Source: Lysobacter sp. cf310 | GTDB taxonomy: Bacteria > Pseudomonadota > Gammaproteobacteria > Xanthomonadales > Xanthomonadaceae | Length of the DNA stretch: 64,000 nucleotides | Assembly (NCBI RefSeq): GCF_900114355.1 | Contig: NZ_FOSS01000001.1 | Coordinates: 645,386-709,385 of the forward strand | Direction: 5' to 3' | In this document: piece after piece, positions 1-64,000 of the stretch | Layout of the letters: every line of letters starts with the position of its first letter | Position numbering within the stretch: position 1 is the stretch's first letter | Notes under the pieces: generated by a model | Seen by the model: only the letters and a program-made list of their open reading frames with translations | Database searches by the model: none | What the model was told of the DNA's origin: nothing | Position numbers and translations under genes: made by a program

Positions 1-240
1 GTGGAGGCGAACGTGGCCGCGCGCGAGCGGAGCCGATGGTTCTGGCGCGCTTGCAAGGCGATGGCTAGGCGAGGCCGCCGGGAACGCTGAGGTCGCGATC
101 CGCGGTCGGCGTGCGGGTCTAGCGGTGCGCGCCTACGGCATCGGTCGAACGCCAAGGTCAGGGTGATCTGCAACCGGCGAGCATCGGGCGTCGCCCTGCT
201 CCGCCGCCCGGCGCGGCCCGTAGAACTTTTCGGGGCCCCA
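1..240. other. No supported gene
   Basis: I find no reading frame here with recognisable protein content or a convincing ribosome binding site. The first ~90 bases are open in one frame but give a short arginine-rich peptide with no recognisable motif. It may be the tail of a gene that starts before the window or simple intergenic DNA. Confidence 0.4.
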
Positions 241-280
241 AATAAAAAACTCTCCCCCCGCCTGGGCTGCGGGGAGAGAG
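241..280 (-). terminator. Rho-independent terminator of the histone-like gene
   Basis: Read on the minus strand, CTCTCCCC and GGGGAGAG form a GC-rich stem and are followed by TTTTTTATT. It lies ~25 bp downstream of the stop codon of the AAKK-repeat protein gene and is a classical intrinsic terminator for it. Confidence 0.85.
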
Positions 281-305
281 CGGGATTACGGCTATCGGGG
301 CTTTA

Positions 306-731
306 TTAGATCAGCGGAGCCGGGGTTGCCGGCAGGGCCGTCGCGGCCGGCTTGCGAGCCGACTTCTTCGAGGCCTTCTTCGCTTTCTTGGCAGGCTTCT
401 TGGCAGCCTTCTTAGCAGCCTTCTTGGCAGCCTTCTTAGCAGGCTTCTTGGCTACCTTCTTAGCGGCCTTCTTGGTCGCCTTCTTGGCGGCCTTCTTAGC
501 CGGCTTCTTGGCTACCTTCTTCGCAGCCTTCTTGGCGGCCTTCTTAGCCGGCTTCTTGGCTACCTTCTTAGCGGCCTTCTTGGCCGGCTTCTTGGCGACC
601 TTCTTGGCAGCCTTCTTAGCGGGCTTCTTGGCTACCTTCTTCGCAGCCTTCTTGGCGGCCGGCTTCTTGGCGACCTTCTTCGCAGCCTTCTTGGCGGCGG
701 GTTTCTTCTTCGCAGCTTTCTTCGTGGCCAT
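306..731 (-). CDS. Histone H1-like AAKK-repeat DNA-binding protein
   Basis: 141 residues, almost entirely Lys and Ala with regular Val and Pro, arranged as repeats of the type KKVAKKPAKKAA from about residue 5 to 120; the end is a short neutral tail (TALPATPAPLI). Eukaryotic histone H1 tails, AlgP of Pseudomonas and BpH1 of Bordetella have this composition and bind DNA non-specifically, so a nucleoid-associated role is likely. The start is supported by a strong GAGGAG 7-8 nt upstream. A good terminator follows. Repeat number is likely to vary between strains through slippage. The antisense strand is also open throughout, which follows from the repeats and is not evidence for a second gene. 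Confidence 0.85.
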   Translation of the reverse strand: MATKKAAKKKPAAKKAAKKVAKKPAAKKAAKKVAKKPAKKAAKKVAKKPAKKAAKKVAKKPAKKAAKKAAKKVAKKPAKKAAKKATKKAAKKVAKKPAKKAAKKAAKKAAKKPAKKAKKASKKSARKPAATALPATPAPLI

Positions 732-2360
732 GTGATGGCTCCTCGTCAGTGGTTGATCAGCGATTGATCAGGGGTATTGCCGGTTTTAAAGCCCAGTTGA
801 ACCAGAGCCGCGGGAGTCGGACCCGCGAGCAGCCGCCGACGCGCGAAGCGTGCCGGTACGGATTCTTCGACGCGATCCCCGGGGGCGGGAACGCGTCCGG
901 CCGCGTACGGCGGCCAAACAAAAACCCGATCCGCGCAGGGCGAACCGGGTCGTATGGGGTGCGACGCCGACGGGGCCGAGAAGAACGATTGCGTTTTCGC
1001 GAGGGAAACGAATCCTGCGTCCACCGTTTTGACTGTCCGGGCGGAGGTTCGTTTTTTGCTGCGCGTTGTCGCGTTCGTTGTACTCACTCTCTTCCGCAGG
1101 AAACGTCTGCTGGGCGAAACCTAATCACGCTTTTTCGCACTGTCAACAACTCCGGCAAAATTTTTTCCGGGCCGGCCTCCGCCGCCCCCGCCGGAAATCG
1201 TCGTCGGCGACGACGCGAACGCAAGACGATTGCGCGCATCGCAACGCATCGAATTTTTCCCGACACGCTGAAAGCTATATTTGGCGCGGCTTTCAGCGCA
1301 TCGAAAATTTTTTATCGCGCGCACGCATCGCATCGCGCGCGTCGCGGCGAAGCGCGCGCGAGCGCGTTCCGAGCGCCCGTTCGCGCCCGTCGGCGGCGCT
1401 GCCGAAAGGCGCCGGGTTTCGCGCCGCACAAGCCGATTTGCGCAAAAGTGCGCGAACTTTTTCCGCCGCCGCGGACGCCGACCGCGACCGCCGCGACGTC
1501 GCGAGCGGCGGCGTCGACGCGCTCGCGCGAGCGCGCCGTCGGCGCATGCACGCACCGCGCGCGGCGCGCCGATCGCCCCCGCGCGCGCCATCGCGCGGCT
1601 CGCCCGCGGGCGCCGCCGAGGTTGGCGACGCATGCGCGCGAGCGCTGAAAACAAGATGTTTTTCGATCGCACGCCGGAGCCTCGCGCGGCCCCGACGCCG
1701 GCGCCGGCCGCCGACGCGGCGGATGCGCGACCCGATCGCGGCGGCGCCGACGCGCCCTCGCCGGCCATCGCGCGACCGACGCGGACGGTCGCGCGGCGCG
1801 TCGGTGTGCCGGACCGGCATCGACCGGCCGCACGCGGACGCGCGGCCGTCGAGCCGGCGCGAGCGCGTTGAGCGCGTGAGGAGCGGGTGAAGCGGCCGAT
1901 CGCGGCGATCGCGCGGGTCGCGACGCGGTTCGGCGAACGTGCGCGAACCTGCCGCGCGGCCGACGGCGATGCCCGCCGAGGCGGGCGTGCGCCGGCGCGC
2001 ACATCGGGGTGCGAAGGCCGGCATCGCGGCCGCGGTCGCCTGACCGCGGCCGCGTCGCGCGCCTACGAACGCGGGTATCGCCGCCATCGCGACGCGCGCG
2101 CAAGCCTCGGCAGACGCGGCCCACGCAGCTGCGCCGCGGGTGCGCGGGCGGCGCGCTGCAGGCGCGGGATGACGCGGTGCGCGCCACGTCGGCTGCGCGG
2201 GAGGCGCGCCACCGCCGCCTCGGCCCGGGGCCGCGCGCGCGTTCGCGCCGCGCCGGAAACGCGAACGGCCGCACAGGGCGGCCGTTGCGCGGGCCGGATC
2301 CGCGAAGCGGTCCGGCCGTGCCAGGGTCGCGGACCGCGAGGGTCCGGCGACGCCGACTAC
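732..2360. other. 1.6 kb CG-saturated region without a credible gene
   Basis: The stretch upstream of the histone-like gene and downstream of gcvH has very high CG-dinucleotide density (runs such as GCGCGCGAGCGCG), a few short A/T tracts (AAAATTTTTTCC near 1157, AAAATTTTTTAT near 1300) and many overlapping open frames on both strands. Those frames encode Arg/Ala/Pro-rich sequence without domains, as expected where stop codons are rare. The region must hold the promoter of the histone-like gene near its left end. I cannot assign a gene or RNA to the remainder. Confidence 0.6.
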
Positions 2361-2756
2361 TTAGTGATCGTCGTCTTCGAGCAGCTCGGCGTAGTCGTCC
2401 GGCGCCAGCAGCTCGTTGAGCTGATCCGGCTCCTCGACCTCGACGGTGAAGATCCAGCCTTCGCCGTAGGCGTCTTCGTTGATCGTCTCCGGCTTGTCGG
2501 CCAGGGCGGTGTTGACCGCGGTGACGGTGCCGCTGATCGGCGCGTAGACGTCGGAGGCGGCCTTCACCGACTCGACCACGGCGCAGGCGGTGCCGGCCTC
2601 GACGCGATCGCCGATGTTCGGCAGTTCGACGTAGACCAGGTCGCCGAGCAGGCCTTGGGCATGGTCGGAGATGCCGACCGTGACCTTGCCGTCGCCTTCG
2701 ACGCGGGCCCACTCGTGGGATTTCATGAACTTCAGATCGCCGGGGATTTCACTCAT
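2361..2756 (-). CDS. gcvH: Glycine cleavage system H protein
   Basis: 131 residues, the normal length. GcvH carries a lipoyl arm that shuttles the aminomethyl group from the P protein (GcvP) to the T protein (GcvT) during glycine cleavage to CO2, NH3 and methylene-THF in the cytoplasm. The lipoyl-lysine motif [12 protein letters not shown] is present with Lys65 as the expected attachment site, and the N-terminal segment [20 protein letters not shown] is typical. The C-terminus is acidic (LLEDDDH). The T-protein gene lies ~0.7 kb upstream on the same strand with an isomerase gene between them; gcvP is not in the window. Confidence 0.97.
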
Positions 2757-2846
2757 GGCTGGCCTCGAACTCTGCGGGGGCGGCTGGGGAATTGCGCCTA
2801 GTTTAGCGGCGCGGACGCAACATGCGAGAGGGTGCGGACACAGCGG

Positions 2847-3467
2847 TCACGCTACCCGGAATGGCGCGCGGCCGCTGAGCAGGGCCTGACGCAGATCGTC
2901 GATACGGTCCTGGCCCCAGAACGGCTCGCCGTCGAGCACGTAGCCGGGCAGACCGGGCAGGTCGGCGGCGATCGCGTCGTCGGTGTTGCGCTGGTAGGCG
3001 GCGACGGTGTCGGCGCCGTCGGCGGCGGCGAGCACCGAGGCCGCGTCGAAACCGTGACGGGCTAGCAATTCCGTCAGCACCGCCGGATCGGCGATGTCGG
3101 CCTCGTGCGCCCACAGCGCGCGGAACGCGGCGTCCATGTACGCGGCCGGGTCGGCGCCGGCGGCGACCAGCGCGATCGCGCAGCGGTCGGCCAGGCCCGG
3201 ATCCAGGGGAAAGTGCTTGGGCGCCAGGTTCAGCGGCAGGCCGCGGCGTTCGCGCCAGCGCTGCAGTTCGACCAGGCGGTAGCGCTGGCGCGCGGGCGCG
3301 CGCTGGCCCAGGGGCAGACCGCCGTTGGCCTTGAACAGCTCGAAGATCCGCAACGGCCGATAGACCACCTCGGCGCCGGCCTCGCGCGCCGCGTCCAGGA
3401 ACGCGGCGTGGCCCAGGTAGGCGTAAGGCGAGATCAGACTGAAGTAGTAGTCGATGCGCGCGGCCAT
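2847..3467 (-). CDS. 2-hydroxychromene-2-carboxylate isomerase-like protein (DsbA fold)
   Basis: 206 residues. The N-terminus IDYYFSLISPYAYLG is the classic HCCA-isomerase/kappa-GST signature, where the SPY/SPYA serine replaces the DsbA active-site cysteine pair and binds glutathione. The middle is helical (residues ~45-150) and the C-terminus has the expected PGYVLDGEPFWGQDRIDDL. Family members isomerise hydroxychromene carboxylates in naphthalene breakdown, but outside catabolic clusters the substrate is usually unknown. I chose the ATG at 3467, 8 bp after the gcvT stop, so the two are probably co-transcribed. No aromatic-degradation genes are near. Confidence 0.85.
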   Translation of the reverse strand: MAARIDYYFSLISPYAYLGHAAFLDAAREAGAEVVYRPLRIFELFKANGGLPLGQRAPARQRYRLVELQRWRERRGLPLNLAPKHFPLDPGLADRCAIALVAAGADPAAYMDAAFRALWAHEADIADPAVLTELLARHGFDAASVLAAADGADTVAAYQRNTDDAIAADLPGLPGYVLDGEPFWGQDRIDDLRQALLSGRAPFRVA

Positions 3468-3475
3468 GCTCGTGC

Positions 3476-4582
3476 TCAGCCCAGCACGCCGTCCTGAGGC
3501 TGGCCGTCGCGCACGAACGGGAACTTGACCACGCGCACCGGCACTTCCTTGCCGCGGATGTCCACGCGCACCTGGCCCGGCTCGCCGGCCGGCACGCGCG
3601 CGAACGCGATCGATTTGTTCAGGGTGGGCGAGAAGGTGCCCGAGAGGATCTCGCCGTCGCCGTTGGCGGTCAGCACCTTCTGGCCATGGCGCAGCACGCC
3701 CTTCTCGTCCATCACCAGGCCGATCATCTGGCGCGGGGCGCCGGCGGCCTTCTGCTGTTCCAGCGCGGCGCGGCCGATGAAGTCGCGGCCCTCGTCCAGC
3801 GCCACCGTCCAAGCCAGCGCGGCCTCGTAGGGCGACACGCCGTCGTCCATGTCCTGGCCGTAGAGATTCATGCCCGCTTCCAGGCGCAGGGTGTCGCGCG
3901 CGCCCAGGCCGGCGGCCTTCACGCCCGCGGCCAGCAGCGCGTCCCACAGCGCGACCGCGGCGGTTTCCGGCACCACCACCTCGAAGCCGTCTTCGCCGGT
4001 GTAGCCGGTGCGCGCGACGAACAGCGCGGTGCCGTCCAGGGTCTGGGCCTCGCCGGCGACGAACTTGCCGAGCTTGCCGATGCGCGCGCGATCTTCCTCG
4101 CGCAGCAGGCCGATCACCTTGTCGCGCGCGCTCGGGCCCTGCACCGCGATCATCGCGTAGTCCGGGCGCTCGGTGACCTGCACGTCGAAGGCGCGCGCCT
4201 GCTCGCCGATCCAGGCCAGGTCCTTCTCGCGGGTGGCGGCGTTGACCACCAGACGGAAGAAGTCCTCGGCCAGGAAGTACACGATCAGATCGTCGATCAC
4301 GCCGCCCTGCGGATTGAGCATGCAGGTGTAGAGCGCCTTGCCCGACTTCTGCAGCTTGTCGACCGAGTTGGCGACCAGGTGACGCAGGAAATCGCGGGTG
4401 CGCGCGCCGCGCAGATCGACCACGGTCATGTGGCTGACGTCGAACATGCCGGCGTCGCGACGGACCTGGTGGTGCTCCTCGATCTGCGAGCCGTAGCTGA
4501 TCGGCATGTCCCAGCCGCCGAAGTCGACCATCTTGGCGCCGAGTGCGCGGTGGGCGTCGTTGAGGATGGTCTTCTGGGTCAT
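3476..4582 (-). CDS. gcvT: Glycine cleavage system T protein (aminomethyltransferase)
   Basis: 368 residues from [20 protein letters not shown]. GcvT releases ammonia from the lipoyl-bound aminomethyl group of GcvH and passes the one-carbon unit to tetrahydrofolate. Recognisable segments are [13 protein letters not shown] near the N-terminus, MFDVSHM, and YTGEDGFEV in the folate-binding part. In-frame sequence continues upstream, but that extension (residues before MTQKT) is unlike the family, so the ATG at 4582 is preferred. A GATAAT -10 box lies ~34 bp upstream. I looked for a glycine riboswitch in the short leader and found none. Confidence 0.97.
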
Positions 4583-4825
4583 GAGCGGCGGGGCCTGGGC
4601 GGTGGGGAGCCCGGGATTATCCCATGGAGAACCACTGCGATGCGCCCTGGGCGACGGTACGCCGGCGCATGGATGCGGGCCTACGCCAGCGCCAGCGACG
4701 CGAGCGCGGGTCGCGATGCGCGTTGCGGTTGTCGTCGCAGATGGAATCCGATCGCGGCTCACGCCGCTCCCACAGGAAGCAGGCCGCGGAAGCAGGTTGC
4801 AGGAAGCAGGCTGGGCGACGGGCGC
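4583..4825. promoter_or_regulatory. gcvT promoter region with a REP arm and GGAAGCAGG repeats
   Basis: On the minus strand GATAAT (4616-4621) is a good -10 hexamer and gives a leader of about 27 nt for gcvT; no clear -35 is visible. Nearer the neighbouring gene, 4751-4775 carries one arm of the REP-like element (ATCGCGGCTCACGCCGCTCC), followed by three close copies of GGAAGCAGG up to about 4811. No coding sequence is supported. Confidence 0.6.
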
Positions 4826-5401
4826 CTACTCGGCGCCGAAGCCTTCGTTGTAGCAGCGCACGCTGGCCGGCGGCACGTCGACGAACTTGCCGCTGTCGCG
4901 GTCCAGGCGCACCGCCCAGCGCCGCGCCTCGAACATCTCCTGCGCGGCGGCGTCGGCCACCGCGGTATCGACGATCGCGATCAGGCCCGGATCGTCGACG
5001 CCGTCGCGCTGGCAGGTCGCCACCGAGACGTACTCGCCGCGCTTGAGCTTGGGATAGGGCACCACATCGGTGATCTTCCAGCGCGGCTCGTTGCCTTCGC
5101 GGCCGGCGAACTCGCCGGCGTAGAACTTCAGCGAACGGTCCTCGGCGTCGTCGAGGGTGCCGATCGAACGCGCGCAGATCTGCTCGGGCGCGCTGCCCGA
5201 GCCCACGCAACTGCCGGTGTTGGATTTCAGCCCGTCCGGATACGGCGGCACCACGCGGCCGATCCAGGTCGTTGCCGGCGCCGCCACGGGCGCCTGCGTC
5301 GTCGTCGCCACCGGCGGGCCGGCCCAAGCCGGGCACGCCAGCGCCCAGGCCGCGCACGCGGCCAGGCCTATGCCGATCCATTGGGCTTCATGCCGCTTCA
5401 T
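4826..5401 (-). CDS. Secreted protein of unknown function
   Basis: 191 residues starting MKRHEAQW, with a signal peptide (hydrophobic core IGIGLAACAAWALACPAWA, likely cleaved after AWA). The ATG at 5401 is preferred because AAGGGG stands 8 nt upstream. The mature part contains four cysteines (in SCVGSG, ICARS, TCQRDG and RCYNEG), which could form two disulfides in the periplasm. I recognise no domain. It is followed on the same strand, after 243 bp, by gcvT, so a shared transcript is unlikely. Confidence 0.7.
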   Translation of the reverse strand: MKRHEAQWIGIGLAACAAWALACPAWAGPPVATTTQAPVAAPATTWIGRVVPPYPDGLKSNTGSCVGSGSAPEQICARSIGTLDDAEDRSLKFYAGEFAGREGNEPRWKITDVVPYPKLKRGEYVSVATCQRDGVDDPGLIAIVDTAVADAAAQEMFEARRWAVRLDRDSGKFVDVPPASVRCYNEGFGAE

Positions 5402-5435
5402 CGCATCCCCTTCCGCGCACATGCGCGGACCCGCC

Positions 5436-5876
5436 CTATTCGACCGCCTCGACCCGCAGGCTCATGCCCTCGCTGGCGACCACGCGCACGCTGGCGCCGG
5501 CCGGCAGTTCGGGACCGATCACTTCCCAGTACGCGTCGGCGATCTGGACCCGGCCGCGGCCCTGCACGATCGCGCGGTCCAGCGCGACCACGCGCCCGAC
5601 CAGTTGCTCGCCGCGACGGTTCAGCGCCGGCTGGTCGCTGCTGCGCTCGCGGCCGCGGAACCAGACGCGGTAGATCTGGATCGACAGGAAGCTCAACACC
5701 ACGAACGCCGCCACTTGCGCCAGCACCGGCATGCCGGGAAACACCAGCACGCCCACGAACACCGCGGCCGCCGCGAAGCCCAGCCAGAGCATGAACGCCC
5801 CCGGCGCCAGCGCTTCGGCCGCGAACAACAGCAGGGCCACCGCGGCCCAGGTCACGATCTGCCAGTCCAGACGCAT
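5436..5876 (-). CDS. NfeD family membrane protein
   Basis: 146 residues. Transmembrane segments at about 8-30, 32-50 and 52-68 are followed by a soluble C-terminal OB-fold domain of the NfeD type (LNRRGEQLVGRVVALDRAIVQGRGRVQIADAYWEVIG, described by its LVGRV and GRGRVQI strands). This short NfeD class (YbbK/QmcB type) partners SPFH-domain proteins in membrane microdomain organisation or quality control. The gene starts 3 bp after the stop of the SPFH gene, which fits the usual pair. Confidence 0.9.
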   Translation of the reverse strand: MRLDWQIVTWAAVALLLFAAEALAPGAFMLWLGFAAAAVFVGVLVFPGMPVLAQVAAFVVLSFLSIQIYRVWFRGRERSSDQPALNRRGEQLVGRVVALDRAIVQGRGRVQIADAYWEVIGPELPAGASVRVVASEGMSLRVEAVE

Positions 5877-5879
5877 CGC

Positions 5880-6839
5880 TCAGCCTCCCGTGCGCGTCGG
5901 CACCGGCGGCACGGCCGCGCGTCCGCCCTGACGCTCCAGCGCTTCCTTGGCCAGCTCGGCGATACCGCCCAGCGAGCCGATCACGCCGGCCGACTCCATC
6001 GGCATCATCACGAACTTCGCGTTCGGCGCCTCGGCCAGCGACTTGAAGGCCTCGATGTACTTCTGCGCCACGAAGTAATTGATCGCCTGCACGTTGCCCT
6101 GGGCGATCGCGTTGGACACCATCTCGGTCGCCTTGGCCTCGGCCTCGGCCAGACGCTCGCGCGCCTCGGCCTCGCGGTAGGCGGCCTCGCGCTTGCCCTC
6201 GGCCTCCAGGATCGCGGCCTGCTTGTCGCCCTCGGCGCGCAGGATCTCGGACTGGCGATGGCCCTCGGCCTCCAGGATGTTGGCGCGCTTCTCGCGCTCG
6301 GCCTTCATCTGGCGCGCCATCGAATCGACCAGGTCGCGCGGCGGCTGGATGTCCTTGAGCTCGATGCGGTTGACCTTCAGGCCCCAGGGATGGGTGGCCT
6401 GATCCACCGCCACCAGCACCTTGGCGTTGATCTCGTCGCGGCGCGACAGCGATTCGTCCAGGTCCATCGAACCGATCGAGGTACGGATGTTGGTCATGAC
6501 CAGGTTCAGGGTCGCGACCTCGAGCTGGGCGACCTCGTAGGCCGCCTTGGCCGCGTCCAGCACCTGGAAGTAGACGACGCCGTCGACCTTGACCACGGCG
6601 TTGTCCTTGGTGATGACGTCCTGCGACGGCACATCCAGGACCTGCTCCATCATGTTGATCTTGCGACCGACGCCGTAGACCACGGGAATCAGGAAATGCA
6701 GCCCCGGGGTCATGGTGTGGGTGTACTTGCCGAAGCGCTCGACGGTCCATTCGTAGCCCTGCGGCACCATGCGCACGGTCTTGAACAGAATGATCACGCC
6801 GGCCACCAGCAGCACGATGATCAGAATCGGTCCTCCCAT
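5880..6839 (-). CDS. qmcA: SPFH/Band 7 (paraslipin/QmcA-type) membrane protein
   Basis: 319 residues. One N-terminal membrane helix (ILIIVLLVAGVIILF) is followed by the SPFH domain (from VPQGYEWTVERFGKY, ~residues 25-180) and a long Ala/Glu-rich coiled coil (EREKRANILEAEGHRQSEIL, ~185-255). QmcA-type stomatins form large cage-like oligomers in the inner membrane and associate with FtsH and NfeD proteins. It is the first gene of a two-gene operon with the NfeD protein. A strong ribosome site AAGGGAGGGG precedes the start, and TATACT lies upstream. Confidence 0.93.
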   Translation of the reverse strand: MGGPILIIVLLVAGVIILFKTVRMVPQGYEWTVERFGKYTHTMTPGLHFLIPVVYGVGRKINMMEQVLDVPSQDVITKDNAVVKVDGVVYFQVLDAAKAAYEVAQLEVATLNLVMTNIRTSIGSMDLDESLSRRDEINAKVLVAVDQATHPWGLKVNRIELKDIQPPRDLVDSMARQMKAEREKRANILEAEGHRQSEILRAEGDKQAAILEAEGKREAAYREAEARERLAEAEAKATEMVSNAIAQGNVQAINYFVAQKYIEAFKSLAEAPNAKFVMMPMESAGVIGSLGGIAELAKEALERQGGRAAVPPVPTRTGG

Positions 6840-6868
6840 GGCGTCCCCTCCCTTAAGTAGATAGGCGG

Positions 6869-6874
6869 AGTATA
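6869..6874 (-). promoter_or_regulatory. -10 box of the qmcA operon
   Basis: TATACT on the minus strand, ~30 bp upstream of the qmcA start codon, gives a short leader that includes AAGGGAGGGG. It lies in the 88 bp divergent gap towards the ECF sigma gene. No clear -35 element is visible. Confidence 0.5.
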
Positions 6875-6927
6875 GGCGTCAGCCAGCGGCTGCGACGGTT
6901 TGCCGCCCGGCCGCATCCAGACCGGTA

Positions 6928-7539
6928 ATGACAGCCCGACCCATGCCAGCCACGTCCAGCTTCGCGATCGATGTGCCCGATGCCCTGCTCGCCCGTGCGC
7001 GCGCCGGCGAGCGGGCCGCGTTCGAGCAGATCTACCGCTGGTTCGAGCGCCCGGTCTACACCCTGGCGCTGCGGATCCTGGGCGGCAGCGGCGGCGATCG
7101 CGAGGAGGCTTCGGAAGTGCTGCAGGACACCATGCTCAAGGTGCTGGGACGAATCCAGGACTTCCGCGGCCAGGGCGGCGGCGGCGACAGCCCGTTCTGG
7201 GGCTGGTTGCGCCAGATCGCGATCAACGAAGCCCTGATGCGCCTGCGCAGCCAACGCCGCCACGAACATGCCCTGGTGCTGGAAGACGACCGCCTCGCCG
7301 ACGAGCATGCGCCGCCGCCCCCGGCCGCCGCCGACGCCGCCGCGCTCGCGCGCGCCCTGGCGCAGCTGCCGGCGGCGACCCGCAGCGTGCTCTGGCTGTA
7401 CCACGCCGAGGGCTATACCCACGACGAGATCGCGGCGCTGATGCAACGCACGCCCAGCTTCTCCAAATCCCAGCTCGCGCGCGGCGGACGCCGCCTGCGC
7501 GAACTGCTGGAACCCACCAAGGAGGCCTCCCATGCCTGA
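6928..7539 (+). CDS. ECF-type RNA polymerase sigma factor
   Basis: 203 residues. Region 2 is visible at about residues 20-95 (AAFEQIYRWFERPVYTLALR, then FWGWLRQIAINEALMRLR) and region 4 at about 135-195 (LPAATRSVLWLYHAEGYTHDEIAALM, SKSQLARGGRRLRELL). The linker is Pro/Ala-rich. Such factors redirect RNA polymerase to a small regulon under control of an anti-sigma factor. The next gene overlaps its end by 8 bp and encodes a single-pass membrane protein, the expected anti-sigma position. A second in-frame ATG at 6943 is an alternative start. Confidence 0.92.
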   Translation: MTARPMPATSSFAIDVPDALLARARAGERAAFEQIYRWFERPVYTLALRILGGSGGDREEASEVLQDTMLKVLGRIQDFRGQGGGGDSPFWGWLRQIAINEALMRLRSQRRHEHALVLEDDRLADEHAPPPPAAADAAALARALAQLPAATRSVLWLYHAEGYTHDEIAALMQRTPSFSKSQLARGGRRLRELLEPTKEASHA

Positions 7540-8410
7540 CGCCAGTTCCCGTCACGGCCCGCCCCCGCCGCCGCAGGACTGGGCCGGCGCGTTCGCCGCG
7601 CTGCCCGCCGAGACGCCGCCCGCGGACGGCTGGTCGCGCCTGTCCGCCGCCCTGGACGCACGCGGCGGCGCGACCGCCGCGCCGCGCGTGCCACGCCGCA
7701 CGCGCCGGCATTGGCCGCGCTGGGCCGTCGCGGCCGCGCTGGTCGGTCTGGCCGTCGCGCTGCCGATCATGCGCAAAGGCGAGGCCGAACGACCGGTGCA
7801 GGACGCCGCGCGCATGGCCGCCACGACCACGCCCGCCGCAGCCACGGCGAGCGCGCCGCGCACGCATGCGCCCGTCGCGACCGCGCCGGAACAGCGCGAC
7901 CTGCCTGCCGCTACCACCGCACCCGCCGGCACCGCCATCGTCGGCGCCGACCCGATCCGCAACGAGGCCGCGCCGCCACGCAAGCTCGCTTCCGCCCATC
8001 GCCCGCGCGGCAAGGCCGCACGCCGCGACACGGCGCCCGCGCCTGTGACCGCGCTGGCCACGACCGACGCCGCGGCCGTCGCCGATGCCGCGCTCGCCAC
8101 GCACGCCGACGATGCCGCCGCGATCGCGCGCTGGCAGTCCGAGTCGGCGCAACTGGAAGCGCTGGTGGCGCTGGCGCGCGACGAGCGTGTCGGCAGCGCC
8201 GGCGTGACCCTGATGAGCGCCGATCTCGACAGCCAGATCGGCGTGATCGACGCCGCCCTGCGCCAGGACGCGCTGCCGCTCGCGCAACGCGCCTCGCTGT
8301 GGGAGCAACGCGTGCAGACGCTGCGCGACCTGGCCGGCGTCGAGAGCACCCAACGCTGGCTCGCCGTGCACGGCGAGCGCTACGACGACGCGCTGGTGCG
8401 CGTCGACTGA
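7532..8410 (+). CDS. Putative anti-sigma factor, single-pass membrane protein
   Basis: 292 residues. An N-terminal cytoplasmic part of ~60 residues (DWAGAFAALPAETPPADGWSRL), a basic stretch (RRTRRHWPR), one membrane helix (WAVAAALVGLAVALPIM) and a long Ala/Thr/Pro-rich periplasmic part ending in a helical domain. The layout and the 8-bp overlap with the sigma gene suggest an anti-sigma factor; I do not see a zinc-binding HxxxCxxC motif, so it is not a ZAS-type protein. The function is inferred from context. Confidence 0.65.
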   Translation: MPDASSRHGPPPPPQDWAGAFAALPAETPPADGWSRLSAALDARGGATAAPRVPRRTRRHWPRWAVAAALVGLAVALPIMRKGEAERPVQDAARMAATTTPAAATASAPRTHAPVATAPEQRDLPAATTAPAGTAIVGADPIRNEAAPPRKLASAHRPRGKAARRDTAPAPVTALATTDAAAVADAALATHADDAAAIARWQSESAQLEALVALARDERVGSAGVTLMSADLDSQIGVIDAALRQDALPLAQRASLWEQRVQTLRDLAGVESTQRWLAVHGERYDDALVRVD

Positions 8411-8445
8411 ACCCTTCGTCTCGTCCATTTCATCCAGAGGTCCGT

Positions 8446-9792
8446 ATGACATCCCGCCGCCTCCGCATCACCGCGCTCGCGTTCGCGATCGCAGCGACCG
8501 TCGCCTCGGTGGCGATCGCCCAGGACGCCCAGGTGCGCACGCGCACCGTGGTGGTCGACAACGCCGACGCCAAGACCGACGCCGAACTCAAGGCCGCCAT
8601 GGACGAGTTGCGCCAGGCCCAGCGCCGGGTCGCCGAACTGGCGCGCGCGCGCGGCGAAAGCGCGCGCGGCCAGGCCGAGCTCGCGCGCGAAAGCGCCGGC
8701 CTGGCGCGCCTGTCCGCGCTCGATGCGCAGCGCCAGATGGTGATCCGCCAGACCGAACGCCGGCCGCTGCTGGGCGTGATCCTGAACGCCGATCCCGCGG
8801 CCGGCGCACGCATCGTCGCGGTCACGCCCGACAGCGCGGCGGCCAAGGCCGGCCTGCGCAGCGGCGACCGCATCGTCAGCGTCAACGGCGCCGCCGTGCG
8901 CGGCAGCGACGGCGAAACCCGCCTGGCCGCGACCCGCTCCGCGCTCGACGATCTGGACGTGAAAACGCCGGTGGCGATCGACTACGAGCGCGACGGCCGC
9001 AAGGCCACCGTCAAGATCACGCCACGACTGGGCGAGCACGTAATGGTGTTCGACGGTCCCATGCCGATAGCGGACAGCGACGCCGTCATGCGCCGCTTCC
9101 GGATCGACGCCGAGAACGCCGACCCGAACGCCTCGAACGCGGCGATGGCCAGCATCCGTCAACACGTCCAGGCGGATCTGGCTCGGCTGCGTTCGCCCGC
9201 CTGCCAAGGCCGCCATGACGAGAACTGCCAATTGCCGACCCTGGTCGAGGCGTTCCGCTGGAACGGACTCAATCTGGCCTCGGTGGAGAACGGCCTGGGC
9301 CGCTACTTCGGCACCGACCGCGGCGTGCTGGTGCTCAGCACCGGCGCCGATCTGGCCGGCCTGGAACCGGGCGACGTGATCCGCAGCGTCGAAGGCGTGG
9401 CGGTGAACACGCCGCGCGAGGCGATGGAGGCCTTGCGCGCGCGTCCGGACGGCAGCGAAGTCTCGGTCGCCTATCTGCGCGACCGCAAGGAAGCCAGCAC
9501 GCGGGTCAAGGTGCCGCGCACCGTGCGCCTGTTGCTGCCGACGCCGCCGGCACCGCCCGCACCGCCCGCGCCGCCGGTTCCGCCGCCGGCTCCACCGAAG
9601 CCGCCCGCTGCGCCGGCTGCGCCCGTATCGCGCATGACGCCTGCATCGCGCGTGACGCCCGTCTCTCGCGTCACCCCGGTCTCTCGCGTATCGCCCGTGA
9701 CGGCGCCGGCGGTCGACGCGCCGCCGCCGCCGGCCCCTCCGCCGCCTCCGCCGCCGCCCCCGGTTCCGCCGACGCCGCCGGTTCTGGTCTGA
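8446..9792 (+). CDS. Secreted protein with two PDZ domains and a Pro-rich tail
   Basis: 448 residues from MTSRRLRITALAFAIAATVA, a signal peptide cleaved near SVAIA. A charged coiled coil (about 40-95) is followed by PDZ-1 (PLLGVILNADPAAGARIVAV, then SAAAKAGLRSGDRIVSVNG), a middle region with the pair CQGRHDENC, and PDZ-2 (GVLVLSTGADLAGLEPGDVI). The last 85 residues are Pro-rich (PPAPPAPP) with SRVTPV repeats. No protease domain is present, so it probably binds exposed protein C-termini in the periplasm. It is third after the sigma and putative anti-sigma genes and may sense or respond to envelope stress. Confidence 0.85.
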   Translation: MTSRRLRITALAFAIAATVASVAIAQDAQVRTRTVVVDNADAKTDAELKAAMDELRQAQRRVAELARARGESARGQAELARESAGLARLSALDAQRQMVIRQTERRPLLGVILNADPAAGARIVAVTPDSAAAKAGLRSGDRIVSVNGAAVRGSDGETRLAATRSALDDLDVKTPVAIDYERDGRKATVKITPRLGEHVMVFDGPMPIADSDAVMRRFRIDAENADPNASNAAMASIRQHVQADLARLRSPACQGRHDENCQLPTLVEAFRWNGLNLASVENGLGRYFGTDRGVLVLSTGADLAGLEPGDVIRSVEGVAVNTPREAMEALRARPDGSEVSVAYLRDRKEASTRVKVPRTVRLLLPTPPAPPAPPAPPVPPPAPPKPPAAPAAPVSRMTPASRVTPVSRVTPVSRVSPVTAPAVDAPPPPAPPPPPPPPPVPPTPPVLV

Positions 9793-9810
9793 GCCGATCG
9801 CGCATACGCA

Positions 9811-9834
9811 AACGGCGTCCCTCGGGACGCCGTT
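9811..9834 (+). terminator. Hairpin terminator after the PDZ gene
   Basis: AACGGCGTCC and GGACGCCGTT form a perfect 10-bp stem with a CTCG loop, ~18 bp after the PDZ gene stop. The run of T afterwards is short (CGTTTA), so efficiency is uncertain. The next gene is convergent. Confidence 0.7.
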
Positions 9835-9903
9835 CGTTTATGGCCCGGGACGGCGACCTAGCGACCCCGTTCGGACTCCAACAGCCCGATGCGCGCGCCG
9901 ACC

Positions 9904-10854
9904 TCAGCGCTGTTCCGGCGGCGCCGCTTCCACCCACTTGGCGAACACCGCGTCGATCTGCTCGTCGGTGACGGCTTTGCCCTCTTCCAGGCCGCCGGCC
10001 TGCTCGAACAGCGGAATGATCATCGCCATGCCGTCGATCTTGGTCTTCAGATGCACGCCCGGCGCCTTGCCCAGAAAGCCGTCCCAACGCTGGCGCACCT
10101 TGGCCCAATAGCCGCGGGTCGCGTCCCAGTAGCGGTAGGCCGGCTTGAAGTCCACGTCCTTGGTCTTCTGGTAATCGTTGAAACCGAACTCGCGCGCCAG
10201 TTCGACCTGGCTGCCGTCGGGCTTGCGCAGCACCTTGGTGTTGAACTGCTCGTGGGTCCAGCCGCCGGGGGTCAGGGTGTGGCGGTTGATCGCGGCCACC
10301 GCGTTGTAATCGCTGCGCTTGGTGTACTCGCGGCGCGGCAAAGGGCGCCAGCTCAGGTCGCTGGTCCAGGTGGCCACGCCGTTGCGGTATTCCCAGCGGC
10401 CGGTGCCGCAGTAGCGCGGCGCGTCGCTGACCTCGAACACGCACTGGGTCCAGGCGCCGCGATTGAGCTCGGCCGGAATCGCGCGCACCTGCCAGGTCTG
10501 GTCGGCGCTGAACTCGAAGCGCGTGGGCGCTTCGTAGGTCCAGTCCTGACGCCAATGCTTGGTGACATGGCCGCTCTTTTCGTCGACCAGGATGTGCTGC
10601 AGAACGATCCTGGTCGGGCTGTCCTCGACCACGATCACCGTCTCGTTGCCGCCGCTGCGCATGGCCGGCGCACGCTCGTAGCCCGGCTGCAGCAGCACGG
10701 TTTCGTCGAAGGCGAAATCGACGATGTACTCGCCCTGCATGGCCAGAATCGAGGCGCGGTCGCGCGCGGTGTCGGCCGCGGCGGGCGCGGCGGCGAAGGC
10801 TGGCGTTGCCGCGCAGGCGAGCGTCAGGCAGGCGGCTGGCAGTCGGAACTTCAT
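9904..10854 (-). CDS. DUF6607 family secreted protein
   Basis: 316 residues from MKFRLPAACLTLACAATPAFA, a clear signal peptide; eight residues upstream in frame look like leader and are not included. The mature protein is Trp/Tyr-rich (for example HVTKHWRQDWTYEAPTRFEF), as in the DUF6607 family of outer-envelope proteins that accompany haem receptors in Xanthomonadaceae; no catalytic motif is known. It is the last gene of the hemP/receptor cluster, 55 bp after its upstream neighbour, so a role in haem acquisition is inferred from context. Confidence 0.8.
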   Translation of the reverse strand: MKFRLPAACLTLACAATPAFAAAPAAADTARDRASILAMQGEYIVDFAFDETVLLQPGYERAPAMRSGGNETVIVVEDSPTRIVLQHILVDEKSGHVTKHWRQDWTYEAPTRFEFSADQTWQVRAIPAELNRGAWTQCVFEVSDAPRYCGTGRWEYRNGVATWTSDLSWRPLPRREYTKRSDYNAVAAINRHTLTPGGWTHEQFNTKVLRKPDGSQVELAREFGFNDYQKTKDVDFKPAYRYWDATRGYWAKVRQRWDGFLGKAPGVHLKTKIDGMAMIIPLFEQAGGLEEGKAVTDEQIDAVFAKWVEAAPPEQR

Positions 10855-10909
10855 GGATGGGTTCTCGTCGATGGGCATGGAGGGAAGGAAAGAGGGAAAG
10901 CGCCGCCGC

Positions 10910-11488
10910 TCAATGCGACGCGAGCGCTTGTGGCTTCAAGGCCTCGGAGGCGGCGCGGCGCGCCATGCAGCAGCAGGTGTCCGGCCCGGTCCGCAGCCTC
11001 GCGCCCTCGGCGGCGGCGATGCGGCGCGCGTGCTCCAGGCCCAGCGCCGAAGGCTCGGCGGCGTCGGCGACCAGGATGCGGCGGCCGGCTTCGTCGCGGG
11101 CCAGTTGCAGGCGCAGGGTCTGCGCACTCCAGCCGCCGCCTAGCCAGCCTCGCAGGGCGCGCGCGAGGCGGCCCCGACTGCGCTCGGCGTCGGCCGCGGG
11201 CAAGCCGGCGACCGCGAGATCCCAGGCCAGGAAATCGCTGTCGGGCAGCAGGTGCAGACGCCAGCACGCGCGTCCGCGCGCATCGCGAAACACGATGGCT
11301 TCGCGTGCCGCCGCAACGCCCTCGCCGATGCAGCGCTGCGCGCTCACGCTGGCCAGCCAGCCGGCCAGCGCGTCGCGCTGACGGCGCGGGTACAGGCACA
11401 GCACCGTCGCGACCGCGGCCAGCCGCTCGGGCGCGGGCAATGCGCCCGCGTCCGTGCTCCCCGCCGTTGGCGATCGCGCGGCGCGCAT
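10910..11488 (-). CDS. Unrecognised 192-aa protein in the haem-uptake operon
   Basis: I do not recognise a domain with certainty. The gene starts 4 bp after the haem receptor stop and precedes the DUF6607 gene, so it is surely co-transcribed. It is Ala/Arg/Leu-rich, without signal peptide or membrane helix, hence cytoplasmic. The segment EAIVFRDARGRACWRLHL resembles the strand pair seen in HemS/HutX-type haem carriers, but this is weak. A CCC triplet near the C-terminus (GPDTCCCMARRA) could bind haem or metal. An intracellular haem-handling role is inference. Confidence 0.6.
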   Translation of the reverse strand: MRAARSPTAGSTDAGALPAPERLAAVATVLCLYPRRQRDALAGWLASVSAQRCIGEGVAAAREAIVFRDARGRACWRLHLLPDSDFLAWDLAVAGLPAADAERSRGRLARALRGWLGGGWSAQTLRLQLARDEAGRRILVADAAEPSALGLEHARRIAAAEGARLRTGPDTCCCMARRAASEALKPQALASH

Positions 11489-11492
11489 GCGC

Positions 11493-13808
11493 TTACCAGT
11501 TCACCGCCAGGCTCACGCCCAGGTTGCGGCCGGAGGCGCTGTAACGGTCGATGGTGGTGCTGGTCGAGGCCAGGGTGCTGGGCAGATCGCCGCCGTCCCA
11601 GTATTTCTTGTCGCCCAGATTGAACACGCCGACGTTGATCCGGGCGCCCGGCGCGAAGCTGAAGTGCGCGAGCAGGTCGAGCACGCCGTAGCCGGGTGCG
11701 GCGAACAGGCCGGCCTGCGGCAGGTCGCTCTTGCGGCGCGCGAAACGCCCGGCGAGTTCGACGCCCCAATCGTCGCGGTCGTAGGCCAGGCCCAGCGAGC
11801 CGCGCAGCGGATCGATCGACGACAGCGCCGCGCCGGTACCGCGGTCCTCGCCCTTGGACCAGGCCGCGGCGCCGCGCAGCGACCAGCCGGCCAACGCGGG
11901 CGAGAACGCGCCGAAATCGACGCCGCCGCGCAGCTCGACGCCGCGGATCTCGGCCTCGGCCACGTTCTGCGACTGGAACACCATCAGGCCCTGGGCGTTG
12001 TTGCCGATGTAGCGCTGCGATTCGATGAAGTCGTCGTAGCGGTTGTAGTAGGCCGAGGCCTCGACGTAGACCGCCTCGCCCGAATAGCGCAGGCCCAGTT
12101 CGACGCCGTTGCTGGTCTCGGGCTTGAGATCGGGATTGGGGATGGCGGTGTAGCCGAACTGCAGATTGGTGAAGCCCAGGTTGACGTCGTTGTAGGGCGG
12201 CGCGCGGAAGCCGTGCTGGTAGCCGCCGAACAGCGACCAGTCTTCGGCGAAATGCCAGACCGCGCCCAGCTTCGGCGACACCGCGGTCTCCTTGAGCTGG
12301 CTCACCGCCACACCCGGGTTGTCGCCGACGAAGATCGGATCCAGTTCGGGCTTGAGTTCGTAACGGTCCACGCGCAGCGCCGGCACCAGGCGGAACGCGC
12401 CGTCGGCGAAGCTGATTTCGTCCTGCACGAACAGGGCCGCCACGGTGGTTTCGCTGATCGGGAAATCGCGCACCGGGAACACGTCCGGCGAGATGGTCTT
12501 GGTGACCACGCCGGTGGTGAGATTGGTGGACTGGCCGTCGCGCTTCTGGCGGGTGTCGGTGCGGCTGTATTCGAAACCGTAGGTCAGCGTGTGCGCGACC
12601 GAACCGGTGACGAAATCCTTGTGCAGCGTGGCCTCGGCGCCGAGCGTGCGCTGATCGAAGTTGAACTCGCGTTCGCGCCGGGTCGGGCTGGTCGGACGGC
12701 CGCCGATCAGGGTCACGCGCTCCTCGGTGGTGCGCTGGGTGGTCTCGCTGTCCTGGCGGTAGATCTGCCACTGCAGCGAGTCGGCGAACGCGGCGTCCAG
12801 CGCATCGATCTCGTGCGCGAACGACACCCGCGCGCGGGTCTGACGATCGTCGCCCAGCAGCGACAAGGTGCGCACGGTCGGCGCGCCCGGCGCGGTCAGG
12901 GCATTGCCGCGCGAGCTCAGCACGTCGGTATCGGTCTGATCCTCGTTGCCTTCCACGGTCAGCTTGAAGCGCTGGTTCTGGCTGGGCGCGAACACCAGCT
13001 TGGCCAGCAGGCTGCGGCCGTCGCTGTCCTGCGGGTTGGCGGCGGTGCGGGTGGAATCCTCGCTACGGCGCGTGCCCATGCTTTCGGTTTCCTTGCCCTG
13101 ACGGTGGCCGACCGCGACCAGGCCCGACCAGCGCTCGCCGCCGAAGGCCGCGGTGGCGCCGCCGAACAGGCCGCTGTTTTCGCCCTGATAGCCCAGCTTG
13201 AAACCGAAGTAGCTGTCCTTGCCGTCCAGCAGATAGTCGGACGGGTCCTTGGTCACGAACGAGACCACGCCGCCCAGCGCGTCGGAACCGTACAGGGCGC
13301 TGCTCGGGCCGCGCACCACTTCCACCCGCTTGAGGGTGTCGAGGTCGACGAAGTTGCGGTTGGCGTTGGAGAAGCTGCCGATGTTGAAGCTGTCGGACAC
13401 CGAGATGCCGTCGGTCTCCACGCGCACGCGGTTGCCGCCGAGGCCGCGGATGCGGATGTCGCCGATGCCGAAGCGGCCGATCACGTTGCTCACGCTGATG
13501 CCGGGCTCGTAGCGGAACAGGTCCTTGAGATCGCGCACGATTTCCTCGTCCATGCGTTCGCGGTCGATCGCGGTGACCACCGCCGGCACGTCCTGCGCCT
13601 CGCGCTCGGTGCGCGTGGCGGTGACCACGATGCGTTCGAGCTCGCGCGCGCCGGCGCCGGCGCCGTCGGGCGATTCGGCGCCGGTCTCGGCGGACGCGGC
13701 CGACGCGGTGGCCGGCAGGGCCAGCATCAGGGCCAGCGCGAGCGTGCTGGGAACGAAGGGGATGCGGACGGAACGGCGCAGGCCGGCGGTGCGTTGGGCG
13801 CGATGCAT
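11493..13808 (-). CDS. TonB-dependent haemoglobin/haem receptor
   Basis: 771 residues from MHRAQRTAGLRRSVRIPF with a signal peptide ending ATASAA. The plug domain begins near ERIVVTATRTEREAQDVPAV (TonB box region) and includes IRIRGLGGNRVRVETDGI. The barrel closes with a terminal aromatic residue (SLAVNW). The FRAP and NPDL boxes typical of haem receptors are present (FRAPPYND, PNPDLKPE). The histidine usually found between them is absent, which is odd. The upstream Fur-box/hemP arrangement points to haem or haem-protein import under iron limitation. I chose the start at the signal peptide; a 48-residue upstream in-frame extension lacks family features. Confidence 0.93.
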   Translation of the reverse strand: MHRAQRTAGLRRSVRIPFVPSTLALALMLALPATASAASAETGAESPDGAGAGARELERIVVTATRTEREAQDVPAVVTAIDRERMDEEIVRDLKDLFRYEPGISVSNVIGRFGIGDIRIRGLGGNRVRVETDGISVSDSFNIGSFSNANRNFVDLDTLKRVEVVRGPSSALYGSDALGGVVSFVTKDPSDYLLDGKDSYFGFKLGYQGENSGLFGGATAAFGGERWSGLVAVGHRQGKETESMGTRRSEDSTRTAANPQDSDGRSLLAKLVFAPSQNQRFKLTVEGNEDQTDTDVLSSRGNALTAPGAPTVRTLSLLGDDRQTRARVSFAHEIDALDAAFADSLQWQIYRQDSETTQRTTEERVTLIGGRPTSPTRREREFNFDQRTLGAEATLHKDFVTGSVAHTLTYGFEYSRTDTRQKRDGQSTNLTTGVVTKTISPDVFPVRDFPISETTVAALFVQDEISFADGAFRLVPALRVDRYELKPELDPIFVGDNPGVAVSQLKETAVSPKLGAVWHFAEDWSLFGGYQHGFRAPPYNDVNLGFTNLQFGYTAIPNPDLKPETSNGVELGLRYSGEAVYVEASAYYNRYDDFIESQRYIGNNAQGLMVFQSQNVAEAEIRGVELRGGVDFGAFSPALAGWSLRGAAAWSKGEDRGTGAALSSIDPLRGSLGLAYDRDDWGVELAGRFARRKSDLPQAGLFAAPGYGVLDLLAHFSFAPGARINVGVFNLGDKKYWDGGDLPSTLASTSTTIDRYSASGRNLGVSLAVNW

Positions 13809-14026
13809 GAAGTCAGGCTCGAGTGGTGGTGTCGGAGGCTGGCTGGCATGCCGTGCGGCGTTGCTGGCGACCTGGAGAGAGAGAGAGTTCGGTGCGCCGT
13901 CCCTGGCGCGGAATCCGATCGATTCGCCGCATGGCCGCGCCGCAACCGGCATGGCATCGCCGCACCGCCTCCCATCCTTGGGAACGCGGCGCGGCCATGC
14001 CGTAACGGTGTTGCGGGCGACGGCTC

Positions 14027-14257
14027 TTACTTGGTGAGGATCAGCTTGTCGTTGCGGGTATGACGCAGGCGGTAGACCTCGCCGCCGTGGCGGATCAGGA
14101 CTTCGCGCGCGCCGCGCAGGAGCGCGCCGCTTTCGACCAGCATCGCGTTGGCCGCCGAGACCGCGGGGGCGGCTGCGACGGCGGCGGCGGCGACCACCGG
14201 GGGGAGGGAGCGATCAGTACGAGGTTTGAGCTGCAACACCGGCTGGCGCAGGGACAT
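14027..14257 (-). CDS. hemP: Hemin uptake protein HemP
   Basis: 76 residues. The C-terminal half has the HemP signature: SGALLRGAREVLIRHGGEVYRLRHTRNDKLILTK, recognisable by the HGG-x-YRLR core and the terminal LILTK. HemP/HmuP is a small protein needed for haem receptor expression in several proteobacteria; the mechanism appears regulatory. The gene is 218 bp upstream of the haem receptor gene and 30 bp downstream of a Fur box. Confidence 0.93.
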   Translation of the reverse strand: MSLRQPVLQLKPRTDRSLPPVVAAAAVAAAPAVSAANAMLVESGALLRGAREVLIRHGGEVYRLRHTRNDKLILTK

Positions 14258-14286
14258 GGCAGGTGACTCGATCGGGATTCGAGTTT

Positions 14287-14305
14287 GATGATAATGATTC
14301 TCATT
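14287..14305 (-). promoter_or_regulatory. Fur box upstream of hemP
   Basis: On the minus strand AATGAGAATCATTATCATC matches the 19-bp palindrome AATGAGAATnATTCTCATT at all but two specified positions. It ends 30 bp upstream of the hemP ATG, where an iron-loaded Fur dimer would block RNA polymerase. The whole haem cluster is therefore probably iron-repressed. Confidence 0.88.
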
Positions 14306-14391
14306 TGCCAGTCAACACCTGTTTACACCGCCGGTCGGGGCGTAAGCAGGCGGCACCCCGCCGCCGGGGCGCCGGATCGGCCCGAACGGGC

Positions 14392-15360
14392 TCAGGCGGT
14401 GGCTTTCTCGACCCGGTCCCAGTCCTGCTCGGAATAGCGGTCGACCAGCTCCAGCGCCTGCAGGTTCTGTTGCAGTTGCTCGGGCCGGGTCGCGCCCAGG
14501 ATCACGCTGGACACGTGCGGATTGCGCAGGCACCAGGCGATCGCCAGCGGCGCCGGCTCCGCACCCAGCTCGCGCGCGACCGCGGTGTAGGCGCGCGCGC
14601 GCTCGATCCGGCGCTGTTCGGGACTGAGCACGCTGCGCTGCAGCCAGCGGTAGTCCTCGTGGTTGAGGCGCGAATCCTCGGGCACGCCGTCGTTGTACTT
14701 GCCGGTCAGCAGGCCCGAAGCCAACGGCGACCAGATCGTGGTGCCCAGCCCAAGCTCGGCGTAGAGCGAGGCGTATTCCAGCTCGACGCGCTCGCGATGG
14801 AACAGGTTGTACTGCGGCTGCTCCATGGTCGGCGCATGCAGATGCTGCTGGCGCGCGATCTTATGGGCCTCGCGGATCTGCGCGGCCGACCATTCCGAGG
14901 TGCCCCAATACAGCACCTTGCCCTGGCGGATCAGCGTGTCCATCGCCCACACGGTTTCCTCGATCGGCACGTCCGGATCGGGGCGATGGCAGTAATAAAG
15001 GTCCAGATGATCCACGCGCAGACGCCGCAGCGCGCCGTGGCAGGCCTCGGTCACGTGCTTGCGCGACAAGCCCTTCTGGGTCGGCAGCGGATCCGCGGCC
15101 GAGCCGAACATCACCTTGCTGGACACGCAATAGCCGTCGCGCGGCAGGCGCAGGTCGGCGATCACGTCGCCCATCACCCGCTCGGCTTCGCCGTTGGCGT
15201 AGCCCTCGGCGTTGTCGAAGAAGTTGACGCCGTGGTCCCAGGCGGTGGCGATCAGCTCGCGCGCCGGGCCGCGCCCGATCTGGGTGCCGAAGGTGACCCA
15301 GGCGCCGAAGGACAGCGCCGACAGTTGCAGACCGGAGGAACCCAGGCGGCGGTATTGCAT
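14392..15360 (-). CDS. Aldo/keto reductase, Kv-beta-like (YghZ type)
   Basis: 322 residues from MQYRRLGSSGLQLSALSFG. The (beta/alpha)8 AKR fold is marked by the catalytic tetrad: Asp in FFDNAEGYANG with Tyr of the same motif, Lys in SSKVMFG and His in YYCHRPDP. The NADPH-binding SSVILGATRPEQL segment lies near the C-terminus. The sequence resembles the potassium-channel beta-subunit/YghZ group, which reduces small aldehydes such as methylglyoxal. A GGAG stands ahead of the chosen ATG; 38 in-frame residues upstream lack family features. It is monocistronic. Confidence 0.93.
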   Translation of the reverse strand: MQYRRLGSSGLQLSALSFGAWVTFGTQIGRGPARELIATAWDHGVNFFDNAEGYANGEAERVMGDVIADLRLPRDGYCVSSKVMFGSAADPLPTQKGLSRKHVTEACHGALRRLRVDHLDLYYCHRPDPDVPIEETVWAMDTLIRQGKVLYWGTSEWSAAQIREAHKIARQQHLHAPTMEQPQYNLFHRERVELEYASLYAELGLGTTIWSPLASGLLTGKYNDGVPEDSRLNHEDYRWLQRSVLSPEQRRIERARAYTAVARELGAEPAPLAIAWCLRNPHVSSVILGATRPEQLQQNLQALELVDRYSEQDWDRVEKATA

Positions 15361-15544
15361 GACGTGCTCCGATGACGACCTATCAGGGGCGCATGCTAAC
15401 CGGGCGGGCGTTAGGGCCGTAACTAGAGAAGAGGCGTAACGAGCAACCAGTCGAAGCCGGCTCTTACTAGTCACTGATTTGGCTTTCTACTAGCTCCTGC
15501 AGCTCCTGACTCGTCTCGTTAAGCCACCGCCCGGCGCAACCGGC

Positions 15545-15550
15545 TACAAT
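15545..15550 (+). promoter_or_regulatory. -10 box upstream of the Mn riboswitch
   Basis: TACAAT stands ~20 bp before the first conserved riboswitch bases, so transcription should start near 15557 and include the whole aptamer. No convincing -35 is seen. Confidence 0.6.
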
Positions 15551-15559
15551 GCCCCCACT

Positions 15560-15715
15560 TCCTCCTCCGGGGAGTAGCCCACCCGCCGCCGATCCGGCAT
15601 GCGGGGACCTGCGTCAACACACTTGGCCCACCGGCCATGGCGCAGGAGCGGCAGCCAGCGCGCGACTTCGAGTCCGCGCCAGCGACCACGGGCAAGACCG
15701 AAGGCAGGCGTTGCG
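15560..15715 (+). ncRNA. yybP-ykoY manganese riboswitch
   Basis: The leader has the hallmarks of this aptamer: GGGGAGTAGCC at 15569, the internal conserved GTCAACACACTTGGCCC at ~15614-15630, and the 3' part GGCAAGACCGAAGGC at ~15691-15705. The yybP-ykoY class binds Mn2+ and switches on exporters of the MntP, TMEM165 (UPF0016) and P-type ATPase families. The gene 65 bp downstream is a TMEM165/GDT1 protein, an expected partner, which supports the call independently of the sequence match. Confidence 0.88.
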
Positions 15716-15781
15716 CGTACCCGGGTCGGGCCGTGCGGCGTTTGCCTTCGCCTCCGCGCGAAGCCCGGCCCCGGAGTTCCG

Positions 15782-16357
15782 ATGGATACCTTCCCGCTGG
15801 CCACCGCCGCCCTGTCGACCGGCACGGTCGCGCTCGCCGAAATCGGCGACAAGACCCAGTTGCTGGCCCTGCTGCTGGCCGCGCGCTTCCGCCGTCCCTG
15901 GCCCATCGTCGCCGGCATCCTGGTCGCAACCCTGCTCAACCATGCCCTGGCCGCCTGGCTGGGCGCCCTGGTCGCGCAGTGGCTGCAACCTTCGGTGCTG
16001 CGCTGGATCGTCGCCGGCAGCTTCCTGGCGGTGGCGCTGTGGACGCTCAAGCCCGACAAACTCGACGGCGAAGGCGAGCGCCTGCCCGCGCGCGGTGCCT
16101 TCATCGCCACCACCCTCGCCTTCTTCGTCGCCGAGATCGGCGACAAGACCCAGGTCGCGACCGTGTTGCTGGCCGCGCGCTATTCGCCGCTGTGGGAAGT
16201 CGTGGCCGGCACCACCGCGGGCATGCTGCTGGCCAACGTGCCGGTGGTGCTGCTGGGCAGCCGCTTCGCCGATCGCCTGCCGCTGAAGGCCGCGCGCACG
16301 GTCGCGGCGGTGGTGTTCGCGGCGCTGGCGCTGTGGGTGGCGGTGCGCGGGATCTGA
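15782..16357 (+). CDS. TMEM165/GDT1 (UPF0016) family manganese exporter
   Basis: 191 residues, six predicted membrane helices arranged as two homologous halves, each with the signature EIGDKTQ (residues ~20-26 and ~118-124). Its acidic residues coordinate Mn2+ or Ca2+ in this family; bacterial members such as MneA export Mn2+ and protect against manganese excess. The start is set by ATGGATACC, 65 bp after the riboswitch aptamer. A longer upstream in-frame stretch overlaps the riboswitch and is not coding. Confidence 0.93.
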   Translation: MDTFPLATAALSTGTVALAEIGDKTQLLALLLAARFRRPWPIVAGILVATLLNHALAAWLGALVAQWLQPSVLRWIVAGSFLAVALWTLKPDKLDGEGERLPARGAFIATTLAFFVAEIGDKTQVATVLLAARYSPLWEVVAGTTAGMLLANVPVVLLGSRFADRLPLKAARTVAAVVFAALALWVAVRGI

Positions 16358-16464
16358 GCCGGGCCCGTGCGACCCGGATCCGGCCGGGCCGCGACGCGGC
16401 GGCGGGCGCCCTGCCCTCGCCGCCGCACGCGCGCTATGCTCGGGCAGCTCAACGGGGAGACACC

Positions 16465-17601
16465 ATGCACGCCACGGGCGAACGCCTGCGCGAGATCGCG
16501 GTATCGCTGTTGTCGCGGCCCGACGAGATCATGCTCGAGATCGGCGCCGGCGGCGAGCTCATGGTCGCGCGCCTGCGCGCGGTGCTCGCGGCGATGCTGC
16601 TGGTGCTGCCGCCGCTCAACGCGATCGGCGGCGGCACCATCCAGGAAACCCTGATCGGCCTGGGCGGGGCGATCTTCGTCAACGTGTTCGCGCAGCTGTG
16701 GCTGGTGCTGGCGCGGCGGCCGCGGCGCTACCGCTGGCTGCCGTTCGCGACCGCCGGCTTCGACGTCACCGCCACCACCCTGGTGCTGATCGCACTGGCC
16801 CTGCAGCACCTGCCGGCCGGCCTCAACAGCCTGATCGTGTGGTGCGGTTACCTGCTGTCGATCGTGCTCACCGCGCTGCGCAGCGACGGCCGCGTGACCC
16901 TGTTCGCGGGCGGCCTGGCGATCGTGCAATACACCGCGCTGGTGCTGGCGGTGTTCGCCCTGGCGTCCTCGCCGGAGCAGCTCATTTCCAGCGACTACGG
17001 CGCCGTCACCCCCGGCGGCCAGGGCCAGCGCGTGGTGCTGCTGATGATGGTGGCCCTGATCACGGCCATGGTCGTGTACCGCATGCAGCGCCTGATCGAG
17101 ATGTCCGGCACCGACGGTCTGACCCGGCTGCCGAACCGGACCTGGCTGGTGCACCGCATCCAGCGCCTGTTCGACGCCGTGCGCCACGACGGCGGCAGCC
17201 TGACCCTGGCCCTGATCGACCTGGACCACTTCAAGCGCATCAACGACGACAACGGCCACCATGCCGGCGACCGCGCCCTGCGCCACGTGGTCTCGGTGCT
17301 GCGCGAGCAGTCCGGATCGAGCGAATGGCTGGTCCGGCTGGGCGGCGAGGAATTCGTGCTGCTGCTGCGCAAGCCCCTGGGCACGGCCTGGGAGCAGGTC
17401 GACGCGATCCGCCAGGTCCTGGCCGAGCGCCCGTTCGAGCCCAGCCGCGGCGCCGAGCCGCTATACCTGACCTTCAGCGCCGGTCTGGCCGGCTACCCGC
17501 AGGAGGGCTCGGACCTGTCGCGCCTGCTGCGCCGCGCCGACCGCCGCCTGCAGCAGGCCAAGCAGCAGGGCCGCAACCGCGTGGTCGCGCGCGACACCTG
17601 A
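16465..17601 (+). CDS. Membrane-bound diguanylate cyclase (GGDEF)
   Basis: 378 residues. Five or six membrane helices (about 35-205) precede a GGDEF domain (~213-375) that makes cyclic di-GMP from two GTP. The active-site loop is GGEEF (293-297) and the metal-binding LIDLDHFKRIND is intact, so it should be active. The usual inhibitory RxxD site five residues before GGEEF is absent (GSSE), so no product inhibition is expected at that site. A good Shine-Dalgarno GGGGAGA precedes the ATG. It follows the Mn exporter gene by 107 bp. Confidence 0.92.
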   Translation: MHATGERLREIAVSLLSRPDEIMLEIGAGGELMVARLRAVLAAMLLVLPPLNAIGGGTIQETLIGLGGAIFVNVFAQLWLVLARRPRRYRWLPFATAGFDVTATTLVLIALALQHLPAGLNSLIVWCGYLLSIVLTALRSDGRVTLFAGGLAIVQYTALVLAVFALASSPEQLISSDYGAVTPGGQGQRVVLLMMVALITAMVVYRMQRLIEMSGTDGLTRLPNRTWLVHRIQRLFDAVRHDGGSLTLALIDLDHFKRINDDNGHHAGDRALRHVVSVLREQSGSSEWLVRLGGEEFVLLLRKPLGTAWEQVDAIRQVLAERPFEPSRGAEPLYLTFSAGLAGYPQEGSDLSRLLRRADRRLQQAKQQGRNRVVARDT

Positions 17602-17742
17602 ACCGGGCGCGCGGCTTGCCGCGACGCGGACCCGTGGACTAGGCTGCGCCTCCGGCCGCGAAAAAGGCCGGCGGCCGCGCTCGGCGTGGTCCAATAACGA
17701 TAATTTCGCCGCCGGGGCCCCGGACGGCTCGGGGAGAACTGA

Positions 17743-19119
17743 GTGGATTCGATCGTCCGGGTGTTATTCGGCCTGTTTGGTTTGGCGGTGCTGGTCGGCA
17801 TCGCATGGCTGTTCTCCAACAACAAGCGCCGGGTCGACTGGAAGCTGGTTGCCACCGGCGTGTCCCTGCAGATCGGCTTCGCGGCGCTGGTGCTGCTGGT
17901 GCCGGGCGGCAAGGACGTGTTCGACGGCATCGGCCACGGCTTCGTGACCGTGTTGAGCTTCGTCGGCAAGGGCTCGGAGTTCATCTTCGGCAACCTGATG
18001 GACGTCAAGACCTACGGCTTCATCTTCGCCTTCCAGGTGCTGCCGACCATCATCTTCTTCGCCGCCCTGATGGGCGTGCTGTACCACCTGGGCGTGATGC
18101 AGGCGATCGTGCGCGGCATGGCCTGGGCGATCACCAAGGTCATGCGCGTGTCCGGCGCCGAGACCACCAGCGTCTGCGCCAGCGTGTTCATCGGCCAGAC
18201 CGAGGCGCCGCTGACGGTGCGCCCCTACATTCCGAAGATGACCGAGTCGGAGCTGATCACGATGATGATCGGCGGCATGGCCCATATCGCCGGCGGCGTG
18301 CTCGCGGCCTACGTGGGCATGCTCGGCGGCGGCGATCCGGAACAACAGGCCTTCTACGCCAAGCACCTGCTCGCCGCCTCGATCATGGCCGCGCCGGCGA
18401 CCCTGGTGGTCGCCAAGATCCTGATCCCCGAAGTCGGCGAGCCGCTGACCCGCGGCACCGTGAAGATGGAAGTGGAAAAGACCTCCAGCAACATCATTGA
18501 CGCGGCCGCCGCCGGCGCCGGCGACGGCTTGCGCCTGGCGCTGAACATCGGCGCGATGCTGTTGGCCTTCATCGCCCTGATCGCGCTGGTCAACGGCCTG
18601 ATCGGCGGCGTCTGGGCCTCGCACCTGATGATCCCGAACGGCTACGACAGCGCGCATGGCGCGTTCACCTACTGGCTCGCGCCCAGCCTGCAGGACGGCT
18701 GGTTCTCGCTGTTCGGCACGCGTCCGGAACTGTCGCTGCAATCGCTGCTGGGCCACCTGCTGGCGCCGCTGGCCTGGGTGATCGGCGTACCCTGGCAGGA
18801 CGCGACCACGGTCGGTTCGCTGATCGGCCAGAAGGTCGTCATCAACGAGTTCGTGGCCTATCTGCAGTTGGCCGACATCGTCAACGGCAAGACCGCCGGC
18901 GTGGCCCTGAGCGACGAAGGCCGCCTGATCGCGACCTACGCCCTGTGCGGTTTCGCCAACTTCAGCTCGATCGCGATCCAGATCGGCGGCATCGGCGGCC
19001 TGGCCCCCGAGCGTCGCGCCGACCTGGCCCGCTTCGGCCTGCGCGCGGTGCTCGGCGGTTCGATCGCGACCTTCATGACCGCGACCATCGCCGGCGTGCT
19101 CACCCACTTCTCGAGCTGA
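17743..19119 (+). CDS. nupC: Concentrative nucleoside transporter (NupC/CNT family)
   Basis: 458 residues with about ten membrane helices. CNT hallmarks are the gate segment (NVPFLLG type, here SVFIGQTEAPLTVRPYI), the NEFVAYLQL motif (INEFVAYLQLADIV) and ALCGFANFSSIAIQIGG near the end. The family couples uptake of nucleosides to Na+ or H+. Translation starts at GTG (17743) after GGGGAGAAC; a GATAAT -10 (17699-17704) lies upstream. The following sugar-kinase gene starts 3 bp after the stop, indicating one operon for nucleoside salvage. Confidence 0.94.
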   Translation: MDSIVRVLFGLFGLAVLVGIAWLFSNNKRRVDWKLVATGVSLQIGFAALVLLVPGGKDVFDGIGHGFVTVLSFVGKGSEFIFGNLMDVKTYGFIFAFQVLPTIIFFAALMGVLYHLGVMQAIVRGMAWAITKVMRVSGAETTSVCASVFIGQTEAPLTVRPYIPKMTESELITMMIGGMAHIAGGVLAAYVGMLGGGDPEQQAFYAKHLLAASIMAAPATLVVAKILIPEVGEPLTRGTVKMEVEKTSSNIIDAAAAGAGDGLRLALNIGAMLLAFIALIALVNGLIGGVWASHLMIPNGYDSAHGAFTYWLAPSLQDGWFSLFGTRPELSLQSLLGHLLAPLAWVIGVPWQDATTVGSLIGQKVVINEFVAYLQLADIVNGKTAGVALSDEGRLIATYALCGFANFSSIAIQIGGIGGLAPERRADLARFGLRAVLGGSIATFMTATIAGVLTHFSS

Positions 19120-19122
19120 CCC

Positions 19123-20088
19123 ATGAGCCGGGTCGTCGTCGTCGGTTCCTTCAACGTCGATCACGTCTGGTCGGTCGCGGCGCTGCCGCGACCGGGCGAG
19201 ACCCTGGCCGGCCAGTACCACACCGGCCCCGGCGGCAAGGGCTTCAATCAGGCGACCGCCTCGGCGCGCGCCGGCGCCAGCACCAGTTTCGTGTGCGCGC
19301 TGGGCGAGGACGCGGGCGGGCAGCTCGCGCGCGCGCTCGCCACCGCCGACGGCATCGACCTTCGCGACCTGCGCAGCGACGCGCCCACCGGCACCGCCGG
19401 CATCTATGTCGATCGCGACGGCCGCAACTCCATCGTGATCGGCCCCGGCGCCAACGCCGAGCTGTCCGTCGCCTACGTCGATCTGCAGCGCGAGGCCATC
19501 GCCCAGGCGCGCGTGGTGCTGGGTCAGCTGGAATCGCCGCCGGCATCGGTCGCGGCCGCGTTCGCGCATGCGCGCGGCGCCGGCGCGCTGGCCCTGCTCA
19601 ATCCGGCCCCGGCCGACGCGGTGGCCACGCCGGAGCTGTGGACGCTGGCCGACGTGATCACGCCCAACGAAACCGAGTTCTGCGCCCAGCTCAAGCGCCA
19701 CACCGGCGCGGTGGTCGATCCCGAGCGTCTGGCCGCGCTGGCCGACGACGAGCTGCATGCCGACTGCCGGCGCCTGCTGCCGCACGGCAGCGTGGTGGTG
19801 ACCCTGGGCTCGGCCGGCTGCTTCGTCTCGCACGCCGACGGCCGCCTGCACGGCGACGCGCAGGCCTGTTACCGGGTCGCGGCCGCGCCGGTGCGCGCGG
19901 TCGACACCACCGGCGCCGGCGATGCCTTCAACGGCGCCCTGGCCGCATCCTTGGCGCGCGCGCCCGACGCCGCCTTCGCCGACCACGTCGCCTACGCCAC
20001 CCGCTACGCCGGCCTGTCCACCGAGCGCTCCGGCGCCGCCTCGGCGATGCCGCGCGACAGCGAGCTGCGCGCGCGCTTCGGCGCGTGA
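19123..20088 (+). CDS. rbsK: Ribokinase-like PfkB family sugar kinase
   Basis: 321 residues. N-terminal VVVGSFNVDHVW and PGGKGFNQATASARAG are the substrate-binding PfkB signature 1, and DTTGAGDAFNGALAASL is signature 2 with the catalytic Asp; ITPNETEF is the ribokinase-type nucleotide contact. It probably phosphorylates ribose (or a nucleoside) released from nucleosides imported by the transporter encoded 3 bp upstream. The substrate is inferred from context and family, so the symbol is tentative. Confidence 0.88.
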   Translation: MSRVVVVGSFNVDHVWSVAALPRPGETLAGQYHTGPGGKGFNQATASARAGASTSFVCALGEDAGGQLARALATADGIDLRDLRSDAPTGTAGIYVDRDGRNSIVIGPGANAELSVAYVDLQREAIAQARVVLGQLESPPASVAAAFAHARGAGALALLNPAPADAVATPELWTLADVITPNETEFCAQLKRHTGAVVDPERLAALADDELHADCRRLLPHGSVVVTLGSAGCFVSHADGRLHGDAQACYRVAAAPVRAVDTTGAGDAFNGALAASLARAPDAAFADHVAYATRYAGLSTERSGAASAMPRDSELRARFGA

Positions 20089-20231
20089 ACACGGCGGGCC
20101 ACGGCCTGCTGTCCGTCTGGTAACCGCCCCCAGCCCTGGCCAGACGCCGGGCGCACGGGAACGCCGCCGCATGCCTCGAAGCCCGCCGTAGCCAACTCCG
20201 GGCTGCCAGCCGATCCCATCTCCGGCTGTCA

Positions 20232-20250
20232 AATGAGAATAACTCGCATT
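20232..20250 (+). promoter_or_regulatory. Fur box upstream of the siderophore receptor
   Basis: AATGAGAATAACTCGCATT matches the palindrome AATGAGAATnATTCTCATT at all but two specified positions. It ends ~35 bp before the ATG of the TonB receptor, as at hemP, so the receptor and the PepSY protein gene behind it are likely repressed by Fur when iron is plentiful. Confidence 0.85.
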
Positions 20251-20285
20251 ATCATGGCGATCCCCTGCAGTTCCCGGACCCGGTA

Positions 20286-22409
20286 ATGCCCCCTCGCCAC
20301 CTGCTCGCCAGCGCCCTGCTGGCCGTCCTCGCCGCACCCGTCGCCCACGCCGCCGAGGAGGCCACCGACCTCGACCGCGTCACCGTCTCGGCCAGCACCA
20401 GCCGCATGCCCGACTCCGAGGCCGCGCTGCCGAACACGATCACCGTGATCGACCAGGAGCAGTTGCGTCAGCAACTCGCGGTCACCCAGGACATATCGCA
20501 GGTGCTGGCCAACCTGATCCCCTCGTTCTCGCCCTCGCGCCAGAAGCTCACCAACGGCGGCGAAACCCTGCGCGGGCGCAAGCCGCTGTACCTGGTGGAC
20601 GGCGTGCCGCAGTCCACGCCGCTGCGCGAAGGCGGACGCGACGGCCATACCGTCGATCCGGCCATGATCGAGCGCATCGAGGTCATCCATGGCGCCAACG
20701 CGCTGCAGGGCCTGGGCGCCTCGGGCGGCATCATCAACATCATCACCAAGCGCGCCCCGCGCCAGGACGGCGAGACCTTCCAGGACGTGAGCATCGGCGC
20801 CAGCACCGCGCTGCCGAACCGCAGCGACAGCACCGGCTATCGCGCCTCCTATCTGTTCGGCACCCGCAGCGGCGCCTTCGATTTCGTCGGCGGCCTGTCC
20901 TACGCCAGCGAGGGCCTGTACTACGACGGCAACGGCGACGCGATCGCGGTCAACGACATCCAGGGCGACCTGATGGACGCGCGCAGCCACAACCTGTTCG
21001 CCAAGTTGGGCTGGGAGCTCGACGACGAGCGCCGCCTGCAACTCACCGCCAGCCGCTACGAGCTGCAAGGCAACAACGACTACATCACCGTCAACGGCGA
21101 CCTCGCCACCGGCCGGCTCGCGACCTCCGCGCGCGGCAGCCGCGAGGGCGAAGGCGCGCGCAACCGCTCGACCTCGGTGGCGTTGGACTACAGCGACAAG
21201 TCGCTGGCCGGCGGCTATTTCCAGGCGCAGTTGTATTGGGTGGACTTCAACGGCCTGTATGGCGCGTCCGACTGGGGCGATTTCTGGCGCGACGGCCGCG
21301 ACCTCCATTGGTGGGACCAGTCGCAGAACGTGTCCGAGAAGCTCGGCGGCAAGTTCAGCTGGTCGCGCGACAACCTGTTCGATCAGCGCCTGCGCGTGAC
21401 GCTGGGCCTGGATTGGGGCCGCGACACGACCTATCAGGAACTGGTGGTGGCGCGCATGAACTGGGTGCCGGAAACCCGTTACGAATCCTGGTCGCCGTTC
21501 GTGCAGGCCGAGTGGTGGATCACCGACAAGATCATGCTGACCGGCGGCCTGCGCTACGAGCGCGGCAAGCTCAAGGTCGACGACTTCACCACCATTCCCG
21601 CCAATGCCGGCGGCAGCCGCTTCGTCGCCGGCGGCACGCCCAAGACCAGCGAAACCCTGCCGAACTTCGGCGTGGTGTTCGAGGCCACCGATTCGCTGAA
21701 GTTCTACGCCTCCTACTCCGAGGGCTACACCGTCGCCGACATCGGCCGGGTGCTGCGCGGCATCACCGCGCCGAACCAGCGCGTCGACAAGCTGGTGGAT
21801 CTGTCGCCGGTGGTGTCGGACAACCGCGAGATCGGCGTCGATTTCGATAACGGCCGCTGGCTGGCGCACCTGGCCGCGTACTGGTCGGACTCCGACCTGG
21901 GCTCGCGCCTGGCCTTCGACACCGCCACCCAGAGCTACAACGTGGTGCGCGAGCGCACCGAAATCCGCGGCATCGAAGGCAACGTCGCGTTCCAGTTCTC
22001 CGAAGCCGGCCGCGTCGGCCTGGGCTACGCCGGCGCCAAGGGCCGCTACGACAGCAACGGCGACGACCGCGTCGACAGCGACCTGCCCGGCATCAACATC
22101 AGCCCCGACCGCGTGACCGCGTTCTGGGACCAGACCTGGACGCCGAAGATCTCCACCCGCCTGCAGGGCAGCCGCTCGCTGGACCGCGACTTCGACCTGC
22201 GCGGCACCCAGGTCGCCAGCGCCGACGGCACCACCACCGTCGATCTGCAGGCGCGTTTCGCCCTGCCGGTGGGCAGCCTGAGCCTGGGCATCGAGAATCT
22301 GTTCGACGAGCAGTACATCACCTACTACTCACAGAGCACGCCGCGCGCCGACACCTATGTCGCCGGTCGCGGGCGCGTGTTCAGCGCGAGCTGGTCGCAC
22401 CGCTTCTAA
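20286..22409 (+). CDS. TonB-dependent siderophore receptor
   Basis: 707 residues with a signal peptide (MPPRHLLASALLAVLAAPVA, cleaved near AHA). TonB box DLDRVTVSAS, then a plug domain (to ~155; LRGRKPLYLVDGVPQS, IERIEVIHGANALQGLGASG) and a 22-strand barrel ending SASWSHRF with terminal Phe. Its GASGGIINIITK resembles receptors for ferric hydroxamate or carboxylate siderophores such as aerobactin; the ligand cannot be read from sequence. A Fur box lies just upstream. The next gene, 27 bp away, encodes a PepSY membrane protein of the kind thought to reduce imported ferric siderophore. Confidence 0.93.
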   Translation: MPPRHLLASALLAVLAAPVAHAAEEATDLDRVTVSASTSRMPDSEAALPNTITVIDQEQLRQQLAVTQDISQVLANLIPSFSPSRQKLTNGGETLRGRKPLYLVDGVPQSTPLREGGRDGHTVDPAMIERIEVIHGANALQGLGASGGIINIITKRAPRQDGETFQDVSIGASTALPNRSDSTGYRASYLFGTRSGAFDFVGGLSYASEGLYYDGNGDAIAVNDIQGDLMDARSHNLFAKLGWELDDERRLQLTASRYELQGNNDYITVNGDLATGRLATSARGSREGEGARNRSTSVALDYSDKSLAGGYFQAQLYWVDFNGLYGASDWGDFWRDGRDLHWWDQSQNVSEKLGGKFSWSRDNLFDQRLRVTLGLDWGRDTTYQELVVARMNWVPETRYESWSPFVQAEWWITDKIMLTGGLRYERGKLKVDDFTTIPANAGGSRFVAGGTPKTSETLPNFGVVFEATDSLKFYASYSEGYTVADIGRVLRGITAPNQRVDKLVDLSPVVSDNREIGVDFDNGRWLAHLAAYWSDSDLGSRLAFDTATQSYNVVRERTEIRGIEGNVAFQFSEAGRVGLGYAGAKGRYDSNGDDRVDSDLPGINISPDRVTAFWDQTWTPKISTRLQGSRSLDRDFDLRGTQVASADGTTTVDLQARFALPVGSLSLGIENLFDEQYITYYSQSTPRADTYVAGRGRVFSASWSHRF

Positions 22410-22436
22410 ACCGCAGCCGCCGCCATCGAGCCCAGC

Positions 22437-23528
22437 ATGACCTCACGCCAGGCACATCCGATCAAGCATCGCGTCCGCGCGGCGCTGAAGTGGCTGCACC
22501 TGTGGCTGGGCCTCGGCGTGGGCCTGGTGTTCGCGCTGGTCGCGCTGTCGGGCACCGTGCTCGCGTTCCAGCGCGAGCTGCTGGCATGGTCGCATCCGCA
22601 ACTGAGCGAACACGCGCCGCCGTCGCCCGCGCAGCGCGAAGCCGCGCTCGCGCGCATCGTCGCCGACTGGCAGGCGCAGGGCCTGAGCTCGCTGGACCTG
22701 CCGACCGCGCAGCTGCCGGTGTGGCAGGGTTATTTCCCCGATGGCGAGCGCCGCTACTTCGGCGGCGCCAGCGGCGAACTGCTGCTGGTGCGCAACAAGG
22801 GCAACGACTGGGTGCTGTGGCTGCGCGATTGGCATACCCATCTGCTGACCGGCAAGGCCGGCGAGCAGGTGCTGGGCGTGGTCGGCCTGATCGCCCTGTT
22901 CCTGCTGTTGAGCGGTCTCTATCTGTGGTGGCCGCGCTGGTCCGCGCTGGGCGCCAGCCTGCGCTGGTACCGCGGCCCGCCGACCCGGCGCTGGTTCAGC
23001 TGGCACCGCGGCGCCGGCGTGCTGTGGCTGCCGCTGACCCTGCTGGCGGTGCTGACCGGTGTCGGCATGGTCTACGACGGCGCCACCCGCAGCGGCCTGC
23101 GTTTCGCGTTCGGCGACGGCGAAGACGCGCGCAAACCGCCCAAGCTGACCGCCAGCGACCGCCCGATCGACTGGGCCGCGCTGCTGCGCGCCGCCGACGG
23201 CCGCCTGCCCGGCGCCGAACTGCGTCGCATCGGCCTGCCCAAGGGCGACAGCGGCCTGGTCTCGATCCGCATGCGCGCGGCCGGCGAGTGGCACCCGGTC
23301 GGGCGCAGCGTGGTCTGGCTGGACCCCTATCGCGTGGCCGTGCTCGGCGTGCACGACGCCACCGCCCAGGAGCGCGGCGCGCGCGTCAGCGAGGCCCTGT
23401 ATCCGCTGCACGGCGGCTTCGTCGGCGGGCGGGTCTGGCAGGCGCTGGTGGCCTTCACCGGCCTGGTCCCGAGCTTCTTGCTGGTCACCGGCTTCCTGTT
23501 CTGGCGCCGGCGCACCGCCCGTCGCTGA
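22437..23528 (+). CDS. PepSY-associated membrane protein (putative siderophore reductase)
   Basis: 363 residues with four membrane helices: ~20-42 (LGLGVGLVFALVALSGTVLA), ~140-160 (VLGVVGLIALFLLLSGLYLWW), ~185-210 and ~335-355. Conserved histidines flank the helices (WLHLWLG, WHTHLLTG, WHRGAGV, LHGGF), as in PF03929 proteins, where they may hold haem. Such proteins are common next to TonB siderophore receptors and some reduce ferric siderophores in the inner membrane. It follows the receptor gene by 27 bp and should share its Fur control. Confidence 0.88.
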   Translation: MTSRQAHPIKHRVRAALKWLHLWLGLGVGLVFALVALSGTVLAFQRELLAWSHPQLSEHAPPSPAQREAALARIVADWQAQGLSSLDLPTAQLPVWQGYFPDGERRYFGGASGELLLVRNKGNDWVLWLRDWHTHLLTGKAGEQVLGVVGLIALFLLLSGLYLWWPRWSALGASLRWYRGPPTRRWFSWHRGAGVLWLPLTLLAVLTGVGMVYDGATRSGLRFAFGDGEDARKPPKLTASDRPIDWAALLRAADGRLPGAELRRIGLPKGDSGLVSIRMRAAGEWHPVGRSVVWLDPYRVAVLGVHDATAQERGARVSEALYPLHGGFVGGRVWQALVAFTGLVPSFLLVTGFLFWRRRTARR

Positions 23529-23621
23529 ACCGTTCTGGGGGGCAGCCTCCCGATGGACCGGTAACAAAGCCTGGTCTAGTGTGCTTGACTAGGGTTCTAG
23601 CCCTTCCAAGGAGGAAACACG

Positions 23622-23957
23622 ATGGCCGGCAAGTTCGAGATCAGCAAACGCTCCAACGGCGAATTCCAGTTCGTGCTCAAGGCCGGCAACGGCCAAGTGA
23701 TCCTGACCAGCGAAGGCTATGCGGCCAAGGCGTCCTGCACCGCCGGCATCGAATCGGTACGCAAGAACAGCCAGGATCCCAAGCGCTACGACCGCAAGAC
23801 CGCCAGCAACGCCAAGCTCTATTTCAACCTCACCGCCACCAACGGCCAGGTGATCGGCACCAGCCAGATGTACGCCGACGAAAGCGGCCGCGAGAACGGC
23901 ATCGCCTCGGTGACCCTGAACGCTCCGGGCGCCACGGTCGACGATCAGACCGACTGA
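23622..23957 (+). CDS. YegP family protein (two DUF1508 repeats)
   Basis: 111 residues made of two ~50-residue DUF1508 repeats: KFEISKRSNGEFQFVLKAGNGQVIL and, later, AKLYFNLTATNGQVIGTS. Each repeat ends in a G-I-x-S-V motif (GIESVRKNS, GIASVTLNA). YegP proteins are small, soluble and of unknown function; expression in other species often rises under stress. A perfect AAGGAGG precedes the ATG. It stands alone between the PepSY gene and dusB. Confidence 0.92.
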   Translation: MAGKFEISKRSNGEFQFVLKAGNGQVILTSEGYAAKASCTAGIESVRKNSQDPKRYDRKTASNAKLYFNLTATNGQVIGTSQMYADESGRENGIASVTLNAPGATVDDQTD

Positions 23958-24025
23958 GTTCCCTGCCCGGCCGGCTCAAGCCGGCCGGGCCTCCGAGCGC
24001 ACGCGAAGCGCTGCCCGGCGCCCGC

Positions 24026-24031
24026 TACAAT
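24026..24031 (+). promoter_or_regulatory. -10 box placed for a leaderless dusB mRNA
   Basis: TACAAT is followed by only six bases (GGCCGC) before the dusB ATG. A normal start 6-7 nt after the -10 would put the first transcribed base on the start codon. No Shine-Dalgarno fits in that space. Confidence 0.6.
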
Positions 24032-24037
24032 GGCCGC

Positions 24038-25036
24038 ATGCGTATCGGTCCCCACGACATCGATCCCCGCGTGGTGCTGGCGCCGATGGCGGGCGTCACC
24101 GACAAGCCGTTCCGGGTGCTGTGCAAGCGCCTGGGTGCCGGTCTGTGCGTGTCGGAGATGACCACCAGCGACGCGCGCTTCTGGAACACCGCCAAGTCGC
24201 GCCACCGCATGGACCACAGCGGCGAGCCGGCGCCGATCAGCGTGCAGATCGCCGGCACGGTGCCCGAGATCATGGCCGAGGCCGCGCGCCACAACGTCGA
24301 TCACGGCGCCCAGATCGTCGACATCAACATGGGCTGCCCGGCCAAGAAGGTCTGCAATGCCTGGGCCGGATCGGCGCTGATGCGCGACGAGGCGCTGGTG
24401 GGACGGATCCTGGATGCGGTGGTGCGGGCGGTGGACGTGCCGGTCACGCTCAAGATCCGCACCGGCTGGGACCACGACCAGCGCAACGCGCTGAACATCG
24501 CGCGCATCGCTCAGGCCGCGGGCATACAGGCCCTGGCCGTGCACGGGCGCACCCGCGACCAGCAATACACCGGCCAGGCCGAGTACGACACCATCGCCGC
24601 GGTCAAGGCGGAGCTGCGCATACCGGTGCTGGCCAACGGCGATATCGATACGCCGCACAAGGCCGCGATGGTGCTGGCGCGCACCGGTTGCGACGCCGTG
24701 ATGATCGGCCGCGCGGCGCAGGGACGGCCGTGGATCTTCCGCGAGATCGCCCACTACCTGGCGCACGGCGAGCTGCTGCCGGAACCGTCGCTACTCGAAA
24801 TCCGCGACTGGCTGATCGGCCACCTCGAACACCTGCACGTCTTCTACGGCGAGGTCTCGGGCGTGCGCATCGCGCGCAAGCACCTGGGCTGGTACGCCAA
24901 GGACCGACCCGAGAACGCCGCGTTCCGCGCCGTGGTCAACCGCGCCGAAAGCGCGGACGCGCAGCTGCGTCTGACCCGCGACTACTTCGATGCGCTGATC
25001 GCCGGAGTGGCGCCCGAACTGTCCGCGGCGGCCTGA
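24038..25036 (+). CDS. dusB: tRNA-dihydrouridine synthase DusB
   Basis: 332 residues. FMN-dependent enzyme reducing uridine (position 17 for DusB in E. coli) to dihydrouridine in tRNAs. Motifs: VLAPMAGVTDKPFR at the N-terminus, INMGCPAKKVCN with the catalytic Cys106, KIRTGWD, VHGRTRDQQYTGQA and IGRAAQGRPWIF for FMN binding. The helical C-terminal domain follows residue ~240. In Enterobacteria dusB is followed by fis; here the next gene is convergent and unrelated. The start ATG is supported by the family N-terminus and the adjacent -10 box. Confidence 0.95.
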   Translation: MRIGPHDIDPRVVLAPMAGVTDKPFRVLCKRLGAGLCVSEMTTSDARFWNTAKSRHRMDHSGEPAPISVQIAGTVPEIMAEAARHNVDHGAQIVDINMGCPAKKVCNAWAGSALMRDEALVGRILDAVVRAVDVPVTLKIRTGWDHDQRNALNIARIAQAAGIQALAVHGRTRDQQYTGQAEYDTIAAVKAELRIPVLANGDIDTPHKAAMVLARTGCDAVMIGRAAQGRPWIFREIAHYLAHGELLPEPSLLEIRDWLIGHLEHLHVFYGEVSGVRIARKHLGWYAKDRPENAAFRAVVNRAESADAQLRLTRDYFDALIAGVAPELSAAA

Positions 25037-25100
25037 TCGCGGGCTTCGCGACGGCTCGACGCATGGCGCTCGAGCCGCCATGAACCCTGTCGCCAGGGCG

Positions 25101-25595
25101 TCAGCGCTTCTTCTTCGCCTTGCTCTTGCCCTGGGCGTATTCCTCCGGGGTCTGACCGCCCTCCGGTACCGCGGGAAAACTCGGCGCGGCGCAACCGGGC
25201 GTTTCCTCGACCAGCGTCACCGCGAGCGGGTTCGGCCGCAGGTCCTTGGTGGCGCCGCTGGCGGCGTCCACGCCCACGCCGATCAGCCCTCCGACGAGCA
25301 CGTTACCGGCCATGCCGGCCGCGCCCGAACCCGCGACCTGGCTGTGTACTTGCGTCAGCACCGGACGGAATCCGCTTTTGCACAGTTCCACGGCGAGCGG
25401 ATACTTGCGCTTCAAGGTCAAGGTACACGGCGTTTCGCAGCGCTCGCCATTGGATAGCGAGACCGTCGCGCCGATCGGCGTGCTGTCGATGGTGAACGCT
25501 TGCGTCGTGCCGCGCGTGATCGTGGCGCAACCGACGCCAGCCAGCGTCATGAAGACGCCCGTCGCCAACCCGAGCAGGCGTAGGAAAATCGGCAT
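25101..25595 (-). CDS. Putative lipoprotein with PEGA-like domain
   Basis: 164 residues from MPIFLRLLGLATGVFMTLAGVGC, a signal sequence with a possible lipidation Cys at ~23, although Gly at -3 is not ideal for a lipobox. The segment GTTQAFTIDSTPIGATVSLS followed by GERCETPCTLTLKRKYPLAV looks like a PEGA-type carbohydrate-binding domain, with its typical P-x-GA-x-V and TPC. A Gly/Ala-rich hydrophobic stretch (AGNVLVGGLIGVGVDAAS) and a Lys-rich C-terminus (KSKAKKKR) follow. Similar proteins are scattered in Xanthomonadaceae; function unknown. Confidence 0.75.
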   Translation of the reverse strand: MPIFLRLLGLATGVFMTLAGVGCATITRGTTQAFTIDSTPIGATVSLSNGERCETPCTLTLKRKYPLAVELCKSGFRPVLTQVHSQVAGSGAAGMAGNVLVGGLIGVGVDAASGATKDLRPNPLAVTLVEETPGCAAPSFPAVPEGGQTPEEYAQGKSKAKKKR

Positions 25596-25758
25596 ATTGT
25601 TCCCCTGTGCATGAAGGACGCATGCGTCCTGCGACCCCCAGTCGCGGCCGCATATCAACACAGCGAATTGGCGCTAGCAACTGCGATGCACGCGCACGAG
25701 AAACGCCTGCACATAAAGCGCATTCGCTCTCAACACCAATGACACACAACGCGTGCCT

Positions 25759-26808
25759 TCATTGTGCGGAGGGCACGCCCGTATCGACTGTGCCGACGGC
25801 CGCCGCCGGCTCGTTCCAGATGCGCGTCCACATCGCCGGCAAGCGATCGGCAGCCTGCCACGGCCATTGCAGCTGCTGAGCGGATACCTCGCTCCAACCG
25901 TCGGTGTCGCGTCGGGCAACCACGAAGCGGAAGTTGTAGTCCGGCTCCAGCCCCATGCGCAGATCGCTGAGCACCAACTGGCCGTCGCGTTGCTCGGCCT
26001 TCATGAAGCCGTGGTTGAACCAGGCCAGACGCGCGACGGCCGGATACGCCGCGACCTGGCGATAGGCGTCCACGTCGGAGCGGTAGGCCTGGAAACGCAT
26101 GGGACCGCGATCCGCGTACAGCGAACGTTCGCCCTCCACATAGCCTTGCGGCGTCATCGCCACCACCCGCCACAGCAGGATGTTGAACGGCATCGGCACC
26201 GAGAAGCGCGGCGCATCGGCCAGGCCCATCGCCACCAATGCCGGTTGCGCGGCGCGCTCGGCGCGCTGCTTGGCCCATAGCGAACCGCCCAGGTACAGCG
26301 TGCTCAAGGCCAGGCCCAACAGCAGCGCCGGCTGCGCGCTGGCCTTCGCGCGCGCGAACCAGGCCCAGATGCAGGCCGCCAGCAGCCACACGGTGTAGAG
26401 CGGATCGATGATGAAGATGCTGGACCACATGACCGGCCGCACCGTCAACGGCCACAGCAACTGCGTGCCGTAAACGGTGAACGCGTCCAGTATGGGATGC
26501 GTGAGCAAGGCCGCCTGCATCGCCCAGAACCAACGCCGCGGCGATTGCGCCACGCGGCCGCCGCGCCGGCGGAACCAGGCCCACACGGCCCAGGCCACGA
26601 ACGGCAGCACCAACAGCGAATGGCTGAGGCTGCGGTGCCAGGTCATGCGCGCGACCGGATCGTCGGTGAGCAGGTTCACCGGTATCACGTCCAGGTCCGG
26701 CAAGGTGCCGAGGGCGGCGCCGGCCAGCAGGGCGGCGCGACGATGGCCGGCCGGGGCGATGGCGGCGCTGAGCGCGGCGCCGAGCACGATCTGAGTCAGG
26801 GAATCCAT
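25759..26808 (-). CDS. YdjM/LexA-regulated-type membrane metal-dependent hydrolase
   Basis: 349 residues. The N-terminal half is the PF04307 domain with motifs MDSLTQIVLGAALS, GTLPDLDVIP, WHRSLSHS and LLTHPILDAFTVYGTQLLWP; the Asp/His residues would hold a metal ion. Five or six membrane helices lie between residues 1 and ~190. The C-terminal half is soluble with no recognised domain. The family acts at the inner membrane; true substrates are not known. It is a single gene. Confidence 0.9.
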   Translation of the reverse strand: MDSLTQIVLGAALSAAIAPAGHRRAALLAGAALGTLPDLDVIPVNLLTDDPVARMTWHRSLSHSLLVLPFVAWAVWAWFRRRGGRVAQSPRRWFWAMQAALLTHPILDAFTVYGTQLLWPLTVRPVMWSSIFIIDPLYTVWLLAACIWAWFARAKASAQPALLLGLALSTLYLGGSLWAKQRAERAAQPALVAMGLADAPRFSVPMPFNILLWRVVAMTPQGYVEGERSLYADRGPMRFQAYRSDVDAYRQVAAYPAVARLAWFNHGFMKAEQRDGQLVLSDLRMGLEPDYNFRFVVARRDTDGWSEVSAQQLQWPWQAADRLPAMWTRIWNEPAAAVGTVDTGVPSAQ

Positions 26809-26916
26809 GCCCGCATGCTAGCGCGCACGGCGTTGCCGCCACGCGGGCGGCTGCGCCGCGTCGTACGCGTCGGTTCAGCGGCGGGCCGGCGCGCGCCGCG
26901 GCCGACCCGCATCGCG

Positions 26917-27306
26917 CTAGCGCTGGAACGGGCGGATCAAGCCGACCGGATTGCCCTCCGGGTCCTGGATCATCGCGAAGCTGTAGCCGTCGGCGTCGGC
27001 GGGCGCCATGTACTGACGCCCGCCGGCCGCGATCGCCGCGTCGATGGTGGCCTGCAGATCGTCGACCAACAGATAGAAGTTGTGCCCCGGTTCGAAGCCG
27101 GGCGTGCTCGGGTCGGCTTGGCCGATACCGCCCAGCAACGGCTGCATGCGTACCGGGAAATGCACGTAGGCGAAGCCGGCATCGCCGTCCTGGTAGCGCC
27201 AACCGAACACGCGACTGTAGAAGGCCCGCATCGCCGCCTGATCCCGGGCGATGATCTCGAACATCGCCACCGGATGCCGGTTCACGGACGCGTCGCTGTC
27301 GCTCAT
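26917..27306 (-). CDS. VOC (glyoxalase/bleomycin-resistance) family protein
   Basis: 129 residues forming one pair of beta-alpha-beta-beta-beta modules: VAMFEIIARDQAAMRAFYSRVFGW at the N-terminus and FAMIQDPEGNPVGLIRPF at the C-terminus. Metal ligands probably include Glu17 and Glu near DPEGN. The start codon overlaps the stop of the ferritin-like gene (ATGA), so it ends the six-gene array that begins with the BtuB-like receptor. VOC enzymes range from lyases to dioxygenases; no substrate is assignable. Confidence 0.85.
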   Translation of the reverse strand: MSDSDASVNRHPVAMFEIIARDQAAMRAFYSRVFGWRYQDGDAGFAYVHFPVRMQPLLGGIGQADPSTPGFEPGHNFYLLVDDLQATIDAAIAAGGRQYMAPADADGYSFAMIQDPEGNPVGLIRPFQR

Positions 27307-28355
27307 CCCATGCCTCCCTGGGTTTGCACGTACTCGTAGCTGGGGCCGACGGTGCGGCCGGTGCCGTCGTCTATATCGGTCTGCATCATCGCCACCGCCA
27401 GCACGCGCAGGTCGTACATCAGGCCGATCGCGCGGTTCAAGGATTGCGGCGTGCCGTTGAAGGCCTGGTGCAAGGCGTTGAGCAGGGCGCTGTAGTTGTA
27501 GGCGAACTGCTCGATGCGGCTGCGCGCCTGGGTGCCGGGCGCGAAGTCGGCGATCTTGCAGTTCGGCTTGAGCGGCCAGATCGCCGAGGGATCGAACTCG
27601 ATCGGCGCGCCGGCGTAGGCATAGCCCTCGGGCGTGGTGATGAGCTCGCGCCCGGCCACGATCGATCCGAACATGTAGTAGTGCGCGGGATCGCCGGGCG
27701 ACTGGAACGGCGTGACCGAACTGCCCTCGCCTTCGAGCTTGATGATCTCGATCGCGTGGCAGGCCGACTCCGGGCCCTCGATCGGGAACAGCTTGTCGGG
27801 CGGGAACCAGGCGCTGTCCACCACCTGCGGCGGCGCGCTGGTCTTGACGAAGATGCCCTGGCCGAGCTCACGGATGCGCTGCTGGATGGCGTCGTAGAAC
27901 TCGCCGATGGTGGCGTATTCGGGTTCGCCGCCGGCCTGGAGCATGCGTTGACGGATCGGGATCTCGTCCTCGGGCTGTTCGATCGCCATGAACACGTGCT
28001 TGACCAGGCCCATCGAGAAGGCCTCGATGCCGACCCGCAGGCCGTCGCCGATGTCCATCGGCAGCGGCCCGGGATACTTGGGCACGAAGTCGCGGGTGTT
28101 GATCTGCGGGCTGCCGCCGATCGCGATCAGGATGTTGGCGGCGATGCTCATATGCAGCATCTCCTGCACGATGATGCTGCGGATCATCGCGGCGATGCGG
28201 CGGTTGCTGCCCGGCCGCAGCGACAGCATCGCGGTCAGATAGGGTGGGATGGTGCTGTGCTCCAACTCGACCGCGCTCTGCAGGTACTGGTGCAGATCGA
28301 CCGCGGTTTCGGCGCTGCGAATGCCGCTGAGGATTTCCGGACGCAGGCGGATCAT
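27303..28355 (-). CDS. Ferritin-like domain protein, matches the C-terminal half of VioB/RebD
   Basis: 350 residues. A PF12902 ferritin-like domain starts at the N-terminus: helix 1 carries Glu32 with Tyr39 (VELEHSTIPPYLTAML), helix 2 has the metal motif E65xxH68 (IIVQEMLHMSIAANILIAIG), and the loop after it (GGSPQINTRDFVPKYPGPLP) matches VioB in position. VioB, RebD and StaD join two indole-pyruvate imines to make chromopyrrolic acid or its precursor, and the ferritin-like part is their C-terminal third. Here it is a separate protein, and the gene overlaps the end of the preceding gene by 4 bp (ATGA). The pair totals 1002 residues, close to a whole VioB. Confidence 0.85.
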   Translation of the reverse strand: MIRLRPEILSGIRSAETAVDLHQYLQSAVELEHSTIPPYLTAMLSLRPGSNRRIAAMIRSIIVQEMLHMSIAANILIAIGGSPQINTRDFVPKYPGPLPMDIGDGLRVGIEAFSMGLVKHVFMAIEQPEDEIPIRQRMLQAGGEPEYATIGEFYDAIQQRIRELGQGIFVKTSAPPQVVDSAWFPPDKLFPIEGPESACHAIEIIKLEGEGSSVTPFQSPGDPAHYYMFGSIVAGRELITTPEGYAYAGAPIEFDPSAIWPLKPNCKIADFAPGTQARSRIEQFAYNYSALLNALHQAFNGTPQSLNRAIGLMYDLRVLAVAMMQTDIDDGTGRTVGPSYEYVQTQGGMG

Positions 28356-30310
28356 GGCGTGTCTCCCGGTTCTTGGCCCTGCCCCGCCTTGCGGCGCGCC
28401 AGGTACTGCAGGACGAAGGCGGACTTGCCCGCGCTTTGCAGCGGCGCCAGATCGACCGCGGGGGGTTCTGGCGTGGCAGTCGCGGCGGTCGCGGTCACCG
28501 GCACCGTCGGCGCCAGCGGCGGCTTGCCCAACAGCGGCAATCCGTCGGGCCCGGGCGTGTCCAGCCAGCGCAGGATGGTGGCGCGGTCGCCGGCGCTGAG
28601 GTCGCGCGTGACCGGCATGTGGTTGGGATCGCGCCGCGGCAGCGAGAACGCCAGGCGCAGCGCCTTCAGCCGCGTGATCACCGAGTCGTAGCTGCGCAGA
28701 TCGACCACGTAGCGGCTCATGATCGGATAGAGATTGCCGTACTGGGTAAACAAGGGCTGGATGTCGTCGTACCAGGTCGGCGCCGCCGGCGGCTCGCTCT
28801 TGCTGTAGACCAGCACGCTCACGTAGTTGAGCGGATTGGAAACGTAGCCCGAAGGCTGCGCGGCGAGCTGATAGCCGATGCCGTAGAGCTGGCCGGCGAT
28901 GTAGCCGCGCGGCCGCCCGGGGCCGGCGTCGGACGCGCGCAATTCGACCTGGGCACGGCCGGCCGCGTCGGTGGTGGCGGTGGCGGCGTAGGCGATCGCG
29001 TCGGCGGGCGTACCGATATCGGGAATCGACGCATGCGGCCGCGTCGGCGGCGTCATCGTGTCGCCGCCGCCGGAGCCGCCCATGAAGCCCTCGGTGGCGC
29101 TGAGCGCGATGCCGGCGCCGGCCAGCGGCTGGCCGTAGCGGGTGGCGTAGAACTCCAGTCGATCGCGCTCGCCCGGATCGATGCGGAACACGAAGTCGTC
29201 GGCACGCAGGTACTGGCCGTCCAGCGACTCCTGCATCAGCACCTTGTAGAAGCCCGAGGGTTGCAGCGACAGCAGCAGCAAGGGGCAGGCCGGCAGGAAG
29301 CTCTGCGCGCGCGGGTTCGCGCTGAGGTCGAAATCGATCACGCCCGCGGTCTGCGCGTACCAGTCCGGCGTTTGATACGGCACTTCGCCGATCAGCGCGA
29401 CCGAGTTGACCGGAATGTCCGCGACCAGCTCGGCCAGCGGATTGAAGCTCAATACGCCGATCACCAGCGGGCCGAGATCCTCGAAGCCGCTGTCGGCACT
29501 CTTGATCGGCAGCGTGTTGCCCAGATCCAGGCTCAACGTACTCAGGTCGGACGCGACCTGGCCCTGGGCATCGTAGACGCCGTTCTTGGGCGCCAGCGGC
29601 GACTTCCCCGACGGCATCGCGATCATCTGCCGGCCGCGCACGAAATGCTTGGGCTCGCCGCGCAGATAGGGCCCGATGCTGCCGACCACGTGACCCATGG
29701 TGTAACGCGGGATGGTGGCGTCGCGGCCGTAGCCGTAGACGTTGAACGCGATCGACAGCAGCCCGTCCTCGGTCGCCTCACGCAACGCGCGCAGCAGCGG
29801 CGAGTCCAACGCCGCGTCCCAGGCGATGTCTTCCAGCACCGACTGGTAGTTCGCGGCCAGCTTCTGGTCCATGGGCACGCCGGCCTTCTGACGTTGCCAC
29901 AGATTGCAGAACGCGACCGGTTTGAACTCGCCCTGCAGCAGGGCCTTGCGCGTCGCGTCCAGCAGGCGCAGCTGCATGCCCCAGATCTGCGACACCATCT
30001 GCTGCTGCGGGTCCAGATCGACCAGTTTGCCGGGCGCACGCTGGTCGGCGTTCTCCAGCAGCATGCCGATCGCCGGATCGTCGCTGGCGCTGCGTAGGGC
30101 CTTGCCGGCGAGCGCGCCGCCGGTCACCGCGCAATCCAGGAAACGGAAGATGCCGGTGCCCTCGGGGTTCCAGCTGCCGTTCTGGTTGTATTGCTGGTAC
30201 TCGGGTACGAAGGAATCGTTCTGGAAGGTGCGGACGTCGTTGTTGATGGTCGAGACGTCGGCCTGGAACCAGCCGCTGAAATGCAAGCGCGGCGCGTCTA
30301 GGTAACTCAT
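28352..30310 (-). CDS. Protein matching the N-terminal part of VioB/RebD
   Basis: 652 residues. The opening MSYLDAPRLHFSGWFQADVS closely follows the VioB opening (LDFPRIHFRGW), and the region at ~525-585 (YGNLYPIMSRYVVDL, MPVTRDLSAGDRATILRWLD) matches the VioB linker just before its ferritin-like domain. That region also looks like a cytochrome-c-type domain without its CxxCH haem site. The middle (~100-500) is only loosely related. Signal peptide and membrane helices are absent. The next gene, overlapping by 4 bp, supplies the ferritin-like part. A role in making a coupled aromatic natural product is inference; no tryptophan oxidase gene is near. Confidence 0.75.
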   Translation of the reverse strand: MSYLDAPRLHFSGWFQADVSTINNDVRTFQNDSFVPEYQQYNQNGSWNPEGTGIFRFLDCAVTGGALAGKALRSASDDPAIGMLLENADQRAPGKLVDLDPQQQMVSQIWGMQLRLLDATRKALLQGEFKPVAFCNLWQRQKAGVPMDQKLAANYQSVLEDIAWDAALDSPLLRALREATEDGLLSIAFNVYGYGRDATIPRYTMGHVVGSIGPYLRGEPKHFVRGRQMIAMPSGKSPLAPKNGVYDAQGQVASDLSTLSLDLGNTLPIKSADSGFEDLGPLVIGVLSFNPLAELVADIPVNSVALIGEVPYQTPDWYAQTAGVIDFDLSANPRAQSFLPACPLLLLSLQPSGFYKVLMQESLDGQYLRADDFVFRIDPGERDRLEFYATRYGQPLAGAGIALSATEGFMGGSGGGDTMTPPTRPHASIPDIGTPADAIAYAATATTDAAGRAQVELRASDAGPGRPRGYIAGQLYGIGYQLAAQPSGYVSNPLNYVSVLVYSKSEPPAAPTWYDDIQPLFTQYGNLYPIMSRYVVDLRSYDSVITRLKALRLAFSLPRRDPNHMPVTRDLSAGDRATILRWLDTPGPDGLPLLGKPPLAPTVPVTATAATATPEPPAVDLAPLQSAGKSAFVLQYLARRKAGQGQEPGDTP

Positions 30311-30402
30311 CGGTCGTGCTCCTGGCTATCGCGGCGCCCATCCTGAGCGCCGCGTCCTTGCTGGGATTCGGGTTCGGATCAACCCGGCCGGTCCTGCGGC
30401 TG

Positions 30403-31395
30403 TTACTTCTTCTGGCCTGCTGGCTCCTTGTCCGGGCAATCGCCGTCGAACAGGCAGCACCACTCCGGCTCGACCGGACACATCTGCGCGACCTGGCCCC
30501 AGGTCTCGGCCGGATCCGGGCGCTCGGCGCGGAAGCTGGTGTAGTTCTGGCTCACGATCGGCGCGTTGGGCGGATCGGTGGGCGAGCCGGAGAAGAAGAA
30601 CGACTGCGGATGCCGGTAGCGCGGCGCGTTGGCGTCCATCGGATAGTCGGACGTCGGCTCGCGCCAGAACGCGTAGCCGAACAGGATCTTCTGCGGCCCG
30701 ACCTCGCGCGCGTAGGCCTGCACGGCACCGTTGAGATGGGTGCTGCGCTGGGCGTCGTAAGGCAGGTGCTTGATGAAGTCCAGGCGCGGCGGATGGTTCT
30801 TGGGCGAGAACTTGCAGCACTGCGGCGTGCCGGGCGGACGGTCGGCGTAGCGCAGGAAGTAGGCCTTGTTGCCCAGCGAGACGAAGGCGCAGGTGAAGTT
30901 GTTGGTCGAGGGAAAGATCGGCAGGCACTGTTTTTCGTAGTACTCCATCATCGCGCCTTCGCCGTCCTTGTCGGCGGGCACGTAGGTGGAGTCGTAGTAG
31001 GTGGCGCCGTAGGAGACCTGATAGTCGGCCGGCGTCAGACCCGCCGGCGGCGAGGTGTAGGGCGGCGGGTACTGGTCGTAGTTGGCGAACACCCGGTACA
31101 TGGTCCAGCCGCTGGTCCACCACTTCGGATACAGGGGATCGCTGGGCTCGCCCGGCTTGCGCGGATAGACGCAGCGCGAGGCGGGCACGCAGCCTTGGTC
31201 GTTGTGGACGCCGCCGGTGTAGTAGATGTGGCGCTCGGCCGGCGTCTGCTTCGCCTTCGCGGCCTCGACCCTGGGCCCGGACGCCATCGCCATGCCGGCC
31301 GTCAGCGACAGCGCGATCGCGATCCAGACCGCGGTGCGTCCTGCCGGCGGTGCTGTTGGGTGCTGGGACATTGCGCTTACCGAGATCCTGCTCAT
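30403..31395 (-). CDS. Unrecognised secreted Cys-containing protein
   Basis: 330 residues. GAGGAG 7 nt upstream supports the ATG at 31395. A signal peptide is present (AVWIAIALSLTAGMAMASG). The mature part is rich in Tyr, Pro and Trp, with paired cysteines (GCVPASRCV, QCLPIF, FTCAF, QCCKFS, MCPVEPEWCCLFDGDC) that suggest a disulfide-rich periplasmic or extracellular protein. No domain is recognised. The start overlaps the stop of the VTT gene (ATGA) and the VioB-like gene begins 92 bp after the end, so it sits in the same array. It could bind or modify the product of the array. Confidence 0.75.
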   Translation of the reverse strand: MSRISVSAMSQHPTAPPAGRTAVWIAIALSLTAGMAMASGPRVEAAKAKQTPAERHIYYTGGVHNDQGCVPASRCVYPRKPGEPSDPLYPKWWTSGWTMYRVFANYDQYPPPYTSPPAGLTPADYQVSYGATYYDSTYVPADKDGEGAMMEYYEKQCLPIFPSTNNFTCAFVSLGNKAYFLRYADRPPGTPQCCKFSPKNHPPRLDFIKHLPYDAQRSTHLNGAVQAYAREVGPQKILFGYAFWREPTSDYPMDANAPRYRHPQSFFFSGSPTDPPNAPIVSQNYTSFRAERPDPAETWGQVAQMCPVEPEWCCLFDGDCPDKEPAGQKK

Positions 31396-32114
31396 GGCGC
31401 CACTCCTCGATCGTGTTCACGGGATACAGCGGAGCCCGCGCCGGCCAGCAGCCGGCGCAGGAGGATGCGATGGATCAGCCACACCAGGGCCGGCAGGGCG
31501 AGCATGGTCGGCAGCATCGCGGCCGGATGCGGTTCGCTCAGGCCCAGCCAGGCGCTGGCGCCGTACAAGGCGCCGACCGCGCACGACGACAACGCGGCAT
31601 GTGCGAACGCGGCCAGCGGCGGCACCCGCCACACGCCCGCCAGCAAGGCGCTGAGCTCGGCCAGCACCGGCAGCGGCCGTGCGGCGACGATCCACCACAA
31701 GGCCTGGCGCTGCGCCGACGCGCGCGCGCGATCCCACAAGGCCGCGCCGATCCAGCGGCGCAGGCGCGCTTCGGGCAGCAGCCGCCCCAAGACGTACCCC
31801 AGCGCGAACGCGAGCAGACAGCCGGTCGCCACCGCGAGCCCGCCCCACAGCGGCCCCAGCCCCCAGCACAGCAGCATGCCGATCACGCTGCTCGGCACCG
31901 GCAGCGCGACGTCGGCCACCAGCAGCGCGATACCCAACGCCGCCAGCCACAGGCGCGCGTCCTGCGCGGACAGCCAGGCCGGCGCGGCGCGATCGAAGGC
32001 CTCGCCCCACAGCGCGAACGGCACCAGCACGCAGGCCAGCAACAAAATCGCGAACAGGCCCAGGCGCCACCACGCCGAACGTTCCGCATAGGCGGCGGGC
32101 CCGCGGCGGCTCAT
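31392..32114 (-). CDS. VTT-domain (DedA/TVP38-type) membrane protein
   Basis: 240 residues with about five membrane segments (GLFAILLLACVLVPFALWG, LAALGIALLVADVALPVPSS, LAVATGCLLAFALGYVLGRLL, and two more by residue ~215). LPVPSSVIGMLLCWGLGPLWG is the re-entrant loop with the Pro and Gly pattern of VTT proteins, and VAARPLPVLAELSALLAGV is the second half. DedA-like proteins flip or move lipids or act in envelope homeostasis. Both ends overlap neighbours by ATGA: the BtuB-like receptor upstream and the secreted protein downstream. Confidence 0.85.
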   Translation of the reverse strand: MSRRGPAAYAERSAWWRLGLFAILLLACVLVPFALWGEAFDRAAPAWLSAQDARLWLAALGIALLVADVALPVPSSVIGMLLCWGLGPLWGGLAVATGCLLAFALGYVLGRLLPEARLRRWIGAALWDRARASAQRQALWWIVAARPLPVLAELSALLAGVWRVPPLAAFAHAALSSCAVGALYGASAWLGLSEPHPAAMLPTMLALPALVWLIHRILLRRLLAGAGSAVSREHDRGVAP

Positions 32115-34039
32115 TGCAGCGACCAACGCAGGGCCAGACGCAGTCTGCGCCCCGGCGATCGCGTGCCGATGGCTTCCTCGCCGCGCGCATCGGCGAGGTT
32201 GTCGATCGCCAACAGCAGCTGCGCCGGCCCCCATTGCTGGCGCAGGCTGAGATCCAGCGTGGTCGTCGCGTCCAGACGGCGCTCGCCGGTGGGGATGGAA
32301 GAGTCGTCGCGGCGGCCGAGGTGACGCAGCGCCAGCGACAGCTCGCGGCGCTCGCCCAGCGGCAGGGCCAGGGAGGCGCTGAACTGCGCGCGCGGACGGT
32401 AGCGCAGCCGGGTTTCGCCGCCGGCGCCATCGCCGGCCTGCACGTGCATCCAGCTGCCTTCGAACTGCAGCCGCCAGTCGTTGGCGTAACGCCGCCCGAG
32501 GCGCCACTCCAGGCCGCGCGTCTCGATGCGCGCGCGGTTCACCAACTGCGGCGGCGGTCCGGCATCGAAATCGATCAGATCGCGATAGCGCGCGTCGAAC
32601 AGGGTCAAGCGCAGCCCCCAGCGCGCGTCAGCCGAGCTCGCGTAATAGAGCTCGCGGTGCAGCGCGCGTTCGGGCTTGAGCGCGGGGTTGCCGACCAGCG
32701 GATGGGCCAGCGCATAGAAGCTGGGCAACTTGGACGAACGCGCGACCGACAGCCCCCACTCGCCGCGCTCGCCGGCCAGCGCGCGCTGCAGCGACAGCAT
32801 CGGATGGCTGGCGGCGTCGCCTCGGTCGGGATGCTCGTAGCGCAGCCCGCCCTGCGCGGTCCAGGGCCCGGCCTGCCACCGCGCTTCGGCGAAGGCGCTG
32901 GCGGTGCTGCGACGCAGGGCGAAGCCCGCCGGCAGCACGAAGCCGCCGAAGTCGATCAGGCTGTCGAGATCGCCCCGCTCGCGCTGGTACTGCGCGCCCA
33001 CGGTGAACATCAGCTGGTCGCCGCCCAGCAGCAGCCAGTGCAGCTGCGCTTCGTCGCGGCGATAGTCGCCGAGGCTGCGCATCGCCGGCAGGCCGAAGGG
33101 ATCGCGCAGGCCCGGCGCGACCCCGGGCGTGTCTTCCTCGCCGTCGCGCGTCAACGTCGCCAGTTGCGCTTCGATCGCGCCGCCGTGGCGCAGCCGGTAT
33201 TCGCCGCGCAAGGACAGCTGGCGGCTGCGGCTGTGGCGGCGATCCAACGCGCGGATCACCGCGTAAGCGTCGCCGCCGCTGTCGTCGGGAAAACCGAGAT
33301 TGCGACTGTCGCTGTAACGCGCGGCCGCGTGCAGGCGGGTGCGTTCGCCCAGCGCGCCGTCCCAGCCCAGGTTGGCGGCGCGCACGCGATTGCGCGCGCC
33401 GGCATCGCCGCTTTCCTCGCGCTGGGTGGCGCTGGCGCGCAAGCCGGCGCCCGACCACGATGCCTGCGCCGCGCGCAGACCGTCACCGCCGATGCTGGTG
33501 CCGAGCGCGGCGCCGGACGCGGCGCGGCGGGTGAAGATATGGATCAGCCCCGCGATCGCCTCGGCGTTGACCACGCTGGCGTTGCCGCGAACGATCTCGA
33601 TGCGCTCGATGTCGTCGCTGGACAGGGTGTTGAGATCGACCGCGCTGCCGCGCGAGGACAAGGGATCGTTCTGGCGCACGTGATCGATCAGGACCACCAC
33701 GTGGCTGGGATCGGCGCCGCGCAGATACAGCGCGCCGAAGCCGCCGCTGCCCGCGCCGCGATCGATCACCACGCCGGCCTGGCGCGCCAGGATGTCGGCC
33801 GCGCTCAGGCCCTGCAGCGCGTCCAGATCGGCGCGCTCCAGCACCGTCACGTGCTGGCTCGCGGCCGCGGCGGTGACCGGCAAAGCGCTGGCGCTGACGC
33901 GTTCTCGGTCCAGGGTATGGATGTCGTCGGCCGCTTGCGCCGCGCGCAGCGGCGACGCGGCCAGCAGCAGCGCGATCGCCAGCCATGGGCGTGCGCCATA
34001 CGCAACAGGCATCAAGGCATCCGGATCCTTCCGAACCAT
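32111..34039 (-). CDS. TonB-dependent receptor, BtuB-like
   Basis: 642 residues from the ATG at 34039; an in-frame ATG at 34012 is an alternative start and either leaves an intact signal peptide (ARPWLAIALLLAASPLRAAQA). The plug domain includes ADILARQAGVVIDRGAGSGG, LYLRGADPSHVVVLIDHVRQ and IEIVRGNASVVNAEAIAG, similar in length and pattern to BtuB-type receptors, and the barrel ends with LALRWSLQ. At ~640 residues it is a small receptor of the BtuB/cobalamin class. A long structured leader precedes it. It heads the six-gene array; substrate is inferred, cobalamin or another chelate. Confidence 0.8.
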   Translation of the reverse strand: MVRKDPDALMPVAYGARPWLAIALLLAASPLRAAQAADDIHTLDRERVSASALPVTAAAASQHVTVLERADLDALQGLSAADILARQAGVVIDRGAGSGGFGALYLRGADPSHVVVLIDHVRQNDPLSSRGSAVDLNTLSSDDIERIEIVRGNASVVNAEAIAGLIHIFTRRAASGAALGTSIGGDGLRAAQASWSGAGLRASATQREESGDAGARNRVRAANLGWDGALGERTRLHAAARYSDSRNLGFPDDSGGDAYAVIRALDRRHSRSRQLSLRGEYRLRHGGAIEAQLATLTRDGEEDTPGVAPGLRDPFGLPAMRSLGDYRRDEAQLHWLLLGGDQLMFTVGAQYQRERGDLDSLIDFGGFVLPAGFALRRSTASAFAEARWQAGPWTAQGGLRYEHPDRGDAASHPMLSLQRALAGERGEWGLSVARSSKLPSFYALAHPLVGNPALKPERALHRELYYASSADARWGLRLTLFDARYRDLIDFDAGPPPQLVNRARIETRGLEWRLGRRYANDWRLQFEGSWMHVQAGDGAGGETRLRYRPRAQFSASLALPLGERRELSLALRHLGRRDDSSIPTGERRLDATTTLDLSLRQQWGPAQLLLAIDNLADARGEEAIGTRSPGRRLRLALRWSLQ

Positions 34040-34560
34040 CGCGTACCGTCCCTGGTCGCTAAGCCGTTTGTGGCCGGCGGCGCTGGTAAGCGCTACGCCT
34101 CGCTGCCGGCATCCCCTGTTCGCGGTCCGCGGCCATCGCTCCCCGATGCCCGTGTCCTTGGCCGTCCGGCCTTGGGACCCTCCCGCGGGGCTGAGGTTGG
34201 CACAGAATCCGGCGCCACGCCAATGCCCTCGCAAGGCACCGCTTTGCGGGATGGCGCGCGCCGGGTCGGGCGTCGATGCACGGCGAATTTTCGCTATTCG
34301 CAAATCCGGCGCAGCCGCGCGCGGAGATCGGCACAACGCGCGTCGGCGCAACGCCGAGGCATCCCGATAGGGATGATGTCGAACGCGCGAACGTTGCTGC
34401 CGTTCGTCGGTTTCGCCGCCGACATGACGTCAGTCATGGGCCGTTCCGGCACTCGTGCGCTTGCATGCGAATGCGAAATCATACGAGTGCCGGAGTCACC
34501 CCACACCGGCCTGCGGCGACGTCGCAGCCACAGGGCCAGGAGGCCCGAACGGAGAACGTC
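34040..34560. promoter_or_regulatory. Divergent regulatory region with candidate cobalamin-riboswitch-like leader
   Basis: 521 bp without a gene. Read on the minus strand from ~34243 to ~34042 it contains GCGGTGCC, then a G-rich stretch, GTGCCAACCTCAGCCCCGCGG, GGGCATCGGGGAGCGATGGCC and GGGGATGCCGGC, in the order of conserved blocks of cobalamin riboswitches, but the B12 box is poor. It precedes a BtuB-like receptor gene, the usual target. The remaining ~315 bp toward the divergent small secreted protein gene should hold both promoters; I see no clear hexamers. Confidence 0.35.
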
Positions 34561-34863
34561 ATGAACGCAAGAACCGCACTGTTCGTCGTCGCGATGGCCG
34601 CCACCGCACCGGTCTACGCCAATGAAGTGGTCGACACCCTGTCGCAGGAAACCGGCCTGAGCGAACGCAAGGTCCAGATGATCGTCGGCAACCGCACCGC
34701 GTTCGCCGAGTACACCCGCAGCTACGATCGCTCGCTCGAGCAGTTCAAGCGCGCGCTCGGCAACGAACGCTATCAGCGCCTGATGGCGGGCCAGACCATC
34801 CAGGTCGGCGAGCGTCGGCTCTCGCTCGGCGGCATGCAGGACCGCGACGTCGCCGCCAAGTAG
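34561..34863 (+). CDS. Small secreted protein of unknown function
   Basis: 100 residues: a signal peptide (MNARTALFVVAMAATAPVYA) and an 80-residue mature part, helical and charged (LSQETGLSERKVQMIVGNRTAF, RSYDRSLEQFKRALGNERY). GGAG precedes the ATG; longer in-frame sequence upstream is not credible. Similar short proteins are found in Xanthomonads without assigned function. It diverges from the BtuB-like receptor. Confidence 0.7.
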   Translation: MNARTALFVVAMAATAPVYANEVVDTLSQETGLSERKVQMIVGNRTAFAEYTRSYDRSLEQFKRALGNERYQRLMAGQTIQVGERRLSLGGMQDRDVAAK

Positions 34864-35010
34864 TGGCGACGCATCCGCCACCGCTTGCCGTCCTCTCCTA
34901 CTCCTGGGCGGGCGGTTGGCGGATGCGCGAGGCAGGTTGAGCGATATGGATCGGCTCCGCGCGTTGCGCGGAGCGAGGTCGGGTGTGGGCGTTGAGTTCG
35001 CTCAAACGGC

Positions 35011-35047
35011 AAATCCCCCTCAATCCTCCTTTTCAAAGGGGGAAGCA
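35011..35047. repeat. Copy of a CCCCCTTTT/AAAGGGGG intergenic repeat
   Basis: AAATCCCCCT at the left and CTTTTCAAAGGGGGAAGCAG at the right recur at 39133 and twice near 62282-62398. The element lies just downstream of the LpxH-like gene stop, between convergent genes, and can fold as a hairpin. Confidence 0.7.
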
Positions 35048-35054
35048 GAAGCTT

Positions 35055-35879
35055 TCACGCCGCGTGCGGCAATTGCGCGTCCGGCAGGCGCGGCGCGCGC
35101 GCGGGCAGCATCGCCAGGGTGTCGCCGTTGTGCGAGAGCAGGCGCAGGCTGCCGTCGGGGTCTTCGGCCAGTGCGGTCAGGCTTTCGACCCAGTCGCCGT
35201 CGTTGGCGTAGACGCAGCCGTCGCGTTCGAACAGACCCGGGCGGTGGATATGCCCGCAGATCACGCCGTCCAGGCCGCGCCGGCGCGCGTCGTCCAAGCC
35301 GGCCTGCACGAAGCGCGCGATATAGCGCTCGGCGGCGCCGCTCTGGCGCTTGAGGAATTCCGACAGCGACCAGTAGCGCAGACCGAAACGCCGGCGCACC
35401 CGGTTGAGCATCTGATTGCCGGTGAGGATGCGGTAGTACAGCCAGTCGCCGAACCGCTCCTGCAACCCGCCGAAGTGGGTCACGCCGTCGTAGTCGTCGC
35501 CGTGGGTGACCAGCAGGCGGCGGCCGTCGGCGGTGACGTGGATGCTGCGACGGCGGATCGACATGCGCGGCAAGGCCAGGCCGCAGAAGCGCCGGATCGG
35601 CCGGTCGTGATTGCCCGGCACGTAGATCAGTTCGGTGCCCGCGCGCCGCAGCGCGTGCAGGGCTTCGATCACGCGGTACTGGGCCGCGCCCCAGGCCATG
35701 CGCCGCTGCGCCATCCACCACAGATCGACGATATCGCCGACCAGGTACAGACGGTCGCAGCGCAGGTTGGCCAGGAACTCCGCCAGCTCGGCGGCATGGC
35801 AATGCTTGGCGCCCAGATGCACGTCCGACAGGAACACGGCGCGGCGGCGGGGCGGCAGTTGTGCGATCGACGGGCTCAT
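35055..35879 (-). CDS. LpxH-like UDP-diacylglucosamine pyrophosphatase / metallophosphoesterase
   Basis: 274 residues with the calcineurin-type metal motifs: FLSDVHLG (~17-23), GDIVDLWW (~48-55), GNHDRPI (~89-95), THGDDYD (~125-131) and CGHIHRPG (~208-215). These bind two Mn2+ or similar ions. It resembles UDP-2,3-diacylglucosamine hydrolases of the LpxH type in lipid A synthesis but could instead act on a related substrate. The start ATG overlaps the stop of the upstream acyltransferase gene (ATGA), so the two are coupled and both concern envelope lipids. Confidence 0.85.
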   Translation of the reverse strand: MSPSIAQLPPRRRAVFLSDVHLGAKHCHAAELAEFLANLRCDRLYLVGDIVDLWWMAQRRMAWGAAQYRVIEALHALRRAGTELIYVPGNHDRPIRRFCGLALPRMSIRRRSIHVTADGRRLLVTHGDDYDGVTHFGGLQERFGDWLYYRILTGNQMLNRVRRRFGLRYWSLSEFLKRQSGAAERYIARFVQAGLDDARRRGLDGVICGHIHRPGLFERDGCVYANDGDWVESLTALAEDPDGSLRLLSHNGDTLAMLPARAPRLPDAQLPHAA

Positions 35880-37636
35880 ACGCGGCTCTCGCTGGCGACG
35901 GAAGCATCGTCGTGGCGCGCCGCGGCCGCTTCGGCCGCCGGATCGACCACGCTCAGATAGCGTTCGCGCTTCTTCGGCCGCACGCGCTCCAGATCGACCT
36001 CGATCAGGCCGTCGACCGCGTCGCTGAAGGCCGGGTCCACGCCGAAGGCGAGGAACCGCGCCCCGCCCGGCTCGCACAATTCGGTGTACTGCTTGTAGAG
36101 CATGGGCAAGGTCGCGCCCAGCGCGTCCAGATTGCCGCGCAGCACCCGGAACGCGGTGCCGGCGTCGAGTTCGTCGAACTGCGGCGGCGCGGCGCGATAG
36201 ACGAAGGGCTGCTTCGACACCGCCTCGCCCTCCTCGGCGCCGTAATAGCGCGCGTAGTAGGCCACGATCTGTTCGCGCGCCGCGGGCGGCAGCGCCGCGC
36301 TGATCGAGACCGGGCCGTACAGGTAGCGCACCTTGCGATGCCGGGCGAGGTAGGCGCCGATGCCCTGCCACAGGTAGTCGATGCTGCGGCTGCCCCAGTA
36401 GTCGGGCGCGACGAAGCTGCGCCCCAGCTCCATGCCCTGGGCCAGGCGCGGCACCGTGTCGTCTGCGTAGCGGAACAACGAAGCGGTGTAGAGCCCGGCC
36501 AGACCGCGCTCGGCCAGCACCTGGGCGCCGCGCGCGATGCGGTAGGCGCCGGCGATCTTGGCCGCGCCCGCGTCCCACAGCACGATGTGTTCGTACCAGC
36601 TGTCGTACAGATCCACGTCCAGGCGCCGGCCGGTGCCCTCGCCGACCGCGCGGAAGGTGAGTTCGCGCAGGCGGCCGATCTCGCGCAGCAACTTGGAGCC
36701 CGGCTGCAGCCGACCGACCCGGATCTGCTTGCCGTCGAAGGTCTGGCCCAGCGAGGTCAGGGCCGCGATCTCGATCCGCAGGGCGAGCGGATCGACCGCG
36801 TCGATCAGCGGTTCCGGGCCTTCCGGCGCGGGGCGCTCGCGCACCGTGCCGATCGCGTGCAGCTCTCGCCGCACCTCGCGCAGCAAGCGGTTGGGATCGG
36901 CGTCGGCGGGCAGGCTCAGCGGGCGGCCGATGCGCAGGGCGATCCGGCGCGAACCGCGCGCGAACATCTCGCGCGCCAGCAGCGCGGTGCCGGCCGGCTT
37001 GAACAGGGCCGAGGCGCCGTAGAACAGCGCCGAGTTGCGCGCCTCGATGCGCACCGGCAGCACCGGCGCGCCGGTCTTGCGCGCGAAACGCAGGAAACCG
37101 CGGCGCCAGCGCCCGTCGGTGACCCCGCGCAGCCCCAGCCGCGCGACTTCGCCGGCCGGGAACACGATCACGCACTGCTCGGCCTCCAGGGCGGCCTCGA
37201 TCGCCTGCAGGCTCTCGGCGCTGGGCCGGCCGCCGAGGATCTTCACCGGCAGAATTAGCCCTTCCAGGCCGTCCAGGGCCTGCAGCAGATCGTTGGCGAC
37301 GATGCGCACGTCGCGGCGCACGCTGCCGACCAGGTCCAGCAGGGCCAGGGCATCGATCGCGCCGGAGGGATGATTGGCGACCACCAGCAGACGGCCGCTG
37401 GCCGGAATGCGCTGCTTTTCGGCCGGATCGGCGCTGTAACGCGCCTGCAGGAACTCCAGGGCCGCGCCGACGAAGGCGAAACCGCGCAGATGGCCGTTCT
37501 CGGCCAGGAAACCGTCGACCGCGTCGAACTTCGACCAGCGCCCGATGGTGCGCAGCAGCGGCCGGGCCAGCCGCTCGCGGCGGCCCCGAAACCACTGCGG
37601 AAAGCGTTCTTGCAGGCGGCGTTCGAGTTGCAGCAT
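35876..37636 (-). CDS. olsF: OlsF-like bifunctional acyltransferase (PlsC plus OlsB-like domains)
   Basis: 586 residues in two domains. The N-terminal PlsC-like domain has the HX5D site NHPSGAID (His89-Asp95) and FPAGE (159-163). The C-terminal half (~285-520) is an OlsB-like N-acyltransferase: LRELTFRAVGEG, LYTASLFRY and ELGRSFVAPDYWG (403-415) are the GNAT-fold landmarks. OlsF in Serratia and Flavobacterium carries both and makes ornithine lipids in one protein, so ornithine-lipid synthesis, or a related aminolipid, is likely. It begins a two-gene unit with the LpxH-like gene. The symbol is by domain layout only. Confidence 0.82.
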   Translation of the reverse strand: MLQLERRLQERFPQWFRGRRERLARPLLRTIGRWSKFDAVDGFLAENGHLRGFAFVGAALEFLQARYSADPAEKQRIPASGRLLVVANHPSGAIDALALLDLVGSVRRDVRIVANDLLQALDGLEGLILPVKILGGRPSAESLQAIEAALEAEQCVIVFPAGEVARLGLRGVTDGRWRRGFLRFARKTGAPVLPVRIEARNSALFYGASALFKPAGTALLAREMFARGSRRIALRIGRPLSLPADADPNRLLREVRRELHAIGTVRERPAPEGPEPLIDAVDPLALRIEIAALTSLGQTFDGKQIRVGRLQPGSKLLREIGRLRELTFRAVGEGTGRRLDVDLYDSWYEHIVLWDAGAAKIAGAYRIARGAQVLAERGLAGLYTASLFRYADDTVPRLAQGMELGRSFVAPDYWGSRSIDYLWQGIGAYLARHRKVRYLYGPVSISAALPPAAREQIVAYYARYYGAEEGEAVSKQPFVYRAAPPQFDELDAGTAFRVLRGNLDALGATLPMLYKQYTELCEPGGARFLAFGVDPAFSDAVDGLIEVDLERVRPKKRERYLSVVDPAAEAAAARHDDASVASESRV

Positions 37637-37785
37637 GGGCGGGCGTCGCGGTGGCGGCGGTATGCCGCGCAGCCTGGGCCGCGCCGGAGACAGTCCGATG
37701 GCGCTGGGGCTTCAGGCGTGTGACAGCCGCTTAACGACCCGGCAACGCCGGAAATGGGCACAATGCGCCGAACCGGCCGAGCCTG

Positions 37786-37791
37786 TATCAT
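37786..37791 (+). promoter_or_regulatory. -10 box of metK
   Basis: TATCAT lies ~41 bp ahead of the metK ATG. The leader holds an AAGGA Shine-Dalgarno (~37820) and is short; I saw no SAM riboswitch in it. Confidence 0.5.
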
Positions 37792-37832
37792 AGGCGGCCA
37801 TCTTTTTATCCGAATCGAAGGATATTCGCCCG

Positions 37833-39056
37833 ATGTCCAGCTACCTGTTCACCTCCGAGTCCGTGTCCGAAGGCCATCCGGACAAGATCGCCGACCAGAT
37901 TTCCGATGCGGTGCTGGACGCGATCCTGGCCCAGGACAAGCGCGCGCGCGTGGCCTGCGAAACCATGGTCAAGACCGGTGCTGCGATCGTCGCCGGCGAA
38001 GTCACCACCTCGGCCTGGGTCGATATCGAGTCGCTGGCGCGCAAGGTCATCAACGACATCGGCTACAACAACTCCAATGTCGGCTTCGACGGCCACACCT
38101 GCGCGATCATCAACATGCTCGGCAAGCAGTCGCCGGACATCGCCGCGGGCGTCGACCGCAAGAAGCCGGAAGAACAGGGCGCGGGCGACCAGGGCCTGAT
38201 GTTCGGCTACGCCTGCAACGAAGCCCCGGAATTCATGCCGGCGCCGATCTACTACTCGCACCGTCTGGTCGAGCAGCAGGCCAAGGTCCGCAAGCAGAAG
38301 AACTCCAAGCTGCCGTGGCTGCGTCCGGACGCCAAGTCGCAGGTCACCCTGCGCTACGACGACAAGCACCAGGTCGCCGGCCTCGACGCGGTCGTGCTGT
38401 CGACCCAGCACGATCCGGGCATCAAGCAGAAGGACCTGGTCGAGGGCGTGTACGAGCACATCCTCAAGCCGGTGCTGCCGAAGGCGTGGCTGGAAAAGCT
38501 GCCCAAGAGCAAGGTCCACATCAACCCGACCGGCATCTTCGTGATCGGCGGCCCGGTGGGCGACTGCGGCCTGACCGGCCGCAAGATCATCGTCGACAGC
38601 TACGGCGGCATGGCCCGTCACGGCGGCGGCGCGTTCTCGGGTAAGGATCCGTCCAAGGTCGACCGTTCGGCCGCCTACGCCGCGCGCTACGTCGCCAAGA
38701 ACATCGTCGCCGCCGGCCTGGCCGACAAGTGCGAAGTGCAGGTCTCCTACGCGATCGGCGTGGCCGAGCCGACCTCGATCTCGGTCACCACCTTCGGCAC
38801 CGGCAAGATCAGCGACGACAAGATCGAGAAGCTGATCCGCAAGCACTTCGACCTGCGCCCGTACGGCATCGTCAAGATGCTGGACCTGATCCACCCGGTC
38901 TATCAGCTGACCGCCGCTTACGGCCACTTCGGCCGCAAGCCCAAGGAAGTCAGCTACGTCGACGCCGCCGGCAAGAAGCACACCGCGACCGCGTTCTCGT
39001 GGGAAAAGACCGACAAGGCCGACGATCTGCGCAAGGACGCCGGCATCAAGAAGTAA
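37833..39056 (+). CDS. metK: S-adenosylmethionine synthetase
   Basis: 407 residues (most are ~385-400). MetK makes S-adenosylmethionine from ATP and methionine. It has the signatures [21 protein letters not shown] (N-terminus, residues ~8-28, with ATP-binding His), [12 protein letters not shown] and [20 protein letters not shown]. The leader has a good AAGGA site and no riboswitch. A strong terminator follows. The other genes of the methyl cycle, ahcY and metF, lie 5-8 kb downstream on the same strand but in separate transcripts. Confidence 0.98.
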
Positions 39057-39085
39057 TCCGCGCCGCGCCTTCGGGCGTCGCCACG

Positions 39086-39114
39086 AAAACGGAGCGCCTC
39101 GGCGCTCCGTTTTT
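39086..39114 (+). terminator. Terminator of metK
   Basis: AAAACGGAGCGCC and GGCGCTCCGTTTT form a 13-bp stem with a tiny TC loop, continued by T-rich sequence (TTTTTGTTT). It follows the metK stop by ~30 bp. Confidence 0.9.
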
Positions 39115-39132
39115 GTTTGGGGGGCGCAAAAG

Positions 39133-39172
39133 CAAATCCCCCTCAACCCCCCTCAACAAAGGGGGAAGCAGA
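39133..39172. repeat. Copy of the CCCCC/GGGGG intergenic repeat
   Basis: AAATCCCCCTCAACCCCCC followed by CAACAAAGGGGGAAGCAG is a variant of the repeat at 35011 and 62282, placed just after the metK terminator. Confidence 0.7.
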
Positions 39173-39289
39173 ACGGCGCCTTGATGGCATTCGCATAGCC
39201 GAGGCGCCACGCTCGCTTCACAGACGCCTCATCCTGCGCGCACCCGCAGGGCCCAGCCTGATGCTACTGCCGCTCAGGAGCCCGTCGTC

Positions 39290-39520
39290 GTGTCCAGCCC
39301 GTCCCTCACCTCGCAAGTCGCCGTCTCGCTGCTGATCCTGGGCAGCCTGTGCCTGATCGCGTTCCGCCTGATCGGCGCCAGCATCGACGGCGACGGCGTG
39401 CTGCACGAGCCGTTCGCGCTGATACCGATCGGCTTCGCGCTGATCGCGAGCGGCGCGGTGGTCGGCACGTTCGGCCTGGTCCGCGCCGCCTTGGGCGCCC
39501 TCGCCCGTCGCCGCCGCTGA
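39290..39520 (+). CDS. DUF3955-like small membrane protein
   Basis: 76 residues starting at GTG (39290) with AGGAG 6-7 nt upstream. Two membrane helices (VAVSLLILGSLCLIAFRLIG and IPIGFALIASGAVVGTFGLV) flank the loop DGDGVLHEPFALIPIGF, which resembles the DUF3955 pattern GVL-EPFFLIPIG. Function unknown. It lies 21 bp before the BchE-like gene start and is probably co-transcribed with it. Confidence 0.75.
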   Translation: MSSPSLTSQVAVSLLILGSLCLIAFRLIGASIDGDGVLHEPFALIPIGFALIASGAVVGTFGLVRAALGALARRRR

Positions 39521-39541
39521 TTGCAGCCAGGAGCGGCCGCC

Positions 39542-41095
39542 ATGGACCCCAACGATTTCCGCGTCCTGCTGCTGAATCCGCCGCACACCGCGATCGGCAG
39601 CCGCATCCCGCGCGAGCAACTGCCGCCGCTGGGCCTGCTCAGCATTGGCGGCCCCTTGATCGACGCAGGCCTCGCGGTCGAACTGCTGGACGCCGAGTTC
39701 GGTCCGCTGACGATCGACGAGATCGTGCGGCGCGTGCTCGCGGCCGCGCCCGATCTGCTGATGGTCGGTCACTCCGGCTCGACTTCGGCGCATCCGACCA
39801 TCGCCCGCATCGCCGCGCGCCTCAAGCGCGAGCGTCCGCAGCTGCGCATCGTCTACGGCGGCGTCTATCCGACCTATCACTGGCGCGACGTGCTGGAACG
39901 CGAAGCCGCGGTGGACATCGTGGTGCGCGGCGAGGGCGAGCGCACCGCGACCCTGCTAGCGCAGGCGCTGGCGCGCGGCGAGGACCTGGCCGGCGTGCCG
40001 GGGCTGGCCTATCGCCGCGACGACGGCCACATCGTGGAGACCGGCCAGGCCGAGATGATCCTGGACCTGGACCAGTGCCGGGTCGGCTGGGAGCTGATCG
40101 ACCACGACCGCTATTCCTACTGGGGCGGCATGAAGGCGGTGGTGGTGCAGTTCTCGCGCGGCTGCCCCTACCTGTGCAGCTACTGCGGCCAGCGCGGCTT
40201 CTGGAGCCGCTGGCGCCATCGCGATCCGGTCAAGTTCGCGCGCGAGCTCGCGCGCCTGCACCGCGAACACGGCGTGCGCCTGATCAACTTCGCCGACGAG
40301 CTGCCGACAGGTTCGCGCAAAGCCTGGCAGGCCTTCCTGGAAGCGCTGATCGCGGAGAACGTCGACCTGACCCTGGTCGGCTCGACCCGCGCCGGCGACA
40401 TCGTGCGCGACGCCGACATCCTGCACCTGTACAAGCGCGCGGGCGTGATCCGCTTCCTGCTCGGCATCGAGAGCTATTCCGAAGCCACCCTGAGCAAGAT
40501 CCGCAAGGGCGCCAGCGTCAGCGAGGACCGCGAAGCGATCCGCCTGCTGCGCGCGCACGGGATCATCTCGATGGCGACCTATGTGGTGGGCTTCGACGAG
40601 GAGCGCGATCGCGACTACTGGAATTCGCTGCGCCACCTGCTGCGCTACGACCCCGACCAAATCCAGCTGCTCTACGTCACCCCGCATCGTTGGACGCCCT
40701 ACTACGACAGCGTCGCCGACCGGCGCGTGATCCAGACCGACGCGCGCAAGTGGGACTACAAGCATCAGGTGCTGGCGACCACGCGGGTGCCGCCGTGGCG
40801 GGTGCTGCTGTGGGTGAAGGCGATCGAGGCGATCGTGCAGTTGCGCCCGCGCGCGCTCTACCGCAGCCTGCTGCACCCCGACCGCGAGGTGCTCAAGGGC
40901 ATGCGCTGGTACGTGCGCATGGGCCGGAGGGTGTGGCTGCGCGAGCTGTTCGAGTTCTTCTTCGCCGGCGGACGCAGCCGCAACGGGCCCAGCGTCGAGG
41001 AATTCTGGGGCGCCTCGCTGTCGACGCAGGAATATGCCCTGGCCAAGCCGCAGCGGCGGCGCATTCCGATCCGCAGCCTCACGCCCTCGCCTTGA
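39542..41095 (+). CDS. BchE-like B12-binding radical SAM protein
   Basis: 517 residues. Residues ~1-150 are a cobalamin-binding Rossmann domain (LLLNPPHTAIGS, LPPLGLLSIGGPLIDAG, IVYGGVYPTYHW). The radical-SAM domain starts at ~200 with CPYLCSYC (CxxxCxxC for the 4Fe-4S cluster) and GFWSRWRH. The C-terminal ~120 residues resemble those of BchE, the anaerobic Mg-protoporphyrin monomethyl-ester cyclase, and its non-photosynthetic relatives. No chlorophyll genes exist here, so the substrate is unknown; a porphyrin or hopanoid-type methylation or oxidation is only a guess. AGGAG 8 nt upstream fixes the start. Confidence 0.85.
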   Translation: MDPNDFRVLLLNPPHTAIGSRIPREQLPPLGLLSIGGPLIDAGLAVELLDAEFGPLTIDEIVRRVLAAAPDLLMVGHSGSTSAHPTIARIAARLKRERPQLRIVYGGVYPTYHWRDVLEREAAVDIVVRGEGERTATLLAQALARGEDLAGVPGLAYRRDDGHIVETGQAEMILDLDQCRVGWELIDHDRYSYWGGMKAVVVQFSRGCPYLCSYCGQRGFWSRWRHRDPVKFARELARLHREHGVRLINFADELPTGSRKAWQAFLEALIAENVDLTLVGSTRAGDIVRDADILHLYKRAGVIRFLLGIESYSEATLSKIRKGASVSEDREAIRLLRAHGIISMATYVVGFDEERDRDYWNSLRHLLRYDPDQIQLLYVTPHRWTPYYDSVADRRVIQTDARKWDYKHQVLATTRVPPWRVLLWVKAIEAIVQLRPRALYRSLLHPDREVLKGMRWYVRMGRRVWLRELFEFFFAGGRSRNGPSVEEFWGASLSTQEYALAKPQRRRIPIRSLTPSP

Positions 41096-41097
41096 AA

Positions 41098-41127
41098 CGA
41101 AAAGGGGCGCCTAGGCGCCCCTTTTCG
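41098..41127. terminator. Perfect palindromic bidirectional terminator
   Basis: CGAAAAGGGGCGCC and GGCGCCCCTTTTCG are exact complements around TA. With T and A runs at both ends it can end transcripts from the BchE-like gene (plus) and the S9 peptidase gene (minus), which converge here. Confidence 0.9.
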
Positions 41128-41142
41128 CACGGCGGCCGGCGC

Positions 41143-43674
<2,532 letters not shown>

Positions 43675-43979
43675 GGGCGATCCGCTTGCGTGGTGATGGC
43701 GGAACGGCCGCACCACGGCGGTGGATCCCCTGCCGGCGGGCGGTCCGTCGATGAACGGGGCCGGGCCCCAGAGCCCTCCCCGGGTCGAGAATAGCGGCTT
43801 CCGGCGGCGACTACCGGTACAATTCTGCCGGTTCGCCGAGGGGCGCTGCGACCGCGACGCAAGAGCGCGGCCAGGCTTGGCGGATTCCAAACGTAACGGC
43901 GCCCGATGTCCGCGGTCACCGCGCATTCCGGCCCCACGCCGGTCTCGACACGGCAGACCCCAAAAATCGGAGCTAAACA
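43675..43979. promoter_or_regulatory. Upstream region of ahcY and the S9 peptidase gene
   Basis: 305 bp between divergent genes. TACAAT (43818-43823) is a good -10 for ahcY and puts the RNA start near 43830, just before the SAH riboswitch. The left part should hold the promoter of the S9 peptidase gene, for which I see no clear hexamers. Confidence 0.6.
43834..43906 (+). ncRNA. S-adenosylhomocysteine (SAH) riboswitch
   Basis: The conserved blocks occur in order: CCGAGGGGCGCTGCGACC (43836-43853), GGCCAGGCTTGG (43869-43880) and GTAACGGCGCCC (43893-43904). In this class the pseudoknot is made by GGCGCTGC and the 3' AACGGCGC. It binds SAH and turns on SAH hydrolase genes. The gene following, 73 bp downstream, is ahcY. 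Confidence 0.92.
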
Positions 43980-45410
<1,431 letters not shown>

Positions 45411-45445
45411 TCGACGCCGGCCGCGAGGCCGTTGCGATGCAAGAC

Positions 45446-45473
45446 GAAAACGGGCGCCTCGGCGCCCGTTTTC
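45446..45473 (+). terminator. Terminator of ahcY
   Basis: GAAAACGGGCGCC and GGCGCCCGTTTTC make a 13-bp stem with a TC loop, followed by TTTT. It lies ~35 bp after the ahcY stop. Confidence 0.9.
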
Positions 45474-45923
45474 TTTTGGGACGATGCCGCCGCACGATCG
45501 CAAGCTCGTACGCCTGTCATGGCATCGCGAGCCCGTGCGGTCGTCACCGCACGCTACGCGCCGGGCCCTGTAGGAGCGGCGCAAGCCGCGACCGCGCAAG
45601 CCAACGGAGCGACGCAGTCGCGGCTCACGCCGCTCCTACCCCAAGGCCGCGGCTTCGAACGCGATGCGTGCGCGGCCTGTAGGAACGGCAATGGCGACCA
45701 TCTATTTTTGATGCGCCAACCCACCCCATCACAAGTTACGCGCTGGCCCCTGTAGGAGCGGCGCAAGCCGCGACCGCACAAGCCAACGGAGCGGCGCAAT
45801 CGCGGCTCACGCCGCTCCTACCCCAAGGCCGCGGCTTCGAGAACGACGCAACGCTCGGGCTGTATGCGGAAGCCTGGCTCTCTGTGGGAGCGGCGTAAGC
45901 CGCGATCGCGCCAGCAACCGAAG
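45474..45923. repeat. REP-like elements downstream of ahcY (three units)
   Basis: The stretch holds two long units at 45569-45660 and 45751-45841, each TGTAGGAGCGGCGCAAGCCG ... CGGCTCACGCCGCTCCTACC then CCAAGGCCGCGGCTTCGA, and a half unit at 45892-45911 (TGTGGGAGCGGCGTAAGCCG). The same arms recur at 4751 and 58401-58712. They are extragenic palindromes capable of strong hairpins; no transposase lies in the window. No gene is supported. Confidence 0.85.
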
Positions 45924-46607
45924 CTACGCCTGCACCCGCCGCAGCGACCAGAACGGAATCTCGCGCCGCAGCCGATAACCGTTCTGCTCGTACAGCCCGA
46001 TCGCGCGCGGATTCTCCTGGCTCACATGCAGGAACGGAATCAGCCCACGCGCATGGTTGTCGTTGGACAGAAACACCAGCAACCGACGCGCGTAGCCGCG
46101 GCCGTTGAAGTCCGGATGCGTGCACACCGCGCTGATCTCGGTATACGCCTGCGTGCCCATGCGCTCGCCGATCATCGCCGCGAGCCGGCCGTCCTGATAG
46201 ATGCCGAAGTAGCGCCCCAGCTCGGGCGTGCGCGGACGGAAGTAATGCGGATACACCAACGCGGTCAGCGCCAGCACGTCCTCGCGCCGGCTCTCGTCCA
46301 GCGCCACGATTTCGGGGCCGTCCACCGGCTCCAGCGGCCGCTCGCAGATCATCTGCGCCAGCTCGGCCAGATGCTTGAGCTCCCAGCGCGCGGACACCGT
46401 CGGCGCGCGCCCCAGCACCAGCGCGGTATCGCCGGCCGGCACCAGCCCATCCAGCGCGTCGTCGACCGCGGCGCCCGCCTCGGGCACGCCCAGGAACGGC
46501 GCCACTTGGGCCGGATAGCGCGCGGCCTCGCCGGCGCGCAGGGCCAGCGCGCGATGGCGACTGGCCAGGGATTCCCAGATCGGATTGTCGAGCACCTGTT
46601 CGGACAT
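45924..46607 (-). CDS. GNAT family N-acetyltransferase
   Basis: 227 residues. The C-terminal half is a GNAT fold: ISAVCTHPDFNGRGYARRLL carries the acetyl-CoA loop (Q/RxxGxG/A type, here NGRGYA), followed by GLIPFLHVSQENPRAIGLYEQNGYRL, the usual final strand and helix. The N-terminal ~90 residues (ALRAGEAARYPAQVAPF) are family-specific. Substrate unknown. It is a single gene between ahcY and metF. Confidence 0.9.
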   Translation of the reverse strand: MSEQVLDNPIWESLASRHRALALRAGEAARYPAQVAPFLGVPEAGAAVDDALDGLVPAGDTALVLGRAPTVSARWELKHLAELAQMICERPLEPVDGPEIVALDESRREDVLALTALVYPHYFRPRTPELGRYFGIYQDGRLAAMIGERMGTQAYTEISAVCTHPDFNGRGYARRLLVFLSNDNHARGLIPFLHVSQENPRAIGLYEQNGYRLRREIPFWSLRRVQA

Positions 46608-46696
46608 GCGTGTTCACCGTATGCGCGCAGCGGGGTCTAAGGCCAGGTTTGGGCCGGCCGGCCCGGCGATCAAGGGCTGGCCGGGTCTCGTTTTAT

Positions 46697-46710
46697 TTCA
46701 TCGCGATGAA
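46697..46710 (+). promoter_or_regulatory. Palindrome TTCATCGCGATGAA upstream of metF
   Basis: A perfect 14-bp palindrome that ends 8 bp before the metF ATG and overlaps its ribosome-binding area. It may bind a regulator or fold and block translation. A regulator cannot be named from the sequence alone; methionine-cycle repressors are obvious candidates. Confidence 0.45.
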
Positions 46711-46718
46711 GAGATACT

Positions 46719-47573
46719 ATGGACGCCACTCCGTCGCCTGCCCCGCCCATGCTGCCGATCAGTTTCGAGTTCTATCCGCCCAAGACCGACGAGCAGCGCG
46801 CCCAACTGGACAAGACCGCGGCCAAGCTCAAGGTGCGCAAGCCGCACTACGTGTCCTGCACCTTCGGCGCCGGCGGTTCGACCCTGAGCTACACCCCGGA
46901 CACCGTGCGCCATCTACGCGACGCGCACAGCCTGGACGCCGCGCCGCACCTCTCCTGCGTGGGCGGCACCCGCGCCGAGATCCGCCAGCTGCTGAACCAG
47001 TACCGCGAGATCGGCTGCCGGCGCCTGGTCACCCTGCGCGGCGACCTGCCCTCGGGCATGGCCAGCGCCGGCGACCTGCGCTACGCCAACGAACTGGTCG
47101 AGTTCATCCGCGCCGAAACCGGCGATCACTTCCATATCGAAGTCGCCGCCTATCCGGAAATGCACCCGCAGGCGCGCGACGCGCACAGCGATCTGGAGAA
47201 CTTCAAGCGCAAGGTCCGCGCCGGCGCCAACGGCGCGATCACCCAGTATTTCTACAATGCCGACGCGTACTTCCGTTTCGTCGACGACGTGCGCGCCGCC
47301 GGCATCGAGGTGCCGATCGTGCCGGGCATCATGCCGATCGCCAACTTCAGCCAGCTGCGCCGGTTCTCCGATCTGTGCGGCGCCGAGATCCCGCGCTGGA
47401 TCCAGCAACGCATGATGGCCTACGGCGACGACGTCGACAGCCTGCGCGAGTTCGGCGCCGACGTGGTTGCGCAGCTGTGCCAGCGCCTGATCGACGGCGG
47501 CGCGCCCGGCCTGCACTTCTACACGCTCAACCTGTCCAAGCCGACCCTGAGCGTGCTCTCGCGCCTGAGTTGA
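46719..47573 (+). CDS. metF: 5,10-methylenetetrahydrofolate reductase
   Basis: 284 residues. MetF reduces methylene-THF to methyl-THF for homocysteine remethylation. Motifs: ISFEFYPPKTDEQ, VSCTFGAGGS, CVGGTRAEI, LVTLRGDLP and QYFYNADAYFRFVDDVR; VPIVPGIMPI binds FAD/folate. A later in-frame ATG at 46749 (MLPISFEF) is an alternative start. The palindrome TTCATCGCGATGAA stands directly upstream. Confidence 0.96.
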   Translation: MDATPSPAPPMLPISFEFYPPKTDEQRAQLDKTAAKLKVRKPHYVSCTFGAGGSTLSYTPDTVRHLRDAHSLDAAPHLSCVGGTRAEIRQLLNQYREIGCRRLVTLRGDLPSGMASAGDLRYANELVEFIRAETGDHFHIEVAAYPEMHPQARDAHSDLENFKRKVRAGANGAITQYFYNADAYFRFVDDVRAAGIEVPIVPGIMPIANFSQLRRFSDLCGAEIPRWIQQRMMAYGDDVDSLREFGADVVAQLCQRLIDGGAPGLHFYTLNLSKPTLSVLSRLS

Positions 47574-47682
47574 GCCGGCGTGAGCGCTCCGGTTTGCGCC
47601 GGGGCTGCGTAGGCTGCCGCAGCGTGAACGGACTGCGACCGCCGCACTGTCGCCGGCCAAGCGCCGGCGCTACGCTGCGGCG

Positions 47683-48327
47683 ATGCCTTGGTACGTCCGT
47701 GTCTGCGCCCTAGTCCTGCTGTCGCTCGCGGCCCTGCTGTGGCCGCGCGAAAGCCCGGCGCAGATCCGCCGCTGCGTCGGCCCGGACGGCGCGGCGGTGT
47801 TCACCGACCGCCGCTGCGAGGACATAGGCAGCAGCGACAGCCTTCCTCGTAACCCACCCGGCGCGGCCGCGGCCAAGGGCGGCTACCGCGGCGGCTGCGC
47901 GCGCAGCGTGCAGGACCTGGTGTACCAGATGACCAGCGCCATCGACGCCCACGACGGCAATCGTCTGGCCGGGGTCTACCACTGGACCGGCATGTCCGGC
48001 AGCACCGGTTATTCGGTGCTGGACCGCCTGGAAACCATCGCCCGGCGGCCCTTGGTCGATATCGTGCCGATCATGCCGACCGCGGCCGCACCGCCGGTCG
48101 TGGCGCCGCCGGCGCAGAACCTGGGCTGGGTCGAGGTCGATCCCACGGCCGACGTCGAACCCGGCTCCGAACTCGCACCCGCCGCGCCCGAACCCGAATA
48201 CGTGCCCCAGGCCCGCCGCCTGCCGGTGGCGTTGCGGGTCGAGCAGACCCTGGCCAACGGCAGCACGCCCTCGCACACCGTATTCGGGCTGATCCGGCAC
48301 TTCGGCTGCTGGTGGATCAAGGGCTGA
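47683..48327 (+). CDS. Secreted DUF4124-like protein
   Basis: 214 residues with a signal peptide (MPWYVRVCALVLLSLAALLW, cleaved near SPAQ). Just after it, IRRCVGPDGAAVFTDRRCED is a DUF4124-like motif, a small Cys-pair domain common in Xanthomonads and Pseudomonads. The rest is Pro/Ala-rich and ends HFGCWWIKG. Function unknown. A TACGCT hexamer (47671-47676) lies only 6 nt from the ATG, which might allow leaderless transcription. Confidence 0.75.
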   Translation: MPWYVRVCALVLLSLAALLWPRESPAQIRRCVGPDGAAVFTDRRCEDIGSSDSLPRNPPGAAAAKGGYRGGCARSVQDLVYQMTSAIDAHDGNRLAGVYHWTGMSGSTGYSVLDRLETIARRPLVDIVPIMPTAAAPPVVAPPAQNLGWVEVDPTADVEPGSELAPAAPEPEYVPQARRLPVALRVEQTLANGSTPSHTVFGLIRHFGCWWIKG

Positions 48328-48421
48328 GCGTCGGCACACCCTGAGCGTACCGATGCGTGCGGATGGGCCCGGCCGCGCCGACAGGGCACAATAGCGGTTT
48401 CTCCCCCCACGGAAGCCGGCG

Positions 48422-49336
48422 ATGCAATACCCCGAATGGATCTGGCACAACGGCGCGATCAAGCGCTGGGCCGAAGCCACCACCCACGTGATGTCGCACG
48501 CGCTGCATTACGGCTCGTCGGTGTTCGAAGGCATCCGCAGCTACGACACGCCCAACGGCCCGATGATCTTCCGCCTGAGCGAGCACAACACGCGTTTGTT
48601 CGCCTCGGCCAAGATCTACGACATGCCGATGCCGTACACGCTGGATCAGGTCAACCAGGCCTGCCGCGAGGTGCTCAAGGCCAACAACTACACCACCGAC
48701 TATCTGCGTCCGGTCGCCTACCGCGGCCTGGGCGGCTTCGGCCTGTCCGCCGACACCCCGACCGACATGGCGGTGGCGACCTGGAAGATGGGCCAGTACC
48801 TGGGCGCCAGCGTGCTCGAGCAAGGCATCGACGCCTGCGTGTCGAGCTGGCAGCGTTTCGCGCCGAACACCATTCCGGCCGGCGCCAAGGCCGGCGGCAA
48901 TTATCTGTCGGGCCAGCTGGTCGCGCGCGAAGCGCGGCGCCTGGGCTTCGGCGAAGGCATCGCCCTGGCCTCGACCGGCCTGCTGTCCGAGGGCGCGGGC
49001 GAGAACCTGTTCCTGGTCTTCGACGGCGCGCTGCACACCACCCCGGTCAGCGCTGCGCTGCTCAACGGCATCACCCGCAACACCATCATCACCCTCGCCC
49101 GCGACGCGGGCTACACGGTGGTGGAGCGCGATCTGCCGCGCGAGTACCTGTACCTGTGCGACGAGCTGTTCATGTGCGGCACCGCCGCCGAGATCACCCC
49201 GATCCGTTCGGTCGACGGCCGTCAGGTCGGCGCCGGCAAGCCCGGTCCGGTGACCCAGCGCATGCAGGAACTGTTCTTCGGTCTGTTCAGCGGCAAGACG
49301 CCGGATAAGTACGGCTGGCTCGAACGCGTCGACTGA
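48422..49336 (+). CDS. ilvE: Branched-chain amino acid aminotransferase
   Basis: 304 residues. Fold-type IV PLP enzyme that transfers the amino group between Glu and branched-chain keto acids. HALHYGSSVFEGIRSY is the substrate pocket, and the Schiff-base lysine is Lys156 in PAGAKAGGNYLSG; EGAGENLFLV and FMCGTAAEITPI bind PLP phosphate. CACAAT is a likely -10 ~32 bp upstream and GGAAGCCGGCG the ribosome site. Monocistronic by spacing to the next gene (25 bp), so co-transcription with it is possible. Confidence 0.97.
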   Translation: MQYPEWIWHNGAIKRWAEATTHVMSHALHYGSSVFEGIRSYDTPNGPMIFRLSEHNTRLFASAKIYDMPMPYTLDQVNQACREVLKANNYTTDYLRPVAYRGLGGFGLSADTPTDMAVATWKMGQYLGASVLEQGIDACVSSWQRFAPNTIPAGAKAGGNYLSGQLVAREARRLGFGEGIALASTGLLSEGAGENLFLVFDGALHTTPVSAALLNGITRNTIITLARDAGYTVVERDLPREYLYLCDELFMCGTAAEITPIRSVDGRQVGAGKPGPVTQRMQELFFGLFSGKTPDKYGWLERVD

Positions 49337-49361
49337 GCCGCATCCTCGGGTCACGGCGGCG

Positions 49362-50048
49362 ATGGATTACCGCGAGCGCTACCGCAACGGCGAGCATCGT
49401 CAGGTGACGGCGGAGCTGACGCGGCTGGACCCGCGCAAGGGCGACGCGCGCATGCAGATGCGCGCGGTCGCCGAACTGGCGATGGCGCGGGTGGCGCACA
49501 ACTGCCGGCTGCTCGTCCAGCGCCTGACGGCGCACGGCTATGCCTACTCGGTGTATTGCGACCCGGACGACGGCGGCGGCGTCTCGGCACCCTTGCTCGA
49601 CGCCGATACCGTAGCGCCGGCCATGTTGAAAACTCGGGTCGGCGCGTTGCCGGTCACGCTGGAATGCTTCTGGCAGGCGATGGGCGGGGTCGCGCTCACC
49701 GGCACGCACCCCGATTTCCCCGACATGCTCGATCCTCTGGTGGTCTACCCGGCCGAGGCGCTGCTGGAAGAATCGGAGCAGGCCGAACGCGAGGACGACG
49801 GCCTGTTCCACCTGGCGCTGTCGCCGGACGATTACCACAAGGACAACGTCAGCGGCGGCGCGCCCTACTCGGTGGCCCTGCCGCAGGACGGCTTCGACTT
49901 CGTGTTGTTGTACGAATCGCGCGAAGCCTATTTCCTCGACTACCTGCGCGACGTCATCCTGCATCGCGGCGGTTTCGGCGCGCTGGACGCCCAAGCCGCC
50001 GGCGGCGTGCCGCTGAACGCGCTCACCGAAGGGCTGCTGCCGTTCTGA
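49362..50048 (+). CDS. Protein of unknown function after ilvE
   Basis: 228 residues, no signal peptide and no membrane helix. I do not recognise a domain with certainty. Acidic and hydrophobic patches alternate (LALSPDDYHKDNVSGGAPYSV, FDFVLLYESREAYFLDYLRDV). It resembles SMI1/KNR4-like proteins loosely, as these also end in a region of this type, but I would not rely on that. It begins 25 bp after ilvE and converges with the histidine kinase gene. Confidence 0.7.
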   Translation: MDYRERYRNGEHRQVTAELTRLDPRKGDARMQMRAVAELAMARVAHNCRLLVQRLTAHGYAYSVYCDPDDGGGVSAPLLDADTVAPAMLKTRVGALPVTLECFWQAMGGVALTGTHPDFPDMLDPLVVYPAEALLEESEQAEREDDGLFHLALSPDDYHKDNVSGGAPYSVALPQDGFDFVLLYESREAYFLDYLRDVILHRGGFGALDAQAAGGVPLNALTEGLLPF

Positions 50049-50069
50049 GCGACGACGACGCTCGGCGTT

Positions 50070-51419
50070 TCAGCCGACGAGCGCGGTCGAACCGCCGAAG
50101 CTCAGCGTGGCCACCACGCCCTTCTCCTCGCCCGGCTTGACCCGCACGTCCCAGCCGTAGAGCTCGCACAGCCGGCGCACGATCGACAGGCCGATGCCGC
50201 CGCCCTGCGAATGGCCGGCGTGGGTGCCGCGGTAGCCGCGCTCGAACAGCTTGGCCGCGTCCTCGGCGCTGAGACCGGGCCCGGAATCGATCACCTCCAC
50301 CCAGCGCGGATGCAGGCGCACGATCACCTCGCCCTGCGTGGTGTACTTGACCGCGTTGCCGATCAGATTGCCCAGCGCCACCGCGACCGCGGCTTCCGGC
50401 GCGTCCACCACCAGGCCACGCTCGCCTTCCACGCGCAGGTCCAGCGGTTTGCCGGCGAGCTGGGCGCGGTGCGCATCCAGCAACTGTTCGGACAGGCGTG
50501 CGATGTCGGTGGCGCCGTGGCCGCGCTCGTTGCGCGACAGCAGCAGCAAGGCGCTGATCAGGTCGGTGCACTGCTGCTCGGCGCGCTGGATGCGCGCCAG
50601 GCGGACGCGGGTCTTCTCGTCCAGGTCCGAACGCGTGAGCAGCAGTTCGACCGCGCCCTTGATCACCGCCAGCGGCGTGCGCAGCTCGTGGCTGACGTCG
50701 GCGTTGAACTCGCGATCGCGCTGGACCACGTCGGTGAGGCGCTCGGCGTAATCGTCCAGGGCCTTGGCGAGCTCGCCGACCTCGTCGTCGGGGAAGTGCG
50801 TGGCCAGTCCTTCGGGCTGCGAAGCTCGACCGGATAGGCGCAGGCGGCGCGCGAGTTCCGACACCGGACTCATCACGCGCGAGGCCGCCCACCAGCCGAC
50901 CAGCAGCGACAGCAGGGTGAACACCAGCACCGAGCCGTAGATGGCGCGGTTGAATTGCTGTTCGCCGCGCGTGGTCGAGCTCATGTCGTAGGCGAGGAAG
51001 AACCAGGCGTTGGGCGTCTTGCGCACCGCGAGCTTGTAGGCGAAGGACTCGCCGTTCTCGTCCTGGCCGCGCAGGCCGTGGATGCCGTCCTTGAGCTCGA
51101 ACCACTCAGGACGGTTCACCCGCACCGAGTCGAACTTGTCCGGGGTGTAGACGAAGGCGCGGATCTGATCGACCGCGAACTCGGGATTCTTCGGGTCCTT
51201 CTCGAACTGCAACGCGAACTGGGTGATGTTGCGGTTCATCACGTCCTCGACCAGCGCGTTCTCGACCCGGGTGCGGGTCCAATTGGTCGCGAACGCGAAC
51301 ATGGTCGTCAGCCCGAAGCCGAGCAGGACGAAGGACAGAATGATGCGGCTGCGCAAGCGCCGCCGGTAGCGAACCCGTTTCTTGCGCCGCTCGGGCGCGG
51401 GCGATTCCCCTGTCGCCAC
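50070..51419 (-). CDS. colS: Sensor histidine kinase, ColS-like
   Basis: 449 residues. Two membrane helices (~26-45 and ~160-179) flank a ~110-residue periplasmic sensor, then a HAMP-like linker. The kinase core has DVSHELRTPLAVIKG with His244, the N box (LIGNAVKYT), DSGPGLSAEDAAKLF and the G2 box (GGGIGLSIVRRL). In Xanthomonas and Pseudomonas ColRS responds to Zn, Fe and envelope stress. The gene starts 4 bp after the response-regulator gene; assignment to ColS is by regulator similarity and order. Confidence 0.85.
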   Translation of the reverse strand: MATGESPAPERRKKRVRYRRRLRSRIILSFVLLGFGLTTMFAFATNWTRTRVENALVEDVMNRNITQFALQFEKDPKNPEFAVDQIRAFVYTPDKFDSVRVNRPEWFELKDGIHGLRGQDENGESFAYKLAVRKTPNAWFFLAYDMSSTTRGEQQFNRAIYGSVLVFTLLSLLVGWWAASRVMSPVSELARRLRLSGRASQPEGLATHFPDDEVGELAKALDDYAERLTDVVQRDREFNADVSHELRTPLAVIKGAVELLLTRSDLDEKTRVRLARIQRAEQQCTDLISALLLLSRNERGHGATDIARLSEQLLDAHRAQLAGKPLDLRVEGERGLVVDAPEAAVAVALGNLIGNAVKYTTQGEVIVRLHPRWVEVIDSGPGLSAEDAAKLFERGYRGTHAGHSQGGGIGLSIVRRLCELYGWDVRVKPGEEKGVVATLSFGGSTALVG

Positions 51420-51423
51420 GCGA

Positions 51424-52104
51424 TCAACCGTTCTCGGGCGCCGCGATGCGGTAGCCGATGCCGTGGCGGGTCTGGATCAGCGGCGTGTCGAAGGGCTTGT
51501 CGACCACTGCGCGCAGGCCGTGGATGTGCACGCGCAGGCTGTCGGAGTCGGGCAGTTCCTCGCCCCACACGCGGGTTTCCAGTTCCTGGCGCGTGACCAC
51601 CGCCGGCGAGGCTTCCATCAGCGCCTGCAGGATCTTCAGCGCGGTCGGGTTGAGCTGCAGCAACTTGCCCTGGCGACGCACTTCCAGCGTGTCCAGGTTG
51701 TATTCCAGATCGGCGGCGTTGAGCACCCGCGTCTGCACGCCGCGGCCGCGGCGCGAGAGCGCGTTCAAGCGCACCTCGACTTCCTGCAGGGCGAAGGGCT
51801 TGATCAGATAGTCGTCGGCGCCGGAGTCGAAACCGGCCAGCTTGTTGTCGAGGCTGTCGCGCGCGGTCAGCATCAGCACCGGGGTCTGCTTGCGCGCTTC
51901 GTTGCGTAGCTTGCGGCAGACCTCCAAACCGTCCAGGCCGGGCAGATTCAGATCGAGCACGATCGCGTCGAAGTCGTGCACCACCGCCAGGTGCAATCCG
52001 GTGATGCCATCGGCGGCGAAGTCCACGGTGTGGCCGCGGTCTTCGAGAAAATCGCCGAGATTGGCGGCAATGTCCTGGTTGTCTTCGATTACGAGGATGC
52101 GCAT
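51424..52104 (-). CDS. colR: OmpR-family response regulator, ColR-like
   Basis: 226 residues from MRILVIEDNQDIAANLGDF; a 14-residue upstream extension is not credible. The receiver domain has the phosphoacceptor Asp51 (AIVLDLNLPGLDG) and Lys in YLIKPFALQEVE; the winged-helix DNA-binding domain (from ~125) has RVWGEELPDSDSLRVHI and LIQTRHGIGYRI. The sequence follows Xanthomonas ColR closely from memory of that family. It is first in the operon; the kinase gene follows after 4 bp. Confidence 0.88.
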   Translation of the reverse strand: MRILVIEDNQDIAANLGDFLEDRGHTVDFAADGITGLHLAVVHDFDAIVLDLNLPGLDGLEVCRKLRNEARKQTPVLMLTARDSLDNKLAGFDSGADDYLIKPFALQEVEVRLNALSRRGRGVQTRVLNAADLEYNLDTLEVRRQGKLLQLNPTALKILQALMEASPAVVTRQELETRVWGEELPDSDSLRVHIHGLRAVVDKPFDTPLIQTRHGIGYRIAAPENG

Positions 52105-52591
52105 TGGACCTTCCTGTTTGAGCCTTCGACCCGAGAGTCGCGGCAAGGTTCCTGAATTGATGGCGGCGACGCGCGTCGGCCGTAGCGAACACGAGGCGGC
52201 GAGACTCCCGATTCTGCCAGAGCCCGCGCTGTGCGCTTCTCACTCGCTCATGACGGGCCGCACCGGCAAACAAAGGCCCAAGCGCGGGGCCACCGCGCCT
52301 GGGCCAAAAGGGTATTGCCCCGATTACCGTAACCTGCTTCGACCAGATCGCTGACTTGGAAGAGCGGCAGTGCTGCGGTCCGGACACGCTACGCGGAAAT
52401 CGATTAAACGGCTGTTAAAACGAATATTAATTATTTGTTAAAAGCAACCTGAAATCGCGTTTCGTTCAGGTCTCTGCCGACGCCGCTGGCAAAGCCCGGG
52501 ACGTCCGGCAGGGGGCGATGGCCGACGAATCAGACGGTTACCGGGCGTTCGCGGCAGATCGCGGCAAAACGCGAAAATGAGCAGCTCGTCA
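52105..52591. other. Intergenic region upstream of the ColRS-like operon
   Basis: 487 bp without a supported gene, between convergent ends of nothing: to the left the colR-like start, to the right the rimK stop. It includes an A/T-rich block, GTTAAAACGAATATTAATTA near 52415, which is unusual in this genome and a likely promoter area for colR or a horizontally used spacer. No hairpin terminator for rimK was clear. Confidence 0.5.
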
Positions 52592-53500
52592 CTATTTCTT
52601 GGCTGCCGCCCGTCGGGCCGAATGCCGCTTGGTGCGGCCGGCGACGTAGGCGATGACTTCCCCGGCCACGTCCACCCCGCTGGCCTCCTCGATGCCCTCC
52701 AGGCCGGGCGAGGCGTTGACCTCCAGCACCAGCGGGCCGCGATCGGAGCGGATCAGATCGACGCCGGCCACGCCCAGACCGAGCACGCGCGCGGCGCGGA
52801 TTGCCACGTCCTGCTCGGCCGCGCTGGCCTTGACGCCCTTGGCGGTGCCGCCGCGATGCAGGTTGGAACGAAAATCCCCCTTAGGCGCTTGCCGCTTCAT
52901 CGCCGCGACCACCTTGCCGCCGACCACGAAGCAGCGCAGGTCCGCGCCCTTGGCCTCGGCGATGAACTCCTGCACCAGGAAGTTGGCGTACAGACCGCGC
53001 AGCGCCTCGATCACGCCGCGCGAGGCCGACAGCTTCTCGGTCAGCATCACGCCGGCGCCCTGGGTGCCCTCGTTGAGCTTGATCACGTGCGGCGGGGGGC
53101 CGAGCATCGACAGCAGGTCGGCGGTGTCGTCGGGGTTGTCGCCGAACACCGTCGCCGGCAGGCCGATGTGCTCGGCGGCCAGCAGCTGGTGGCTGCGCAA
53201 CTTGTCGCGCGCGCGCAGGATCGCGTCGGAGGAGTTCGGGGTGTAGGTGCCCATCAGCTCGAACTGGCGCAGCACCGCCGAGCCGTAGCGCGTGATCGAG
53301 GCGCCCACGCGCGGGATCACCGCGTGGTAGCCGGCGATCTCGCGGCCCTTGTAGTGCATCTCGAAGCCGTCCGAATCGATGCGCATGTAGCAGCGCAGCG
53401 GGTCCAGCACGCGCACGCTGTGGCCGTGCTGGCGCGCGGCTTCGACCAGGCGCCGGGTCGAGTAGAGCTTGGTGTTGCGCGACAGGATCGCGAGCTTCAT
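52592..53500 (-). CDS. rimK: RimK-type alpha-L-glutamate ligase
   Basis: 302 residues of the ATP-grasp fold: [32 protein letters not shown] (ATP loop), [22 protein letters not shown] and [19 protein letters not shown] with the Mg ligands. RimK adds glutamate residues to the C-terminus of ribosomal protein S6 and affects adaptation in other gammaproteobacteria. The start overlaps the end of the retropepsin-like gene (ATGA); in Pseudomonas a similar protease (RimB) neighbours rimK and reverses or trims the modification. Confidence 0.95.
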
Positions 53501-53967
53501 GACTGGGGGGTGTCCGAATGGGATGCGGCAGGATTGGGCGCCGCCTTGCCGTGCAGGAACGAGCGAGCCGGATCGACCGTGAACACTCGTGCCATCGCGG
53601 TGCGGCCGAGCAGCATGGGGAAACGCATGCCACGACGATCCGCGAGGTTTATTTCAATTTCGCGTTCGACCCCGGCCAGACGCAGGCCGGTGCGCACGAA
53701 CACGCGCTCGCCGCGGTGGCCGCCGGAGTCGGTGACGACGCGTTCGTCGTGGATCGGCGCCAGGCATTCCACCACTTCCGCCCCGACCGCGCCGGGGCTG
53801 AGGCGGAAGCCTACCCAGGGTGCGCCGCCTTCGCTGAAGCGCCACTGCGCGTCGACATGCAACGCCGAGCTGCGCGCGCCGCTGTCGATCTTCGCGCGCA
53901 GGGCGGCCACGCCCAGACCGGGCATCGCCACCCATTCCCGCCAACCGAGCACGATACGGGCTGCCAT
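53497..53967 (-). CDS. rimB: RimB-like retropepsin-family (DUF785) protease
   Basis: 156 residues. The sequence [17 protein letters not shown] contains the DSG/AR aspartyl-protease-type motif of the ATP-dependent zinc protease family, with [11 protein letters not shown] and [11 protein letters not shown] as flanking strands. A ~20-residue tail ([19 protein letters not shown]) is poorly conserved. RimB removes glutamates added by RimK in Pseudomonas. It ends by overlapping rimK (ATGA). Confidence 0.88.
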
Positions 53968-54310
53968 CGCGTCTCCGCTGCGTCGAGGTCGCCCTCAAGA
54001 AAAAACAGCGGCCGTCCGGATCAGGGGACGCGCCGCCGTCGCTGTCGGATCGGGCACGCCATCGCGGCGCGCATCGAGCCGTGGATGAGGGTGCGTACGA
54101 CAGGACTGAACCCGTCGTATCCCTGGTCGAGCGCGATCGTTTGCTTAACGATCGGCCGCACCGGGAACCGTACCCGACACCACGTCCATAGCCTACCTCA
54201 ACACCGCTGGGGACCTCCAGCGACGGCCCAGGGCGGTCCGCTTCGCACGCACGGACCGAAGCGGCACGCAGCGCGCAAGCGATACCGCCGTCGACCGCAT
54301 GGCGGCCGAG
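53968..54310. other. Intergenic region between rimB-like and GFA genes
   Basis: 343 bp. Read on the minus strand, an imperfect CAGCGACGGC/GGCCGCTG hairpin is followed by TTTTTT (53999-54045), a possible terminator of the GFA gene ~270 bp further up. No gene is supported. Confidence 0.45.
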
Positions 54311-54724
54311 CTATACCGGCATGCCATCGAACTGCGGCAGGTTCGGATCCACACGATCCCAGGCATGGCCGCGCGCGCGATACGTGACCATTTGCGGCCG
54401 ATAACGGCCGGGGTCGTCGAGACTGGCCGCATGCACGGTGAACACGTCGGGCATGGCCGAGAAGGTCAGATAGACCGGCGATCCGCAGGTGGGACAGAAC
54501 GCGCGCGTCTTGGCGTTGCCGCTGTCGCCGAGCAGATCCCAGTGCGTGGCCGCGCCGCTGAGTTTCACCTGCGCTCGGTTCGGGAACGAGAGGTACGAGC
54601 CGTGCCCGGTGCCGCTCTTGCGCTGGCAGTCGCGGCACTGGCAATCGTTCATCGCCAAAGGTTCGCCGGAGATTTCGTAACGGATCGCGCCGCAGGCGCA
54701 ACCGCCGGTGTAAGGCTCGCTCAT
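54311..54724 (-). CDS. GFA family protein (glutathione-dependent formaldehyde-activating type)
   Basis: 137 residues. The zinc ligands of the family are visible: GGCACGAIRYEI (CxC), NDCQCRDCQRKSG (CxxCxxC) and AFCPTCGSPVYLTF (CxxC). Members bind zinc; only a few catalyse glutathione-formaldehyde condensation. The start at 54724 is supported by MSEPYTGGCACG; an upstream 30-residue extension lacks family features. It follows the SRPBCC gene by 20 bp on the same strand. Confidence 0.92.
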   Translation of the reverse strand: MSEPYTGGCACGAIRYEISGEPLAMNDCQCRDCQRKSGTGHGSYLSFPNRAQVKLSGAATHWDLLGDSGNAKTRAFCPTCGSPVYLTFSAMPDVFTVHAASLDDPGRYRPQMVTYRARGHAWDRVDPNLPQFDGMPV

Positions 54725-54744
54725 GTTCGTATCCAGATTGCGCT

Positions 54745-55227
54745 TCAGTGCAGGGAAGTCGGCGGCGCTTGTTCGGCCGCGACGCTGTCGAGCTGTTTGA
54801 ACACCTTCGGCCAACCCTCGCTGAGGTTGCGGTAGGTGGCGTCGTTGCTGGGCGCGACGAAACCGGCGTGGACCAGGCGCAGGCGCGTGCCGCCGTCGGC
54901 CGGCGACAGGTCGAAACTCACCACGGTGTCCAACAAGGCACCGTAGCCGACGTTGCTGGCGTGGCCGCTCCGCCAGGCGAACGCGAGGCGCCGGTTCGGG
55001 CTCACCTCCAACACCTCGCAGTGGATCACGCCGTCCCAGGCGCCGCCGGGCGTGGTCTGGAAGGTGAAGCGCTGGCCGACCACCGCTTCGAATCCGCTCG
55101 GCGGCATCAGCCAGCGCGCCATCAGCGCGCCGCTGGTCAGCGTGGCCCAGAGGATCTCCGGCGCGTGCGGAAACACCTCGTCCAGCACGATCGCCTGGGT
55201 GGCGGTCTGCGATGCCGCGTCGTTCAT
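54745..55227 (-). CDS. SRPBCC/AHSA1 family protein
   Basis: 160 residues of START/Bet v1-like fold: VFPHAPEILWATLTSGALMARWLMPP is the AHSA1 N-terminal signature, and GGTRLRLVHAGF and YRNLSEGWPKVFKQLD form the long last strand and helix. Such proteins bind hydrophobic ligands; the role is not known. Typical partner of ArsR-type regulators encoded just upstream, with which it overlaps by ATGA. Confidence 0.9.
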   Translation of the reverse strand: MNDAASQTATQAIVLDEVFPHAPEILWATLTSGALMARWLMPPSGFEAVVGQRFTFQTTPGGAWDGVIHCEVLEVSPNRRLAFAWRSGHASNVGYGALLDTVVSFDLSPADGGTRLRLVHAGFVAPSNDATYRNLSEGWPKVFKQLDSVAAEQAPPTSLH

Positions 55228-55553
55228 GGGTCGATTTCCTTCAAGAGAGTGCGCAGGCTGGCGAAGCGTTCGCGCCAGAACACGCCGTAATGGCTCATCC
55301 AATCGACCAGCGGCGCCAGGCCTTCGGGTTGCGCGCGGTAGTAGACGTTGCGGCCCTCGGGTCGCTCGATCACCAGTCCGGCCAGCTTCAAGGATTTGAG
55401 GTGCTGGGAAATGGCGCCCTGCGTCACCCCGCTGCCGCGTGTGAGCTCGGCCACGGTGATCTCGTCGCTGCCGACGATGCGCTCGAACACGGCGCGACGA
55501 GTGGGATCGGCGAGCGAGCGCATGACGGCGTCGATGGGGGCGGCTTGGGTCAT
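55224..55553 (-). CDS. ArsR-family transcriptional regulator
   Basis: 109 residues. Winged helix: PTRRAVFERIVGSDEITVAEL, then recognition helix GVTQGAISQHLKSLKLAGLV and wing ERPEGRNVYYRAQPEG. Metal-site cysteines are absent, so it belongs to the metal-free ArsR group that often regulates an SRPBCC partner gene. It heads a three-gene operon (regulator, SRPBCC, GFA). Confidence 0.92.
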   Translation of the reverse strand: MTQAAPIDAVMRSLADPTRRAVFERIVGSDEITVAELTRGSGVTQGAISQHLKSLKLAGLVIERPEGRNVYYRAQPEGLAPLVDWMSHYGVFWRERFASLRTLLKEIDP

Positions 55554-55575
55554 GGATAAACATTAGCTCTCGCTT

Positions 55576-55589
55576 ATTGATTAGTCAAT
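55576..55589 (-). promoter_or_regulatory. Candidate operator for the ArsR-type regulator
   Basis: ATTGATTAGTCAAT is an inverted repeat (ATTGA...TCAAT) 23 bp upstream of the regulator start, within an A/T-rich block that stands out from this genome (TTAGTCAATACTAATATTTA). The block probably includes the promoter, and self-regulation is the expected mode. Confidence 0.55.
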
Positions 55590-55835
55590 ACTAATATTTA
55601 ATTGATGCCCAGGCCATTGATTTACATGGCATTAGTCGACGCCAGGATGGAGGCCGTACGCACTTCGATCGGCGCACGCCGCAACGCGCAGCCGCGGACC
55701 GGCCGGCGCGGGCAAACGCAGGCAGCGGCCCGATCGCGGATCGGCCGCAGCGTCTGAAATGAAGAAACGAAGGCTCGCGCGGAAGGCGGTTCGAGCTTCG
55801 CGATTACCCGTCTACGAACGTCGGGCAAGAGATCG

Positions 55836-55906
55836 AGCGGGTGATGGGAATCGAACCCACGCTAGCAGCTTGGGAAGCTGCAGTTCTACCATTGAACTAC
55901 ACCCGC
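55836..55906 (-). tRNA. tRNA-Gly (anticodon CCC)
   Basis: Read on the minus strand: acceptor GCGGGTG pairs with CACCCGC, D arm GTTC-AATGGTA-GAAC, anticodon arm GCAGC-TTCCCAA-GCTGC giving anticodon CCC, and T arm TGGGTTCGATTCCCA. The cloverleaf is complete, without an intron, and the discriminator base is U. The CCA end is not encoded. It lies between the ArsR operon and the esterase gene. Confidence 0.95.
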
Positions 55907-55985
55907 ATGCGGCGAAGTCTATGCGCGCCTACGCGGGTTGGCAAACCGCGCGGACCCGTGCGGGCCCGCGCGGTTGCGATGCTGC

Positions 55986-57803
55986 TTAGAAGCCGGCGCC
56001 GATGGTGGCGAAGACGGTGGCGTGATTGCCGCCGGCCTGGCCCACGGTGACGCTGCTGCCGATGTTGGCGTCGAGCCCGAACAGCTGGGTGCGCGCGCCG
56101 ATCAGCAAAGTGCCGTAGCTCTGATCGAAGTCGTGACCGGGCACGGCGTAGGGCGCGGTGCCGGGCATCGACTGCAGACGCGCGAACACTTCCTTGTCGG
56201 CGTCCTCGAACTCGCGGTCGTAGGTCAGACGCGCGTAGGGCTTGAGGTGGTCGTTGATCGCATAGCTCACCTGCCAGCCGGCGCTGCCGATCAGCGAATC
56301 GAAGCTCTGATCGTTGTAGGCCAGCGAGGTGGCCAGGGCCGGATCGCTTTCCTTGAAACCGTCGACGTCGATGCGCTGGGCGACCACGCCGATCACCGGG
56401 CCGTGACGCAGCGCGCCGTCGCCGAACTCCCAACCGGCGTTGATCGCGGCGGTCAGGTTCTTGCCGTCGGTGGAACCGCTGTGGACGCGGCTGGTCGGGC
56501 CGAGCACGACGCGGCGGTCGATGTCGTAGTCGACCTTGGTCCAGCTGAGCTGGCCGTTGACCCAGGCATTGGCGCCGTACCAGGCCGCGAAGCCGCCGAG
56601 GGTGGCGTCGCTCTGGTCGAACTCGCCGGCGTTGCGACCGAAGTCCAGGCTCTGCTTGCCGAAGCCGGCGAAGCCGCCGAACACCCAGTCGCCGCGGGTC
56701 CAGTCGACACCGCCGGTGATGCTGGGGCCGCTGCCGTCGTAGACGTCGCCCTTGCCGTAGCGCTGGAAGTCGCCGCGCGCGTCGGCCCACCAGCGCATGC
56801 CGTCGCCCTCGGGCTTGCTGCCCAGATGGTTGGCGACGCGATCGGCGCGCGAGCGGCCGACCATGGATTCGGAGTTCGGCAGCAGCGCGATCTGACGCGG
56901 CGCTTCCAGGATCGACACGGCGTAGTCGCCGAGGATCTTGTGGGCGCGCGAGGACGGGTGCACGCCGTCGGCGAAGGCGTAAGTGTCCGGTGCGTTCGGG
57001 TTGGCGTAGTTGAGCGGGCTGCAGGTCAGCGACGAGGCGGTGATCTGCGGGTTGCAGGCGGTGCCGGTGACGTTGGTGATGCCGTACGGCGCCGGGTTGG
57101 CGGTGATCTCGCGCAGCAGATTGAAGGTGTCGAGCGGGATCACGCGGTAGCCGGCCGTGGCCAGGCCACCGAACAGGGCGTTGTTGTAGGTCGTCGACAG
57201 CTGGGTGCCCGCGGCCTGGTTGGCGGCGCCGCCAGCGCGGAACTGCGGGGTCAGGCCGAGATCGGGAATGGTCGGCACCAGGATGTACTTGGCGCCGGCG
57301 TTGGTCAGGGCGCCGACGACGCCGATCTGCGAGGCGACCGCGGTGCCGATGGTGCTGGCCGGTGCGCCGCCGGCGACCGCGAACAGGTCGTTGGCGCCGC
57401 CCCAAACCGTGTACAGCGCGCGCGAATCGGCGCGGCCGCCGTTGGCGGCGAGGTAGTTGGTGGCCTGGGTGGCCAGCGACGGAATCGGGCCCAGCGCGCC
57501 GCTGGTGTTGGTGCCCGTGCGCGCGCCGCCGACGGCGTAGTTGGTGCCGCCCTGGTTGTCGCTGGCGGCGTTGGTGCCGTAGTAGTCGGCCAGGTACTCC
57601 GACCAGACCAGGCCCGGGTTGGTGGTGAAGCGACCGAGCAGGGCGCCGTTCGGGCCCACGGCCTGGACCAGCGCGGGGCGGAAGTGACCGGAGTCGGTCA
57701 GGCTGTCGCCGAAGAAGATCGTCTGCGAATAGGTCTGGGCGAAAGCCGGTGCGGCCGCCAGCGCCAGGGCGGCGGCGAGCACGGTGCGAACGGGTTTGAT
57801 CAT
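55986..57803 (-). CDS. estA: EstA-like autotransporter GDSL esterase
   Basis: 605 residues. Signal peptide MIKPVRTVLAAALALAAAPA, cleaved near AFA. The passenger is a GDSL esterase: block I FFGDSLTDSGH with Ser34, block III VWGGANDLF, and the catalytic Asp/His in FADGVHPSSRAH. From ~residue 330 a 12-strand autotransporter barrel follows, ending in ATVFATIGAGF with terminal Phe. It should be surface-displayed and hydrolyse lipid or ester substrates, as EstA does in Pseudomonas. The start at 57803 is the one with a signal peptide; an upstream in-frame extension is not. Confidence 0.94.
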   Translation of the reverse strand: MIKPVRTVLAAALALAAAPAFAQTYSQTIFFGDSLTDSGHFRPALVQAVGPNGALLGRFTTNPGLVWSEYLADYYGTNAASDNQGGTNYAVGGARTGTNTSGALGPIPSLATQATNYLAANGGRADSRALYTVWGGANDLFAVAGGAPASTIGTAVASQIGVVGALTNAGAKYILVPTIPDLGLTPQFRAGGAANQAAGTQLSTTYNNALFGGLATAGYRVIPLDTFNLLREITANPAPYGITNVTGTACNPQITASSLTCSPLNYANPNAPDTYAFADGVHPSSRAHKILGDYAVSILEAPRQIALLPNSESMVGRSRADRVANHLGSKPEGDGMRWWADARGDFQRYGKGDVYDGSGPSITGGVDWTRGDWVFGGFAGFGKQSLDFGRNAGEFDQSDATLGGFAAWYGANAWVNGQLSWTKVDYDIDRRVVLGPTSRVHSGSTDGKNLTAAINAGWEFGDGALRHGPVIGVVAQRIDVDGFKESDPALATSLAYNDQSFDSLIGSAGWQVSYAINDHLKPYARLTYDREFEDADKEVFARLQSMPGTAPYAVPGHDFDQSYGTLLIGARTQLFGLDANIGSSVTVGQAGGNHATVFATIGAGF

Positions 57804-58004
57804 GGGATTCCCTGCGAGATCGTGAGGTGGTGTTGGTGTCGGGGCTTGAGGTTTGCCGCGCTGCGACAGTACGCCCGCGGATGGCTCGGCATCGAACCAT
57901 GCGGCGCTGCGACATACAAGGCGCAGTGCGTCAAAACCATCCAGCCGGCGGCCAGCCTGGGCACAACCACCGGCCGGGCCCTGGCTGCGCGCCGGGCGGC
58001 GCGG

Positions 58005-58010
58005 GACAAT
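58005..58010 (+). promoter_or_regulatory. -10 box placed for a leaderless thiS mRNA
   Basis: GACAAT is followed by AGCCGGC and then the thiS ATG, 7 bp later. If the RNA starts at the normal distance it begins at the start codon. No Shine-Dalgarno is visible. Confidence 0.55.
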
Positions 58011-58017
58011 AGCCGGC

Positions 58018-58218
58018 ATGGACATCACTCTCAATGGCGAGCCGCGCGCGATCGCGGCCGCGACCACGGTCGCGCAACTGCTGCTGGACGAGGGCCTGGG
58101 CGAGCGCCGGGTCGCGGTCGAGGTCAACGGCGAAATCGTCCCGCGCGGCGCGCATGCCGCGCATGCGCTGGGCGCGGGGGACAAAGTGGAAATCGTGCAT
58201 GCGTTGGGGGGTGGGTGA
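58018..58218 (+). CDS. thiS: Sulfur carrier protein ThiS
   Basis: 66 residues, the usual size. ThiS carries sulfur as a C-terminal thiocarboxylate to ThiG in making the thiazole of thiamine. The ubiquitin-like fold is marked by MDITLNGEPRAI, RRVAVEVNGEIVPRGAH and GDKVEIVHALGGG; the terminal GG becomes adenylated. thiG follows after 607 bp filled with REP elements instead of directly, which is unusual. Confidence 0.93.
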   Translation: MDITLNGEPRAIAAATTVAQLLLDEGLGERRVAVEVNGEIVPRGAHAAHALGAGDKVEIVHALGGG

Positions 58219-58825
58219 GCCCAAACGAGCTTTGCGCTGCATTGCCGCGCAGTTTGGGCGAACGCCCGGCCAAAGATGGCCGGGCCGGACGATCCGAAGC
58301 CCAGTAGCCGCGCCATGGATGGCAACGCACATCAACCCGAAGCGACGCCGGCAACGACGCAACGCCGCCTCCTATCAGTCTCACGTCGCACCCGCAGCCC
58401 ATCGCGGCTCACGCCGCTCCCACAGAAGGCCGCGGCAGTTCCAACGACGCCCGAACCTGATCCATACCGCAGGCGTAATTGCCGGTCGCGGCTTGCACCG
58501 CTCCTACCCCTAGGCTCGAACCTCACCTCGCCCCTGAACTCCATCGCGGCTCACGCCGCTCCCACAGAGAGCTGCGGCACGCGTAGCGATACCCGACTCG
58601 TAGCCACGTCGCAGGCGTAGTTGCCGGTCGCGGCTTGCGCCGCTCCTACCCCGAGACGCGTACTTCGCCTCGTTCTTGCAGCTCATCGCGGCTTGCGCCG
58701 CTCCGTGCCGCAAAGCCCCGGCGCCACGCGCGGCCCGGCTCGAACCCCACTCAGGGCTGAAAAACCCCCGACAAAGCCGCGTCGCGATCACCCTGCGCCC
58801 CGGGCTATCGTTCATAATTCCGCCT
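58219..58825. repeat. REP-like elements between thiS and thiG
   Basis: The 607-bp spacer contains five arms of the same palindrome at about 58401-58432, 58487-58510, 58541-58572, 58627-58651 and 58685-58710, as ATCGCGGCTCACGCCGCTCC or GGTCGCGGCTTGCGCCGCTCC. Coding content is not convincing: frames through it encode Arg/Pro-rich sequence. The elements separate two genes that usually sit together. Confidence 0.8.
58813..58818 (+). promoter_or_regulatory. -10 box placed for a leaderless thiG mRNA
   Basis: CATAAT is followed by TCCGCCT and then the thiG ATG. As at thiS and dusB, a start 6-7 nt after the -10 lies on the ATG. This is thiG's own promoter, consistent with its separation from thiS. 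Confidence 0.55.
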
Positions 58826-59620
58826 ATGACGACCCCCACCGCTGCAGACACGCTGGTCATCGCCGGCAAGTCCTACCGTTCGCGCCTGCTCACCGGCACC
58901 GGCAAGTTCCTGGATCTGGACCAAACCCGCCTGGCCACCGAGGCCGCCGCCACCGAGATCGTCACCGTCGCGATCCGTCGCACCAACATCGGCCAGAACC
59001 CGGGCGAGCCCAACCTGCTCGACGTGCTGCCGCCGGACCGCTACACCCTGCTGCCCAACACCGCCGGCTGCTACAACGTCGACGACGCGGTGCGCACCTG
59101 CCGGCTGGCGCGCGAACTGCTCGACGGCCACACGCTGGTCAAGCTGGAAGTGCTGGGCGACCAGCGCACCCTGTTCCCCGACGTGGTCCAGACCCTGGCC
59201 GCGGCCGAGATCCTGGTCAAGGACGGCTTCGACGTGATGGTCTACACCTCCGACGACCCGATCCTGGCCAAGCGCCTGGAAGAGATCGGCTGCGTCGCGG
59301 TGATGCCGCTGGCCGCGCCGATCGGCTCCGGCCTGGGCGTGCAGAACAAGTACAACCTGCTCGAGATCGTCGAGAACGCCAAAGTGCCGATCATCGTCGA
59401 CGCCGGCGTGGGCACCGCCTCCGACGCGGCGATCGCGATGGAGCTGGGCTGCGACGGCGTGCTGATGAACACCGCCATCGCCGGCGCGCGCGATCCGATC
59501 CTGATGGCGCACGCGATGAAGCTGGCGGTCGAGGCCGGCCGCGCCGCGTTCAAGGCCGGCCGCATTCCGCGCAAGCGCTACGCCAGCGCGTCCTCGCCGG
59601 TAGACGGGCTGATCGGCTGA
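58826..59620 (+). CDS. thiG: Thiazole synthase ThiG
   Basis: 264 residues. ThiG makes the thiazole phosphate of thiamine from 1-deoxy-xylulose 5-phosphate, a glycine imine and the ThiS thiocarboxylate. The TIM barrel shows RLLTGTGKF, the Schiff-base lysine Lys106 in [23 protein letters not shown] and [12 protein letters not shown] at the phosphate site. In-frame sequence upstream of 58826 belongs to the REP spacer. trmB starts 1 bp after its stop, so the two are co-transcribed. Confidence 0.97.
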
Positions 59621-59621
59621 G

Positions 59622-60371
59622 ATGACCGATCCGTTCTCCAGCGACGGCGCCAAGACCCCGCCCAAGCCGTTCACGGTCGAGGAAGGCCGACGCCAGGTGC
59701 GCAGCTTCGTGCTGCGCCAGGGCCGCTTCACCCCGGCTCAGCAACGCGCCTTCGACGAGCTTTGGCCGCGTTTCGGCATCGACTACCAGCCGGTCGGGAG
59801 CCGCGACGCGCCGCGCGACTACGACGCGATCTTCGGCCGCAAAGCCAAGCGCGTGCTCGAGATCGGCTTCGGCAACGGCGAGGCGCTGCGCTACGCCGCC
59901 CAGCACGATCGCGAACGCGATCTGATCGGGATCGAGGTGCACGCCCCCGGCGTCGGCCGCCTGCTCAACGCGTTGGCCGCCGACGCCAGCGATCACGTGC
60001 GCCTGTATCACCACGACGCGGTCGAAGTGCTGAACAACGAAATCGCCGACGGCTCGCTGGACGAGGTCCGGATCTACTTCCCGGACCCCTGGCACAAGAA
60101 GCGCCATAACAAGCGCCGCCTGGTCCAGCCCGAGTTCGCGCAATTGCTGGTGCGCAAGCTCGCCCACGACGGCCGCTTGCACCTCGCCACCGATTGGCAG
60201 GACTATGCCGAACAGATGTGGGACGTTCTGGATGCGACCCAGGGCCTGAGCAACCGCGCCGGCGCGCGCGGGGCGGTGCCCCGCCCGGATTGGCGCCCAC
60301 AAACGCATTTCGAGACCCGCGGCCAGAAACTCGGCCACGGCGTCTGGGATCTGCTCTACGACCGCAGCTGA
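59622..60371 (+). CDS. trmB: tRNA (guanine-N7-)-methyltransferase TrmB
   Basis: 249 residues. It methylates G46 of tRNAs with SAM. Motifs: [13 protein letters not shown] (motif I), [11 protein letters not shown] (acidic end of strand 2) and [18 protein letters not shown] (the TrmB signature). The N-terminal ~55 residues are variable and basic. It overlaps no gene but begins 1 bp after thiG and ends 21 bp before the SLC13-type gene. Confidence 0.96.
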
Positions 60372-60392
60372 CGAGCCCCCGACCGATCCGGC

Positions 60393-62240
60393 ATGGATAC
60401 CGCGCTGACGCTCACCACCGACATGAAGCTCGTACTCGGGCTGGTGGGCTTCACGATGGCGATGTTCCTGTTCGAGCGCATCCGCGCCGACGTGGTCGCC
60501 CTGGTGGTGCTGGTGCTGTTGGGCCTATCCGGCCTGGTCGAACCCGACGAACTGTTCAACGGTTTCTCCGGCAACGCGGTGATCAGCATCATCGCGACCA
60601 TGATCCTGGGCGCCGGCCTGGACCGCACCGGCGCCTTGAACCGGCTGGCCGGCTGGCTGCTGCGGCGCGCGCACGGCGTCGAGCAGCGCTTGCTGCTGCT
60701 GACCACCGCGGTCGCCGGGCTCAACTCCTCGTTCATGCAGAACCCGTCGGTGATGGCGCTGTACATGCCGGTCGCCGCGCGCCTGTCCTCGCGCACCGGC
60801 CTGTCGCTGCCGCGCCTGCTGCTGCCGATCGCGGCCGCGATCGTGATGGGCGGCGCCCTGACCATGGTCGGCAACTCGCCGCTGATCCTGCTCAACGACT
60901 TGCTGCTCAACGCCAACAGCAACCTGCCCTCGGGCGCGGCCTCGATCGAGCCGCTGAAGATGTTCGCGCCGCTGCCGATCGGCCTGGCCCTGCTGGCCGC
61001 GTCGCTGGCCTACTTCCACTTCTTCGGCGACAAGCTGCTCAAGGACGACAGCGACAAGGGCGCGACCCCGGCCCGTACCCAGAGCTATTTCGCCAAGGCC
61101 TACGGCATCGAGGGCGACGTCTACGAGCTCACCGTCACCGCCGACAGCCCGCTGGTGGGCATGTCGCTGGGCGAGGCCGAGGCGCTGCGCGGCGCGCCGC
61201 TGCTGCTGGCGCTCAAGAGCGACAACGAGTCGCGGCTGTCGCCGCCGGCCGACGCCCGCATCTGGGTCGGCAGCGTGCTCGGCGCGATGGGCTCCAAGCA
61301 ACTCGTCAGCGATTTCGCCCAGAACCATTTCCTGCGCCTGTCCTCGCGCCTGCGCACCTTCGGCGATCTGTTCAACCCCAGCCGCGCCGGCATTTCCGAG
61401 GCGGTGATCCCGGCCACCTCCGGCTACATCGGCAAGACCGCCGGCGACCTGCACCTGCGCAAGCAGGCCGGCCTGAGCCTGCTGGCGGTCAATCGCGACA
61501 AGCAAGTGCTGCGCGAGAACGTGCGCAACGTCCCGCTGCGCGCCGGCGACATGCTGGTGCTGCACAGCATCTGGACCGACCTGGCCGACGTCGCCGCCAG
61601 CAAGGACCTGGTGGTGGTCACCGACTACCCCAAGGGCGAGCAGCGTCCGCACAAGCTCAAGCTGGCGCTGGTGATCTTCGCCGTGGCCATGCTGCTGGCG
61701 CTGTCCTCGCGCCTGCCGGTGTCGATCGCGCTGATGACCGGCGTGGCCGGCATGCTGATCGCGGGCGTGATCAACATCGACGAGGCCTACGCGGCGATCA
61801 ACTGGAAGACCGTGTTCCTGATGGCCTGCCTGATTCCCTTGGGCTGGGCCATGGATTCCAGCGGCGCGGCGGCCTGGATCGCCGGTCACACCATCGAGCG
61901 CTTGCCCACGGGCACGCCGGTGTGGCTGCTGGAGTTGCTGATCGGCCTGCTCACCACTTTGTTCTCGTTGGTGATCAGCCACGTCGGCGCGACCATCGTG
62001 GTCGTGCCGCTGGCGGTCAACCTGGCATTGGCGGCGGGCGGCAACCCGACCGCGTTCGCGCTGATCGTGGCGCTGTCGGCCTCGAACAATTTCATGACCG
62101 CGTCCAATCCGGTGATCTCGATGATCACCGGCCCGGCCGGCTACACCGGCAAGGAGCTGTGGAAGATCGGCGCGCCGCTGTCGCTGATCTACACGGTGAT
62201 CGCGGTGCTGATGGTGAATCTGCTGTTCTGGGGCAAGTGA
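60393..62240 (+). CDS. SLC13/DASS-like permease with two TrkA-C domains
   Basis: 615 residues. About eleven membrane helices in two halves (~15-195 and ~435-612) surround a soluble part (~215-425) with two TrkA-C (RCK-C) domains, for example ELTVTADSPLVGMSLGEAEA and EAVIPATSGYIGKTAGDLHL. The SNS and NNF-type substrate signatures are seen in ALTMVGNSPLILL and LSASNNFMTASNPVI. Such proteins carry dicarboxylates, sulfate or other anions with Na+; the cytosolic TrkA-C part may sense a ligand. Co-transcription with trmB is possible (21 bp gap). Confidence 0.88.
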   Translation: MDTALTLTTDMKLVLGLVGFTMAMFLFERIRADVVALVVLVLLGLSGLVEPDELFNGFSGNAVISIIATMILGAGLDRTGALNRLAGWLLRRAHGVEQRLLLLTTAVAGLNSSFMQNPSVMALYMPVAARLSSRTGLSLPRLLLPIAAAIVMGGALTMVGNSPLILLNDLLLNANSNLPSGAASIEPLKMFAPLPIGLALLAASLAYFHFFGDKLLKDDSDKGATPARTQSYFAKAYGIEGDVYELTVTADSPLVGMSLGEAEALRGAPLLLALKSDNESRLSPPADARIWVGSVLGAMGSKQLVSDFAQNHFLRLSSRLRTFGDLFNPSRAGISEAVIPATSGYIGKTAGDLHLRKQAGLSLLAVNRDKQVLRENVRNVPLRAGDMLVLHSIWTDLADVAASKDLVVVTDYPKGEQRPHKLKLALVIFAVAMLLALSSRLPVSIALMTGVAGMLIAGVINIDEAYAAINWKTVFLMACLIPLGWAMDSSGAAAWIAGHTIERLPTGTPVWLLELLIGLLTTLFSLVISHVGATIVVVPLAVNLALAAGGNPTAFALIVALSASNNFMTASNPVISMITGPAGYTGKELWKIGAPLSLIYTVIAVLMVNLLFWGK

Positions 62241-62281
62241 GCCGCTGCGCTGCTTGGATGCAAGCAGGAGCAAAGCAGAAG

Positions 62282-62398
62282 CAAATCCCCCTAGCCCCCC
62301 TTTTGCAAAGGGGGGAACTGATTCGCAGCGAAATGAGCGTGCGTTCGGGCAGCGGCTGTTTATTCCCCCTTTTAGAAAGGGGGGCTGGGGGATTTGCT
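62282..62398. repeat. Inverted pair of the CCCCCTTTT repeat
   Basis: 62282-62318 (CAAATCCCCCTAGCCCCCCT, TTGCAAAGGGGGGAA) and 62363-62398 (TTCCCCCTTTTAGAAAGGGG, GGCTGGGGGATTTGCT) are near-exact reverse complements of each other, 45 bp apart. The same unit lies singly at 35011 and 39133. Each copy folds on itself and the pair could form one long hairpin or act as a bidirectional terminator between the SLC13 gene and the convergent Rieske gene. Confidence 0.75.
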
Positions 62399-62414
62399 CT
62401 CAGCCCCGCAGCAC

Positions 62415-62795
62415 CTAAGCCAACCAGACCGCCCCGTCGCGCACCACCACCGCGATCGCGCGCAGCGCTTCGCCGCGGCAGGGGCCGGCCACGCAGGTAC
62501 CGCCGCCCAGCTCGAAGCTGGCGCCGTGCGCGGCGCATACCAGCAGGCCGTCCTTGCTTTTGAGGAACTGACCCGGCGCCCAGTCCAGGCGGCGGCCGGC
62601 GTGCGGGCAGATGTTGAGCCAGGCGCGCACGCCGGTTTCGTCGCGGTACAGCAGCAGCGATTCGGCGTCGCCGGCTATGCTGGCCTCCGCCTCGGCGAAG
62701 CCGCCCACGGCGATGCGCTCCAACGAAATCAAGGGCTGCGCCGCCGAACCGCCGGCTTCGGCATGGTTTAACGAAGTTCTCACACCCTCGTCCAT
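62415..62795 (-). CDS. Rieske 2Fe-2S ferredoxin-like protein
   Basis: 126 residues from MDEGVRTSLNHAEAGG; a longer start at 62843 is possible and adds 16 residues. The Rieske site is CPHAGRRLD (Cys, His) and CAAHGASFELG (Cys, His), as in the small soluble ferredoxins of dioxygenase systems and in assimilatory nitrite reductase subunits. Which electron acceptor it serves is unknown; no oxygenase is adjacent. Confidence 0.88.
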   Translation of the reverse strand: MDEGVRTSLNHAEAGGSAAQPLISLERIAVGGFAEAEASIAGDAESLLLYRDETGVRAWLNICPHAGRRLDWAPGQFLKSKDGLLVCAAHGASFELGGGTCVAGPCRGEALRAIAVVVRDGAVWLA

Positions 62796-62834
62796 CGCTG
62801 GTCCGATACTCGTCCGTCCGGCCTTGTTGCCACA

Positions 62835-62850
62835 TTGTGTCACGACACAA
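62835..62850. promoter_or_regulatory. Palindrome TTGTGTCACGACACAA between divergent genes
   Basis: TTGTGTC and GACACAA are exact complements around AC. The site ends 3 bp before the ATG of the membrane protein gene and ~40 bp upstream of the Rieske start. It looks like an operator for a dimeric regulator; half-sites are CRP/Clp-like in appearance but do not match TGTGA-N6-TCACA. Confidence 0.5.
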
Positions 62851-62853
62851 GAA

Positions 62854-63165
62854 ATGTTCGCCCACAGCTTCCGCTTCGACCATCACCAATTCCAGCAGCG
62901 CATGCGCAACGCCTTCGAGCCGCGCAAGCCGCGCCACCCACTGCTGCGCTTCGCCGTCGGCGTGGTCGGCCTGGGCTTGCTGGCACTGCTGGTGATGTTC
63001 AGCGTCGTGATCGGCACGGCGATGATCGTCGCCGGCATCGTCTACAAACTGTGGAAGGGCCGCGGCAAGCCGATGGCGGCGCGCGACCCGCGCATCGTCG
63101 AAGGCGAGTACCGCGTCGTCGATGCCGCGCGCATCGAACGCGGCGATACCACCCGACCCCTGTAA
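62854..63165 (+). CDS. Small membrane protein of unknown function
   Basis: 103 residues. A basic N-terminus (FRFDHHQFQQRMRNAFEPRKPR) is followed by one or two membrane helices (LLRFAVGVVGLGLLALLVMF, SVVIGTAMIVAGIVYKLW) and a C-terminal tail. No family recognised. It starts 3 bp after the palindrome and lies 8 bp upstream of the FAH-family gene, with which it should be co-transcribed. Confidence 0.7.
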   Translation: MFAHSFRFDHHQFQQRMRNAFEPRKPRHPLLRFAVGVVGLGLLALLVMFSVVIGTAMIVAGIVYKLWKGRGKPMAARDPRIVEGEYRVVDAARIERGDTTRPL

Positions 63166-63173
63166 GGCCCGCA

Positions 63174-63887
63174 ATGACCGATGTGATCGCGGCACCGCCG
63201 CAGCCCCGTATTCCGGTCCGCGGCGGCGGACAGTTCCCGGTCCGCCGCATCTACTGCGTCGGTCGAAATTTCGCCGAGCATGCGCGCGAAATGGGCGCCG
63301 CCGTCCCCACCTCGGCCGCCGATCGCGGCCGTCCGGTGTTTTTCCTAAAGCCCGCCGACGCGATCGTGCTGGACGAAGCCGTGCCCTACCCGCGCGGCAC
63401 CCAGGACCTGCACCACGAAGTCGAGCTGGTGGTGGCGCTGGGCCGCGACGCGCCCGCCGGCGAACTCGACCCGGCCCAGGCCGGCGCGCTGGTGTTCGGT
63501 TACGCGGTCGGCCTGGACCTGACCCGGCGCGACCTGCAGACCGCGGCCAAGGCCAAAGGCCTGCCCTGGGACACCGGCAAGGCCTTCGATCATTCCGCGC
63601 CGGTCAGCCCGATCGTGCCGGTGGCCGAGGTCGGCGAGCTCGGCGCGCGCGGGCTCAGCCTGGAGGTCAACGGCCAGCTGCGCCAGCGCGGCTCGCTCGA
63701 CGATCTGGTCTGGAACGTGCCGGAGATCCTGCACGAACTGTCGCGCCTGTACGCCCTGCGCGCGGGCGACCTGGTGTTCATGGGCACGCCGGCCGGCGTC
63801 GCCGCGCTGCAGCCCGGCGACCGCTACCACGCCGTGCTCGAAGGCGTGGCCGAACTGCACGGCCAGATCGCGCCCGCGACGGTATAG
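63174..63887 (+). CDS. Fumarylacetoacetate hydrolase family protein
   Basis: 237 residues. FAH-fold signature RRIYCVGRNFAEHAREMG, the metal ligands in HHEVELVVALG (His, Glu, Glu) and YAVGLDLTRRDLQ; LEVNGQLRQRGSLDDLVW and GDLVFMGTPAGVAALQPGD are family landmarks. Members include acylpyruvases and 2-keto-diacid hydrolases; the substrate is not assignable. Translation is coupled to the membrane protein gene by an 8-bp spacing. Confidence 0.93.
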   Translation: MTDVIAAPPQPRIPVRGGGQFPVRRIYCVGRNFAEHAREMGAAVPTSAADRGRPVFFLKPADAIVLDEAVPYPRGTQDLHHEVELVVALGRDAPAGELDPAQAGALVFGYAVGLDLTRRDLQTAAKAKGLPWDTGKAFDHSAPVSPIVPVAEVGELGARGLSLEVNGQLRQRGSLDDLVWNVPEILHELSRLYALRAGDLVFMGTPAGVAALQPGDRYHAVLEGVAELHGQIAPATV

Positions 63888-63933
63888 TCGGGCGTTAGGC
63901 ACCCCCGTGCCGTTCAATCCAGGGAGACCCGCC

Positions 63934-64000
63934 ATGGGCATGATCAGCGAGTTCAAGGAATTCATTTCGCGCGGCAACGTCGTCGACCTCGCGGTCGGCG
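63934..64000 (+). CDS. mscL: Large-conductance mechanosensitive channel MscL (partial)
   Basis: The first 22 codons are present: MGMISEFKEFISRGNVVDLAVG, with the N-terminal helix and start of TM1 of MscL (FKEFxxRGNVVDLAVG). Good ribosome site AGGGAG 8 nt upstream. The rest is outside the window. MscL opens under hypo-osmotic stress to release solutes. Confidence 0.95.
   Translation, partial: MGMISEFKEFISRGNVVDLAVG

Follow-up and report, generated by a model that had tools for sequence, protein, structure and literature searches.

Genes of the two-chain locus

The window analysed here (64,000 nucleotides of Lysobacter sp. cf310, positions 645,386 to 709,385 of NZ_FOSS01000001.1) carries a string of minus-strand genes that includes a pair of overlapping genes, called the large chain and the small chain:

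26917..27306, minus strand: small protein of VOC/glyoxalase fold, coupled by an ATGA to the small chain
27303..28355, minus strand: small chain of 350 aa, a PF12902 ferritin-like protein related to the C-terminal part of VioB/RebD
28352..28355, minus strand: ATGA stop/start overlap of the large and small genes
28352..30310, minus strand: large chain of 652 aa, related to VioB/RebD over their N-terminal ~600 residues
30403..31395, minus strand: predicted exported protein, 330 aa, with 10 Cys and a hydrophobic stretch near the N-terminus
31392..32114, minus strand: membrane protein with a VTT domain (PF09335), coupled by an ATGA to the exported protein
32111..34039, minus strand: TonB-dependent outer-membrane receptor, coupled by an ATGA to the VTT gene

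The ATGA overlap of the 652-aa and 350-aa genes reported in the initial annotation is confirmed by the bases that they share. The start of the receptor gene (34039) was picked by comparison with locus L010, and counts of promoters and terminators were no higher than in shuffles.

The large chain matches no family in Pfam, and its sole trace in NCBIfam is the VioB profile TIGR04492 over residues 1-27 (E 0.057), an equivalog test that it fails with 11.2 bits against a cut-off of 1250. It has no match in phages. The predicted model is beta-rich, has a weak Ig/macroglobulin-like match at residues 364-501, and towards the C-terminus carries the helical motif YPIM...MPVTRDLS. The spacing and MP motif of residues ~507-588 had suggested, by eye, a cytochrome-c-like origin of this motif, an idea that was dropped after searches by profile and by family had found no cytochrome; only weak PsbU- or HEPN-type matches were obtained for the region.

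The small chain belongs to the Pfam family PF12902 (Ferritin-like; 2e-62, 211.4 bits, cut-off 22.3), has no match to TIGR04492 at E 1, and is 25% identical in alignment to the PF12902-type ferritin-like protein CC_0557 of Caulobacter (3hl1). Its conserved residues are E32, E65, M66, H68, E126, E210 and H225. The ligands E, ExxH, E, E, H (E32, E65, H68, E126, E210, H225), by alignment a bacterioferritin-type diiron set, are kept in 43/43 split rows (genes of 42 distinct contigs plus tandem copies, in which L007 repeats L013 and L077 and L115 repeat L012, and from which L030 is omitted, its large gene being cut at the start) and in 7/7 fused rows (the VioB rows L043 and L044 being near-identical). 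M66 is invariant in the same rows and aligns with the EMxH methionine of 1nf4, which is the heme-Met position of bacterioferritin, one residue past the helix-B Glu and at the two-fold interface; a bacterioferritin-type ligand set with a heme-binding Met is described in PMC13168243. The presence of M66 in 8/8 other PF12902 rows indicates that it marks the family, not the coupling chemistry. Bacterioferritin and mini-bacterioferritin share with the small chain an inventory of four Glu and two His diiron ligands and the EMxH helix with its heme-binding Met, but the small chain differs in sharing little sequence with them (8-20% identity in the rows shown) and in having a long extra C-terminal part, and it gives no sign of a cage.

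Homology to VioB and RebD

When compared by hhalign with a set of seven VioB/RebD-type chains, the large family is aligned with a probability of 99.7 over 545 columns (query 1-588 on template 1-633) and the small family with a probability of 99.65 over 310 columns (template 649-1018); the single window proteins score 97.4 (501 columns) and 97.7 (253 columns), respectively. Column-shuffled profiles reached at best 1.6 (large) and 0.5 (small) in 30 trials, and reversed profiles 0.4 and 0.1. The VioB/RebD relationship proposed in the initial annotation is thus upheld over the full length, and homology of the pair to both modules, end to end and in order, is secure at the level of sequence profiles, the alignment with VioB showing ~20% identity. 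The match in summed length that had been proposed (1002 aa) is right with respect to the ~1005 aa VioB of L043, but is partly coincidence, because RebD-like chains (L066-L068) measure 1079-1205 aa and complete split large chains vary from 587 to 671 aa.

VioB, the iminophenyl-pyruvate dimer synthase (TIGR04492) that takes part in making the purple pigment violacein, and the chromopyrrolic acid synthases RebD/StaD, described in the literature as heme proteins that couple two imines, possess both modules in the same order as the pair. They share with the large chain the N-terminal residues R8, F11 and G13, GR at 226-227, M531, and MP..R at 565-569, and with the small chain the ferritin ligands E, ExxH, E, GEG and H. 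The pair thus has the two-module homology of the wider VioB/RebD/StaD superfamily in order, but not as a single polypeptide; unlike these enzymes it consists of two chains, forms a separate tree group, scores far below the VioB cut-off, and has no linked RebO-type gene; its neighbours are instead the gene of an exported protein and, in some lineages, ebo genes. No solved VioB-related structure was found by a single-sequence PDB search, a 2021 review lists the VioB structure as missing (PMC9705886), and the literature consulted contained no assignment of the heme and iron sites of VioB. In the titles and starts of abstracts surveyed, neither a two-gene VioB relative nor a VioB-like pair in ebo clusters was recognised.

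Distribution and neighbours of the two-chain form

The small gene directly follows the large gene, in fixed order, in 39/39 large genes counted (35 loci), a count that leaves out the window itself (L005), L017, which ends inside the large gene, and L041. In the last of these (Nonomuraea thailandensis), which seems degenerate, a single reading frame contains both large-chain ends but no more of the small chain than its tail. The two-chain form was found across several phyla, and split and fused proteins constitute separate groups in a tree of the ferritin-like parts, which together with the 39/39 linkage shows that the pair is not a broken VioB. Nor does the two-chain form simply replace VioB, as genomes G153 and G154 possess split pairs and an intact single-chain VioB. 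The initial description of a split VioB/RebD-type enzyme was therefore correct as to the two-gene form but not as to one local split, since two chains are the norm in a separate group that is spread over several phyla, and the survey of fused and split forms that it called for found the linkage kept in relatives.

Exceptions to the pairing exist on both sides. G628 has two divergent large-chain relatives together with the exported protein and ebo genes, but its genome has no PF12902 protein, so the large module can exist without a small partner and pairing is not universal; this genome overturned the supposition of a ferritin-like partner for each large chain, and the proposal of a two-subunit enzyme, in keeping with the invariable linkage among the counted genes, does not hold as a strict rule. 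Large chains were detected in at least 2/398 genomes by a search at E 1e-10, a lower bound because the divergent copies of G628 were missed. Many PF12902 proteins occur without a large chain: among plasmid records, 167 have a small-chain relative and 8 a large-chain relative, and the three annotated PF12902 genes inspected (L073, L125, L126) sit after a GMC oxidoreductase gene or fragment.

The 330-aa predicted exported protein encoded directly upstream of the pair is a conserved partner that matches no known family in Pfam or NCBIfam, and a PDB search with its profile found nothing; it and, in some lineages, the ebo cluster are newly found partners of the pair. A VOC/glyoxalase-fold relative adjoins the pair in other Lysobacter-type loci, one Ramlibacter locus and two actinobacterial loci. 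The ebo cluster, according to PMC6282210, exports a scytonemin precursor in Nostoc and also lies inside the EDB cluster of Pseudomonas fluorescens. Split pairs with ebo-type neighbours occur in Chromobacterium, Massilia/Pseudoduganella and Mycetohabitans and at four Bacteroidota loci; in Gloeothece the neighbours are EboB/EboD-type genes. Ebo queries found nothing within the window, and EboE was found neither in the genome to which the window belongs (search at E 1e-5) nor in 11 other Lysobacter-type and Ramlibacter genomes. Four actinobacterial genomes have EboE-like matches outside the examined flanks of the pair, and only 2/23 Bacteroidota genomes with EboE were found to have the large chain.

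Possible functions of the pair

The homology, collinearity, linkage and ligand conservation of the pair are demonstrated. The two proteins that it encodes probably make up a single cytoplasmic enzyme, metal-dependent and oxidative, that belongs to the VioB/RebD/StaD superfamily. In it the small chain would be a ferritin-like helical bundle holding two irons through E32, E65, H68, E126, E210 and H225, and heme probably through M66, while the large chain, as the counterpart of the VioB N-terminal module, probably forms the substrate pocket. The two would bind each other with the metals in place and oxidatively couple or rearrange a small aromatic compound, perhaps derived from an amino acid, giving a product that may be finished or used outside the cytoplasm. 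Export by the ebo cluster may serve this purpose in several lineages; in Lysobacter, with no EboE found, the sole hints of such use are the exported protein, the VTT protein and the TonB receptor.

A narrower version, in which the product is the same as that of VioB/RebD/StaD, the pair dimerising indole-3-pyruvate imine or its Phe/Tyr analogue with substrate from an unlinked amino-acid oxidase or transaminase, is unlikely. It agrees with the shared order of modules and the conserved motifs, and one Mycetohabitans cluster has genes annotated as a LodA/GoxA-type oxidase and a tryptophan 7-halogenase ~3.4 kb upstream of the pair; yet in L128 a transposase gene lies between the oxidase pair and the split pair, and the sister cluster L069 lacks the oxidase pair. 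As the initial annotation had noted, no RebO-type oxidase adjoins the pair in the window, the query being the FAD oxidoreductase beside the RebD-like gene of L066, which has two weak matches in the same genome (37 and 34 bits, on contig C11, the window being on C6) and only weak matches, the best of 70 bits, in 7/10 genomes. The ~20% identity to VioB, and the intact VioB kept beside split pairs in two genomes, also speak against an identical product.

Two further explanations are each somewhat less probable still. The ferritin fold and diiron-type ligands would suit a small chain that detoxifies peroxide or handles iron on a large-chain scaffold, with the TonB receptor importing an iron complex, and TonB receptor and VTT genes are part of the gene string in the window and 7/37 other loci; this linkage, however, was seen only in Lysobacter-type and Ramlibacter loci, whereas ebo neighbours occur in several other lineages, and the full-length similarity to the biosynthetic VioB and RebD is strong. 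Alternatively, the two proteins could be co-regulated but independent, the large chain working alone and the small chain as a separate oxidase, as the G628 arrangement and the PF12902 proteins without a large chain might suggest; against this stand the fixed adjacency of all 39 counted gene pairs and the presence of both parts in one chain in VioB and RebD.

A wider and more tentative proposal is that two-chain VioB-like oxidases may be the biosynthetic core of a widespread class of aromatic metabolites, exported to the periplasm (by ebo in several phyla) and finished there by the conserved, exported, Cys-containing protein, and that the whole superfamily, VioB and RebD included, may use a bacterioferritin-type diiron centre and a bis-Met heme in its ferritin-like part. 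The pair, a two-chain form found in nature, makes a smaller ferritin-like subunit available for study on its own, with seven residues named for mutation, and the association of VioB-type chains with the exported protein and ebo genes supplies a concrete candidate for the biosynthetic side of ebo clusters in organisms other than scytonemin producers.

Relation of the gene pair to single-chain VioB and RebD proteins

The initial annotation placed a VioB/RebD-type enzyme, split into two overlapping genes, at positions that hold, and the two genes do share an ATGA. Directly upstream of the large gene lies the gene of a predicted exported protein.

27303..28355, minus strand: small chain, 350 aa
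28352..30310, minus strand: large chain, 652 aa
30403..31395, minus strand: predicted exported protein, 330 aa

A Pfam search assigns the small chain to the ferritin-like family PF12902; the large chain matches no Pfam family, and in the NCBIfam search left only a trace against TIGR04492 (VioB), confined to its first 27 residues. The kinship with VioB nevertheless extends beyond the ferritin-like domain, as had been proposed: models built from 43 large chains and 43 small chains each match all seven members of a set of fused (single-chain) proteins (E 5.5e-12 to 9.5e-20 and 1.1e-12 to 2.1e-24, respectively, against that set of seven), and hhalign aligns each half with this set in one continuous alignment, shuffled and reversed profile controls scoring far lower. 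The fused set comprises two VioB proteins above the family cut-off, two chains from the family of genome G160, and three plasmid-borne chains that adjoin FAD oxidoreductase genes. Residues constant in 43/43 split and 7/7 fused rows include F11, G13, D98, R227, E361, M531, M565, P566 and R569 of the large chain, and E32, Y39, E65, M66, H68, E126, Y154, G209-E210-G211, H225 and M313 of the small chain.

The small chain conserves a set of four Glu and two His comparable to the ligands of mini-bacterioferritin and bacterioferritin centres, as these are given in PMC13168243. E32, E65 and H68 align with helix A and B residues of 1nf4 in a profile alignment, and E126, E210 and H225 are assigned to the putative ligand set by their conservation. 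Met directly follows E65 in all split and fused rows and in 8/8 other PF12902 rows, and matches the Met that is the heme ligand of 1nf4. RebD/StaD and VioB are reported to be heme proteins. M66 may thus be a heme ligand in the VioB/RebD superfamily.

In a tree of the ferritin-like part (52 rows, drawn midpoint-rooted), one branch (99/99) sets the 38 split rows apart and another (100/100) the 6 fused rows, and 8 PF12902 proteins of other contexts lie on the path between the two groups. Homology and the two-gene form uphold a split enzyme of VioB type, but the separate branching indicates that the two window genes did not arise by the recent splitting of a VioB. The association of large and small chains may be old, with subsequent losses, or may have arisen repeatedly, and the midpoint-rooted tree is compatible with either history. 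Split pairs occur together with an intact VioB in the genomes of Pseudoduganella violacea and Massilia sp. BJB1822, so the two forms are not simply interchangeable. It is well supported that the pair is a two-chain branch of the VioB/RebD superfamily, within a conserved module of which the predicted exported protein is part and which ebo genes join in certain lineages; no earlier description of such a branch was found in the literature searched.

Gene arrangement and distribution

Large-chain relatives occupy 33 loci in a scan of named genomes, which by record titles belong to Gamma-, Beta-, Alpha- and Deltaproteobacteria, Myxococcota (Pyxidicoccus), Acidobacteria, Actinobacteria, Bacteroidota and Phycisphaeraceae. 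Matches in 5/149 family-level genomes, the window's own genome counted, add four loci, one of them a repeat of L013, and eight plasmid records (Azospirillum, Mycetohabitans, Gloeothece, Aureibacter) also carry the large chain. It is rare, being detected at E 1e-10, as a lower bound, in 2/398 Pseudomonadota genomes (own genome counted) and 2/257 Bacteroidota genomes (search centre counted).

The genes are linked in relatives. The small gene lies next to the large gene, 3' of it and on the same strand, in 39/39 cases at 35 loci (the window, a locus truncated at the end of its contig and a degenerate locus being left out, one contig counted twice as L007 and L013, and four tandem second copies included); the gap ranges from -4 to +43 bases, with a four-base overlap in 18/39 and a one-base overlap in 2/39. 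The small gene likewise adjoins the large gene in 8/8 plasmid records that carry the latter, but the converse fails, small-chain relatives being present on 167 plasmid records. At three annotated loci examined among those without a large chain (L073, L125 and L126; Methylobacterium, Rhizobium and Bradyrhizobium), the PF12902 gene comes directly after one for a GMC oxidoreductase or after a fragment of such a gene, another partnership of the same domain. Four loci (L011, L016, L024, L025) carry, immediately 3' of the first large/small pair, another that is divergent and shares 34-41% identity with that of the window, which suggests that the tandem pairs are paralogous enzymes of one pathway. 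A Nonomuraea reading frame (L041, 5902-7935) is probably degenerate: it retains the two ends of the large chain but, of the small chain, just the tail, without the ferritin core.

The exported protein and linkage to ebo genes

Six co-directional window genes encode, in this order, a TonB receptor, a VTT membrane protein, the predicted exported protein, the large chain, the small chain and a VOC protein, with ATGA overlaps at 4/5 junctions; relatives of the TonB and VTT genes occur in 7/37 other loci (Lysobacter-type and Ramlibacter). Just 3' of the operon is a gene for a YdjM-family inner membrane protein (25759-26808, minus strand), and elsewhere in the window (20286-23528, plus strand) a second TonB-receptor-like gene is followed by one for a PepSY-type membrane protein, both recognized by eye from translations only. 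Neither Pfam nor NCBIfam has a family that matches the exported protein, and a profile of its family matches nothing in the PDB. Across 13 other rows, its identity to the window copy is 51-88%. The protein occurs together with the pair at 19/33 named loci, downstream of it in those of Bradyrhizobium and Shimia; in the opened plasmid loci that have it, its gene is 3' of the small gene or within an ebo cluster. Among the 398 Pseudomonadota genomes, it is found in three: the window's own, G652 (the genome of L012) and G628.

G628, a 6.7-Mb gammaproteobacterial genome, combines the exported protein with ebo genes and two divergent large-chain relatives, which hhalign relates to the split family (probability 99.3 and 99.1) and to the VioB set (98.0 and 98.5).

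L132 (G628:C48:38500-58000), 5059-19501: ebo cluster of G628

This cluster also encodes a CxxCH-containing protein that is hydrophobic over an N-terminal stretch, as noted by eye, and one with weak strictosidine-synthase and NHL matches below cut-off. Its layout resembles that of the ebo-containing Pseudomonas EDB cluster as described second-hand in PMC6282210, and it may be an EDB-type cluster. PF12902 has no match anywhere in the G628 genome at E 0.01, and large chains may therefore have partners of other kinds.

Two or more Ebo-type genes adjoin the pair at 8/33 named loci (four Chromobacterium, two Massilia/Pseudoduganella, Pedobacter and Flavobacterium) and in 4/6 plasmid loci opened from the eight records (Mycetohabitans twice, Gloeothece, Aureibacter); the two Azospirillum plasmid loci opened have the pair without them. 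EboE lies about 5 kb from the large chain in both Bacteroidota genomes that have this chain, one of which is the search centre, picked for having the pair; overall, EboE occurs in 23/257. Of 30 genomes searched for EboE because they have the pair (in the case of L041, its remnant; the genome of L026 being left out), 10 gave a match. In 6 of these 10 it is near the pair, and in the other four, all actinobacterial, it is absent from the pair flanks examined. EboE was found neither in the genome of the window nor in 11 further genomes of Lysobacter-type and Ramlibacter bacteria. A search at E 1e-8 detected no ebo genes around VioB/RebD proteins or around other PF12902 proteins (17 loci; flanks of L043 and L044 only 1.5 kb). 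At one ebo-associated split pair (L128), genes annotated as a LodA/GoxA-type oxidase and a tryptophan 7-halogenase (2498-5559) lie about 3.4 kb upstream; in fungi, PF12902 genes are reported to occur near lodA genes (PMC4417212). In Nostoc, moving the scytonemin monomer to the periplasm requires ebo genes (PMC6282210). Because of the linkage, we infer that the pair may make a cargo for ebo.
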